Positions 1 through 64,000 of a DNA stretch of 64,000 nt are shown here, one piece after another (position 1 is the first letter of the stretch; each line of letters begins with the position of its first letter). The notes below the pieces were generated by a model. The model was given only the letters and a program-made list of their open reading frames with translations, did not search any database and was not told the origin of the DNA. Source of the DNA: Mesostigma viride (Eukaryota > Streptophyta > Mesostigmatophyceae > Mesostigmatales > Mesostigmataceae); contig RPFO01001837.1 of assembly GCA_009746045.1 (NCBI GenBank), positions 31,001 to 95,000 of the forward strand, read 5' to 3'. Both the position numbers and the translations under genes were made by a program.

Positions 1-469
1 ACGACGCGGAGCGGAGCATTACAGGCGGCTTGCAGAGGTCGGGGCGACAGCGGAAGCCATCACCGGAGGACAGCGCGCGGCAAGAGTCGGCAGGTTTCCG
101 GAGCGAGCAAGGGTTCCTTTTCAGGAACTGCCCCAACCCCTTCGCGTTCGTGTGACGCGTTGGGACGAGTTTGCCCCTCTTGGTTACGATAGTGACCTTG
201 AGGTGGGAGCAGGGGGCGTCGCTGGGCTAGGCGACGAGGCACTTGGCGACCACGAGGTGCCAAGATACAATCCGCGGGGTGCCAACGACGGGTTGTCACC
301 TGTCTACTATACCAACGGTGACGATTCTGTCATCGCGGGCCGACAGCGGGTCGACGACGGCGCAGCGGGTAGCAGGGTGCCAGAGCTGATTGTGGTGAGC
401 GACAGCGACAGCGACAGCGACAAGGAGAACCAGGACGCGCCTGGGGCCAACCGTGGTGGTCTTGCCTGA
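1..469 (+). pseudogene. copia-1 leader ORF (ORF0), 3' part, frame-damaged
   Basis: This is the 3' part of an ORF that precedes gag; copia-2 carries the homologue at 28777-29691. The open stretch 152-469 encodes an acidic C-terminus with an SDSDSDSDKEN-like run and stops 102 bases before the gag start. Relative to copia-2 there are extra single bases near 110 and 135, so the upstream part is out of frame here, while copia-2 has its own frameshift further on. Neither copy has an intact version. I do not recognise the family. Its position before gag suggests an N-terminal gag extension or a separate leader protein. Confidence 0.5.
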
Positions 470-571
470 GTGGTAACACTTGGCACTTTCCTTTCTTGTT
501 CAGTAGCTTATATTGCTTTAATTACTGCTTGGCCACTTGGCTGGCTGTAGCAGATCTGAACAGAGGCCATC

Positions 572-1762
572 ATGGATGAGGGAGCTATTGACCAACAAGC
601 ACGCTTTATGGGCTTTGCGCGGCGCGGCGCTGGGCTGGATGGACGAGATGGACGCGATGGACGCGGTGGACGCGATGGACGCGGGGACGGCCAGGCGCTG
701 GGAGACCAGGCTGCGGTGCCAGATGATCAGAGCCAAGGATCGCAGGGCGGTCAGAACGCGCCAGCCGCAGATCAAGCGGCGCCTAAGCGACCGACCGTGG
801 CTGAGGGGTACGCGGTGCTAGGCCAGTTTCAGTCCATCAAGGACAATTGGCAGCCCCGGGACGCTGAGAGGATGTTAGAGGACATGAACTTGTACACGGA
901 GATATACACCGGTGACAAGCTTCGCATCCTAGCGTCTAGTGCCTACATAAGGCAGTCGGCGAGGCGGCGGCTGTTCAAGTTTGTTCGGGAGCGACATGCG
1001 GCGGGGGACACCTGGGCGGCGTTTATGACGCGACTCAGGGTGTTCCTGAGTGACAAGAGGACCATAGATGGGTCCCACCTGAAGCAAGAATACCTGGACT
1101 ACAAGCCCATCAAGGGGCAGCTAGTGGTCCACGCCTTTGAAGACTTCGTCAAGCTGAGGGAGGACGCCATGGCCAAGGGATTCTTCGTTGCAGATCGGAT
1201 GGCCATGGGCGACTTTCTCAAGTCGCTGCAGCTGGATCCGGTCACCATGGATAATGTGACCATCCACATGCGACAGGTCCATGGCTGGGCAGCCATGACG
1301 GACCAGTTGTATGAGTGTTTCAGCGGCAAGTACGTGGGTGGTAAGCGCCCTCGTCAGGGTGACGAGGAGGCCGCTGAACCTACGGTTAAGTCCATGAGGG
1401 GATCGGGCCACGGGGGCCCAGCGCCCTCGAGAGGGCCTGAGACCTCTTCAAGGGGTCGAGGAAGGTCCAGGAGGGGGCGTGGCAGAAGGGCTGGACGGGG
1501 GACCCCGCCGAAGTCGGGACATCCACAGTCCCAGTTTGACTTCAAGAGGGTGGGTGGTCCTCCCAAGGCTGGGCCCAGCAGTGGGACCTCACGGGACATC
1601 AGTCAGGTGGAATGTTATTTCTGCCAGGGGAAGGGTCACTTCAGGAATGAGTGTCCCTCGTACCTGAGGCAGGAAGGTCAGAGCAAGCCAGCTCAGGGTG
1701 GCAGCAAGGACAAGGCTGGTCCATCCCAGGATAAGGGCAAGGGCAAGGCTGCTGATCATTGA
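572..1762 (+). CDS. copia-1 Gag (capsid and CCHC zinc knuckle)
   Basis: Intact 396-residue ORF. Residues 1-50 are rich in Gly, Asp and Arg. Residues about 80-265 form a helical capsid-like region. An Arg/Gly-rich stretch follows, then a nucleocapsid zinc knuckle of the form C-x2-C-x4-H-x4-C (CYFCQGKGHFRNEC). In retrotransposons such a protein builds the cytoplasmic particle and binds element RNA through the knuckle. The ORF ends at a single UGA followed by C, and the pol frame continues in the same phase. Gag-Pol could therefore be made by readthrough of that stop. In copia-2 the base after this stop is deleted and pol shifts frame. Confidence 0.85.
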   Translation: MDEGAIDQQARFMGFARRGAGLDGRDGRDGRGGRDGRGDGQALGDQAAVPDDQSQGSQGGQNAPAADQAAPKRPTVAEGYAVLGQFQSIKDNWQPRDAERMLEDMNLYTEIYTGDKLRILASSAYIRQSARRRLFKFVRERHAAGDTWAAFMTRLRVFLSDKRTIDGSHLKQEYLDYKPIKGQLVVHAFEDFVKLREDAMAKGFFVADRMAMGDFLKSLQLDPVTMDNVTIHMRQVHGWAAMTDQLYECFSGKYVGGKRPRQGDEEAAEPTVKSMRGSGHGGPAPSRGPETSSRGRGRSRRGRGRRAGRGTPPKSGHPQSQFDFKRVGGPPKAGPSSGTSRDISQVECYFCQGKGHFRNECPSYLRQEGQSKPAQGGSKDKAGPSQDKGKGKAADH

Positions 1763-2325
1763 CTTGAGCCTGCACACATCCCTGAACCCTGGAGGGTGCC
1801 CCCAGGGGTGTGTAACGTAGCTGCTAGTGACGGCAGTGAGGGGCAGCCCCATGCTCTAGTGATAGAGCCTATTGGACACGATGGGGCAAGCTTGGTTACC
1901 ACAGAGAGTATGCCAGCTGTAGCTGCAGTGGTTACTCGCCAACGTGCCCGCCATGGCGGTGCTGAGCCTGAGGTAGGACCTGGTGATGTGGACCCAGGTG
2001 GATCTCAGAAGCATTCTGACCGTGCAGGACTGGCACAGGATGGTCAGGATGAGGATAGGGCTGGAGACAGTCTGACAGGCACGACCCTGGTGCCTCCTGT
2101 ACATAAGGGATCTGTACATACCTTGAGTGCTAATAATGACAATAAAAGGTTTTCTCTCTTGTATGACATTGCCTCAAGGTTGCATACCATGTTTGGCCAT
2201 GCAGCTCAGTCTTTGCAAGTTGCTAGACGGCTGGGAGGAAGTGAGTTGTACTCCATCTGCCAACAGGTTGCTCAAGCTTGCAAGTGCAGGCTAGTTGCTA
2301 GAAAGCCCAAGCAGTCTCATGCCAG
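1763..2325 (+). pseudogene. copia-1 pol, N-terminal part, interrupted by gypsy-like insertion
   Basis: In frame with gag after the UGA. It encodes a roughly 110-residue linker of no recognisable fold and then the integrase N-terminal zinc-binding region (H-x4-H, later an ACKC motif). Coding sequence stops at 2325, where the gypsy-like element begins, and resumes at 13048. A polyprotein cannot be made from this copy. Confidence 0.8.
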
Positions 2326-3465
2326 TGTCACGGACGCGCGCTATATGTCATCCGGGCGCCCACTATGCACAAGACCGGTGACGTGCGCAAGGAATTTGTC
2401 TTCTACGCATTTTCGACAAAGGCTAGTGACCGGGGGGGGACACTAGCACTTGCAGCATAAGAGCGGACGAAAGTGTACGTGCACGCGCGCCGGGCCAGGC
2501 ACAGCTGGGCGCGCAGCACTGACTTGAGCGGACGGCAGCACAAGTGTGCAGCGTCGAGAGGATCATACGCGTGTTAGTGGACAGCTGGAGCTGAAGCTGG
2601 ACTGCTGGACTTCAACAGCGCCGAGGCTATTGACAGGCCAGGTGTCTTTGTGGTGTAGAATAGCGGGTCAACGTTATGAGGACTGGACAGAAAATGGAAA
2701 AGGACAATTTGCGGTGCGGAGCCAGATCGCTGGAATGAATGCGAAATCGCTGGCAGCCCTAAAAAGGGATTTCTTCTAGAAAGGAACGATTAGACGCAAT
2801 GTTTGCTGGGCCACTCACACGCAAGGTGTGAGCGTGCAGATTGTCTGAAGGATATTATGCTTCGACCTTGCTGGACGTGACTCAATGTCGGACATTCCCA
2901 GGGACAGAAATGCCGGAGCCTCTAGGAGATGAGATCGGCAACAGGGTAGCAATTTAGATTTGTCGGGATGCCTTCCTGCTTTTGTTGGCATGTGTGGTAG
3001 AAAGCCAGGACGGCAACTGGAATGCGGTTTCTATTCGCATGGTTCAGGCAGCAAGATAGTTTTGGCATTCCTGGCTGGACTGACAAGTGTGGCGTGTGTC
3101 ATGCGTGTGGCATGACGAATGGTTTGGTTCATAGTCGAAGAGGACTCTCACGCAGCGTGTAGTCTCTTCGAGTCTCTCGTTAGTGGCCTTCGTGTTTCTC
3201 CCTTTCCTTGGGAGCAAGGCCGGTAGCATGTCATGGAGCGCTGCCTAACTGCGGGCTCGTGAGCATGGAGTGCATCGATATTGAGACTATCAACGTGTTG
3301 TAATTGTATTAACTTTCTCAATAAACTCCGCATGTGCGGCTTCATCATCAGACTGTGCAAAGTATGTGTTTTGAAAGCATTATTCTATAGCAGGGGAGGC
3401 AATAAGGTGGTTATCAGGCACGAGGGACAGTTCCTTGTCCTCGGCTGAGAGCCCTCCTTTCTTTA
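2326..3465 (+). repeat. gypsy-like element repeat A1 (promoter-bearing, LTR-like)
   Basis: A1 is 1140 bp, begins TGTCAC and matches A2 almost base for base. If the element self-primes (see 3466-3479), transcription should start near 3159, where the sequence complementary to the primer site lies. The 833 bp upstream would then be the promoter. Poly(A) candidates TGTAA and AATAAA follow the same point in A2. The repeat ends at 3465 without the roughly 133-bp B segment that follows A2. Confidence 0.85.
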
Positions 3466-3489
3466 CTCGAAGAGACTACCCGGTAGTCT
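3466..3489 (+). promoter_or_regulatory. putative self-priming primer-binding site with hairpin
   Basis: Bases 3466-3479 (CTCGAAGAGACTAC) begin at the first base after A1. They are the exact reverse complement of 3159-3172 inside A1. This is the geometry of Tf1-type elements, where the 5' end of the mRNA folds back onto the primer site. No tRNA-type TGG primer site is visible here. Bases 3473-3480 and 3482-3489 also form an 8-bp stem with a one-base loop. The role is inferred. Confidence 0.6.
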
Positions 3490-3733
3490 GCTTCCTTCTG
3501 TTCGAAGCCAAGACGTTGGCTTTAGTGTTTAGCAACCATCAGCAGTACAGGGAACGGCCTGGCTGACAGTTTGTAAAGGAAGTGTCTTGAGACAGATTTT
3601 AAGAAAATAGAACTAGCCAGAATTTGCTGGCTCTTGTCTTTTTCTGGCAGGCTAGTCGAGTCGTTATCCTTGACACCTGTTATAAAGCCTTTGGTTGTTG
3701 CTTCTTCTCAGCGAAACCTAGGCTTGTTGGTTC

Positions 3734-5568
3734 TTGTTTTGCCCATCGGTCAGCTGGTGCATGCCACTGACGCGAGCGCAGACTCGAGCCATGGCAGATG
3801 CAAATAGAGCAGATGCCGACACGTCCGCTCCGGGGTCGAATGGCGGGATTCCTCCCGCCGTACCCGCAGTGGGTGAGAGTCGCGACCAAGAAGCGCCGCT
3901 GAGTATGGTGGCGCTGTTCGCGCAGATGCAAGCGCAGATGCAGCAACAGTCGCAACAGTTGCAGCAGCAATTGGCGCTGCAGATGCGGGAAGTGACCGAC
4001 AGATTGGTGGCCGTAGAGGGTCGTCATCTGCAGTCCACACCATGGGACGGGCAGGCATCGATGCCGGGCCCCAGTGGTGTTGCCGCGGAGCCGAGGGAGC
4101 GGGACCAGCCGCCAACCTCAGGTAATGCGGCGGGAAGGGCTTCGATGGAACCGGGGGTTTTGGCTGGGTCGCTAACCCAACACGACTTGCTTGGTGAGGC
4201 GGATGGTCAGCCACGGGGCGAGTATACGCTGGCGCCCAGGCGCCTGCCTTTCGATCAAGCGCGAGACGGATTGCACGAGGAGAACGGGGCAGGGCTGGCG
4301 CGCGCGATGGACCCACACAGGGTGCACCAGGACGCATGCTGCCAGGCGGGGCCTCAATTCCGTTTGGGCGAGGCGGTGGGGCGCTGACCGGCGGGTCGAC
4401 TGCACGGTGGTCAAGTGTGCCAATCGGGCGCATTCCGCCCATGGAGGACATAACCACGCCGCTGGCTTTCCGAGTACGGGAGGCAGCACGACCAAGCACG
4501 CTGGCGCAGGGACGCGCAGCTCAGCGACCGCCGGAGGATGCCGATGGGGTGCAGTACCCGCAAAGGGTGCGCCTCATACCGGAAGGCGCGAAGATGCCCA
4601 CCCTACCACGGGTGGACATGCGCGAGAAGTTCTCCACAACCGGCAATCTGGCCACGCTGGCGCAGGCCTACAACGCGTACAAGTCATGGATTGATCTGCA
4701 ATACATGACTACGCAAGGCGCTGTAATGCATGAGTTTGTGATGAACAACATGCATTTTTTCTTTCACGGCCTTACGCTGAGGCGAGTGGCTAGGCTGGTG
4801 GAGCAGTGGAGAGAGGTCTCGCTGTACACGCGTCACACGGACGTGTGGTTCGGCTTCGACGGGCGTGGCCAGCCCGACTATGACAACATCATGTATGGTG
4901 TCGACCCTGCCGAGGAACTGTGGGGCCTCCTTCGCCAGGAATACCCGGTGGAGACCATCAAGGCAGAGCGTGAGTGGCGCAGTTTCAAGATAGCCGAGGG
5001 TGAAACCCCGGAGCAATCTTACGAGCGCCTCATGGAGTTCGCCGGCGAAGTGGAGGACTGGTCCGAAAAGCTGGCGTGTCAGAAATGGCTGCAAGCGCTA
5101 GGCTCCAAGGAGATGGAGCTGCCCACGCCGCCCAACGGCCAGCCGTGGCGATTGCGGTCACTGTGCATTGAGGTCAGGGCCATGATGCGACGACACGCGC
5201 AAGGCCGGATCTCGGTAAGCACGGTGGTGGCCGAGCTGCAGGCCAAGGTCGACGCGCTGACCAAGGCCAAGTCGGGTGAGTCGTCTGCCACAAGACAAGC
5301 GCGCCCGCAAGGCGGCCACGGTGCTAGCAGGAACCAAGGGGGGTCTCGCAACGCCTCATCGCATGATGCAACCCAGGGTAACGCCGCTGGCGGCAACAAA
5401 GACGCTGCCGCCCCGACGCGAGCTGGGGGGGCACGTCCTCACAGACGGGTACTAGGACGGATGCGCGCAAATCGGGCTGCTTCCTTTGCGACAAGGATGG
5501 GCACCTTAGTCGCGAGTGTCCAAGCCGCTGCACGAAGCCGCATGGGGCAGACACGAAGTGGCACCTGA
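3734..5568 (+). pseudogene. gypsy-like Gag, frameshifted
   Basis: Coding potential covers 3734-4387 in one frame, 4336-5568 in a second, and then the pol frame. The N-terminal part has a Gln-rich helix (residues about 60-85, QMQQQSQQLQQQ). The middle part (4600-5200) resembles a gypsy capsid, with Trp- and Leu-rich helices and the segment WLQALGSKEME. The zinc knuckle CFLCDKDGHLSREC is near 5480-5525 but lies in the pol frame, not in the frame of the capsid part. The second shift therefore falls in the run of Gs near 5426-5433. Either this copy carries indels (or there is a sequencing error in the homopolymer), or one of the shifts is a programmed frameshift. Gag would bind RNA and form the particle. 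Confidence 0.65.
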
Positions 5569-8500
5569 TGAACAAGTGTCCAGCCGCGGGCATCAAGACG
5601 GTCCACTTCGCCGAGATGGCGGGCAAGACCGACTCGATGGAAGCCCAGGTGGCTGCCATCAAGCATGGTGAGGAGGCGACGGCGCCCCCCAACCAATTCG
5701 AGACGGTGTACCGGGAGGACCCATTCTGGGCGCCCATGCCGGGTGACGTCGAGATCAACGCTGCGGAGGCTACCAAAGGCAAGCAGGCACGCAGCCCGCT
5801 TTCTTTTCAGCAGGCACCCATGTTGCCTGCCGGGCAGTTGCCCGCGTCCTTTTCCATGCCGCTGGCTGGGGTGCAATCTGCTTTTGAGCATGCGAACCCT
5901 GCTGGGCTGGAGCAGCGTAGGCGATTGGCGCCTGTGTACCCAATGCCGTTCATTGTGGACGTACCCATGTTTTCAGCACGGCAGGTGGTCGACACCTTCG
6001 GGCAGAAGGGGGTTGAGTGGCTGGGGTCGGTTGTGTCCGAGATCCAGTTGTTCGCAGATGGGCATGATGTGCGCACCTTGCGCAATTCTGAGTCCGTCAC
6101 CTACGGGCGCCAGCCGGTAGAAGCCGCAGTGCCCGTGGTGCAAGCGGGAGTGGTCAGCACAAGTAGCCAGCAGCGCACTAGTGCAGTCCCCCAGGTTCCC
6201 ACGGTGGTTCCATACCCCAATGGTGAGCCGTCCATGGCGTTCCAAGCAGTTGGAGCCTGTGGAGATGTATGGAGCGACATGGTGACATGTCCGTTGGTTG
6301 GCGCAGTCAAGCTTGATAGCGGTGCTCAGCCGCTAGTCATCAGCACGGACTTGGCCACCATGCTGAACCTGACCTACGAGAACGGTGGCTTAGTGGAAAG
6401 CCCCGTGTCTGTGTCAGGTTGGCAGGGTCCGGCTAGTAAGCCGTACGCTATGACGGCGGTTAAAGTCAACGTGATTTTCAATCCGTTGCGCGCCTCTAGC
6501 ATGACCACCGTGTCCGCGTATGCGCTGGTGGTCAACAAGTGTGGATATTCCGCACTACTCGGGGTGGATGTCCTTGCTCGCGCCATGGTTCAGGTGGACT
6601 ATAGGGCGGAGGAGGCATCTTACATCCCTGATTGGGATGGGGCTGGCCTGAAGCGGGCCAGCGTGCCGGTCTCATGCTTCAGTTCTTCAGCCGGGGCTGC
6701 ACGCCTCAACCCTTCCGCGGCTGCGGGCGTGGTGGAGGTCAGCATGGTGGAGGTACGGGCGGCGGGCTCATCGGCGTGGGACAAGCATCGGACGGTGCTG
6801 CCCCAGCCAACGGCGAGCATTGCCAAGATGCGCACGCAGTGGTCGCTGGATGCTGTGACGTCCACGCGGCAGCTGGCTATGCGCAAGCGGGTAACTGAAG
6901 CCGTCATCACCATTCCTCAGATGGCCAGCCATGGCCTCACTTTGCTGCAACCGGGTGTCTCGGAGGCCCAAGGTAATTTTTCTGCTGCAATCTTACCGCA
7001 GGCCCCTGATTTTGCCAAGGGTGCGGTAGTGTTGGAACTGTTTGCGGGGATCGGAGGGGGCATTGCAGGCTTTTTGGCCGCAGGCGGCGTGTGCCGTAAA
7101 CTCATCGCGGTAGAGCCATCGCACAAGGCGCGTCAGGTGTACTTCAGTCACTGTGGCGTGTTGTCGCGAGAGTATCCCGCGCAGTTTCCGCCATCAGCAT
7201 GGCGTGACCCGTTTGGGGAATGTCCTCAAGATATCCGAGCCATCGGTGAGGTGCAGGTGCAGCAGTTGTTGCGCAGGCATCATGCCATCGACTTGGTAAT
7301 TGCGGGTTGGGAGTGCCAGGGCCTGAGCCAGGCAGGGCAAGGGCGGGGGCTAGCCGATCCGCGTAGCGCGCTGTTCTGGGAACTGTTGCGTGTGGTGGGA
7401 CTGTTGCAGTCGCGTCAGCCCCATCCGCCTGCGTATCTGTTTGAGAACGTTGTGGCGGGTGACAGCCCACATCAGGCGGTGCGGGAGGACTGGGCTACAA
7501 TCGTGGCACTCCTGGGGGAGCCCATCGTGTGTGACAACGCAGGGCTGGGTGGGCTCACGCATCGTTTGCGTGCCTATTGGACCAACGTGGCGTGTGCGAC
7601 CGATGTGCAGGCGGTCTTGGGGGCCGTAGCAAGGCAGCATCCGAGTGTGTCTGCGGAGGTAGCATTGCCTTCCCACCTAGTCACGCAGAAGGTGGATAGC
7701 GAGGATCGCCCACCGTATGCACGCGTCAACCGGGTCGGGAGCCCCATGTGTGCACTGCCGACCCTGGTCAGTTACCAAGGGTCGACAGCATACCGTGATC
7801 GGGGTAAGGGTCTCGTTTGGGACACTACCACCGGTCTGTTGGTGCAGCCACCCGCAGAATTTCGTGAGGCCAGCATGGGTTTTCATGTCGGGGCCTCGGC
7901 GCTGCCGGGCGTGCTCGAGAGTGAGCGCTGGTCTTTGATAGGCCAGGCTATGTCGGTGTTGCAGGTCGGGTATGTGCTGCTTGCATCGGTTGCCGTGCGC
8001 CAGTCTGGGGGGGCGTCCCCAGCCAATCCGCCTCAGCAGGTTGAGGCGCGCGCAGCCAAACTGAAGCGCCCTGCAGCGACGGGGACTTCATCAGCATGGG
8101 GGTGGCGTCTGCGACAGGTGTGGACTATCATTCTCATGACCGCCCTGCTGACCAGCACCGTGCTGGCCGGCGAGCCCACGCTGCATCGGGTAATACACCG
8201 TGCGGCACGCGAGGCTCCGGCGGTGGGTGTCACACCAGGCGTGGCAGCCTTTTCCTTGTTCCACGACGATGCGGCTAGGGCGCCGCATCTTGAGGCACAT
8301 GCGGTAGCTGTGGGTGATCCCGCGGATACGCACCCCTGGGCTATTGGCGAACACCTTTCTGATGCGCAGCGCTCAGCCATGCTAAAGTGGCTAGGCACTG
8401 CAAGGGGGGCCTTCGCTTTCACAAGTGATGAACTGGGGTGTTTCAATGGTGGGACCATGCGTGTTCCATTGGACACTGACACCCCTTTGTTCCGACGCCA

Positions 8501-11500
8501 GCATCGCCTGAGTCAGGCCGAGTTGGATTTTGTAGCCGAGCAATGCAAGGAGTTAGAGGATGCCGGTATCATCAGGCAATCTTCCTCCAGCTATGCCGCT
8601 GCCGTTGTCGTTGCGCCCAAGAAGGACGCTATCACCGGGGCATGGACGGGTATGCGCATGGCCACCGATCTGCGGTTGCTGAATGCACACACACCCGTGG
8701 ACCGTTACCCCATGCCACGTGTGGATGATGTCCTGGATAAGATATCTCCTCATGTGAAGTTTGTGTCCTCGCTGGACCTGCGTAGCGGCTTTCATCAGAT
8801 CGCAGTTGCGCCGGAGGATCAGCGGAAGCTTGCATTCTGGGGGGGCGGCAATTTGTATGAGTGGGTGCGCATGCCCTTTGGGCACCGCAACGCTAGTGCT
8901 GTTTTCCAACGAGCTATGGACAAAGTGCTTGCAGGTCTTCCTTTCGCCGCTTGTTACATTGATGATGTAATCGTCTTTAGCGCGACATTTGAGGAGCACC
9001 TGGCGCACTTGGAGCAGGTTCGCTTGGCTCTCGAGGAGCATAATATGCGGCTGCACCCTGAGAAGTGCAAGTTCGCCCAGCGGACCCTCTCATTCCTTGG
9101 TCATCAGATTGTGCCGGGTGGCCGGACGCCTGATGCCGCCAAGGTCGAATCCATTGTGCAGGCCGCCGTACCCACGGATGTCTCAGGGGTGCGGGCGTAT
9201 TTGGGTTTGGCTGGCTATTACCGAGGTTACATTGAGAACTTCAGCAGCAAGGTGAAGCCCTTGACCGAGTTACTCAAGAAGGGGTGCGTGTGGGCGTGGG
9301 GTCCCGCACAGCAACGCGCCATCGAGACAATCAAGCAGGAGCTCACGTCGGCCCCGATTCTGCGCGCCCCTGACTATGCTTTGCCGTTTGTGTTATATAC
9401 CGACTGGTCCAAGGTAGGACTGGGTGCGGTCTTGGCGCAAAAGGATGGTGATGGGCGCGAGCACGTTATTGCTTATGCTAGTCGCAGCAACAACCCAGCG
9501 GAGAGCCGGTATTCTTCCTATGAGGGGGAGGCACTGGCTGTGGTGTGGGCCATCAAGCACTTTCGCCCGTATTTAGTTGGGCGCGTGTTTACTCTGGTGA
9601 CAGACCACCAGCCGCTTCAGTGGCTAATGACCAACACCAACCTGACGGGTAAGCTCGCCCGATGGGCCATGATTATCCAGGAGTACCACATGACCATTGT
9701 GCATCGGGCCGGCAAGGACCATGTCAACGCCGATGTGCTATCCCGATACGCCATGCCTACCACTGTTGACCACACTGGAGCCCGGGCCATGGGTGCCGAG
9801 GGCTCGTCGGGTTCTGTGGTCTTTGTGAACGCTGCTGGGTATGCGGCCGACGATGAGGAGGAGGCGTGGTGGCGCAGTGTCGAGTACTCTGTGGCGGACT
9901 TCGGCATCAGCGACGACCCGGTGCGGCCGTCGCCATTCACGCCATCCAAAGCTGTGTGCGCTATGGAAGAGGGTAGGTCTCTGTCCTTTGACATTGATCC
10001 TTCTCTGCAGCAGCTGATCGCTGTGCAGGCTCTCTTAGCGCGTAGCTCTCTTGCTGATTGCTACACCGCTGATATCTGGCTAGATGGTCGAGTTTTGGAG
10101 CAAGTGCAGGGTGCTGTCTTGACTCCTACTCCAGTCGATTGGACTCCTGCTCAGAAGGCGACGGAGTTGAACAGGGTGCAGCACAGGGCTGCAACCTATG
10201 GTTGGGAAGATGGGGTTTTGTACAAGCTGTTGGGCAAGCGTAGGGTGGTCGTCCCACCGCCTGACAAGCGCGTTGCTATAGTGCAGGCGTACCACGAGCG
10301 GTATGGTCACTTGGGTGGCAATCGCACGCTCAGCCTCGTACGGACCAGCTATTGGTGGAATAACATGCGACACACAGTGGCCCAGGTAGTGGCCAGCTGT
10401 GTCCCGTGTGCTCGAACCAAGGCTAACTTTAGCGCAGATCATGGTGCCAAGGAGCTGATGTCGCTTCCCATCAAGGGCTTGTTTTATCGCTGGCACGTCG
10501 ATCTGTGCGGGCCGTTTCAGGAGAGCCCTGACGGCAACCTCTATGTCATGGTATGCGTGGAGAGCTTTAGCAAATGGGTTGAGTTGATCCCCATTGCTGA
10601 CAAGCATGCCGCTACCACAGCGAAGCATTTTGCAGACATCATCACCAGGTTTGGGGCTCCCGCGGAGGTAGTCACGGACCAGGGTGGTGAGTTCAGGGGT
10701 GAGTTCCAGGAGTTGCTGGATGGATGTCTTATTGATCACCGTCGCACTTCTCGGGAGCATCCTCAGGCCAATGGTTTGGCTGAGAGATTGGTGCAGACCG
10801 TCAAGCAGGCGCTGCGCAAGTGGAGCCTGCAGGTGCCGGAGTCGGCCAGGTGGGATCGCGAGTTGGCATGGATTGCCATGGGTTATCGCATGTCTCCCCA
10901 GGAGTCTCTCGCTACCTTCTCCCCGTATTTCCTTCTGTTCGGGCGTAATCCTCTTTTGCCTACGGAGGCACAGGTTGCGCACCCCGAACCCATGGCCTTC
11001 GACAACGCTCAGCAATTTTTGGTTGAGGTGCTGGCCAGGGCAGAGACTTTTAAGAAGGTCATGCCCATCGCGATGAACAACTTGTTCATTGCTCAGCACA
11101 GGGACTCCCTGCGTTACGCTCAGCGCCGGGGGGGCGCATACATGGCTCGCCAGCTGCGGTTTAGGCCAGGGCAGTATGTTTTCCTGCGCACTCAGCTGAA
11201 GCACACTTTGGATGTGGAGGCGGGGCCCACCATTTTGCGCATTGTGGCTATCAAACCATCGGGAGTGGCAATTTTGGAGGGCGCCGACGGGAGCCGTACG
11301 ACAGACAACCTCAGCAATCTCAGTCCCTGCTCACTGCCCAATTTGGTCCACGACCTCCAACCGCACACATCTCGCCGAGTCAAGGACGCCCAGTGTCAGG
11401 TTTGTCACCGGGTCGATCAGGCGGAGTCCATGTTATTGTGTGATCAGTGTAACTGTGGTTGGCACATGCAGTGCTTGCAGCCCGTGGTCACCAGCATTCC

Positions 11501-11606
11501 GGAGGGGGATTGGTTTTGTCCAGTGTGCACCGCTGCGCAGTTTACCTCCCGCAGCTTGACTGCGGTCACCGCTGCCCTTGTCTTGGTACGATCGCTGTCT
11601 TCGTGA
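5568..11606 (+). CDS. gypsy-like Pol with embedded C5-methyltransferase and PHD finger
   Basis: One 2012-codon open frame. An aspartic protease has LDSGA with Asp250 and a later LLGVDVLA. A C5 cytosine methyltransferase spans about 487-800: motif I ELFAGIGGG (about 490-498), motif IV WECQG with Cys583, motif VI ENV (Glu626), a motif VIII-like HRLR, and motif X-like IGQAMSV. Reverse transcriptase has YIDD (1130-1133). RNase H has YTDWS (Asp1279). The integrase has an HHCC region followed by Asp1645, Asp1704 and Glu1739 (35 apart). A C4HC3 PHD finger (1943-1987) ends GDWFCPVC. The reading starts just after the zinc knuckle, so the true start is probably in gag. All catalytic residues I can check are present, except that motif IV has Glu where Pro is usual. 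A hydrophobic stretch (about 852-870) precedes RT. Confidence 0.92.
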   Translation: MNKCPAAGIKTVHFAEMAGKTDSMEAQVAAIKHGEEATAPPNQFETVYREDPFWAPMPGDVEINAAEATKGKQARSPLSFQQAPMLPAGQLPASFSMPLAGVQSAFEHANPAGLEQRRRLAPVYPMPFIVDVPMFSARQVVDTFGQKGVEWLGSVVSEIQLFADGHDVRTLRNSESVTYGRQPVEAAVPVVQAGVVSTSSQQRTSAVPQVPTVVPYPNGEPSMAFQAVGACGDVWSDMVTCPLVGAVKLDSGAQPLVISTDLATMLNLTYENGGLVESPVSVSGWQGPASKPYAMTAVKVNVIFNPLRASSMTTVSAYALVVNKCGYSALLGVDVLARAMVQVDYRAEEASYIPDWDGAGLKRASVPVSCFSSSAGAARLNPSAAAGVVEVSMVEVRAAGSSAWDKHRTVLPQPTASIAKMRTQWSLDAVTSTRQLAMRKRVTEAVITIPQMASHGLTLLQPGVSEAQGNFSAAILPQAPDFAKGAVVLELFAGIGGGIAGFLAAGGVCRKLIAVEPSHKARQVYFSHCGVLSREYPAQFPPSAWRDPFGECPQDIRAIGEVQVQQLLRRHHAIDLVIAGWECQGLSQAGQGRGLADPRSALFWELLRVVGLLQSRQPHPPAYLFENVVAGDSPHQAVREDWATIVALLGEPIVCDNAGLGGLTHRLRAYWTNVACATDVQAVLGAVARQHPSVSAEVALPSHLVTQKVDSEDRPPYARVNRVGSPMCALPTLVSYQGSTAYRDRGKGLVWDTTTGLLVQPPAEFREASMGFHVGASALPGVLESERWSLIGQAMSVLQVGYVLLASVAVRQSGGASPANPPQQVEARAAKLKRPAATGTSSAWGWRLRQVWTIILMTALLTSTVLAGEPTLHRVIHRAAREAPAVGVTPGVAAFSLFHDDAARAPHLEAHAVAVGDPADTHPWAIGEHLSDAQRSAMLKWLGTARGAFAFTSDELGCFNGGTMRVPLDTDTPLFRRQHRLSQAELDFVAEQCKELEDAGIIRQSSSSYAAAVVVAPKKDAITGAWTGMRMATDLRLLNAHTPVDRYPMPRVDDVLDKISPHVKFVSSLDLRSGFHQIAVAPEDQRKLAFWGGGNLYEWVRMPFGHRNASAVFQRAMDKVLAGLPFAACYIDDVIVFSATFEEHLAHLEQVRLALEEHNMRLHPEKCKFAQRTLSFLGHQIVPGGRTPDAAKVESIVQAAVPTDVSGVRAYLGLAGYYRGYIENFSSKVKPLTELLKKGCVWAWGPAQQRAIETIKQELTSAPILRAPDYALPFVLYTDWSKVGLGAVLAQKDGDGREHVIAYASRSNNPAESRYSSYEGEALAVVWAIKHFRPYLVGRVFTLVTDHQPLQWLMTNTNLTGKLARWAMIIQEYHMTIVHRAGKDHVNADVLSRYAMPTTVDHTGARAMGAEGSSGSVVFVNAAGYAADDEEEAWWRSVEYSVADFGISDDPVRPSPFTPSKAVCAMEEGRSLSFDIDPSLQQLIAVQALLARSSLADCYTADIWLDGRVLEQVQGAVLTPTPVDWTPAQKATELNRVQHRAATYGWEDGVLYKLLGKRRVVVPPPDKRVAIVQAYHERYGHLGGNRTLSLVRTSYWWNNMRHTVAQVVASCVPCARTKANFSADHGAKELMSLPIKGLFYRWHVDLCGPFQESPDGNLYVMVCVESFSKWVELIPIADKHAATTAKHFADIITRFGAPAEVVTDQGGEFRGEFQELLDGCLIDHRRTSREHPQANGLAERLVQTVKQALRKWSLQVPESARWDRELAWIAMGYRMSPQESLATFSPYFLLFGRNPLLPTEAQVAHPEPMAFDNAQQFLVEVLARAETFKKVMPIAMNNLFIAQHRDSLRYAQRRGGAYMARQLRFRPGQYVFLRTQLKHTLDVEAGPTILRIVAIKPSGVAILEGADGSRTTDNLSNLSPCSLPNLVHDLQPHTSRRVKDAQCQVCHRVDQAESMLLCDQCNCGWHMQCLQPVVTSIPEGDWFCPVCTAAQFTSRSLTAVTAALVLVRSLSS

Positions 11607-11621
11607 TGGGGCCGGTCGCCA

Positions 11622-11633
11622 GCGAGGGGGGGA
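11622..11633 (+). promoter_or_regulatory. polypurine tract of the gypsy-like element
   Basis: An all-purine run, GCGAGGGGGGGAA apart from its second base, lies 16 bases after the pol stop and directly abuts B1. Polypurine tracts prime plus-strand DNA at the upstream edge of a 3' LTR. Its position implies that the LTR made by reverse transcription starts at B1, not at A2. Confidence 0.65.
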
Positions 11634-11775
11634 ATCATGGGACAGGTCCTCGCCCACCCCACAGGGCATGCAGTTAAGGCAGGCACATCAGCTCAGCTCA
11701 TTTGGGTTTTACCAAATTAAGCTGAGTGGCCAGCCGCCATGGTGGCGCCGGAGATTGTGGCACGCAGACGCGACA
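11634..11775 (+). repeat. gypsy-like element repeat B1
   Basis: This 142-bp segment starts ATCATGGGACAGG and ends GCGACA. It recurs as B2 (12915-13047) with one 9-bp difference. It lies between the polypurine tract and A2 and joins A2 through the 10-bp palindrome GACAGCTGTC (11772-11781). There is no copy next to A1. Confidence 0.85.
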
Positions 11776-11777
11776 GC

Positions 11778-12914
11778 TGTCACGGACGCGCGCTATGTCA
11801 TCCGGGCGCCCACTATGCACAAGACCGGTGACGTGCGCAAGGAATTTGTCTTCTACGCATTTTCGACAAAGGCTAGTGACCGGGGGGGACACTAGCACTT
11901 GCAGCATAAGAGCGGACGAAAGTGTACGTGCACGCGCGCCGGGCCAGGCACAGCTGGGCGCGCAGCACTGACTTGAGCGGACGGCAGCACAAGTGTGCAG
12001 CGTCGAGAGGATCATACGCGTGTTAGTGGACAGCTGGAGCTGAAGCTGGACTGCTGGACTTCAACAGCGCCGAGGCTATTGACAGGCCAGGTGTCTTTGT
12101 GGTGTAGAATAGCGGGTCAACGTTATGAGGACTGGACAGAAAATGGAAAAGGACAATTTGCGGTGCGGAGCCAGATCGCTGGAATGAATGCGAAATCGCT
12201 GGCAGCCCTAAAAAGGGATTTCTTCTAGAAAGGAACGATTAGACGCAATGTTTGCTGGGCCACTCACACGCAAGGTGTGAGCGTGCAGATTGTCTGAAGG
12301 ATATTATGCTTCGACCTTGCTGGACGTGACTCAATGTCGGACATTCCCAGGGACAGAAATGCCGGAGCCTCTAGGAGATGAGATCGGCAACAGGGTAGCA
12401 ATTTAGATTTGTCGGGATGCCTTCCTGCTTTTGTTGGCATGTGTGGTAGAAAGCCAGGACGGCAACTGGAATGCGGTTTCTATTCGCATGGTTCAGGCAG
12501 CAAGATAGTTTTGGCATTCCTGGCTGGACTGACAAGTGTGGCGTGTGTCATGCGTGTGGCATGACGAATGGTTTGGTTCATAGTCGAAGAGGACTCTCAC
12601 GCAGCGTGTAGTCTCTTCGAGTCTCTCGTTAGTGGCCTTCGTGTTTCTCCCTTTCCTTGGGAGCAAGGCCGGTAGCATGTCATGGAGCGCTGCCTAACTG
12701 CGGGCTCGTGAGCATGGAGTGCATCGATATTGAGACTATCAACGTGTTGTAATTGTATAAACTTTCTCAATAAACTCCGCATGTGCGGCTTCATCATCAG
12801 ACTGTGCAAAGTATGTGTTTTGAAAGCATTATTCTATAGCAGGGGAGGCAATAAGGTGGTTATCAGGCACGAGGGACAGTTCCTTGTCCTCGGCTGAGAG
12901 CCCTCCTTTCTTTA
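11778..12914 (+). repeat. gypsy-like element repeat A2
   Basis: This 1137-bp repeat is nearly identical to A1. It contains TGTAA at 12748 and AATAAA at 12769, plausible poly(A) signals about 140-160 bases past the position matching the predicted transcription start. B1 plus A2 (about 1.28 kb) would be the LTR unit copied by reverse transcriptase. Confidence 0.85.
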
Positions 12915-13047
12915 ATCATGGGACAGGTCCTCGCCCACCCCACAGGGCATGCAGGCACATCAGCTCAGCTCATTTGGGTTTTACCAAATTAAGCTGAGTG
13001 GCCAGCCGCCATGGTGGCGCCGGAGATTGTGGCACGCAGACGCGACA
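12915..13047 (+). repeat. gypsy-like element repeat B2 and right terminus
   Basis: This 133-bp copy of B1 follows A2 directly and ends GACA at the insertion boundary. The CCAG target duplication follows. The A2/B2 join (CTTTA|ATCATGGG) is what end-to-end joining of two B-A LTRs would give. Confidence 0.85.
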
Positions 13048-14477
13048 CCAGGACTCCTATTTTGCAGCCAGGCCATGTGCAGGTAGATATTCAGAGAATC
13101 AGGGGTTTGAAGCTGCTGGTGGCAGTGGACAGATATACCAAGTACAAGACCCTAGAGATCCTGCCTGACATGGAGAAGCCTACATTGATTGCTGCTCTGA
13201 AGTTGACAAGGAGCAGGTACCCTGGGTTGGAGTTGTTGCAGTGTGACATTCAGTTTGAGTGCTGTGAGAACCTGCCAGAGTTTCCAGAGTTGCTGATTAC
13301 ACCCAGGGAGAGCCACGGCCAGCAAGGGGTGGTGGAGAGAGCCATCCAAGAGATCAAGACTGTGCTGCTGGTGGAGAGGATTCCAAGGACGTCATCTGCC
13401 ATTGTGACATCTGCATGGCTACGTTCTGTGGAGGATAGGCTGAACCTCAGGTCTCCCAATGATGTTCTTTGGTGACATTGCCATCAATCCTCTTATGCTG
13501 CATACCAGGATGCTGCCAGCTGATGCTGAGCAGGCATGGAAGGAGAAGCTAGAGGCCAAGTTCCTCAAGCTGAGGCAGAAAGACAAGGGCTGGAGTGTCC
13601 TAGAACATAACGTTGGACAACGGGTTGTTGTGTGGAAGGAACCAAGCTTTCCAGGGAAACGTGGCAGCTGGCATGATGGGGTGGTGACCCGAGTAGAAGC
13701 CGCTGGCCATAAGTGCTGGGTGGCCATTGATGGCTCCCAAGCAGTGCACCGTCTGTCCTGGTCAAAGATCCGTCCCCGGGGAGGTAATCAAGGAGACCTC
13801 TTCCAGGTGCCCGCTGGTGTACAAGGCGGGGGTGACGTGGAGCTTCCTGATCAGGGTGCTACAGCTGTATCGAGCCCTCAGGGTGACCCTGGCCCGGCCC
13901 CTGGGGTACCTTCACATACGGTGGTTGGGCAAGCAGGCGGACAGGCTGCACCTCCGGAACGGCCCGACACCAGGCCTAGGGGTGTGCATCTATCAGATAT
14001 TGTACAGGCTTTGCAAAGAGCCAAGAAGGAGCCTAAGGTGTCCAAGCTTGTCCAGTTGGATGAACCTGAGGTAGCTGCCATGGAGATAGATACCAATGCA
14101 CAGGTTTCTGTCATGGGACCTCAGCATACAGGAGAACTGCTGGTCGGAGAACCAAGTTGCCCCTGGGTGTCTGATTTCAGTGGTAGGACGCATCTAAGGG
14201 TGTTGGGAGAGGTTACTGCCCCTGTCATGGGTGTGGATGTGACCTTCCTTGTCCTAGAGGACTATGATGGCCCTGTGATTTTGGGTCAGAATTTTCTGGG
14301 CAATCCTGGGATTTCTATCAGAGCGACAGCTCTGAAAAGAGATGGCTGGGGGATGATTCCCCTAGAAAATTTCAGGACAACATTTCCAATCAGGTGCAGG
14401 GTCAAGCCGGTCAAGGGTGTAAAATGGGATGAAGGGGAGGTGCCCCCAGCAGCCAGTTTGGTGATTCCTGTGTTGCA
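13048..14477 (+). pseudogene. copia-1 pol, middle part (integrase core to protease-like domain)
   Basis: Continuation of copia-1 pol after the gypsy-like insertion. It encodes the integrase core, an SH3-like tail, and a retropepsin-like domain with IDTNA and VILGQNFL. Compared with copia-2 it has a 4-base insertion near 13460 that breaks the frame (open stretches 13011-13475 and 13459-14502). Copia-1 pol therefore carries a frame break in addition to the two insertions. It stops at 14477 at the CACTA-like element. Confidence 0.85.
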
Positions 14478-14533
14478 CACTATACTTTTCGTCCGAGGGT
14501 AGTAAAAAGGATCCGAGGCGTAAATTACGAGGT
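14478..14533 (+). repeat. CACTA-like left terminal inverted repeat
   Basis: These 56 bases are exactly the reverse complement of 36293-36348. The similarity ends sharply at both inner edges. Confidence 0.9.
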
Positions 14534-14534
14534 G

Positions 14535-14795
14535 GTAATTTACGGCACAGACTACTCTTACCGTTTGTATAAGAGTTCGGATCTTTCTCGTAAGCTACGA
14601 GTTAGATCCGAGGTAAGATCCGACGTCGTAATTTACGAGGTAGTAATTTACGAGGTAGTAATTTACGAGGTAGTAATTTACGAGGTAGTAATGTACGAGG
14701 TAGTAATGTACGAGGTAGTAATTTACGAGGTAGTAAGGTACGAGGTAGTAATTTGCGAGGTAGTAATTTACGAGTTGGTAATTTACGATCCCGGT
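14535..14795 (+). repeat. subterminal direct repeats, about 15-bp unit
   Basis: About ten tandem copies of GTAATTTACGAGGTA with scattered changes, densest at 14625-14790. Related GTAATTTAC and GTAGTAAT motifs lie inside the right end (36120-36292). In CACTA elements such subterminal repeats bind transposase. That role is inferred here. Confidence 0.75.
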
Positions 14796-18286
<3,491 letters not shown>

Positions 18287-18660
18287 ATGGAGGGTGGTGG
18301 TACACAAATACCGTACAGGTGGTACCATACACAACTGCAGCCAGCACAACAGCGAGTCGCTGCGTACCTGCCGTGGGAAGGAGGGAGGTGGTACACAAAA
18401 ACCGTACAGGTGGTACACAACTGCAGCCAGCACAACAGCGAGTCGCTGCGTACCTGCCGTGGGAAGGAGGGGGGTGGTACACAAATACCGTACAGGTGGT
18501 ACACAACTGCAGCCAGCACAACAGCGAGTCGCTGCGTACCTGCCGTGGGAAGGAGGGAGGTGGTACACAAAAACCGTACAGGTGGTACACAACTGCAGCC
18601 AGCACAACAGCGAGTCGCTGCGTACCTGCCGTGGGAAGGAGGGGGGTGCTACACAAATAT
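18287..18660 (+). repeat. 86-bp minisatellite, four units plus a partial, dimeric order
   Basis: The unit holds ACAACTGCAGCCAGCACAAC, recurring at about 18331, 18417, 18503 and 18589. Two variants alternate (ACAAATACC, ACAAAAACC), as does the G-run that ends each unit. The real period is therefore a 172-bp dimer. Confidence 0.85.
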
Positions 18661-19400
18661 CCGACCTATATATTAGCGATAGCCGCCGCCTATTAAACAG
18701 GTCCTATTCATCACGAGCGTCAACGCCCCGTCATCGCCCCGTCATCGCCCGGCCGAGGGCCTTAACCTGTTAACTGTTTATTCGGAGTGATAGTCAACGA
18801 CCTATACTACCAATAGCTGCCGCATATCAAACATCGGTTTTTCATCGGGCCCGTCGAGGGCGATGACGGTGACGGTCGTCACCGTCATCGCCCTCGACGG
18901 GCCAACATCTAAACTCTTCTCTTAATCAACAATCTATATTACCAATAGCCGCCGCCTATCAAACAGATCCTATTCATCACGCGCGTCAACGCCCCGTCAT
19001 CGCCCCGTCATCGCCCCGTGATCGCCATGCCGAGCCAGCCGAGGGCCAACCTCTTAACTCTTTACATTTGTATTCGGAGTAGTAGTCAACGACCTATATT
19101 ACCAATAGCCGCCGCATATCAAAAAGGTCGTATTCATGACGCCCGTCGAGGGCGATGACGGTGACGCCGTCACCGTCATCGCCCACGGGCCAACATCTAA
19201 ACTCTTCTCTTAATCAACAATCTATATTACCAATAGCCGCCGCCTGTCAAACAGATCCTATTCATCACGCGCGTCAACGCCCCGTCATCGCCCCGTCATC
19301 GCCCCGTCATCGCTCCGTGATCGCCATGCCGACTGCCGAGGGCCAACCTCTTAACTCTTTATTCGGAGTAATAGTTAACTGCCGGCATTGCCATACAAGA
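18661..19400. repeat. diverged duplications with strong hairpins
   Basis: Several copies of a module containing AATAGCCGCCGCCTATCAAA and CGCCCCGTCATCGCC runs. Bases 18848-18873 and 18878-18903 are perfect 26-bp inverted arms around a 4-base loop. A related hairpin at 19141-19190 has lost three bases from one arm. Confidence 0.8.
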
Positions 19401-21059
19401 AGAAGCTCTCGATCCTAGGTATAGACTACCTCGGGTATCATCATCGTAATTGCTAGCATCGAGATCATTCATACCTACCGACGATGGCCAGCTGCAAAAG
19501 AAAAATGTCGACCAACAGACAGGACCTATCGCCGGGAACCCTCAAGGCAATAAGGGCGAGACAGGCTTTCACCGTTAAGTAAAGTTGTCCACATCGTGCT
19601 AAGGAATTTGTGCTAATCTATGAGTACCTATATGGACACTTTGTCGCATTTTTTACATGGCAAATAAGCGATGTATGTGTCATGTAGGCTGCCATTGGTG
19701 CATGCATGCATGGGCCAGCAATGATGGTCAGAGGTACATTGTGCCTATGAGATAACCATCGATTTGTTGATCAGCAAGTGATTCATTACGTGAGACAACA
19801 ATATGTTTGGGGGCTAAGCTTCTTACATTGGTCACATGGCCCGCCATAATTGTTTTCTTATGTGTTTAAGGTTAGGGCTCTGTTCATGACTGAACGTCAT
19901 GAACGCGCTCTATTCATGACATTGATTAATTGATTTTAATTAGTCTCATGTCCATGTTGGGGGACCGGGATCTCTGAATTCCCCAAAGAAGATATAGTGG
20001 AAGTCACCCCAAGACGTCAATATCCGTCAAGACGTCAATAACAACATGTATGTCCACAGCTCAGCTAGTAGTCTAAAATATGGGCCTCGAGCTAATCTTG
20101 CACGCAAGCAATGCCTATCATCAAGGATTAATTAATGCCTATCAACAAGGAGACAATCATGCTTGTTAAATTTCCTAGGACCCACAACTGGGGGGTCGTA
20201 GTCTTTGACAATGTCCGCCTGGGCAACGCTACTAATCCTACACATCCGAGGTCCCATGTCTGAATAAGAGGGGTTGAGCGGATGACGCCAACAGTGTCTG
20301 TGCTCTGCATGTCAGCTAAAATCATATCGCGGAGACAAACATATGTGATGCCAGATCTCCTTTGCGGCCGTTCCGAGCTTGGCACTGGATTCGTTGTCCA
20401 CATCGTCGCGTCGCTGCCGCAACACGATGTTTTCTGGCATCCGCGGGCTTTTGGTTCCCGCCGCACATTTGAAAGTGCTGTCCTCCGGCTTTTTGCCTTT
20501 GCACCGTGTGCAGTTCTTGGACGTTTGGAATCATGGCATGGCTAACGTGATGACTGACTAGCTAGACCTTTTCAGTGGTTTTCCATTTGCGGGTATTTCC
20601 TCGTAAATGGTGGGAGAGCGATCGCAGCAATGGTGCTCACCACTAGACACTCCCGGCCAGTTAGGCTAGAAACACACGCCCTGATCAAGCATGCTGTTTC
20701 CGGCCCCACCGTCTAGGTCATCTAGTCGCTCCACACGTAAGCCAGCCATAATTTCAATGCACAAGGATACACATTTCCATCACCATTCATCTTCATCATC
20801 CTGAACGACTCGAAAACGCGGAAAAGATAACGGCAGGCTCGAGCTACCATGGTCCGGATTCTCCCGATTTCTGGCCTGCGCTGGTTGTCTCTTTGATATG
20901 GCGGTATGTCCAATGTTGGCCACTGCGTCGCCTAACAGGTTCTTACATGGTCGGCAAGGGCCTGAACATGTAAGAAGATATCTCCCTGGCTGGCCAGTCC
21001 ACAAGGAACCAGCACAGACCTCATCTGAATCAACCTGATTAATTAACTAACTACTTAAT
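19401..21059. other. no gene identified
   Basis: AT-richer DNA with short ORFs on both strands only, none with a recognisable domain or splice pattern. Confidence 0.5.
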
Positions 21060-21320
21060 TCATTTATTAAACTCATGCCCCCATTAGGGAGTCAAGGAGC
21101 ATTAGCTAACCCCGATTAATTAATTAATTAATTAATTAAACACGTGCTCCTGTTGGGGAGTCACGGAGCACCGAAGTGCTTTTAATCCCTGTGTGTGCAC
21201 AACAGGAGAAAGGGCAGAGACCCCCAGTCTCCTTCATGCCTAAGGCATGCCACAGCTGCATTCGGGAACGCTAGCTAAACGGACACGCTAACGATCCGGC
21301 AATCTGTGGGTGCAATAAGA
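21060..21320 (+). repeat. dispersed repeat with TTAA spacer, copy 1
   Basis: Contains (TTAA)n flanked by GGGGAGTCACGGAGCACC-type sequence. An inverted homologue lies at about 44640-44800: GGGAGTCAC.., the AGCACC..GTGCTTT..AATCCCTG..GTGTGCACA segment and GATCCGGCA..CTGTGGGTGCAATAA all match in the same order. Probably the end of a transposon family. Confidence 0.6.
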
Positions 21321-21412
21321 CCCATGTGAGCATGGCATAACACTAGGAGCGTGGGCAAGTAATCTCATCATAGCCAGGACGTAGCATGGCTGTACTAGGA
21401 CTATACCCCGAT

Positions 21413-22520
21413 CAATGGATGGATGGATGGATGGATGGATGGATGGATGGATGGATGGATGGATGGATGGATGGATGGATGGATGGATGGATGGATGGAT
21501 GGATGGATGGATGGATGGATGGATGGATGGATGGATGGATGGATGGATGGATGGATGGATGGATGGATGGATGGATGGATGGATGGATGGATGGATGGAT
21601 GGATGGATGGATGGATGGATGGATGGATGGATGGATGGATGGATGGATGGATGGATGGATGGATGGATGGATGGATGGATGGATGGATGGATGGATGGAT
21701 GGATGGATGGATGGATGGATGGATGGATGGATGGATGGATGGATGGATGGATGGATGGATGGATGGATGGATGGATGGATGGATGGATGGATGGATGGAT
21801 GGATGGATGGATGGATGGATGGATGGATGGATGGATGGATGGATGGATGGATGGATGGATGGATGGATGGATGGATGGATGGATGGATGGATGGATGGAT
21901 GGATGGATGGATGGATGGATGGATGGATGGATGGATGGATGGATGGATGGATGGATGGATGGATGGATGGATGGATGGATGGATGGATGGATGGATGGAT
22001 GGATGGATGGATGGATGGATGGATGGATGGATGGATGGATGGATGGATGGATGGATGGATGGATGGATGGATGGATGGATGGATGGATGGATGGATGGAT
22101 GGATGGATGGATGGATGGATGGATGGATGGATGGATGGATGGATGGATGGATGGATGGATGGATGGATGGATGGATGGATGGATGGATGGATGGATGGAT
22201 GGATGGATGGATGGATGGATGGATGGATGGATGGATGGATGGATGGATGGATGGATGGATGGATGGATGGATGGATGGATGGATGGATGGATGGATGGAT
22301 GGATGGATGGATGGATGGATGGATGGATGGATGGATGGATGGATGGATGGATGGATGGATGGATGGATGGATGGATGGATGGATGGATGGATGGATGGAT
22401 GGATGGATGGATGGATGGATGGATGGATGGATGGATGGATGGATGGATGGATGGATGGATGGATGGATGGATGGATGGATGGATGGATGGATGGATGGAT
22501 GGATGGATGGATGGATGGAT
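21413..22520. repeat. (ATGG)n tetranucleotide array, about 1.1 kb
   Basis: About 276 uninterrupted copies of GGAT/ATGG. Every forward frame is open (Trp-Met-Asp-Gly), and so is the reverse (Ile-His-Pro-Ser). These are consequences of a 4-base period and are not genes. Confidence 0.98.
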
Positions 22521-22739
22521 GTCAGGCTTGTCTTACATGATGCAGTGGAACTTTGGTGCTGGAGGGTTAATTGTGGCCCGGTCTGGTTTAGCTTCAGTGC
22601 TCTCATGGCGGCCTTCATTTGTAATTATTTGAATGCATGCCCATTGGGCCATGCATAGTGTATATTTTTTACGCATGCACGCCCATTATGTATCGCTGGG
22701 TCCATCCCATCAATGCTTGTTTATTGCCAGGTCTGGTGT

Positions 22740-23115
22740 AAGTAAGTTAGTGCTATCTAGTCTACAAAATCCTCACTACACTTCTCCCCAAAGCGCCCCT
22801 TCCGCTTTGGGGGAGGGGGCTTACCCACATGGGCTGGCGTGTGAGCCGGGACATTGGTCTTCCACCTCTTCTTGTTCTGCATAGGAACAGAGAGCGAAGA
22901 AATGCGGTGTGGGGACCCCTTCTCGTGGTAATGCGTTACATGTACTCCCCACCGGGCTTTGCTCTTCATGGGTTCATAAAGACAACAATTATTCAGTAAG
23001 AATTTAATAAATTAGGAACATATATCCGTTGGGAGTCACTGTTACACATATACCTGAAAAGGGGCATATGATTTTAAATACATTCTGAGCTACAACCTGC
23101 ACGTGCATGAGTTTA
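22740..23115 (-). repeat. transposon fragment with conserved peptide, copy 1
   Basis: The minus strand (22757-22969) encodes MQNKKRWKT...AHTPAHVGKPPPPKRKGRF. A homologue on the same strand at about 62300-62475 encodes MQNKKKWNT...AHTPAPVGKPPPPKRKGRF. Most differences between the peptides are isolated substitutions. The following bases (to 23100) match the dispersed CCGTTGGGAG..GGGGCATATG repeat also seen at 42100-42260. I do not recognise the protein. It looks like the end of a transposon ORF. Confidence 0.55.
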
Positions 23116-24917
23116 GTTAAGGGGACGTGGCGCGCCGAATATTTTCCGCGCGAAAAAATTCGCGGCACCGGCCGTACCGTGAAAAGTGGGTGCTCCGTGC
23201 GCGCACCACTTGCGGAAGTGGCCATGGCGACTGCGTTTAGGCGAAACTAGCAATGTAGGGCTAGAGAAATGCAAAAAAAATGATTGGATGTTGAAGACGA
23301 TGATTTAATGATGATGGATTGCGGCGGCAAGTGGCTGGTTTACAATATCGCTGCTTTCTTTTACTGCCATCGGCATGGGGGGTAATCTGCATTTTTTGGT
23401 CGCGCGGAATAAAATAGAATTCGTGATTGCGGCAGTAAATTCTCAGTTTTGGGGGTCTTTTGACCGTGAAGGATGCATTCATATCGGTAGCATCGAATTC
23501 AAAACCGAACGGGTGCTTTTTGCGACATTTTCGGCCATTCTCTGTAAGTATTTTTTCAGGCCTGCGCAGTGCATGTCGGAACCTTCCATGGAAGAACGGC
23601 CGTTGTTGCGCGCCTGGGCGAGGGATCTACGAGGGCAAGGTATAGATTTGTGGCGACTGTTATCTACTATCAGTTCTTTCTTCGAAGAGCTCATCGTTCG
23701 AAGTTTTTTGCGTTCGTTTTGGTCAGTTTCCGCCAGTTAACTCTCCGTTGCTTGCCGTCGTGTTGACGAATACCTGGCAGCTTTAGCTTGTTTTCGTTGA
23801 TGTCTTGATCAAATCCGCTTCAGTCTCAGCCGATAGATCCTAGGGAAGGCGTAAGGGATTTCATAGCACGTGTTCTGGCAAGGATGTTGTGCGTATGGAC
23901 GCTTCTTGTTGTGTGATAGTGACGCACCCTTTCCTCGCAGCGGCATCACAGCGGTCAGAAGCTGAACGGCCGCCACTGGTTTCTTTGCATTTTATCGTGC
24001 AGGGAAGGAATTTTTGAAATCGGCGATCATGTTGGAGATATTGCATTTGTGTGACTGCATGTAGATAGCTGCCATCATTGGTTTATTTGAGCTTTCCTTG
24101 TTATGATGATGTGACAAGACAGCAATGTTGCTGAGCCAACCATGGTTGACATGGTTGACTGCATACAAGCTTTGTATGCCATGATCTCCTTGGTTCCTTG
24201 CCCTCCATAGTTCCAGTTTGTTGCCCATGTCGGGTAGTGCAGTTAAGGAGTTGTTGCTGTGTTGGTAAGCTTGGTTGGCATAACCCTTACAATCTAACCT
24301 GGGAGAAACATAGAAAATGCTGGTAATGCATGTTAGTGCCATAATCATTATTGCTATTCACGTACTTATAAGTCTGGCCATGCTCGAGGGACGGTGAAGG
24401 AGTATGAGGTGCGTGGCCACCCCTTTGTACTTCACAACATATTCAGCATGGATTTGATCCATGTTGATGGCATGTAAAGTGTGATTGTGTTTACTTGCTT
24501 TCTGAGTGGTCCTTAGCGCCTTGTCAGGTAGTGAGTGGTCGTCTAGGAAACCCATCAGTGCGTGCCACAGTGACCCCCAACCTTGAGCATGTGTCGTCAT
24601 CAGTGTGCTAGAGTTAATTATATGTGCTTTTGATCATAGATTTGCTGAGTTCTTAGCATGAAGTTTACAAGGTAACCTTGGGTAGAGTATAGTGTATGCT
24701 CTCTTGGCATGTATGCCTAGCGATCGTGTCGCTATGCTTGCGCTGGCAAGGTTGGCCATGCCGAGGGCAGGTGAGGGAAGATGTGGTGCCTAGCCGTTTG
24801 CTTATGTTTTGTGATCGAGTGGGGCATGCTTTCTGGCTTTTTGGATGGAAAACAGCATGCCTAAGTGGCCATGTACAAAGAAACCCCCCCTTAAGCTTAT
24901 GTTCAGGTTTTAGCACG
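23116..24917. other. no gene identified
   Basis: Unique-looking DNA with scattered short ORFs and no recognisable motif. Confidence 0.5.
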
Positions 24918-24950
24918 CATAACCTTATTACTTGAGCAAGACTTGTCGGA

Positions 24951-25229
24951 ATGACCTGTGTTAAGGGTGGCTGCCACGACGTGATGCAAAGGGAGGGGCA
25001 GGGGGACGATGGGGAAGGTAGTAGTGATGATGAGAATGATGTTGATAATATTCCTTGCCTTGCATGTGCTTCCCCGGATGAAATTGACGGTGTCCCTTTC
25101 CTGCTGTGCAGCACATTCGGGTGCAAGGGAGGACTGCATGGGTGCTGCGCTGACCCCCCGTTGACTAAGGAGCCCAAGGGGGATTGGTTTTGCCCTGCCT
25201 GCCTCGTGCAGGATGCTTACAAGGGCTGA
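24951..25229 (+). CDS. small PHD-finger ORF between direct repeats
   Basis: A 92-residue ORF: an acidic stretch (DDGEGSSDDENDVDN, about 20-34), then a PHD-type finger (about 36-87) beginning PCLACASPDE and ending KGDWFCPACL, with the CxxC...CxxxxC...H...C...CPxC spacing of C4HC3 fingers. PHD fingers read histone H3 tails. The ending resembles that of the gypsy-like Pol PHD (GDWFCPVC). It may be an exon of a larger gene, a transposon-derived remnant, or a stand-alone small protein. Direct repeats of about 29 bp (ACTTGAG..AGACTTGTCGG, then AATGACCTG) lie at about 24933-24961 and 25287-25315, and the first overlaps the ATG. Confidence 0.5.
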   Translation: MTCVKGGCHDVMQREGQGDDGEGSSDDENDVDNIPCLACASPDEIDGVPFLLCSTFGCKGGLHGCCADPPLTKEPKGDWFCPACLVQDAYKG

Positions 25230-25316
25230 TATAGTGACATTTTCTGTTTTAGCGGGCATTTTTTTTAAAACACGTCTGACGCAATAACTTGAGCTAGACT
25301 TGTCGGAATGACCTGG

Positions 25317-26715
25317 GACTTGGAACACTGCTGTCCCCCTGTTAGCCGGAATTTTTGTTGATTTTGTGGCCTTATCGGAAGTGTTTATGATATGTATATT
25401 CCCAATGTCCGGTAAAAAATGACCTGTTTTGCGGGAAAATTAATAACTGTTCAAGGTTTTGCCATTTCCATGATGTAAATAGCTCAGCAAGCTACAAACT
25501 CAGGGAACTATATGACCTTGATTTTTGGTAGCCAACAAATAAGTGCATTGGCTGGGGCATACTCAGCCCTAATTAGCGTCTTTTGCTATTTATAGCGCAT
25601 TATTGGCGTATATATGGGGGTAGTACCCCCAACAAGTGCATGGACAACTCAATAGAGATGTTATTTAGTGCCCCCAATCATAATTCAGCCTTGTGCAAAT
25701 GAATTTCAAGTGATATTAGCATATGTCAGATTTTTTGGGTTTTGGGGTGCCACCTCCCCTTAACTGGCACCTATACTAGAGGCCTGACATGGGGTGGAGC
25801 TTCAGTGCTTCCCCGCCTTCTCCTTCTCCCACACTGGGTGCTCCGCGTCCTTCTTCTCCGGCCCTGCCCATGGGTGCACCGGCCCCGCCTCCTCCTTCTC
25901 CTCTCGGGACGATTCGCGCTCCACGCATGGCTGCAGCATCAGTTAGCACGGGCAAGACATAGCAGTAACCGCGCTATTGCTGTTCTAGCACCAGCCTAGC
26001 AGACTGCCATGATCACTCAGCAAACCCACGACAGCTAAACCCTTGGCTGTCACAACCAGTCCATGCATCATTAAGTATGGGTACAGGGAAAGCTTCCCGC
26101 ATATCCATGGCCATATGGATGGCAGCAACACAACGACTTGCCCCCTAGCCCCCCGTGCACACACAAAAACGTGGGTCGTGGCTTCCACGCCCCATCCGCC
26201 ATGCATGACAGCGCGTACCTTACTCGCATTCACACCGGGCTGCATCCCAGCGCCGTTGCTGTCCCCATGTGACACGTCGGCTGATTAAGCAGACACACAG
26301 CAGAGTCTGATGTAAACCGCTAAACCCCAAACCCATGCAGACCACAGTCAAGGACGCGTGCATGTCAAGCCATGCCAATTGTGAACCGTACAGCAATTTA
26401 CTTTTCAAGCCTGAAGAGGTGGATAGCAGATACTAGCCTGGAAGAGGTTACAGGGGCACATGTCCATTAGCGAGCGGAACAACACAGCATACACCCTACA
26501 AGCGTACCGCACAATGTCCTCCTGCAATTGTCTGCAGATCTCCCAATGCCGCAGACATCTCCACTGCTCTCATGGCGATTGCAAATGCTTCATGCCGCTG
26601 ACATCTCCACTGCTCTCATGGCGATTGCAAATGCTTGATGCCGCACCTCTGCTTACAGCAGAAAAGCTTCCTCCGGGCGAGGCACCTGACTGGAACCAAC
26701 ACCCATTCCTTGGCT
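25317..26715. other. no gene identified
   Basis: No supported gene. A short direct duplication (CTCCACTGCTCTCATGGCGA) occurs at about 26560 and 26606. Confidence 0.5.
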
Positions 26716-27826
26716 TCACAACGTGGCCATGACAGCATCGTGAATCTGCTTCGCCAACGCCCACACTTCAGGACCCGCGCCCTGCACCGCCATGGCCACA
26801 GGCTGCACCGCTGCAATCGATGCAGCATTCACTGCCTGCGCCGCACCATGTACTGCATGCACGAAAGCCAATCCTGGCTCGGTTATCATGGTCTTGCCCG
26901 ATTCCTGCTGCTTCTTCTTCTTCGATGCGGTCATGCGCACTTTATACCCCTTCCTCTCCAAGCACGCCTTCAGCACCTGGCTCGTGCGGTGCTGAATATG
27001 CTTCTGAAGGCGCGCCTTCTAAACACGAAATGTTGGCAATGTATGATTCCCAAACGGCATGATAGGCACATAATCAGTCCCATTAATTGCTTTGCGGCAG
27101 TCAATGCACCAGAACACCTGTTGAAAAAAGAAGGTTATGCGCGCTAGCGATTACCCGCGGCAAGAAGCAATCAACACGCCTCGCTAACAACTGCAACCAC
27201 AATGTAATTCATGACGGGCCACTCACCGCTACCCTGCTCTCCTGATTCAATGTCTCCCCATTCTCAAGGCCTCCATTGTAAACCTCTCCGTCTTCACCAT
27301 CGTCATCGTCTTCCTCTTCCTCCACTCCGACGTATCCGTGTTTCCTTTTCCTAAGATACCTAGGGTTGTTCAAGTCGTATGTGCGGCGTTGGCACACTTC
27401 CAACAAAATTTTGGCCGCCTCTACCCATTACCATTTATTCGTACTATCATACCATATCCAGGCGTTTGAAAAATCATTCCCTCGTTCGAACTTCTACCCC
27501 TGGGCGTCCATGACGAGGCAGTCACGACGGGACGCAGATGCACAAAAATAAAACAAGGCGACATCCCTTCAATCATTGACCAAAAAACAGAATACGCGCA
27601 GAACTTGGATTTCAACACCACGCACCCATTACCAGCGAGCACGGCTGGCCTGCAACCGCCATCATTTCATAACCAGAAGCCAGGGCCCACACTCCATCCC
27701 GTTACCTCATCTTCCACGCACGGCTTCCGCTGCTTCCCTCTGCTCTTTCGCATTCTCCGCCAGCAACCTCGCCTTCTCCTCGTCCAACAATCCACTAAGA
27801 ATAAAATCCCCTCTATTGGACGCCAT
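26716..27826 (-). pseudogene. decayed three-exon gene with BED-like zinc finger
   Basis: Reconstructed on the minus strand. Exon 1 is 27826-27722 (35 codons, starts MASNRGDFILSGLLDEEKAR; donor GTGCGT). Exon 2 is 27493-27227 (89 codons, with a long Glu/Asp run; donor GTGAGT). Exon 3 is 27117-26716, after an ACAG acceptor. All junctions are phase 0. Exon 3 encodes FWCIDC followed about 30 residues later by KHIQH, a C-x2-C...H-x3-H pattern like BED-type fingers of transposase-related proteins. A Lys-rich SKKKKQQ segment and an Ala/Val-rich tail follow. In-frame stops at 27428-27430 (TAA) and 27019-27021 (TAG) indicate decay. Function is unknown. The exon 1 donor and exon 2 acceptor are less certain than the exon 2/3 junction. 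Confidence 0.45.
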
Positions 27827-27990
27827 TCAGACGAACTTTGCTAGCGTCTTTTCACCGGCCCCAGCACACATAATCTATAGCCGCTTACTGACAACGGCCG
27901 ACAACGACAACTGCTGAATAGGCGAAAAAGGCTGATAACTACATTTTTATATTTCGCTGCATTTGCTAATAGACACGCACGTTCTCCCAC

Positions 27991-28683
27991 AGTTAACGCC
28001 AAGCGCATTGGCGTGATCCTGATTCGGCATATCTCTGCGATTCCAGCGGCACCGGAACGAGTTCATTCCGACAAGTATCAAGAAAGTTATGGCGTTCCGA
28101 CTTCCCGGTCGCGCGCGAGCGCGAGCCGGCTGTTCTTCTAAGTCGGACGTGAATATTTGCCGACGACATATGGGGTCGACAGTAATTCCTGGGCTGACAG
28201 GAATTAGGTGCTGTACCTACGACGGTATTGGATTGATACGTCGTACGCAGGAAATAGGAACCTTAACCTGTGGTCTGTGGGTACCGCAGGCTTAGTCCTG
28301 GACTTCTAGGTGCAGATGCAATAGTCACTGTGGACTGTGCTCTGTGGTCACTGTGCCTGTATGGCAGACCTACTGTATAGGAGTGGGCGCTGTACAGGTA
28401 GTGAATACTGTACCGGGGTGTTATTACTGAGCAGGCCTCCTAGGCTGCTCAGGACTAGCAAGCACAGTGCACAAGTATATAAACAATAGGCCAGTGCCAA
28501 ATGGGCATCTCTTGCGAGCCCGCCTCACGTGTTGTGCCTTGACTTGGCAAGCTCGTGTACAAGCCTCAAGTGTGTGAGCGCTGTAAACATTATCCGATTT
28601 AACAAAGCTCCGTTTCCAACCATATTCACACATTGCTGCATTGCAACCATATCCTTCACATTGCGTGTGCGAAGAACTTAACT
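27991..28683 (+). repeat. copia-2 5' LTR
   Basis: 693 bp, AGTTAACG...CTTAACT. It matches 35302-35996 and the copia-1 LTR at 38781-39482. TATATAAAC near 28475 is a possible TATA element. A canonical tRNA primer site is not evident just downstream. Confidence 0.93.
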
Positions 28684-28776
28684 CAAATTACAACCAGTCT
28701 CAGCGGAACGGCCAGGAGGGTCGTTGCCGGTTGCGGTGTGCAGCGTTTACGACGAGAGGAGCTCGTCTGGTGGTGA

Positions 28777-29691
28777 ATGGTGCAGGAGGAACAACGGCAG
28801 CAGGATTTCCGGTTTCGGCAGTCTGCTGGGGGTTCGATTTCTCCTGAATTACGCCGTGTCGTTCGGGATCTATCTTTGTTGCTTGCAGATCGTCCGCCTG
28901 TAAATCGCAGCTTCGTGCAATTCGTCGACGACCAGGTCGAAGATTGGGAGCGAATTCTGCGACACGTACAAACCATCGTCATTCCGGAGCACCGGAGCAT
29001 CGACGACCTTGAGCAGGAGCTTCACGGGTTGGTCGGCATCCAGACGGTGATTACTGCAGTAGCAGAGCGAGTGCGGACGGAGTTGGCAGCAAGGCGAGGC
29101 GAGGTTGCGGAGGCAGCTGGCGCAGGGCGACACGAGTTTGTGCCGACAGTAGCGGGCGCGGGAGTACCACGTGCTTTCGCAGGCGGCATCGGCGACGAGG
29201 GTGTTGCAGCGGGCCAGTTAGGCGTGAACGACGCGGAGCGGAGCATCACAGGCGGCTTGCAGAGGTCGGGGCGACAGCGGAAGCCATCGCCGGAGGACAC
29301 GCGCGACAAGAGTCGGCAGGTTTCCAGAGCGAGTAAGAGTTCCTTTTCAGGAGCTGCCCCGCCCCTTCGCGTTCGTGTGACGCGTTGGGAGGAGTTTGCA
29401 CCTCTTGGGTACGATAGTGACCTTGAGGTAGGGCAGGGGGTGTCGCTGGGCTAGGCGACGAGACACTTGGCGACCACGAGGTGCCAACGTACAATCCGCG
29501 AGGGCCAACGACGGGTTGTCACCTGTCTACTTTACCAACGGTGACGATTCAGTCATCGCGGGCCGACAGCGGGTCGACGACGGCGCAGCAGGTAGCAGGG
29601 TACCAGAGCTGATTGTGGTGAGCGACAGCGACGACGACAGCGACAAGGAGAACCAGGACGCGCCTGGGGCCAGCCGTGGTGGTCTTGCCTG
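28777..29691 (+). pseudogene. copia-2 leader ORF (ORF0), frameshifted
   Basis: Open for 225 codons to 29454, from an ATG 93 bases after the LTR. A one-base deletion relative to copia-1 (near 29430) then shifts the frame. In the original frame it would run to 29691, about 100 bases before gag. The N-terminal half is helical and acidic, the middle is Gly/Ala-rich, and the end is an SDS/KEN acidic tail. I recognise no domain. Its presence before gag in both copies means it is part of the element. Confidence 0.6.
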
Positions 29692-29794
29692 AGTGGTAAC
29701 ACTTGGCACTTTCTTTTCTTGTTCAGTAGCTTATATTGCTTTAATTGCTGCTTGGCCACTTGGCTGGCTGTAGCAGATCTGAACAGAGGCCATC

Positions 29795-30963
29795 ATGGAG
29801 GATGGAGCTATCAACCAACCAGCGGGCTTTATGGACTTCGGGCGGCGCGGCGCTGGGCTGGATGGACGAGATGGACGCTATGGACGCGGGGGCGGCCAGG
29901 CGCTGGGAGACCAGGCTGAGGTGCCAGATAATCAGAGCCAAGGATCGCAGGGCGGGCAGCACGCGCCAGCCGCAGATCAAGCGGCGCCCAAGCGACCAAC
30001 TGTTGCTGAGGGGTACGCGGTGCTAGGCCAGTTTCAGTCCATCAAGGACAATTGGCAGCCCCGGGATGCTGAGAGGATGTTAGAGGACATGAACTTGTAC
30101 ACGGAGATATACAACGGTGACAAGCTTCGCATCCTGGCGTCTAGTGCCTACATACGGCAGTCGGCGAGGCGGCTGTTCAAGTTTGTTCGGGAGCGACACG
30201 CGGCGGGGGACACCTGGACGGCGTTTATGACGCGACTCAGGTCGTTCCTGAGTGACAAGAGGACCATAGATGGGACCCACCTGAAACAAGAATACCTGGA
30301 CTACAAGCCCATCAAGGGGCAACTAGTGGTCCACGCCTTTGAAGACTTCGTCAAGCTGAGGGAGGACGCCATGGCCAAGGGCTTCTTCGTCGCAGATCGG
30401 ATGGCCATGGGCGACTTTCTCAAGTCGCTGCAACTGGATCCGGTCACCATGGATAATGTGACCATCCACATGCGACAGGTCCATGGCTGGGCAGCCATGA
30501 CGGATCAGTTGTATGAGTGTTTCAGCGGCAAGTACGTGGGGGTAAGCGCCCTCGTCAGAATGATGAGGAGGCCACTGAACCCACGGTTAAGTCCATGAGG
30601 GGATCGGGCCACGGGGGCCCAGCGTCCTCGAGAGGGCCTGAGACCTCTTCAAGGGGTCGAGGAAGGTCCAGGAGGGGGCGTGACAGAAGGGCTGGACGGG
30701 GGACCCCGCCGAAGTCGGGACATCCACAGTCCCAGTTTGACTTCAAGAGGGTGGGTGGTCCTCCCAAGGCTGGGCCCAGCAGTGGGACCTCACGGGACAT
30801 CAGTCAGGTGGAATGTTATTTCTGCCAGGGGAAGGGTCACTTCAGGAATGAGTGTCCCTCGTACCTGAGGCAGGAAGGTCAGAGCAAGCCAGCTCAGGGT
30901 GGCAGCAAGGACAAGGCTGGTCCATCCCAGGACAAGGGCAAGGGCAAGGCTGCTGATCATTGA
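29795..30963 (+). pseudogene. copia-2 Gag, frameshifted
   Basis: Homologous to copia-1 gag (572-1762). It is open 29795-30598 and 30517-30963. The break is a lost base in the GTGGGGG run at about 30537-30542, where copia-1 reads GTGGGTGG. The zinc knuckle CYFCQGKGHFRNEC is in the second part. The protein is broken between capsid and nucleocapsid in this copy. Confidence 0.85.
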
Positions 30964-33900
30964 TTGAGCCTGCACACATCCCTGAACCCTGGAGGGTGCC
31001 CCCAGGGGTGTGTAATGAAGCTGCTAGTGACAGCAGTGAGGGGCAGCCCCATGCTCTAGTGAAAGAGCCTATTGGACACGATGGGGCAAGCTTGGTTACC
31101 ACAGAGAGTATGCCAGCTGTAGCTGCAGTGGTTACTCGCCAACGTGCCCGCCATGGCGGTGCTGAGCCTGAGGTAGGACCTGGTGATGTGGACCCAGGTG
31201 GATCTCAGAAGCATTCTGACCGTGCAGGACTGGCACAGGATGGTCAGGATGAGGATAGGGCTGGAGACAGTCTGACAGGCACGACCCTGGTGCCTCCTGT
31301 ACATAAGGGATCTGTACATACCTTGAGTGCTAATAATGACAATAAAAGGTTTTCTCTCTTGTATGACATTGCCTCAAGGTTGCATACCATGTTTGGCCAT
31401 GCAGCTCAGTCTTTGCAAGTTGCTAGACGGCTGGGAGGAAGTGAGTTGTACTCCATCTGCCAACAGGTTGCTCAAGCTTGCAAGTGCAGGCTAGTTGCTA
31501 GAAAGCCCAAGCAGTCTCATGCCAGGACTCCTATTTTGCAGCCAGGCCATGTGCAGGTAGATATTCAGAGAATCAGGGGTTTGAAGCTGCTGGTGGCAGT
31601 GGACAGATATACCAAGTACAAGACCCTAGAGATCCTGCCTGACATGGAGAAGCCTACATTGATTGCTGCTCTGAAGTTGACAAGGAGCAGGTACCCTGGG
31701 TTGGAGTTGTTGCAGTGTGACATTCAGTTTGAGTGCTGTGAGAACCTGCCAGAGTTTCCAGAGTTGCTGATTACACCCAGGGAGAGCCACGGCCAGCAAG
31801 GGGTGGTGGAGAGAGCCATCCAAGAGATCAAGACTGTGCTGCTGGTGGAGAGGATTCCAAGGACGTCATCTGCCATTGTGACATCTGCATGGCTACGTTC
31901 TGTGGAGGACAGGCTGAACCTGAGGACTCCCATGTTCTTTGGTGACATTGCCATCAATCCTCTTATGCTGCATACCAGGATGCTGCCAGCTGATGCTGAG
32001 CAGGCATGGAAGGAGAAGCTAGAGGCCAAGTTCCTCAAGCTGAGGCAGAAAGACAAGGGCTGGAGTGTCCTAGAACCTAACGTTGGACAACAGGTTGTTG
32101 TGTGGAAGGAACCAAGCTTTCCAGGGAAACGTGGCAGCTGGCATGATGGGGTGGTGACCCGAGTAGAAGCCGCTGGCCATAAGTGCTGGGTGGCCATTGA
32201 TGGCTCCCAAGCAGTGCACCGTCTGTCCTGGTCAAAGATCCGTCCCCGGGGAGGTAATCAAGGAGACCTCTTCCAGGTGCCCGCTGGTGTACAAGGCGGG
32301 GGTGACGTGGAGCTTCCTGATCAGGGTGCTACAGCTGTATCGAGCCCTCAGGGTGACCCTGGCCCGGCCCCTGGGGTACCTTCACATACGGTGGTTGGGC
32401 AAGCAGGCGGACAGGCTGCACCTCCGGAACGGCCCGACACCAGGCCTAGGGGTGTGCGTCTATCAGATATTGTACAGGCTTTGCAAAGAGCCAAGAAGGA
32501 GCCTAAGGTGTCCAAGCTTGTCCAGTTGGATGAACCTGAGGTAGCTGCCATGGAGATAGATACCAATGCACAGGTTTCTGTCATGGGACCTCAGCATACA
32601 GGAGAACTGCTGGTCGGAGAACCAAGTTGCCCCTGGGTGTCTGATTTCAGTGGTAGGACGCATCTAAGGGTGTTGGGAGAGGTTACTGCCCCTGTCATGG
32701 GTGTGGATGTGACCTTCCTTGTCCTAGAGGACTATGATGGCCCTGTGATTTTGGGTCAGAATTTTCTGGGCAATCCTGGGATTTCTATCAGAGCTACAGC
32801 TCTGAGAAGAGATGGCTGGGGGATGATTCCCCTAGAAAATTTCAGGACAACATTTCCAGTCAGGTGCAGGGCCAAGCCGGTCAAGGGTGTAAAATGGGAT
32901 GAAGGGGAGGTGCCCCCAGCGGCCAGTTTGGTGATTCCAGCTGTGTTGCACCCCAGCAGTATTGGCATAACTCACAGGAGCCTTGCTGCACACTCTCCTT
33001 TGACATATGACCAGCTGGTCCAAGAGATGAGCTCGCCTACTTTGTTTGAGGCTTGGAAGCTCGCCTTCTCCAAGGCATTGGAGGAGTGGTTGCAGTTTGA
33101 GTGTGCTGCACCAACAGACAGACGTCCCCCAGCATCAAGGAAGCTTGCTTTGAGATTTGTGCTGAAGAGGAAGGTTGTGGATGAGGTATCAGTGCCCCAT
33201 GTCAGGCCTGTCCTGAATGAGTATCACGGCACGGGGAGTCTGCCAGGAGAGGAGCTATACACGCCAGGGATGCTACACGACACATGGAGAATTTTGCTAT
33301 GTCTCTACGTGGGGTTGCTGAACAGGGGAGCAGCTATGTCATCAGTGCTGCTGGACTTCAAGAGGGCATTTTTAAAATCTGATCCAGAAGTGGCCAGGAG
33401 GGTGTGGAAGCAGGATGAGCCTTACTGTGTTGAGGTGCCTGCCATCTGGAAGCTGGAGCTGCATCAACAATTCCTGGTTATTCTGAAGGGCCTGGAAGGA
33501 CTCAGGTCGAGCCCAATCATCTGGAGACTCACGCTGCAGGAAGCTCTGATCAGTGAGTGTGGCTTGAGAGTGTCTTCAGTTGATCCCTGTTTGCTGCTGG
33601 CCCAATGGGAGGGTCTGCCAGTGTATGCTAGTTTGCATGGAGATGATCTGCATTTGCTAGCCCCCACGACCTGGCTGAAGAAGTTTATTCCTGTCATCAG
33701 TGGCAAGTTTTCACTGGGCAAGGAGCTGTGGCAGGAGCCCAACAAGCCTGTAGTGTTCTGTGGAATGCAGGCTACCCTGTTCAGGAGGGACGGGGAGTGG
33801 AGTATCAGGCTTCAGGCTGGAGGAGATTATAAACAGACCATTGTGAAGGCCTTGCCAGAGAAGATCACCCAGGCTGCAGGACCTGAGTTGAGAGGCATGT

Positions 33901-34553
33901 GGGCCTGGTTTGCCAGCATCTGTGGTCCGTCTTTGATGGTCCATAGCAGAATGCCTGATGAGGTGCTTGAGGATGAGAAGCCTCGAGTCATAGCCCGGTT
34001 GGTGGAGAGTACCCCTGATCTGATTTTGTCTGGGATTGACTTTACCCAGCCTATCACCTTGGAGATCTTTGTTGACAGTTCCATGGATGCTCGCCAGGTT
34101 ACCAAGGTCAGGGGGAGATCTGCTGCTCTGTTTGCTTTTTATCAGAGCAGGGCAAGTTTGTTCAGCTGGTACAGCAGACTGCAGAAGAGGGTCTGTATCA
34201 GTTCAGATGTGGCAGAATGCAGGGCCATATGCGAGGGGATCCAGTCCAGCCTGTACATAAAGGAGTTAATGCTGGAGCTGGCTTCAGTTACCCCTTGGAC
34301 CTTGCAGATGGAGACGTTGTTGCTAACAGACAGCATGGGTATGGTCCAGTTTGTTCACAAGCAGCTGGCCAGGAGCCGGGACCTGGATTATTTGTTGCTG
34401 AAGGAGTTGGCCAGTTTGGTTGACTTGAAGCATATCCCTGGCGAGGAGAACCCTGCTGATGCATTGACAAAGCTGCCACACAAGGCCCCAGCCCAGTACA
34501 ATGTACTGAGGAAGCTCATGAATGCTGACTGTCAAGTCGGTCTATCTGTCTAA
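30960..34553 (+). CDS. copia-2 Pol: integrase, protease-like domain, RT, RNase H
   Basis: 1197 codons open, without an ATG at the 5' edge; expression would need gag fusion. After a linker, an integrase has a zinc-binding region and the triad Asp201, Asp254, Glu284; the last spacing (30) is shorter than the usual 35. Next come an SH3-like tail and a retropepsin-like domain with IDTNA (Asp534; the usual Gly is Asn) and VILGQNFL. The reverse transcriptase has LLDFKRAF and HGDD (Asp895/896, in place of YVDD). RNase H starts near Asp1039 and ends with the copia hallmark NPADALTK. Integrase before RT marks the copia group. The protease-like domain after integrase is out of the usual order. Confidence 0.9.
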   Translation: MIEPAHIPEPWRVPPGVCNEAASDSSEGQPHALVKEPIGHDGASLVTTESMPAVAAVVTRQRARHGGAEPEVGPGDVDPGGSQKHSDRAGLAQDGQDEDRAGDSLTGTTLVPPVHKGSVHTLSANNDNKRFSLLYDIASRLHTMFGHAAQSLQVARRLGGSELYSICQQVAQACKCRLVARKPKQSHARTPILQPGHVQVDIQRIRGLKLLVAVDRYTKYKTLEILPDMEKPTLIAALKLTRSRYPGLELLQCDIQFECCENLPEFPELLITPRESHGQQGVVERAIQEIKTVLLVERIPRTSSAIVTSAWLRSVEDRLNLRTPMFFGDIAINPLMLHTRMLPADAEQAWKEKLEAKFLKLRQKDKGWSVLEPNVGQQVVVWKEPSFPGKRGSWHDGVVTRVEAAGHKCWVAIDGSQAVHRLSWSKIRPRGGNQGDLFQVPAGVQGGGDVELPDQGATAVSSPQGDPGPAPGVPSHTVVGQAGGQAAPPERPDTRPRGVRLSDIVQALQRAKKEPKVSKLVQLDEPEVAAMEIDTNAQVSVMGPQHTGELLVGEPSCPWVSDFSGRTHLRVLGEVTAPVMGVDVTFLVLEDYDGPVILGQNFLGNPGISIRATALRRDGWGMIPLENFRTTFPVRCRAKPVKGVKWDEGEVPPAASLVIPAVLHPSSIGITHRSLAAHSPLTYDQLVQEMSSPTLFEAWKLAFSKALEEWLQFECAAPTDRRPPASRKLALRFVLKRKVVDEVSVPHVRPVLNEYHGTGSLPGEELYTPGMLHDTWRILLCLYVGLLNRGAAMSSVLLDFKRAFLKSDPEVARRVWKQDEPYCVEVPAIWKLELHQQFLVILKGLEGLRSSPIIWRLTLQEALISECGLRVSSVDPCLLLAQWEGLPVYASLHGDDLHLLAPTTWLKKFIPVISGKFSLGKELWQEPNKPVVFCGMQATLFRRDGEWSIRLQAGGDYKQTIVKALPEKITQAAGPELRGMWAWFASICGPSLMVHSRMPDEVLEDEKPRVIARLVESTPDLILSGIDFTQPITLEIFVDSSMDARQVTKVRGRSAALFAFYQSRASLFSWYSRLQKRVCISSDVAECRAICEGIQSSLYIKELMLELASVTPWTLQMETLLLTDSMGMVQFVHKQLARSRDLDYLLLKELASLVDLKHIPGEENPADALTKLPHKAPAQYNVLRKLMNADCQVGLSV

Positions 34554-35301
34554 AAGCTGAGAGCTGGGTGCTTAAGTCTCTGGATATCAGGCTGGGAGCT
34601 TGATTGTACATAATCCTGAGCACACCTTGAGGGGTGAGACATGTCTCTGGTGTGGGAATGTCTGACATTGTCTCTGATGGAGAGATGTCTATCTGGGGTT
34701 TTCATCTCAGTCTGAGGTTTCCCCAGATCTGTGGTTTGTGGGCGGGGTTCGATTCCCTGGTGCCGTCTTAAGGCGGAGTTTCACGGACTGGCTGACCCAT
34801 CCACCATGCTGGTGAGGTGGCGACAGGTCCCCTGATTTTCCACGGTTGGAACGAGTATAGGAGCTTGTGTTTTGCATGTGCTTCGCGTAGATGTTGTGTC
34901 TGGTTCGATAAGGGGCAGCAGACCGGCGCCGACTCCCGTCTGGGGGTCAGCAATGTTTTCTGATGAGCTGTTGTGGGTGATCTGTGGGGTTTCGCCTAAG
35001 GTCCTGAAGGTTGTACATACTTCTCAAGTTCTTAACTGAACACCTATGGGCTGCCACAGTTGGCCAACCTCTTGTACATGGGTAACACAACGAGCCTCCC
35101 GTGAAGGGATAGGGACTCATTGTAATTTGTTTGTGCTCCTGAGCCAGTATGGGTGCTATGTACATATAATAAGGAATCCAAGCTGACTGTCATGCCCAGC
35201 GGGTTGTGACTTGTAGTCTGGGGAGGATATCCAGTACCCATTGTGTGTGTTTGTATGTAGACTTGTGTGAGCTGCTACAGCTCAAGAAAAGAAAGGATTG
35301 G
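34554..35301 (+). other. copia-2 3' untranslated region with polypurine tract
   Basis: 748 bp between pol and the 3' LTR. The polypurine tract AAGAAAAGAAAGGATTGG (35284-35301) abuts the LTR. A perfect Pol III B-box consensus, GGTTCGATTCC, lies at 34746-34756 within a T-arm-like GGGGTTCGATTCCC. It is also present in copia-1, where a long palindrome precedes it. Confidence 0.7.
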
Positions 35302-35996
35302 AGTTAACGCCAAGCGCATTGGCGTGATCCTGATTCGGCATATCTCTGCGATTCCAGCGGCACCGGAACGAGTTCATTCCGACAAGTATCAAGAAAGTTA
35401 TGGCGTTCCGACTTCCCGGTCGCGCGCGAGCGCGAGCCGGCTGTTCTTCTAAGTCGGACGTGAATATTTGCCGACGACATATGGGGTCGACAGTAATTCC
35501 TGGGCTGACAGGAATTAGGTGCTGTACCTACGACGGTATTGGATTAATACGTCGTACGCAGGAAATAGGAACCTTAACCTGTGGTCTGTTGGTACCGCAG
35601 GCTTAGTCCTGGACTTCTAGGTGCAGATGCAATAGTCACTGTGGACTGTGCTCTGTGGTCACTGTGCCTGTATGGCAGACCTACTGTATAGGAGTGGGCG
35701 CTGTACAGGTAGTGAATACTGTACCGGGGGTGTTATTACTGAGCAGGCCTGCTAGGCTGCTCAGGACTAGCAAGCACAGTGCACAAGTATATAAACAATA
35801 GGCCAGTGCCAAATGGGCATCTCTTGCGAGCCCGCCTCACGTGTTGTGCCTTGACTTGGCAAGCTCGTGTGCAAGCCTCAAGTGTTGAGCGCTGTAAACA
35901 TTATCCGATTTAACAAAGCTCCGTTTCCAACCATATTCACACATTGCTGCATTGCAACCATATCCTTCACATTGCGTGTGCGAAGAAAGCTTAACT
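35302..35996 (+). repeat. copia-2 3' LTR
   Basis: 695 bp, begins AGTTAACG after the polypurine tract, ends TTAACT, followed by the CCCAC target duplication. Confidence 0.93.
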
Positions 35997-36001
35997 CCCA
36001 C

Positions 36002-36292
36002 TTCTCCATTACAATATAATTATCCATCTGGCCGTGTACAGGCAAAGATCCCCGAAGTAACTTACTGAAACGTATCTTACAGCATCGGATCACTGGCACC
36101 TAATCTACAGGTGGTAGATTACCAACCAAGACCCGTCGCGGTAATTTACTCTGTCGGTAATTAATGTACTACCAAAGATGTGCAGTCGTAACGTTACTCT
36201 TACTTACGGCTAGTAAAATTACTACGTAGGATGATAGGTAGTAATGATTACGGCGTTGGATCTCACGCCTCGTATCTAGGTAGTAAGATAAG
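36002..36292. repeat. CACTA-like right subterminal region
   Basis: 291 bp between copia-2 and the right inverted repeat, rich in GTAATTTAC, GTAGTAAT and TACTACC motifs in both orientations. No coding sequence. Confidence 0.6.
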
Positions 36293-36348
36293 ACCTCGTA
36301 ATTTACGCCTCGGATCCTTTTTACTACCCTCGGACGAAAAGTATAGTG
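36293..36348 (-). repeat. CACTA-like right terminal inverted repeat
   Basis: Exact reverse complement of 14478-14533, ending TATAGTG. Confidence 0.9.
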
Positions 36349-38010
36349 CACCCCAGCAGTATTGGCATAACTCACAGGAGCCTTGCTGCACACTCTCCTT
36401 TGACATATGACCAGCTGGTCCAAGAGATGAGCTCGCCTACTTTGTTTGAGGCTTGGAAGCTCGCCTTCTCCAAGGCATTGGAGGAGTGGTTGCAGTTTGA
36501 GTGTGCTGCACCAACAGACAGACGTTCCCCAGCATCAAGGAAGCTTGCTTTGAGATTTGTGCTGAAGAGGAAGGTTGTGGATGAGGTATCAGTGCCCCAT
36601 GTCAGGCCTGTCCTGAATGAGTATCACGGCACGGGGAGTCTGCCAGGAGAGGAGCTGTACACGCCAGGGATGCTACACGACACATGGAGAATTTTGCTAT
36701 GTCTCTACGTGGGGTTGCTTAACAGGGGAGCAGCTATGTCATCAGTGCTGCTGGACTTCAAGAGGGCATTTTTAAAATCTGATCCAGAAGTGGCCAGGAG
36801 GGTGTGGAAGCAGGATGAGCCTTACTGTGTTGAGGTGCCTGCCATCTGGAAGCTGGAGCTGCATCAACAATTCCTGGTTATTCTGAAGGGCCTGGAAGGA
36901 CTCAGGTCGAGCCCAATCATCTGGAGACTCACGCTGCAGGAAGCTCTGATCAGTGAGTGTGGCTTGAGAGTGTCTTCAGTTGATCCCTGTTTGCTGCTGG
37001 CCCAATGGGAGGGTCTGCCAGTGTATGCTAGTTTGCATGGAGATGATCTGCATTTGCTAGCCCCCACGACCTGGCTGAAGAAGTTTATTCCTGTCATCAT
37101 CAGTGGCAAGTTTTCACTGGGCAAGGAGCTGTGGCAGGAGCCCAACAAGCCTGTAGTGTTCTGTGGAATGCAGGCTACCCTGTTCAGGAGGGACGGGGAG
37201 TGGAGTATCAGGCTTCAGGCTGGAGGAGATTATAAACAGACCATTGTGAAGGCCTTGCCAGAGAAGATCACCCAGGCTGCAGGACCTGAGTTGAGAGGCA
37301 TGTGGGCCTGGTTTGCCAGCATCTGTGGTCCGTCTTTGATGGTCCATAGCAGAATGCCTGATGAGGTGCTTGAGGATGAGAAGCCTCGAGTCATAGCCCG
37401 GTTGGTGGAGAGTACCCCTGATCTGATTTTGTCTGGGATTGACTTTGCCCAGCCTATCACCTTGGAGATCTTTGTTGACAGTTCCATGGATGCTCGCCAG
37501 GTTACCAAGGTCAGGGGGAGATCTGCTGCTCTGTTTGCTTTTTATCAGAGCAGGGCAAGTTTGTTCAGCTGGTACAGCAGACTGCAGAAGAGGGTCTGTA
37601 TCAGTTCAGATGTGGCAGAATGCAGGGCCATATGCGAGGGGATCCAGTCCAGCCTGTACATAAAGGAGTTAATGCTGGAGCTGGCTTCAGTTACCCCTTG
37701 GACCTTGCAGATGGAGACGTTGTTGCTAACAGACAGCATGGGTATGGTCCAGTTTGTTCACAAGCAGCTGGCCAGAAGCCGGGACCTGGATTATTTGCTG
37801 CTGAAGGAGTTGGCCAGTTTGGTTGACTTGAAGCATATCCCTGGCGAGGAGAACCCTGCTGATGCATTGACAAAGCTGCCACACAAGGCCCCAGCCCAGT
37901 ACAATGTACTGAGGAAGCTCATGAATGCTGACTGCATGTCAAGTCGGTCTATCTGTCTAAAAGACATGAGCTGGGTGCTTAAGTCTCTGGATATCAGGCT
38001 GGGAGCTTGA
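36349..38010 (+). pseudogene. copia-1 pol, C-terminal part (RT and RNase H)
   Basis: Resumes copia-1 pol after the CACTA-like element. It contains RT with HGDD and RNase H, nearly identical to copia-2, with one extra codon (an ATC repeat near 37097) and a different tail after MNADC that moves the stop to 38008-38010. It is open on its own for 554 codons, but in this locus it is cut off from gag and integrase. Confidence 0.9.
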
Positions 38011-38087
38011 TTGTACATAATCCTGAGCACACCTTGAGGGGTGAGACATGTCTCTGGTGTGGGAATGTCTGACATTGTCTCTGATGG

Positions 38088-38209
38088 AGAAATGTCTATC
38101 TGGGGTTTTCATCTCAGTCTGAGGTTTCCCCAGATCTGTGGTTTGTGGCCACAAACCACAGATCTGGGGAAACCTCAGACTGAGATGAAAACCCCAGATA
38201 GACATTTCT
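38088..38209. repeat. 122-bp perfect palindrome in copia-1 3' UTR
   Basis: Arms 38088-38148 and 38149-38209 are exact reverse complements with no spacer. Copia-2 has only the left arm (34686-34739) and then joins the GCGGGGTTCG sequence. The copies therefore differ by gain or loss of the second arm. Confidence 0.9.
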
Positions 38210-38780
38210 TCGCCCGGGCGGGGTTCGATTCCCTGGTGCCGTTGGGTTAAGGCGGAGTTTCACGGACTGGCTGACCCATCCACCATGCTGGTGAGGTGGC
38301 GACAGGTCCCCTGATTTTCCACGGTTGGAACGAGTATAGGAGCTTGTGTTTTGCATGTGCTTCGCGTAGATGTTGTGTCTGGTTCGATAAGGGGCAGCAG
38401 ACCGGCGCCGACTCCCGTCTGGGGGTCAGCAATGTTTTCTGATGAGCTGTTGTGGGTGATCTGTGGGGTTTCGCCTAAGGTCCTGAAGGTTGTACATACT
38501 TCTCAAGTTCTTAACTGAACACCTATGGGCTGCCACAGTTGGCCAACCTCTTGTACATGGGTAACACAACGAGCCTCCCGTGAAGGGATAGGGACTCATT
38601 GTAATTTGTTTGTGCTCCTGAGCCAGTATGGGTGCTATGTACATATAATAAGGAATCCAAGCTGACTGTCATGCCCAGCGGGTTGTGACTTGTAGTCGAG
38701 GGAGGATGTCCAGTACCCATTGTGTGTGTTTGTATGTAGACTTGTGTGAGCTGCTACAGCTCAAGAAAAGAAAGGATTGG

Positions 38781-39482
38781 AGTTAACGCCAAGCGCATTG
38801 GCGTGATCCTGATTCGGCATTTCTCTGCGATTCCAGCGGCACCGGAACGAGTTCATTCCGACAAGTATCAAGAAAGTTATGGCGTTCCGACTTCCCGGTA
38901 GCGCGCGAGCGCGAGCCGGCTGTTCTTCTAAGTCGGACGTGAATATTTGCCGACGACATATGGGGTCGACAGTAATTCCTGGGCTGACAGGAATTAGGTG
39001 CTGAGCCTACGACGGTATTGGGTTAATACGTCGTACGCAGGAAATAGGAACCTTAACCTGTGGTCTGGTGGTACCGCAGGCCTAGTCCTGGACTTCTAGG
39101 TGCAGATGCAATAATCACTGTGGTGACTGTACTCTGTGGTCACTGTGCCTGTATGGCAGACCTACTGTATAGGAACTGGGCGCTGTACAGGTAGTGAATA
39201 CTGTACCGGGGGTGTTATTACTGAGCAGGCCTCCTAGGCTGCTCAGGACTAGCAAGCACAGTGCACAAGTATATAAACAATAGGCCAGTGCCAATTGGGC
39301 ATCTCTTGCGACTCAGCCCGCCTCACGTGTTGTGCCTTGACTTGGCAAACGCGTGTACAAGCCTCAAGTGTGTGAGCGCTGTAACATTATCCAATTTTAA
39401 CAAAGCTCCGTTTCCAACCATATTCACACATTGCTGCATTGCAACCATATCCTTCACATTGCGTTTGCTAGGAACGTTAACT
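38781..39482 (+). repeat. copia-1 3' LTR
   Basis: 702 bp, preceded by the same purine tract as in copia-2 and ending CGTTAACT. It ends copia-1. The five bases after it (GGCAG) should recur before the 5' LTR, left of this window. Confidence 0.92.
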
Positions 39483-40068
39483 GGCAGAGCGCAGCAGGGG
39501 GGAAACCGGTATACCGTGGAGGCCGGGGGGTGCGCGGTCATCCACGTTGACCACAAGCCCTGACATGCAGGCACCTCCTGCCACCTCGATTGCATGCCTA
39601 GGGAATATATACCAACTGGTACTTGTAGATTAGTCAGGCCTAGCCTACTAGCATGTGGCCTAGGCGCATGTGTGCCCATTATTGGGGCCCCCCATGGATG
39701 ATGCCTTCAGAATTTTAATGCCAAGCCATGCCTATAATGGGACCCCCCATGGATGTTGCATTAATTAAGAATTTAGCCATGCTATGCCTATCTATGCAGA
39801 GAGACGCTCGAGCGACAGAGATCTCTGTTGAGACGCCATGCCCTAGCTCTTAGTATAGCCATGCGACCAAGTATTTCTCTCTCAAACGCACGCGCAAGCT
39901 TCTCGGAATTCTCACCTTCCACCAGGGCGAAGTTCTTTCAAGACGATGACGTTGACGGGCTGCGCTTGGCGAGCTCGGCCTGGCTCGCGGAGGTAGAGCG
40001 TCTGCTGCTGGAGCTGCCGGTGCTGCGACGGCGGAGGTGGTGGATCGTCAGGTGGTGTGCTGCTTAAG
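39483..40068. other. no gene identified
   Basis: Flank of copia-1. A short tandem (GGGRCCCCCCATGGATG at about 39685 and 39740) is the only structure noted. Confidence 0.5.
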
Positions 40069-40280
40069 CATGTCCGCCCAGGTCGGGATGGGAGGAGCAT
40101 CACCAGCCACTGAGGCCAGCTGGCTTGGCGGCAATGTCCCTCACCGCCTGGGCGGTGATGCCTGCGGTGTTCTGCAGGCATCCGATGGCGATGGCGTTGT
40201 CCTGGAGGCGCTGGTCGATGTCGCGGAGCTAGGCGGTGATGGAGTCGGTGGAGGCGGAGGGCGCACATCACCTAAAAAGG
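40069..40280 (-). pseudogene. coiled-coil ORF remnant
   Basis: On the minus strand one frame reads LRDIDQRLQDNAIAIGCLQ and a further heptad-like stretch, with stops on both sides. It resembles the coiled-coil ends of the ORFs at 40880-41585 and 63229-64000, and may be a remnant of the same repeat family. Confidence 0.3.
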
Positions 40281-40879
40281 GCCTTTTTTGTTACATGGAG
40301 CCATATCTTAATTCCACATATATTCTGATCATACCTGACATATATAATCATATCAAGCCCCCTTTCTGGACTTAAGGTCCCCCTAGGACCCTCTTCACAT
40401 CACACTATTTGGGGGTCCAGCTGATCTATTTTTAGCATCAAACTGTGACGTGGAAAAGTGCAAAAGTCACCATTTTCTGGATATAAGGAGGCATAGGCAC
40501 CCCATACAAGCCACAAACTTATTCCAATTCACTCTGGATATTGTCATGCTATGTAATTAACATGCACAAAGACATTAATTATTAAGAAATATGCCTAGTG
40601 GGACCGAAATATGGCCTCTAAATCTGGCACAAACGAGCCAAAATACCGAAAAAATGCATAATTTCGAGACATATGGAGCCATGCAAGGGACACTTGTGGC
40701 CCAATTAGGCCAGAAATCATCATGTTTATTACAAAATACTTAAATTTACACGGCATCATGCATTGGCACAAGAAAGGGCCACTGTCAGCCCACTAAATAT
40801 GACGAATGCAAGCAAAAATGTAGCAAAATATGCACATTAACTCAGTATTCTGTGGCATACATTCAAGAGAAGCTTTGAT

Positions 40880-41585
40880 CAGTTGTAGTAATTGTGTGTG
40901 TGTGGAGGCGAGGAGGGTGGCGGTGGCGGTGGGGATGGTGGGGAGCTCAGCATATATGCAGCCAGCGTGCGGCCCACAGCTGCCACATCTGCAGCTAGGG
41001 ACGTCACGTGCTGTGAGATGGCTTCTTGGAGGTGGTGGAAGAAGGTGGCTTAATTCGGTCGAGGGGGGGGTGGCCCAGAGGTTCACGGCAGCGCGCTGAA
41101 GGATGGAAAGGAGGGCGGCGAGCTGAAGGCGCGGTCGGGGCCAGCCAGCCAAGTGGTCAGGCCCGCGGTGCAGAAAACGGCCGTCAGATCCGGTGCGGAG
41201 ACAATTATATGGCGTTGGAGGCGCCCTGGCACAGGTCAAGAAGGGAGGCATATGACCCATAAAACATGAGCTCCAGTACCCGGATGTGTGGCATGTCGAA
41301 AAAGCGGGTTCTGTCGACGTCAAAGGTGGAAAATAAACTGTCAAGGTCAAAGTCGTGCTCAGACCAGCTAGGTTCGCCGGCCAGGGCGGCTGCGTTTGGG
41401 CGCTCAGGCGATGCAGAGGGCGAGGCATTAAGCCCGGGAGGGTTCGAGGCGACCACCAGTGCACGACTAGTGTCACCGCTGCCTGCCGGACCTGAGGGCG
41501 AAGCTGCAGCCGGAGCTGCAGACGGAATGTCAGGGCTTAGCGCAGCCGCCAGGCTGCGTTGCGTCGAGGAGCGTTTGCTCGTCAT
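40880..41585 (-). pseudogene. Ala/Pro/Ser-rich and coiled-coil ORF, frame-broken
   Basis: Starts MTSKRSSTQRSLAAALSPDI at 41585 and runs open to 41205, with a low-complexity segment (SPSASPERPN) and a Phe-rich helix (DLDSLFSTFDVDRTRFF). Later frames encode RLQLAALLSILQRAAVNLW and, past a run of Gs near 41065, HHLQEAISQHVTSLAADVAA, a clear coiled coil. At least two frame changes are needed. Layout and the SPSASPE motif match the ORF at 63229, so both may belong to a repeat family, perhaps an ORF1- or gag-like protein. The function is not known. Confidence 0.35.
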
Positions 41586-42099
41586 ATATTGCGTAATAGC
41601 TTCGGAAAATTATATCAGCGTGTGCGTCTTAGAAAGACGAAGCGATTGTGATATTCACAGCCAAATTCGGTGCCCGAACGTGAAAGTTATGAGCTCCGCC
41701 GTCAGCCGTGGCTACCTCGTGGCTCGTGGGCCTGGTAGGTGAGGTAGAACTGCGCGGGTGCCACCGCCTTCCCCACTTACGGGACAAGGCGGCTCTCCCA
41801 TGCACCAGTCCTGCTCACCTTCCCCTCCTCTGAGGACAAGCAGCGGTTCCTCTCTCGTCGCAAGAGGTTGCACGGCCTCACCTGGACGCTGGACAACGAC
41901 CTGACCCCCGCTCAGACGCCATCATGCCCTATATATTAGCCATTGCTTAGCCATGATCATCTTCTGGACACCCCATGTCCGCAACTTTGCAGAGCTGCTG
42001 GCATTAATACAGGGTACGTGGTGCAGGTGCACCTAAGTTGTGCACCCCGAGTAGGTGGCAGTTTACACCCACCTGCAGGAATTGTCGCCTAGAATGCAA

Positions 42100-42230
42100 C
42101 CATATGCCCCTTCTCAGGGATATGTGTTACGTATCCTCCCCACGGAGGTATTAATTTATTAATTAATTAATTATCAACATCACTCCGTTGGGAGTAAATG
42201 TAGCACATATCCCTGAGAAGGGGCATATGG
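42100..42230. repeat. palindromic miniature element
   Basis: Arms 42100-42126 and 42204-42230 are perfect 27-bp reverse complements. Inside them CTCCCCACGGAG and CTCCGTTGGGAG pair again, around a TTAATTAATTAA centre. The right half recurs at about 23027-23090 and partly at 62188-62230. Confidence 0.8.
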
Positions 42231-44390
42231 CTTTTAGTACATTCAAGGCTACTTCATGAATGCAAGGGTGGGAATGTAAGCTACCCCTGCTCTAGCCCCT
42301 AAATGGTCTTGCTGCCGATTTTCCGCCAAAAATCGAGTTCCAGCCGATGCATCGGCCCCTTCTCGGGGGACCAGATGCCGCGAAATCTATTGAGAATTAG
42401 GAAACGTTTAGCTGAGAAGATCGAAAGTTTATAAAATTCTTCACAGCATGGTACTAGGGTTTGCATACTTTTGACAAAGTTATAGAGGTGTTCTGGCCGG
42501 TCAAAGTACAAGGGGTCAGGGTACTTTTTCACGTACAACGTGCATAATCCGGAAAACGACGACCTGGCCATGGCGGCTTGCGCCCACGCATGGCATCTAC
42601 GTTTGCGTTCGAATTTTCTGGCCAAACTTAGGATATTGATTTTAAACGTCCTAAAGATCATACAGGCCAATTTTTGGTTCGCGGGAATGCCATTTGATAG
42701 GTGTCGGCAGCGTTCTTGCTGGAAAAAACTGCGATCAGGCCGGACGATAGAAACGTTGACAGCAATACCTTTCCTGCGTATTTCAAAGTATATATTGGTT
42801 TCTTTGTACTTTTTATGATAAATAGTAGTCGGAAACGTGCAAGGGTGGCCAGATATCGCCGAATCCAGCGACCATGCTGCACAACTTTGGTGTGCCGAAA
42901 TGCGCCATTTTGCGGCCACCGCCTGGGCCAAGGTAACGCCATCCATGCCTGGTAAAGCTTAAGCATCGTTTTCCTATCGATGTTTGACGTTTATATATAC
43001 GTTCTAGCTTGTGTAGCACATTCTTTTTGCACTATTCATGCTCTTTCTTGACCCTGGCCTGGCCCCTTTCTAAAACACCCTTCTTAGATGCTTCCCTCAG
43101 TCAGTTGACCTGCCACAGGGTGATGGTGATAAGTTTGAGAGGCTGTATGGGTTTGAATACCTCCATATATGTTTGTTATACATTTCCCATACACATATTG
43201 CATGAGTGTGAGGCAGTTGGCTGGTCTCTGTGGCATCATCAAGCACGTAACTGGTGAGTAAAAGCTTCCCATTGACAGCATGTGCCACCAGGTGTGCTGG
43301 CCATCACCTGGCAAGCTATAGCAGCTTAGGCCTAGTTTATCCTTGCTAGGGCAGGCTGAAATAGGCTCAACACCACTAGTTTGTTGGTGGCTGCCTCCTA
43401 GAATGCATGCCTTGCGTAGGGTGTCCGTACCACGTTACCTACGTGCATGGACAAGGTGGCACCTGCACATAGGTGCCATGTAAGGGCAGTGTGATGATGC
43501 AGTTATGTTTCCCCATCATTGTGGAAGGGAAATGTATTGTTTGGCATGGTTGGTGGCCATATTAGGAGGTAGTATGCCCACCCCTACTCCCTTGGTTGCT
43601 TTTTACCAACGGTACCCCTATGGGCTGTACTGGGTGTAACTGCTGGTATACCCACCCAAATGATGACCCCAATGGCTCAAACTGTTCAGCAACTAATTGT
43701 TTATCATCCCTGAAGTGGTAGGTGCCTAGGTCTTATAACATAATTCAAAATACACATTCTACCAAAAATGAAAACGCGCGTCTTGACCCCCCTGACTTTG
43801 ACGGCAGTTAAACATGGCCTACCCTGCATATATGTGAGGTTGTGATATACCAACCCGAAGGGCAACTCATGAACATGCTTGGCCCCCAAGGACAGCCATT
43901 GGATATGGGTAGGTTGGATGGCATCTGGTTTGCAAAATTGTGAAGATCCAGCCGATTTATCGGCAGGATCTCAGACCATTTAGGGGCTAGGTGCACCAGG
44001 GCACCTGCACCCTCATGGTCTATCACGCTATGCCCAGTTAAGCATGGTCTATCACGCTTTGCCAGCCTGGGCGATATGTCCTCACCTGGCGTGCCCCCGG
44101 CCGCGCGCGGCAGGGCCGCCACCCGTGGACTTTTCGTGATAGACTCGGCATGGACATGTGCTACACTAGACGTGACGGGCTCACCCCCGGGCAGCCTCCT
44201 GGTTTGTCTGTAATATGGAGGCAGATGGTGCGCAAGGATAGATGGCAAGTAGTGATGAAGGAGACCACCCCCAAGCCTGTGGGGGCTCCGCGTGTGACCA
44301 AGTATGGCATTCATAGCGATTCGGGCCGCGGTGCCCACACCCCTGTAACTAGGACCTAGATAGCTTATACCATCCATTCCATCCCATGTT
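42231..44390. other. no gene identified
   Basis: Short ORFs only. The minus-strand ORF at 42299-42946 shows no recognisable domain. Confidence 0.45.
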
Positions 44391-44393
44391 CCC

Positions 44394-44800
44394 CTCCCAC
44401 TGAGGACTTATGCTCACGTGACGCAGTCACGTGTCTATTAATTAATTAATTAATCACGCTTTGCCCACGGAGGTATGTTCTTAACTAATTAATTAATTAC
44501 TTAATGCATACATGTGGGCAAGTCACGGAGCAATACGCTAGTTGGGGTTGTGTGTGAACCCTGGGTATGCCCCTAAAAATCCTCAGGCTCCGGGAGAGGC
44601 CTTTATTTTCTCCCAAACCGGCGCCCCTAGCTAGGCTTTTGCTATGTGGAAGCTTTATTGCACCCACAGGGGATGCCGGATCGTTTCGACGGTTCCGATT
44701 GTGCACCCTGTGGCATGGGGGAAGGGGGGGGTCTCTGCCCCCCTGCCCGCTGTGCACACTCAGGGATTTAAAGCACTCTGGTGCTTTGTGACTCCCATTA
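44394..44800 (-). repeat. dispersed repeat with TTAA spacers, copy 2
   Basis: Two (TTAA)n blocks at about 44435 and 44485 within inverted GTGGGCAAG/CTTTGCCCAC-type sequence. The homologue of 21127-21310 follows in inverted orientation (44640-44800). A related TTAA block is at 45335-45360. Confidence 0.6.
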
Positions 44801-44884
44801 ACCAGGTAGACACCTCCTCCTATGGCAGGGTCCCCTTGTCCCATCGCAACCCACTGGCAAACTTGCGCGTGCCGGGCACCGGCG

Positions 44885-45179
44885 CGGCGCGACCCGGACC
44901 TATGTGACACAACTGCTTGAAGATGCAGGGCTTCTGGGACTATCCGTACACTCCGCGCCCGCATGATTGACAAGGAGAAATGGGTTGCCATCTGCGATAA
45001 GCACCTTCCTGAGCTCCTGTAATCTCCCCACGGGCCCTGCGGTACCTGCGGCACCTGCGGCTAGCCAGGGTAGAAGTCCGCAGGTGGAGGTTAATGGTCC
45101 TGAGGATAGCCGCTACACTACTGCCTCGTCTGCCATTACAGTAGAGGACAGCTCGGATGAGGATTACATCCCCATCTAG
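44885..45179 (+). pseudogene. transposon-like ORF remnant
   Basis: One frame reads LRARMIDKEKWVAICDKHLP and then a stop. Another ends with an acidic tail, VEDSSDEDYIPI, at 45179. It looks like a C-terminal coding remnant with a frameshift, inside the repeat above. Unidentified. Confidence 0.3.
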
Positions 45180-45483
45180 TGCTTAACGGTTGGGGGATGA
45201 TGCAGACGATATTTTCTGATATTTGTTTCAACTTTTGTGTAATTATTTTAATGAGATTAGCATAGTACTCCGTGGCATGCCTTTGCGCATGACACGCAAG
45301 TACTTACTTACTTACTTACTCCCCAACGGGAGCACGTGCTTAACTAATTAATTAATTAACTATGATAGTCTCACTAATTTAATCAACGGCCGCAACCGTG
45401 AGGAAACGCTTTACCATCAAGCCGTCACCTTGACTCATGCAGGGCCCCCAGGCCTCACAAATATGAGAGCACAATGGCAGGTG

Positions 45484-48400
45484 TCACGCCTGCAACTCGT
45501 AGATCTGGATGTAAGCTTCTGACAGGGCCACCATCTGCGGCAATATTTCCTCCACGTGAAGATCTTGGATCTCATACCTGGTCATCCACGATGGGGATAT
45601 ACCATAACACATACTGGTTGTCTCAGTTAACAACGCGACAAAACGCCTGCCAGCCTGTGAGTCACTTGACACACATCGGTGATGGCATTGCTAGGGTCAA
45701 GGGCATCGCAAACAAAGGAAGCAGGACGCAGATAGAACAGGCAGTTCTGTCTGTGCAGTATGTGCGGTGTCAATGAGACGCCAGATGCCCGGAGACCCTC
45801 AAAACATAGACACGCCAAGACAGCCTTCATGTTAGTTGTGTCACTGCCATTTGATGCATAGGTTGCTGGTTGCTACATCAGGCGGAGCACAAACACGGTG
45901 GATACGATGGTCGTCTCATGGATGTATGGACTGGCATATTGCTGACACCACTATGCCTACACTTTCCTATTGCCAGCACATCAGTCACCCGCGTTCCTTA
46001 ATCACACCCTGCCTGACATGTACTAATTACCAGCACGATAACAAAGTTACACTCAGCCAGAAGAACTAACACAACTGACCCAGTGGTAATGACCCAGCAC
46101 ACCCATTACATAATAACCAAGCCATGCACGCTGGGTTTGAAGTTTGTAAGCTCCACACTGTATGCTTTTAAGTGCTACTGCTGTCATGCTATTATAGCAC
46201 CTTTAGGCATCTTGTTAACAGCCCTATAACAAGATGCCAAAGGGTGCTATAACAAGATTTGTCACCAAGCCGTGCCTACGTCCTAAAAAAAAAGGGAGAG
46301 ACCAGGGGAGACATTCTAGGATCTGCCACAAGAACCCACAACCAAAGTCCCCCAAAAGAATGCACTACATCAAACCACCAAGTAGCACATCAGAATCCAA
46401 CCGGATCATAACCATGTGCGCAGTCCTACAGAGATCATCGAGCAGGCGGGAACCTGCTCATGTCCGCCCTTTATGCCAGCACACGCACCCACCACAAATC
46501 CTCGCACCAAAGGTCTTGTTGTGCACGTGCACAGTGCCTGCTGTGCGTGCCAGTGAATGCAATAAATACCACAATAGATTCCTACACACAATGAAGCAGT
46601 TGGGCCAACCCGTGTCCTCTGCCGGTTGATACCGATTGCCACCACACCCACTGCACATCCTCAGCTTTGTTGTGTACGTCCAAACTGCCCGCTGCACACG
46701 CCAGTGCCCGCTCCTACAGATTACAAACTCGTCGGGGACAGCCAGCGTTCTCTGCCGCTTATGCCAACAGCCAGCACACCCACCCCAGGTACTCCGCCAG
46801 ATCGCACACGTGCACGGTGCCCGTTCGTATGAAAGGTACCCGAGAACCATAAAGCAGCCCGTAGTCAATCCTCGGGCAACCACACCCACCACAAGTCCTC
46901 CGCCTTGTTGTGCACGTGGACGCGGTACGTGCCCTCGGAGGGGCGCCCCTCATGACAGATGTTGGCAATCAGGTTGTACTTGGAGGGCAGTGGGGCCCCG
47001 TCCTCGCCCAGTGGCACGGGGATGTAGTCCTTGAGTTCCAGGTTCTTGACAGGGAAGTTAACTGTTGGTGAACGTCACGATGTGTCGGAATAGGAACCAG
47101 ATTGCATCTACACATCATGGCAACATCAGCAAGGGAGAGTTCACTGTTGGTGAACATCACAAAGTTGAGCCACAGTGACATGCGAGATATTGCCTCAACA
47201 GTGAGGGAGAGCTTCCGCTTCTCAACGGGCAAGTTGGCTGTTGGCAGACGTCACAAGACTTCAAGATATGAGCCGCATTGCAGCGACACATGCGGGCCCG
47301 ACAATTTAGATGTTCCTTTCATGCGTCTCCCTCAAGCGTGGTGTCCCATCAGAAACGAACCTGGCTATTTCAGTAAATCAGTATAATGATCTGGTTGATA
47401 TCTAATCCATAATAATGCTCGCGTTTTTGTAAGCGCACCACCCAGCGTACCGCTTTCAAAAGCACGGTTGTGCAAGGACCCCACGTTCCCCCTCCACCCA
47501 GCCACGTCATTCAAGCCCGCCCCCCCCCCCCCGCTCCCAAACCAAACCACCCCCAACTCCCCCACCCGCTCCCCTTTGCGCAGATGGTTGGGTCCTTCTC
47601 CACGAACTAGTGGTTGTTCATGAAGCGCTTCATGTTCAGGACGAGGTAGTGGTAGTGACACTACACTATACTGTTGAAAACATTGTGGCCAGTGCCTTGG
47701 CGCCACCCCACGCATACTCACCAATGGTTGGGTTCTTCTCCACGAAGAAGTTGTTCTTGGTGAAGCGCTTCATGTGCAGGACGAGGTACTTGGGTAGCTG
47801 CTGGATGACGTAACGCCGCTTGCCCGTCTTGATGCTCTCGTGCACGCTCTGGCCATCAAACTTGTTCAGGATGGTGAACAGTTGCACCTGCCAGGGGGGA
47901 AGGGGGATGAAAAGGGGGAGAGGGGGGAGAGGGGGGGAATGAGGGAGAGGAGAGGGGGCGAGGGGGCGAAGGGGGCGAGGGGGCGAGGGGGGCGAGGGGG
48001 CCAGGGGGCGAGGGGGCGAGGGGGGCGAGGGGGGCGAGGGGGCGAGGGGGGAGAGGGGGGAGAGGGGGAGAGGGGGGAGAGGGGGGGATGAGGGAGAGGA
48101 GAGGGGGCGAGGGGGGCGAGGGGGCGAGGGGCGCGAGGGGGCGAGGGGGCGAGGGGGCGAGGGGGGCGAGGGGGCGAGGGGGGCGAGGTGGGCGAGGTGG
48201 GCGAGGTGGGCGAGGGGGCGAGGGGGCGACGGGGCGACGGGGGCGAGGGGGGCGAGGGGGCGAGGGGGCGAGGGGGGCGAGGTGGGCGAGGTGGGTGAGG
48301 GGGCGAGGGGGGCGAGGGGGCGAGGGGGCGAGGGGGAGAGGGGGGAGAGGGGGAGAGGGGGAGAGGGGGGGATGAGGGAGAGGAGAGGGGGCGAGGGGGC

Positions 48401-51400
48401 GAGGGGGCGAGGGGCGCGAGGGGGGCGAGGGGGCGAGGGGGGCGAGGGGGCGAGGGGGGCGAGGGGGCGAGGTGGGCGAGGTGGGCGAGGTGGGCGAGGG
48501 GGGCGAGGGGGGCGACGGGGCGACGGGGCGAGGGGGGCGAGGGGGCGAGGGGGCGAGGGGGCGAGGTGGGCGAGGTGGGCGAGGTGGGCGAGGTGGGCGA
48601 GGGGGCGAGGGGGCGAGAGGGGCGAGAGGGGCGAGGTGGGCGAGGTGGGCGAGGTGGGCGAGGTGGGCGAGGTGGGCGAGGTGGGCGAGGTGGGCGAGGT
48701 GGGCGAGGTGGGCGAGGTGGGCGAGGTGGGCGAGGTGGGCGAGGTGGGCGAGGTGGGCGAGGTGGGCGAGGTGGGCGAGGTGGGCGAGGAGGGCGAGGTG
48801 GGCGAGGTGGGCGAGGTGGGCGAGGTGGACGAGGGGGGCGAGGGGGGCGAGGTGGGCGAGGTGGGCGAGGGGGGCGATGGGGGCGATGGGGGCGATGGGG
48901 GCGAGGGTGGCGAGGGTGGCGAGGGTGGCGAGGGTGGCGAGGGGGAGGGGGGGAGGGGGGGGGGGGAGAGAGGGAAAGCATGCGGACTGTCAGGTGCATG
49001 GGTGGCTGTATGCAGTTTTAGGCGGGAACGGTGGCAGGGAGGATTCACTGCTGCCAGACAGGGTTTGTTGGGGTGTGAGAACTGTAGGCAAAAGAGAGGA
49101 GGTTCCACACCCATTCAGTCAAAAGGTCCAGCAGTCTTCATTGAAAGCATAAACTAGGCTGGGCCATCATTCTTTCCGATGTGCGCAAATCCTGGAAGTT
49201 CTAAGCATAGAGGGTGGCACATAGTGCAACGCAACCTTAACCTTTGGATGGTCTCTAACTAGCTCATAGTAGCTCATAGTAGCTTATAGTAGCTCTTATT
49301 AGCTCATGTTGGCTCTTACTAGCTCGTACGGGCCCTTGTTCTCCGTTACTTGCTTCTACTCGCCCATACTAGCTTTCCATTCCCCTTTGATACTCCTACG
49401 CACCTGCATAACAATGTTACTCTCCACCATATCCTTGAACCGGTCTACTCCTGTCAAAAGACTACGGCCCAGCTCACAACAAATAAGCATGGTTTGCCTG
49501 CAGGATACATGCATCTCGATCGCATCCTCAAACTCTTCTACTCCCTTAACATAGACCCTCTTTTAATCCCTTGACATTGGCCCCCTTTACTCCCTTAACA
49601 TAACTCCCTTTTACTCCGTTGATATAGACCCCCTTTTACTCCCTTAACATAGACCCCTTTTTACTTCCTTAGTTAGACCCCATTTACGCCCTACCACGAG
49701 TACCCACCTGGGGGATGATGTTCTTCTCCATCACGTCTTTAAACAGTGGCGGCGGCGGGAGGTCGAGCGTGAGCATGAGGAAGTTCATCTCCTGCTCCTC
49801 CCATGAGGGCTCGCCACCGTCTGCCGGTTTGTCCTGCACGCCGGCACAGGACAGCAAAGGGGCGGAGACCAAACGCAACCCGACAGTTTAATCCGTCTGG
49901 AAGAGAGTGTAGGGACACAAAATGGAAAGAACAGACAGTGAGCAGCCACTACGCGGCAAGAGAACTTAACTAATCCGCACCTGACCGCAATCGGACCTTG
50001 ACCGGATAGATGTCCATTCCGGAAATGGTAGGGGAAAATACTGCCTGAAGCATGGAAAACCAGTTAGCAACATACAGCCAAAGAAGACAGCCCCGCGAGC
50101 TTCATAATAAACCAAATGACTGTGTCCGACCCACCCATCCTGACGCATTCTACGTGCTATTAACCCACCCATCCTTCCATGGGTATATATGGCACCACGT
50201 CCCAACCCAAAGCCTCACCTCCCTCCCTCCCCTCGCCCGCACCCCCTACCTTGCTCTCGGTGAACACCCGCAGAACCCCCTGGAAGCAATCGTGGATAAT
50301 GCTGCCCTCCGTCCCCGCCAGCTTCTTTTTCCCCTTGGCTGCCAGCTTGGGCCCCCCCGGCCTCGCCCCCTTGTCACCTCCACCTGAGGCCGATCCCGCA
50401 TCCGCCCCTTGCCCGCTACCAGCGCCCCCCTGAGATGTCGCCGCGGGCAGGGCAAGCTCCTTGTGAAGCGCGTTGAGGAACCAGGAGATGAACTCGACAG
50501 GGTCGGACTGTGCCTCGATCAAGAACCGCTTCTTGCTCTCGGTGACAACGGCTTGCAGGAACTCGTGGGGGCTCACCTGCGGGGTGGGTGGGTGGGGGGG
50601 GGGAGGGGGGAGTATGTGGGGGGAGGTTAGTGTTATGGGAGTGTGTGGGAGGGGTGCACCGTAGTTTGCAGAGTAGCGTGTGGGTGGGGGTGGGGGTGGA
50701 GGCTGGATTAGGGATCATGGGGGAGCGAGTAAGGGAATAGTGATGGGGAGAAGAACGAAAAGCTGTAAAGGAAGAGGAAAGGGGTGAGGCAAGCGGGAGG
50801 AGCAGAGGTTGGCAGGTTGTACGGGGCACAAAGGCAGTTTGTTACGGTGGCATGGCATGAAGATGAGCGGCGGTGCGCACAAACATTTCCATGCCTGACT
50901 GAGAGTGTTGCATACCGTAGATCCACTTGACGGTTCCGTCACGCATGGCATGGGATACGATGGAGGGGTGACGAGCAGCGGCAGACCAACTGGAAGTCCT
51001 ACAGCCACGCGTCCCCTTGTTGTCAGCTTCGTATCCTCCCTCCTGCCTGCCCATTGCTAATAGCGGTAACGTTCTCAACCCACCTGGCCCTTGTGGTTGA
51101 GCGGCTTCGAAATCTTGCGTGTCAGCCCCTTGTCAAAAGTGTGATGTATCCTCCCCCCTACATGCCCCTAGTAGCTGGCGATCAAACCCCCTCCACCCAC
51201 CTGCCCCTATTACAGAGTGGGGATATGTCCTACCCACCTGCCCCTTGTAGTTGGTCGGGTTCCAGATCTTGCGCGCCAGCTCGCCAAACCGCTGCACCAG
51301 TGGCGACTTGCTCGTGACCAGCGCCGGGTCCTTGTCCAATAGGAAGTAGTCGCGCAGCTTGGTCACGCGCATGAGCGCCTGCAGGGGAGGTGGGAATGGT

Positions 51401-54237
51401 GATGGTGGTATGGGGGAAAGCGGGCAGGGAGGAGTTGATGAGGAAACCGGCCATTGCATCAGTGGTGGTGGGTGGTGGTTGGTGGTTGGTGGGTGGGTAT
51501 GGGTGTGGGTGTGGGTGTGGGTGTGGGTGTGGGTGTGGGCGTGGGTGTGGGTGTGGGTGTGGGTGTGGGTGTGGGTGTGGGTGTGGGTGTGGGTGTGGGT
51601 GTGGGTGTGGGTGTGGGTGTGGGTGTGGGTGTGGGTGTGGGTGTTTGTGTGGGTGTGGGTGTGGGTGTGGGTGTGGGTGTGGGTGTGGGTGTGGGTGTGG
51701 GTGTGGGTGTGGGTGTGGGTGTGGGTGTGGGTGTGGGTGTGGGTTTGGGTGTGTGGGTGGATGGTGGTGGTGGTGGTGGTGGTGGTGGTGGTGGTGGTGG
51801 TGGTGGTGGTGGTGGTGGTGGTGGTGGTGGTGGTGGTGGTGGTGGTGGTGGTGGTGGTGGTGGTGGTGGTGGTGGTGGTGGTGGTGGTGGTGGTGGTGGT
51901 GGTGGTGGCGGCGGTGGTGGTGGCGGCGGCGGTGGTGATGGTGGTGGTGGTGGTGGAGCATGTATGGCTGGAACCGAGGGGGCCAGGAATGCTCAAGTGA
52001 CTGGGAAGTGGGAGGGAGGCACTGTAGGATGCTGGTGCAGTCCAACATTGCCATGCACGGCTATACTTAGCGGCTATGCACACAAAAAGACCCTCGAAGA
52101 AAGTAAATGGCCCCCATGATGCCATCCTGTGCAGCAGTGGCTAACTTAATTCTAAAGTTTCATTCAATCATGCCACGACATCCTAATGAAGGCAACGAGC
52201 TTAGACTATGAACCATACAACACAAAGGACATCATTTCCTATGTCAAAACAAGTGGACTAAGGCACCATCCCCTAAGTCAACGCAAAATGGACGAGGACG
52301 CAATTTCCACAGTAATGAGCCCACCTGTATGATCACCTGGGCATATCCGGTCCGGCGTATGTTAAGCCCAACCGCTCCAAGTGCTGGCAAGTGCTTGAAT
52401 AAGAATAACTACCCACGAACTTACTAACCACTCGCTGACCCAGAACCTACCTAGTTGACCACGTTAACGAATCCAATCAGCCGAAACACACAACACTAAT
52501 TGAGTAGGACACCCTTTCCTAAGAAATGAGCCCACCTGGATGACCACGTTCACGTATCCTGTCATCCGGATGTTGTTCAGGCCCACCGTCCCGGGCAAGT
52601 AGTTTGTCCCGTCCAGCGCGCGCGACCACTTGCGCTGCGAGTCGATCCGGGCGATCTGGCCCTCGCTGAACCGTGGGTGCAGCACGTGGCGGATGTCCTC
52701 CAGCGAGGGGTCGAGCACCTCGTAGCCGTCAGGCAGGCAGTACACCTGCGTGAGTGTGTGTGTTTGTGTGTGCGCGTTGGTGTTGAGGGATGTGAAAGAG
52801 GGTTGCTCAGCACCACGTAACCGTTGGGCAGGCAGTACAGCTACCCGCGTGGCGGATTGATAAGCATGTGTGTGCATTTTTTAGGGCGATTGTCATCAAT
52901 GTGTCACTGTCAGGCAGGCAGTACACCTGCGCGCGTGTGCGCAGGTGCGTTTCGTCATTGAGGGTGACGTATTAGGGCATGGGGTTCATGAGGCAGCAAT
53001 TCGCAGCCATCAGCCAGGCAGTACACCTGTGTGGCTGGGTGTATGTATGTTTATGTGTGTAGTTGTTAGGGGATTTATGATTAGGGGATTATTAATGATA
53101 GCGATCGGGCAGGCAGTCCACCTGTGCACGCGTGCGTGTGTTGTTGTTGAGGGATGTTACAAAAGAAGATGGCTCATCAAGATATTATTCACCGCCTCGT
53201 AGTCGTCGGGCAGGAAGCACACCAGCGCGCGTGGGGATCGATAAACGTGTGTGTGCTTTTGTTAGGGTATTACTCAGCGATGTGTAGCTGTAGGGAAGGT
53301 AGTACACCGGCTGGTAGAGTTCCCTGCGCCGTGTGTGAATGCATGAGTCTGTCAAAGAGTATGTGTGTGCTTTGTTGTCAGGGCCTTACCAAAAAGGAAG
53401 TTACTCTTTGGGGGATGCCTCAACACATCGTAGCAGGCAGACACACCGGTGTGTGTGTGTGTGTGTGTGTGTTCGTTTGCATGCGCGTGCGTGTATGTGT
53501 GCATGTGTGTGTGTGCGTGTGTTTGCGTGTGTGTGTTTGCGTGTGTGTGTCTCTATGTTTTGTTGTTAGGGATGATTCATCAAGGAATTTTTCATTTCAG
53601 GGTCATTGACTAGGAGATATTTCAGTAAGGAGATTACGAAGGCATTCGGCTGGAGGTTTGTTGAACTGAACAAGGCGCGGAGCTTGTTAGGGAATTCCAT
53701 ATCCCTGTGTCTCGGCCATGAGGGGCAGGCACGGAGGAGAGGAGAGGAGGCCGGACGAAGCGAGGCCATAGAAAGGTGTGGAGGTGGAGGTGTGGAAACA
53801 ATGGGGGCCCTGGGGAGCCGGGGAGGTAGGAGACAACGCTATCTACGTTGCATAGCTGATGCCACGAGGATGCTTGGGGGAAAAAGGCCAAGGACGCGCA
53901 TTACCTTCTCGGTGTGCAAGTTGATGAAGACGTGGTGCCCAGCCTCCAAGGCGTGGGTGTACGCGTGTGAGCTCTTCCCACGACCTTGAAAGTACTTGCC
54001 GCACACCAGGCAGCCATAGACATTCAGGTTCGAGAGAGATACGGAGCAGAACTTCTCGAAATCGAAATCGAGCACGGAGCGGTTGATGGTATCTAGGTAA
54101 GGGCAATCCTTCCTCGCCTGAGCCTCGGGTCTCGCACCCTTGCGCCGCATTGGCTCATCATCATCAGGGGCCTCATCATCGGGAGCTGCCTCAACAGCAT
54201 CGTTGTCTGTCGATTTTCTTTTCATCCCAGAGACCAT
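45484..54237 (-). CDS. USP39: USP39/Sad1-like U4/U6.U5 tri-snRNP-associated pseudo-deubiquitinase
   Basis: Eight exons: 54237-53905, 52745-52536, 51378-51238, 50576-50250, 49833-49708, 47887-47722, 47061-46890, 45577-45484. They total 1569 nt (522 aa) in a continuous frame, with GT-AG junctions throughout. USP39/Sad1 is a nuclear splicing factor needed for stable U4/U6.U5 tri-snRNP. An acidic and basic N-terminus leads to a ZnF-UBP finger (about 45-112: [31 protein letters not shown]-rich end). The USP-fold domain contains [14 protein letters not shown], where the catalytic Cys is Gly174, so it should be inactive like other USP39 proteins. It ends [19 protein letters not shown] Gly/Ala/Lys-rich insertion (about 269-321) is unusual. 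The 54237 start precedes a second Met (residue 5) that could also serve. Confidence 0.92.
45578..46889 (-). repeat. USP39 intron 7 with decayed copies of the exon 7 donor boundary
   Basis: The last bases of exon 7 with its donor (46880-46930) recur in decayed form at about 46480-46535, 46639-46685 and 46775-46825. Each keeps the CACCCAC..AAGTCCTC..TTGTTGTGCACGTG order. No other gene is seen in the intron. Confidence 0.75.
47062..47721 (-). repeat. USP39 intron 6: copies of the exon 7 acceptor and a pseudo-exon 6
   Basis: The acceptor of exon 7 (AACTGTTGGTGAACGTCAC at 47060) recurs at about 47140 and 47235. At 47583-47652 there is a roughly 70-bp copy of the 3' end of exon 6 (true copy 47723-47792), with substitutions and small indels that break its frame. 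Confidence 0.8.
47888..49707 (-). repeat. USP39 intron 5: 1-kb G-rich satellite and exon 5 boundary copies
   Basis: Bases about 47895-48965 are built from GGGCGAG and GGGAGAG units on the plus strand (C-rich on the sense strand); every frame there is an artefact. Bases 49255-49325 repeat AGCTCATAGT. Bases about 49395-49440 are a decayed copy of the exon 5 donor region (49700-49745). Bases about 49545-49690 hold a CTCCCTTAACATAGACCCC tandem. Confidence 0.85.
50577..51237 (-). repeat. USP39 intron 3 with copies of the exon 3 donor boundary
   Basis: Bases 51077-51136 are a clear decayed copy of 51232-51292, the end of exon 3 plus donor (CCCACCTG.CCCTTGT.GTTG.. and ATCTTGCG). A shorter copy lies at 51191-51215. 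Confidence 0.8.
51379..52535 (-). repeat. USP39 intron 2: (GGGTGT)n, (GGT)n and exon 2 donor copies
   Basis: Bases about 51497-51757 are a hexanucleotide GGGTGT array with rare variants. Bases about 51764-51957 are (GGT)n. Bases 52315-52400 and 52444-52483 are decayed copies of the exon 2 end and donor (52525-52610). Confidence 0.9.
52746..53904 (-). repeat. USP39 intron 1: tandem copies of the exon 2 acceptor boundary
   Basis: The start of exon 2 (GGCAGGCAGTACACCTG on the plus strand, at 52733) recurs in decayed form at about 52831, 52917, 53017, 53112, 53213, 53297 and 53435. Spacing is mostly 84-101 bases. The copies at 52831 and 53213 extend well into exon 2 sequence. GT-rich tracts fill the gaps. 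Confidence 0.85.
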
Positions 54238-55632
54238 GTGCGCTTTTGCTTACAGTCAGTCTTCTGTAGGAAAATGACACTGCAGCAAACGGGATTGTTA
54301 CGCCATGAAAAATAACTTGGTGGCTCTAAAATGTCCTGTCTGCCTGTCTCTGCAAAATTTTTTTCCGGGATTACAATGCTTGGCAAATGGCAACCAGAGA
54401 AAAAGAGTGTAAGCGCCTGTCTTAACTTCGGTTGTTCGCCATTCCTTTCAGCGAAATTAATGTGCCAAGCTGCTTCAAGACCTGTGGCGACGTAAGAACG
54501 TAAAATTACTGAAAAACCCCGGAAAAGAACGTCGAAGATCGAAGATATCAGGTGTCTGCTGTCAGCAGGAAGTTCTGGTGGTCTGTTAGTTTGTTTCAAG
54601 TATTTAGGTGGTTTGGCAAGATCTTCGTCCATAGTTGTTCCAGTTTTCATAGGACAGGTCACCCAGGTCACCCAGATTCACCGCTTTCCCTACATGTATG
54701 TACAGAAACCTGAAAAGTACCTAGGAAGGGGGTCGGCGTTTACTGTACAACAACAATACAGTACATACAGTAGAAGTGTGGGTGCATGTAGAGGCTGTTT
54801 GGAGTTTCGAGGGCGAAATATACGTGCTGTCCCTTAACTGCTGTACCTTAACTGTTATATGGAAATAAACTAACACCCATTTCACCGGAAATACGTGCTG
54901 TCCTACTAGGGTCCTACGTAGTGCCACGTGGACATGCGACGGTTCCATGTCGTACGTTTACAATACTGTAAGACTTGCACACCAGACGACAATACCTAGC
55001 GTGACAGACTGACAGGACTGAGGACATTCCTGTCGGCACGTGGGGCAAAAAAATTAATTTCACAACCCCCGTTATCTCTTCCCCTTGACGCAGAAGCAAA
55101 TGTGAAGATCATACTTCCCGGGCGCATGGCATATTTTCATTTCACTCACGGTGCAGGTCATCTCTCTGTTACTAAGGCCATTTGTCTTTCTGATCGTTGG
55201 AGCTCGTCTGCGACTTCGTGTTTAGGTCGAGTCACTGCATTGACTGCAACCGATGCTGAGGGCCGAAGGAGGATCTTGGTTTTGAAAGTAGTGAATTGCT
55301 ACCTTGTTAACTTGGGGCTGACGACCTCTGCATGTATACTATGGCCAAACCGAGCGGCCGCCGATTTTGTCGATGCAGCCAGGTGTTTAGCGATTCATGG
55401 TGCTGACATGGCAACATTTCATGCATGGACATCGTGCTGTAAATGACAAGACGTCGGTACTGTCTCATGAGCTTGCGTCATATAGATTCTATGGCGGCCT
55501 ATAGCCCGGGCGCGGCGCAAATCCTAGTCCGCTTTTCTCGCAGTTACGCTGCATTGTTCTTCCCAGTTGCCCGAGAGGGGCATTGACCGCGCTGCCTTGC
55601 AATCGCATGCATGCCTTTCGTGCGTCACGACA
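54238..55632. promoter_or_regulatory. shared intergenic region of the divergent USP39 and sulfotransferase genes
   Basis: 1.4 kb between two divergent starts, so promoters of both genes should lie here. I cannot point to a specific TATA or operator. A 114-codon plus-strand ORF (55102-55446) has no recognisable motif and is not called as a gene. Confidence 0.5.
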
Positions 55633-58600
55633 ATGACGCGGCGGAGACGGGCCGCCTGGTCCCTCGTCGCCCTTGTCCTGTTTCTTCTTTTCCTGCAATG
55701 GCCCGTCAACCTGCTGCTGCTGCCAACGCCTTGCTGCCAAGGTGAGCGTAGACAAAAGGCTTTTGTCAGTAGTTGGAATGCAATGTGATGACGGCTTTAA
55801 GACTGTTAGTCCCGGCGCATCAGGGCTACGGGCTCCAACCCGATGGCTGATGCCTAACAAGCTCAGATGCCCTTGTCAGCTTCCTGTTCCCTATCCAGCA
55901 TATGATAGCATTGAGAGATGGCAAAACCTAACGTGGGGTCATTTAACATGACACAACAGGGATCACCATGAGTAAATAGAAGGTATCTACAGTGACTCGC
56001 GTCTACAGTGACTTTCAACCGTGTTATTTTTTACTGATGGGATGTTCTTTTGAGGTAAGGCCTCTCTGCTTACAGAAAACAGGTTTGTATGCCTAGCGCG
56101 TTTCCATATTTTACTTATCTGCGACGACTCCCTCTGCCCTGTTAGTTGTGTCCCAAAACTTAGTCCCGCCGTGGGTTCTTGTCGGCTTCCCGTCAAACCT
56201 CCTCTGTGCTGTAATCTGCAAGCTGCCCTCCATAACTCCCTACCACCAAGGGCTTTATGGTTCCCTCACACCATCTGCATCACCTGCCAGTGCGCAGGTG
56301 ATAGCCGCAAAATCGTAATGCACATGCTTAGAAGATGTGTTGCACACTGGCGTCACCGTGCTGTCTCCCAAACCAGCACATCCGTGCTGCCATCTGGCAC
56401 CCCCGCCGTCCTAACACTTGCAGTCGTAACCAATGCACTGACGCTGCCCAAAGCAACCCACTGAACCTCCCCCTTCCCCCCTCTACCCTCCCTCCACAAC
56501 ACCCCCACCCTCCCGCCAACCAAATCTGTCCCAACTTTCCTTCCAATATGATGTTGGTGATAATAACGTAAACTACTACTGATACTATATTATATATGTT
56601 TTAAAAATCTAAAACGCTGCCACAGGCAATGAGCCCGAAAGAGACCGGCCCACCCAGCTGCACCGGCCAGGGCCCCCATTGCATATAAACCCTCCGGCCG
56701 CATCCACGCCTTACGGACGCCCGCTGGAGGTCGGCGCTATTTTTAGCCGGCGCAACCCGGGGCACCTTTTGCACCCTCCCGACCGAGCTTCTTCCGGCGG
56801 TCACAATGCTGGCAGTCATGGCGACTCTTCTGGCAGCGGTGAAGATTCTGGAAGCAACGATGGTTTGGTCAGCGATGCTGCCAGTACTGGCAGTGCTGAT
56901 TATTCTGGCGGACGTGGCAGTTCTGGTAGGAATGTCGGCTCTAGCAGCGATGGTGCCAATTCTGTTGATGGCGTTTATTATCTCGACGGAGTCGATGCTG
57001 ATTCCGCCAGTGGTGCAGACTCTAACGGTGGTGCTGATTCTGGCGGCGGTGCTGATTCTGGCAATGGTGCCGAAATTATTCCTGACAACGGTGCCAATTC
57101 TGGCAGTGATGGTGCCGAATCGGGCAGCGTCGCTGATTCTGGCAGCGGTGCTTATTCTGGCAATGGTGCCAAAATTGTTCCTGACGAGGGTGCCAATTCT
57201 GGCAGTGATGGTGCCGAATCGGGCAGCGTCGCTGATTCTGGCACCCGTCGTTCCCATGCTGGGATGCGCGGCGCAAAATCCGTTCGCGGTGCCGATCCTG
57301 GAATCAGCAGTGCCGATTTTGCCAGCCGTGCCGAACGCAAGGATGCTGCCAGCCGCCACGCCCGCGAGCGATTCGACCGCTATGAGCGGCGGCATAGCCG
57401 GGGGGGTGACCGTTACGGGCGCCAGAATCGGCCCAACTGGCGGGGTCCCCGGCGGCTGCTCCACTTGGAACTGCTCGTGAACGGTCTCCCGGGGGGAGGG
57501 GAGGATGCGGGCGCGGGGGGGGGGTTAGGTGTGCTGGTGGAATCGCATGGGATGTCGCCAGGGGGGTGGGGATGGGAGGGAGATGGCGTGTGGGAGGGGG
57601 GCGGATGGCAGCATTTCCTGCCGGCGGTTGCGGATTCTGGCGAGGTAGGCGTGGTGGGGTGCCCGAGGCGTTTTTTGGCCTGAACCGCATTTTGTGCTTC
57701 TGCATCGATTTTTTTCAGGATGATTGAGTCATAAGGGGTGTCCCTGAATGTCGTCTTTTTGTGTTTTTTGTGCGTGTGTTTTCTTTTTTTTTGGGGGGGG
57801 GGGGGGCGGCAGTGGGAGATCACGTCTGGACGCGTGTGACGCACGGGTTGAGTGTGGGGCAGGAGGGGAGCTACAGGATTGTGTTCGGCCACAAATGGCA
57901 CGCACGCAAAAACTTGGGGCGGTTGGGGCGGCTGTTTTCCACATGTGCACCTTGGTTTGCAACCTAACTGAGCTCTGCCCCCCCCCCCCCCCTCGCCCCC
58001 CCCCCCTATTTTCTCCTACCGCTTCTCGCCCCCCCTTCCCCCACCTTGCTTTTCCCCCCGGCTTTCCGCATTCCCCGTATGTGCCCACATATATTGGTAT
58101 TGCCCCTATTTGCGCCGTCGCTCTTTTGCCTTGTGCGCCTAGTTGCGTTGCGCCCCCAACCACCACCCGAAAGCCCTCTTTTGACCCACGTGAGTGTGTT
58201 GCGCTCCCATCTGCACTGTGCCCCACGTTGCTTCCTTTGCGCTCTCATTCCCGTCACGCTCCCTTTCCGCCGTGCCCCCCGTCATTTGCGCTGCAGGAGG
58301 CTAGGATGGAGGAGGGCAGGCCTGCGAGCGCCACCAGTGGGGACGCGGATGCCCTATCTCACATGTTCTGGGGCGCTATGGACACAACGGGACAGGTGGC
58401 ACGCGCGCAGGAGCGCGTGCGTGTGCTCATGGCCGCGTACCACCCAGGTTTTGTTGCACGGGGCCCTCTTGGTGCACGACTAGGGACTTCACCCCCTGAG
58501 GTGGGACGAGACCCTGTGCCCCCCCATAGTGGCGGTGACCCAAATAAGAATAGCCATTCAGGTATCGGAGACAAGCGTAGCAACAATCCGTCAAGGGAGG

Positions 58601-61600
58601 GAGACTCCCTCAACAATGGCGATGACAATGTCAGCGACAGTAATAGTAGTGGCACCAGTAGCGGCACTAGAAGTCAAAGCATTGCATTGCAAAGTGCTCA
58701 CGGGGTGACCGATGAACCATCCCTTTCTTCACCCCAATCCCCGCTGGTCGACCCATCCTCTTCCCCCAAGACCCTCCTGTGGGGCTCCTACCCGGGCGCG
58801 TCGTCATACCAGCGCCAGCAAGGCGCGCCCGACCCGAGCGTGCGGGTGACTCGGGACTGGGAGCGGTTGGGGGCGTGGGACCCCCAGTCCGAGCTGCACT
58901 CGCCCCGCGGACCTTGGCTCGCTCCGCTTGGAAGTTCCGCGAGCGGAGCGTGGCGGACGAGGGGCGTGGGAGGGGGCGCTCAGGCCTTGGCCCCCGGGAG
59001 AAGCGACGCGGCTTTTGGAATGATAAACGATGCGGTGGCTCCTCGGATAGTACAGGATGCGAATTCCGGGAGAGGGGATGTGGCGAGTGGCCCGCGTGCG
59101 GTGAATGGGCCAAGTGGGCCGAGCAAGAGCGAGCCAAGGGACGCATCATCAGATGCGGGAGAGGGGACACATCATGTGGGGCATATCGGCGGAAGAGGGG
59201 GATGGGGGAGGAGTGGTAGTACTGTCATAAGTGGACAGGTTGAGCGCGTTCCTTTACCGGGGGTGGGGCGCGAGGGGGGCGATATAAGGGGGACAGGTGT
59301 TAGCCGTGATGGTCTGCTCAGGCCGTCCTCTCCCCCCCCTGGTTGCTCGCCGATGGAGGCTCCTTGGGAGGTCCTCGAGGGGTTGAAGGGAAGCAAGGGA
59401 AGGGAGGGAGAGGAGGGAGGGGAGGGAGGGGAGGGAGGGGAGGGAGGGGAGGGAAGGCAGGGAGGGGAGGGGAGGGAGGGAAGGGAGAAGATGGGATCAT
59501 CGTCATCATCACTGCCACACCCGCGGTTCATCTCGGTGGCAGGTCTTCCCTATGCGGGCACTGACATCCTGTGTGAGCTCGTCAATGGTGGCTGCTTCTT
59601 GGGTGCTGCCATCCGCAACCCTGCCACCGGCGCGCCCGTGTGCCCCCAGGGGGACGCCAGGGTGGGTGACGGGGACGGCCACGGCAGGTACCGTGGCAGC
59701 GGGGATAAGGGAGGGGGGGAAAGGGGCGGAGGGGACAAGAGAGGGGGGGACAAGGAAGGGGAAGGCAAGCATTTGGGGGATGAAGGTGGTGGGGCATGGG
59801 ACTGGTCGCAAAGGATGACTCCGGTAGGGGATGCACGTGGGTTTGTGGAGGCGGGCGCGGCGCTGGAGGGGGGCCTTATGGACGGCCCGATGAAGGGCCT
59901 TGACCCTCAGCGGGTTATGTGGGTGGTGGTGGTGCGTAATCCCTGGGACTGGCTAGCGAGGGTAGATGAGGAGGGGGGGGGCGACCAACCCTCCTCTCTC
60001 TCACGCCCGCAGGTGGACGCCGGCGTGACAACTGGCATGGGGGATGTTGGGCACCCTGTCCTCCCACGAGGGGTAAATGAGCCGGAGGAGAATGAGCAAG
60101 CGGGAAGGGAGGGTGAAGAAGATGAGGAGGGCGATGGGGCCATGCGGCCTGGATTGCAGAAGCCATGGAGGAGACGTCGGGTGCTAACGACGGTCGATGA
60201 TGATGTTGTTGTCGTTGACCATGACGATCATGCCAGTGACGACGATGATGCTCACGGTGGTGACGGTAATGGCGATTATGCGCACGGTGGTGTCTCTGTT
60301 GATGGTGGCTCCACTGTTGATGGTGGCTCCGTGGATTCCGCGCCCGCGCAGTCGTCAGAGGCGTCCCAGGCCCGTCCCTGGGACATGCGGTTCTTGCCGG
60401 CAGTTGGCGGTGGTGGTGGTGGCAGCAGTTATACCCAATCGCCGCCCAGGTGGACGCAGGCAAAGGCAAGTCGATGGCAGTCGAGGTCGACGCGCGTGCC
60501 GGCGTCGCGTTTGGGCTTTGTATCAGTGAGGCTTGCAGGTGGTAGGGGGGGAGGGGGAGGGGACTTTGGAAACACGCAAGGACCAGCGAAGGGTGACGGA
60601 TTTGGGGAAGGGATAGGAAAAGGTTTGGTGGATGGGGGGGGGCGTAGAGGGGGCGTTGGAGATGGCCCTGGCTCTACTGCCACGATTGCCGGAATTCGAG
60701 CCCTGCGATCAGACCCCTTCTGGCAAGGGACCACCGCCGTATTAAAGCCTAGCGGTGACGGGTTTGGGACTGGCGGGGTGACAGGTGGCAGCAGTGTCGG
60801 CAATGTGGTGGATAACACAGGTGGCAGAATTGAAGGGGGCCCAGAGATGCCTTCTCCAGACCCGTCCACGGCCTACCTCAGCCACAACATGAGCCGCTTG
60901 CTGCGCACATCGATGGAGTCCTTAGTCGCGTTTCGAGATGCGCTTGTGGGGGGGCACACAGGGGCGGGCGGCCAAGCACAGGCACCGTCGGCGAAACGGA
61001 ACGTCTTCTGTGGTCAGTTCCAGCAGCTTGCGTTGGACCGGGCGTGCGTGCCGTGGCCTGAGTCTCTCTTCCTGGTAAGTACTTAGCCTCTTCCCAAGTA
61101 TTGGTGGTAAATCACTTGTATATGTTCCTGGTCACACTGGTAGATGGCCCTGGTCACACTAGTATATGTCCCTGGTCAGTCAAGTAGCCAACGGCTATCC
61201 ATGGGTCTTCACAATTGCCCTTGTTATACTTGACGCCCACACGTGCGAAACATAAGATATTTAGAAACCTGGTCTGTTGTATGCCCCCTCTGTTAGGATC
61301 TGCTGAGACTGTACTGTGAAAAATGTTTAGGGATCTGAGTAACGTGATCTGGCTGCCTGCATGTGCTGTTTGTTGATAGGGTCTTTTTCATCTGGTTCTT
61401 TTTAGTACATGTGTTAATTAATGGGAATGAAACGCGCTTTCTTATCATTGGGCATGCTTGGAACAGGCGCCCGACATGGACGGCGTTCCCGGCGACGAGG
61501 ACCCGCCAACCCAGGGCCATGACCCCAGCTCGCCCACGCCACGCAGCGGGCGCCCCTCCCTGCCTGGGTGCTCGGCGCGCAACGTAAGCATCGCCACATG

Positions 61601-62099
61601 TGACGTCCGCCACGCGCAAAACAGCGGGGCATACCGCACTGCACGGTATACCACCCCATGGTCCAGGTCGTCACCGGCTGATCAAACCAGGGGCATGATC
61701 CCCAGCACCTGGAATTGCCGGCAGGGACCCAGCGGCGGCTGGGACCCTGACCCGCTGTCCCACCGCTCGGCGCTGCTGTTGAGCCACCTGTCGCTCACGC
61801 GCGTGATGAGGCATTCGTACGTGGTCCGGTTCGAGGACTTGGTCGCGCGCCCGCTCGAGGTGGTCAAGGACTTGGCGAAACGCGGGGGGTTCCGAGTGTC
61901 GTCTCGCTGTGAACAGCTGGTGAATAGCGTGGCGGAACGGAGGCAGTTTGAAGAGGCGGTGAAGCGTGTTCGCACGAGGTCGTACATGGACCGGTTCTCC
62001 AGTCATGAGAGGGAAACGGTCCAGGCTGGGTTGGACCAAGGAATGGAGACCCGGCTTGGGTATAGCCTGGAGAGCGGAGGGACCCTGGGTGTCAGCTAG
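55633..62099 (+). CDS. type II membrane sulfotransferase-like protein
   Basis: Four exons: 55633-55741, 56626-57476, 58297-61074, 61467-62099. They total 4371 nt (1456 aa) with matching phases and GT-AG ends. Exon 1 encodes MTRRRR and a hydrophobic signal anchor (about 7-33), suggesting a Golgi type II membrane enzyme. Exon 2 is Ser/Gly/Asp-rich with a 33-residue repeat. Exon 3 holds the PAPS 5'-phosphosulfate loop (VAGLPYAGTD, about 734-743) and the 3'-phosphate-binding VVVRNPWDWL (about 864-873), separated and followed by long low-complexity insertions. Exon 4 has YVVRFEDLVARP (about 1363) and the typical end YMDRFSSHERE...LGYSL. It should transfer sulfate from PAPS to a glycan or protein acceptor not known here. 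The exon 2 donor (GTGAACG) is the least certain junction. The length is far above typical sulfotransferases. Confidence 0.8.
57477..58296 (+). other. sulfotransferase gene intron 2
   Basis: 820 bp with homopolymer runs (T9G14 near 57785, C-rich near 57980) and no coding evidence. It ends at the acceptor GCGCTGCAG before exon 3. Intron 1 (55742-56625) likewise shows nothing else. Confidence 0.7.
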
Positions 62100-62179
62100 A
62101 CGTTACAGTGAGCTGGGCAAGTGCTTTCCGAAAGCTCTCTATAATTTTTTTTCAATAATAAGTTAGAAAAATTAAATTA

Positions 62180-62560
62180 AATTAAATTATTAAATGACTC
62201 CGTTGGGAGATCATGTAGCACATATTCCCTTGCTGGATGGATGGAGGGGGGGCAAAGCCGTGAAACCGAACTAATCTAACTCTAAGCTAATCTAGTCTAG
62301 AAAACCCTAACTATTCTACTCAGCAAAGCGTCCCTTCCTCTTAGGGGGAGGGGGCTTGCCCACAGGGGCTGGCGTATGAGCCTTGACAATCGTATTCCAC
62401 TTCTTCTTGTTCTGCATAGCAGTCCAAGCAAGAGAGATCGAGGGAGTGAATGCGATGTTCCAACGGGGCTGGGACCACTAGGTCGACCAGCAACTGCTGT
62501 GGGTCATGACATGTTTGCCTACCTTCTTAGGTATGTCGCACATGGGATGTAGCACATGAT
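62180..62560 (-). repeat. transposon fragment with conserved peptide, copy 2
   Basis: The minus strand reads PRWNIAFTPSISLAWTAMQN and then KKKWNT...PPPPKRKGRFAE before a stop (about 62330-62480). It is homologous to 22757-22969. The dispersed CTCCGTTGGGAG..CACATAT motif is at 62190-62230. Confidence 0.55.
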
Positions 62561-62707
62561 CATGTAGCACTTATAAGTACGAGGCGAAAATGGCTGACGG
62601 CGGTATGGCTGACGGCGGAGCTCAGATCTTTTGCGTCTGAGCCCCAAATTCGGTCAGACCACTTGCATTCGATGCGCTTTTTTGAGACGCACACGCCAGT
62701 ACAATCG

Positions 62708-63213
62708 GTTACGGCTGAAACGCAGGCCGGGCCCACTTCAAATGTTCCGAAAAGTGTGACACTTTTTGTCGTTTTTTGGACTTTTTCGACGATCGTCACT
62801 CTGCAGAGTGATTCGTCGATCGTGCAAAACCGTGCGAAATCGTGCGAAATTGTGCGAAATTTGCTGAAATCGTGTGAAATTTGCTGAAATCGTGCGAAAT
62901 TTCATGTGAAAAATGTCGACGGTGAAAGGTTTTTATGTGCACAACGTGTGTGAATTCATGCGAAATTTTGTCAAACGTCACTCCCCAAAACGACCCTTGG
63001 TTGAAATCCATGCGAAATCGTGCATAATCATGCAAAATTGTGCGAAATCGTGCGAAAATGTGTGAAAATTTTGCAAAAATCACGAGAAACTCATGCGAAC
63101 TCGTGCGAAATTTTTTTTTTTTTTTGCGAAAATAGCGAAAAAGTGTCACACACTTGGCTTGGACGGCGGAACATTTGAAGTGGGCCCGGCCCGCAGTATT
63201 GCCAAAGTTACGC
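62708..63213. mobile_element. short inverted-repeat element with CGTGCGAAAT repeats
   Basis: Left sequence GGCCGGGCCCACTTCAAATG (from about 62727), then GTTCCG and GTGTGACACTTTTT. The right end has the inverse of the same motifs in the same order (AAAAAGTGTCACAC, then CGGAACATTTGAAGTGGGCC at about 63167-63186). The 350 bp between hold many copies of CGTGCGAAAT and relatives. The layout suits a non-autonomous inverted-repeat element. A target duplication is not clear. Confidence 0.6.
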
Positions 63214-63228
63214 ACGTGACAAGCAGCT

Positions 63229-64000
63229 ATGACGACCCCAAAAGCAAAACGGGGTTTGGAAAAGGAGCTTGCCGGCTCCCAGCCCAACCCACTCGCCATC
63301 GTCCTTGCCCAGCCGTCTTGGCCTGCCAACCCACCGCCAGCAAACCCATCGCCCAGCGCCTCGCCCGAGCCCAAGAAACCCTGCCACGAACCCAAATGGC
63401 GAAAGTACCTACCAGATTACGAATGCTTTTCTTTCACCAACTGGCTGGAACTGACCAAAGACGAATGCGCCGAAATAGTGCGTTTCTTATCACAGGAACG
63501 CAAGCTCCATGGGGCCGTAGGGCCCATCCCCGCCGACGACCTGGAGAGGTTCCTTGCCAGGCCAGAGCTCTACCACCGCATCGCCATCCTGTGCAGCTAC
63601 TTCCAGCTACCTATGAGCAAAGTTGTCGCCAGGATCCGCACCCCAGCCCAGCCTGCGCGGCCGACAGCCACATCGGCTTCCTCCCTCTGCAAGGATGACA
63701 TCCGAGCAGTGCTGGAGGAGCACGTGACCTGGCCGTTGGCCGAGAAGCTGACCTCGAGCTGAACACGACGCTCAACACGGTGGAGGCCCGGGTCTCCAAT
63801 GTGGAAACCCGTCGTCCACAAGCTACAACCCCAGTTCACGGCGCTGCACTGTCACCGCGGCGCAGGCATCTGAAACGCGCGCTGCACTTGTCTCTCGCCT
63901 CAACCAGGCCGTGGAGGGCAAGTGCGGCGTGCTCATGAAGAAGCTTGAAGCCATCACCGCTCACACCGAGGCCCTGGCCTCACAGGTCCCAAAGATAGCG
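63229..64000 (+). CDS. coiled-coil ORF, partial at window end, frameshifted
   Basis: Starts MTTPKAKRGLEKELAGSQPN and is open for 177 codons to 63762. A Pro/Ser-rich N-terminus (PSPSASPEPKK) leads to a helical domain (YECFSFTNWLELTKDECAEI to FQLPMSKVVARIRTP), and a second low-complexity stretch precedes KDDIRAVLEEHVTWPLAEKL. Beyond the stop the coding pattern continues in other frames (LNTTLNTVEARVSNVE, later AALVSRLNQAVEGKCGVLMK and more heptads to the edge). A frameshift or an intron lies near 63750-63850. The layout resembles the broken ORF at 40880-41585. Possibly an ORF1- or gag-like repeat protein. Confidence 0.45.

Follow-up and report, generated by a model that had tools for sequence, protein, structure and literature searches.

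Split direct repeats on a Ty3/Gypsy-related retrotransposon of Mesostigma viride suggest insertion through a DNA circle opened within its own repeat

A retrotransposon of Mesostigma viride joins an integrase of the retroviral type to a repeat layout of another element class, which suggests insertion by the opening of a DNA circle inside the element's own repeat. It lies in a 64-kb window (64,000 nucleotides of contig RPFO01001837.1), where sequence comparison revealed all four repeat blocks in one element copy, in the order A1-internal-B1-GC-A2-B2 (Table 1). The insertion is not flanked by complete direct LTRs: its left end consists of A only, its right end of B-GC-A-B.

Table 1. Features of the element and its target site (positions within the window).
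Feature	Position	Strand	Remark
Target duplication CCAG, left copy	2322-2325
A1, left terminal repeat, begins TGTCACGG	2326-3464	+
Predicted RNA 5' end as self-primer, GTAGTCTCTTCGAGT	3159-3173	+	start site inferred by Tf1 analogy
Primer binding site ACTCGAAGAGACTAC	3465-3479	+	exact reverse complement of 3159-3173
gag-like region, two overlapping frames (3722-4387, 4198-5568)	3722-5568	+	gag by position only
pol ORF	5382-11606	+	2074 aa stop to stop
C-5 cytosine DNA methylase match	7029-7451	+	pol residues 550-690, profile positions 3-111 of 324
Integrase, H2C2 zinc-binding and core	10254-10763	+	pol residues 1625-1681 and 1702-1794
PHD finger	11394-11528	+	pol residues 2005-2049
Predicted polypurine tract GAGGGGGGG	11624-11632	+	adjoins B1
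B1, ends CGCGACA	11633-11775	+
Palindrome GACAGCTGTC at B1-A2 join	11772-11781		proposed integrase cleavage site
GC dinucleotide between B1 and A2	11776-11777		missing at outer ends
A2	11778-12913	+
B2, ends CGCGACA	12914-13047	+
Target duplication CCAG, right copy	13048-13051
Unoccupied target site, single CCAG, in second Copia copy	31522-31525

Between A1 (2326-3465) and A2 (11778-12914), 1136 of 1140 aligned columns are identical, the other four being one substitution, one 2-nt indel and one 1-nt indel, and B1 differs from B2 solely by one 9-nt indel (11670-11678), a difference absent from the initial annotation. Since the A copies and the B copies differ slightly, they are separate near-identical copies, which speaks against chance and makes an assembly duplication unlikely. 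The A/B border is ambiguous by 1 nt, since a single A fits on either side of it; the blocks are those of the initial annotation, with borders shifted by about one base. Further copies of A, B or the internal region were not found elsewhere within the window, and the model proposed below is built on this one element copy.

The insertion site is well defined. A second Copia copy aligns with both flanks, matching at 95.8% on the left (1-2325) and 98.7% on the right (13048-14478), and it carries the intact site with a single CCAG, as had been claimed initially. Around the element, one CCAG stands directly outside the outer A end and one directly outside the outer B end, in agreement with the 4-bp target duplication reported before. 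The inserted ends form a TG...CA pair (TGTC, GACA); their pairing with each other is imperfect within TGTC, and this was counted against our best model.

Within B1-GC-A2 the same two ends, TGTC and GACA, stand opposite one another with GC between them. There, the palindrome GACAGCTGTC is the sole GACANNTGTC in the window. Exact palindromes with arms of at least 5 occur at 8 of 10,662 centres in the element, and at least 13 of 20 arm positions match at 5 of the 10,662 centres, the B1-A2 palindrome included. A symmetric second site was not found within the element. The CA-GC-TG palindrome could be an integrase substrate.

Reading in the third frame relative to the two gag-like frames, pol contains a zinc-knuckle-like motif, a methylase, RT, RNase H, an integrase and a PHD finger, in this order. 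RT and RNase H lie upstream of a DDE integrase, the domain arrangement of Ty3/Gypsy, to which the element appears related by its domains and like which it probably works. It is not filed as a typical member because complete flanking direct LTRs are absent. The D,D,E integrase noted in the initial annotation is supported by residues 1707, 1766 and 1801, which we take to be the motif; the glutamate, residue 1801, lies just past the end of the Pfam match. By sequence, the best solved match of the integrase is that of foamy virus (E 2.8e-19), followed by Ty3 (1.8e-16), and no Pfam match to a tyrosine recombinase was obtained in the ORFs scanned. For the methylase, which has the motif order ELFAG, ECQ, ENV, a plant-type DRM-like methyltransferase came out as the best solved match (E 5.3e-05); among its structure matches, 7l4h is named DRM2 and 4onj is a plant DRM. 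The gag-like region gave no Pfam match and, given that gag extends across two frames, this copy may be damaged.

Reverse transcription may be self-primed. Directly behind A1 lie 15 nt whose exact complement occurs inside A1 and again in A2 at 12608-12622. When 9,575 borders were tested, a complementarity of 15 was reached at the true border only, the next best unrelated border having 12. The primer looks internal to the element, which would correspond to Tf1-type self-priming, rather than a tRNA. A tRNA primer was rejected on a test for TGG alone, which is missing from the 6 nt that follow A1, and ARAGORN detected no tRNA genes in the window. The leader fold, computed from the assumed start site and without a shuffled control, counts among the weak points of the model. 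At the other end of the internal region, a second 9-nt purine run at 11501-11509 makes the purine tract, taken alone, weak evidence. As previously stated, the primer site adjoins A1 directly and the purine tract B1; neither is flush with an A-B unit, for which reason an LTR of the order A-B was rejected. From both sites the repeat order B-GC-A is predicted for the cDNA, supporting the earlier B-A proposal, and A1 is predicted to hold part of U3, R and U5. The A2/B2 join reads CTTTCTTT followed by AATCATGG, which are precisely the end of U5 and the start of U3 as predicted, so that the predicted cDNA ends meet here with nothing gained or lost.

On balance, we consider it somewhat probable that this is a Ty3/Gypsy-type LTR retrotransposon with its integrase attachment site inside the LTR, entering the genome via an opened two-LTR circle. 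The RNA would start at R in A1 and end at R in A2, and its own folded-back 5' end would prime reverse transcription, while the plus strand would be primed at the purine tract beside B1, giving the linear cDNA B-GC-A-internal-B-GC-A. Joining of the outer cDNA ends would create a two-LTR circle with an A/B join. In the LTR preceding the internal region, integrase would cut the palindrome GACA-GC-TGTC, leaving two recessed CA-3'OH ends, each with a 2-nt 5' GC overhang. Strand transfer with a 4-bp duplication and loss of GC would result in A-internal-B-GC-A-B, which would again hold everything needed for the next RNA. A wider claim is advanced tentatively, as plausible: in a whole DDE-integrase family the two-LTR circle would be an obligatory integration intermediate, one staggered cut at a pre-formed LTR palindrome would both open the circle and process both ends, and split repeats would have arisen convergently with tyrosine-recombinase elements.

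Four routes were bookkept symbolically, namely the two possible cuts of the two-LTR circle, a cut one-LTR circle and a doubly cut linear molecule. The two-LTR-circle derivation put forward in the initial annotation yields the observed order, and a form competent for a full RNA is regenerated by just one of the four routes, the cut in the LTR ahead of the internal region. Dead forms would come from the other circle cut and from the linear and one-LTR routes; at least half of all events would then be lost, a point against the model.

Alternatively, the family may normally have the form BA-internal-BA, this copy stemming from an exceptional circle integration at the LTR palindrome. Just a single copy was seen and its arrangement is one step away from a two-LTR circle. 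However, the predicted outer BA ends of the cDNA lack a TG...CA pair, whereas the internal site has TGTC and GACA. In Klebsormidium nitens, moreover, DIRS-type repeats are attributed to the Gypsy-Dnmt3 elements as a set (PMC5890265), evidence against a one-off event. We regard such an event as unlikely. The initial annotation had left the choice between a distinct cycle and a one-off integration open; because a similar family with the same kind of repeats has been described, we lean toward a heritable cycle, although this is not proved. A little more doubtful is a pathway without a monomer circle, in which the internal site is cut in linear cDNAs joined head to tail or in a circle formed during reverse transcription. 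By reasoning rather than computation, end-to-end joining of two linear cDNAs also makes the A/B join and the same final form, and nothing in the window tells joined cDNAs from a circle; yet this pathway requires two molecules or an undescribed step.

An assembly error, or a rearrangement after insertion of an ordinary element, is very improbable. Although the order was seen in one copy, its repeats differ at the positions given above, the duplication sits at the outer A and B ends, the unoccupied site is intact, and the primer site and purine tract adjoin their repeats directly. Least probable of all is that the element belongs to the tyrosine-recombinase class (PAT/DIRS) or was mobilized in trans by a recombinase of that class. 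The repeat order does match that of PAT-like, Ngaro and VIPER elements, but Pol has RT, RNase H and a DDE integrase, with no tyrosine recombinase in the ORFs scanned, and a 4-bp duplication is present here, whereas the DIRS1 model has none (PMC3266345).

Relatives of Pol were found neither in prokaryotic genome contigs (full Pol; integrase-PHD part) nor in viral contigs (full Pol; RT part), with single-sequence patterns that reach close relatives only, and the exact 22-nt junction pattern had no match in viral contigs. Given the prokaryotic collection and this close-relative reach, the absence of relatives says little.

Whether two-LTR circles are true integration precursors is an old question, and the usual view for retroviruses is that they are dead ends. 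The inserted order is that expected from a circle opened within the LTR; if the model is true, the family offers a natural test. A tyrosine recombinase could then no longer be assumed from split direct repeats, a point of consequence when mobile elements are classified automatically, and programs that look for complete LTRs on both flanks would misinterpret elements of this kind. With a methyltransferase and a PHD finger on one Pol, the element is linked to others that are believed to interact with the methylation of host DNA.

In IS3-family insertion sequences such as IS911, a DDE enzyme acts on abutted ends in a circle; these are bacterial and lack reverse transcription, unlike the element described here. 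Tf1/Sushi and Tcn1 elements have ordinary LTRs. In these chromoviruses the primer site is complementary to their own RNA, as predicted for our element, but they have a chromodomain where a PHD finger was found here (PMC6317226, PMC4600332). Self-priming is predicted for moss and club-moss Tcn1 and is stated to be used by no other plant chromovirus group (PMC6317226). In vitro, foamy-virus integrase cleaves both strands of its two-LTR junction behind CA, so that a 5' AT overhang remains; as proposed here, two bases lie between CA and TG and one cut gives both processed ends, but that site is the LTR-LTR join, whereas ours is internal to each LTR, with about 145 bp between it and the purine tract (PMC1180852). 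Against the model, two-LTR circles have been described as a dead end arising from end joining, and on its own junction HIV-1 integrase mostly produces four-base overhangs (PMC1905944). PAT, Ngaro and VIPER share the layout A1-internal-B1A2B2, so the Pat/DIRS likeness drawn initially is borne out; in contrast to them, the present element has a DDE integrase and a target duplication (PMC4157794, PMC6681497). Chlamydomonas TOC1 is listed among PAT-type elements. The initial annotation took the layout to be new among DDE elements, but a split layout on a Gypsy element is not new and was noted in print in 2018 (PMC5890265), the one paper found in a literature search mostly outside subscription journals. 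The accessible text of that paper mentions no PHD finger, primer site, duplication or junction ('phd' and 'circular', 0 occurrences). The repeats of the K. nitens elements are called 'the same as that of a DIRS retrotransposon' (Fig. 4c legend), and, by description only, KnitGypsy-Dnmt3 resembles the M. viride element in its Gypsy domain set, a cytosine methyltransferase in Pol and A-internal-B-A-B repeats (PMC5890265).

The Ty3/Gypsy-type element lies at 2326–13047, nested within a Copia-like element, and carries the split direct repeats A1-internal-B1A2B2 proposed in the initial annotation, as all four blocks are present in near-identical copies. A1 and A2 agree in 1136 of 1140 columns of a pairwise alignment, and B1 and B2 differ solely by one 9-nt indel. 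This indel (11670–11678) has GCAG repeats on its flanks and is the biggest divergence between repeat copies. The element starts with TGTCACGG and ends with CGCGACA. The 4-bp target duplication and the empty site claimed earlier were likewise found: CCAG is located on both flanks, and a single CCAG (31522–31525) occupies the same site in the window's second Copia copy. Layout and anatomy are thus observed directly. Neither the A and B repeats nor the internal region were found elsewhere in the 64-kb window.

Repeat blocks and accessory Pol domains of the element
Feature	Position	Location
A1	2326–3464	
B1	11633–11775	
GC dinucleotide	11776–11777	between B1 and A2
A2	11778–12913	
B2	12914–13047	
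Cytosine-C5 methylase domain	7029–7451	Pol, between protease-like and RT regions
PHD finger	11394–11528	Pol C-terminus

The second Copia copy, which holds the empty site, spans 29228–38010; a further stretch of Copia-like coding at 36292–38010 is a near repeat of the end of the ORF 30957–34553. The window also contains a perfect ATGG tetranucleotide array (21415–22521, 277 copies, 100% match) with several open frames, and a 9-bp repeat array of about 120 copies (47914–48960) adjoining an ORF piece, which we presume to resemble a USP39/SAD1-type ubiquitin-hydrolase-like protein.

Since the primer site is flush with A1 and the purine tract GAGGGGGGG is flush with B1, reverse transcription would be expected to produce cDNA with LTRs in the order B-GC-A. 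The purine tract is weak as stand-alone evidence, because another 9-nt purine run exists at 11501–11509. The A2|B2 join, CTTTCTTT|AATCATGG, matches exactly the predicted right end of this cDNA followed by its predicted left end, one A at the border being assignable to either repeat. The primer site ACTCGAAGAGACTAC, directly after A1, is the exact reverse complement of 3159–3173 within A. Taking each position from 3465 to 13039 as border and the preceding 1139 nt as repeat (9,575 borders), complementarity was 15 at the true border, 14 to 11 at four nested neighbours and at best 12 at unrelated borders (5602 and 6739). In a predicted fold of 3159–3620, begun at the assumed RNA start and without shuffled control, the first 12 of the 15 bases are paired at probability 0.97–0.98, the last three at 0.94, 0.60 and 0.47.

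In the Pol reading frame (2074 aa), domain matches comprise RT, RNase H, both integrase parts (H2C2 and core), part of a C-5 cytosine methylase and a PHD finger. The integrase has D, D and E at residues 1707, 1766 and 1801 (spacings of 58 and 34 residues). Of 11 distinct solved sequences matching it at E 0.001, the two nearest are the integrases of foamy virus (E 2.8e-19) and Ty3 (1.8e-16). The methylase motifs are, by position, unrearranged in order; the best solved match, to plant-type DRM-like enzymes, is weak (5.3e-05), with the bacterial HaeIII and HhaI enzymes nearly as good. A second segment aligned with the DRM chain had a negative score and was discarded as evidence. Nine further ORF scans on both strands, one meeting the 4198 gag ORF again and small ORFs being covered in part, yielded no Pfam hits at E values up to 0.1. 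The gag-like region (3722–5568) is spread over two successive frames and Pol lies in yet another, each step being −1, which implies either programmed frameshifting or damage.

Possible integration routes were assessed by bookkeeping of block labels only, four in all: a two-LTR circle cut in either LTR, a one-LTR circle, and a linear molecule cut twice. Cutting the two-LTR circle within the LTR upstream of the internal region reproduces the observed arrangement, as anticipated in the initial annotation, and is the sole route restoring a form capable of giving the full RNA. The remaining three lead to AB-A-internal-B or A-internal-B; these forms are the model's predictions for the genome and also its cost. 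A candidate integrase site is present between B1 and A2, where the insertion ends meet head-on in a 10-bp palindrome (GACA-GC-TGTC). This palindrome, GACANNTGTC, occurs once in 64 kb; in the element, exact arms of at least 5 are found at 8 of 10,662 centres, and arms with at least 13 of 20 positions matching at 5 of 10,662, the B1-A2 palindrome among these 5. Cutting after CA on both strands would leave two recessed CA ends, each with a 5′ GC overhang. In vitro, foamy-virus integrase is reported to make this type of cut at its own two-LTR junction (PMC1180852), leaving 5′ AT. Two points speak against such a cut here: HIV-1 integrase mostly leaves four-base overhangs on its own two-LTR junction, and two-LTR circles are regarded as dead-end products (both PMC1905944).

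We infer the replication cycle from one copy and a published description. In Klebsormidium nitens, Gypsy elements with Dnmt3 in Pol are described, and the Fig. 4 legend combines a DIRS-retrotransposon repeat structure with Gypsy domains (PMC5890265). The split layout on a Gypsy element is therefore not new, and since it occurs there as a described element type, a heritable cycle is favoured over an accident. No discussion of integration mode was found in the passages of PMC5890265 consulted; "circular" is absent from its main text, and of three uses of "circle" the two inspected do not concern DNA circles. Self-priming is known from Tf1 and Tj1 and, among plants, from the Tcn1 clade (PMC4600332, PMC6317226); in the present element, whose RNA start is assumed, the primer site is complementary to its own A repeat. 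As PMC6317226, in the part consulted, has Tcn1 as the sole self-primed clade of plant chromoviruses, with Chlamyvir as the algal one, a self-primed algal Gypsy element would be unusual in itself, the host probably being an alga. In its DIRS-type repeats and Gypsy domains, the element resembles the Gypsy-Dnmt3 elements of K. nitens as they are described in print.
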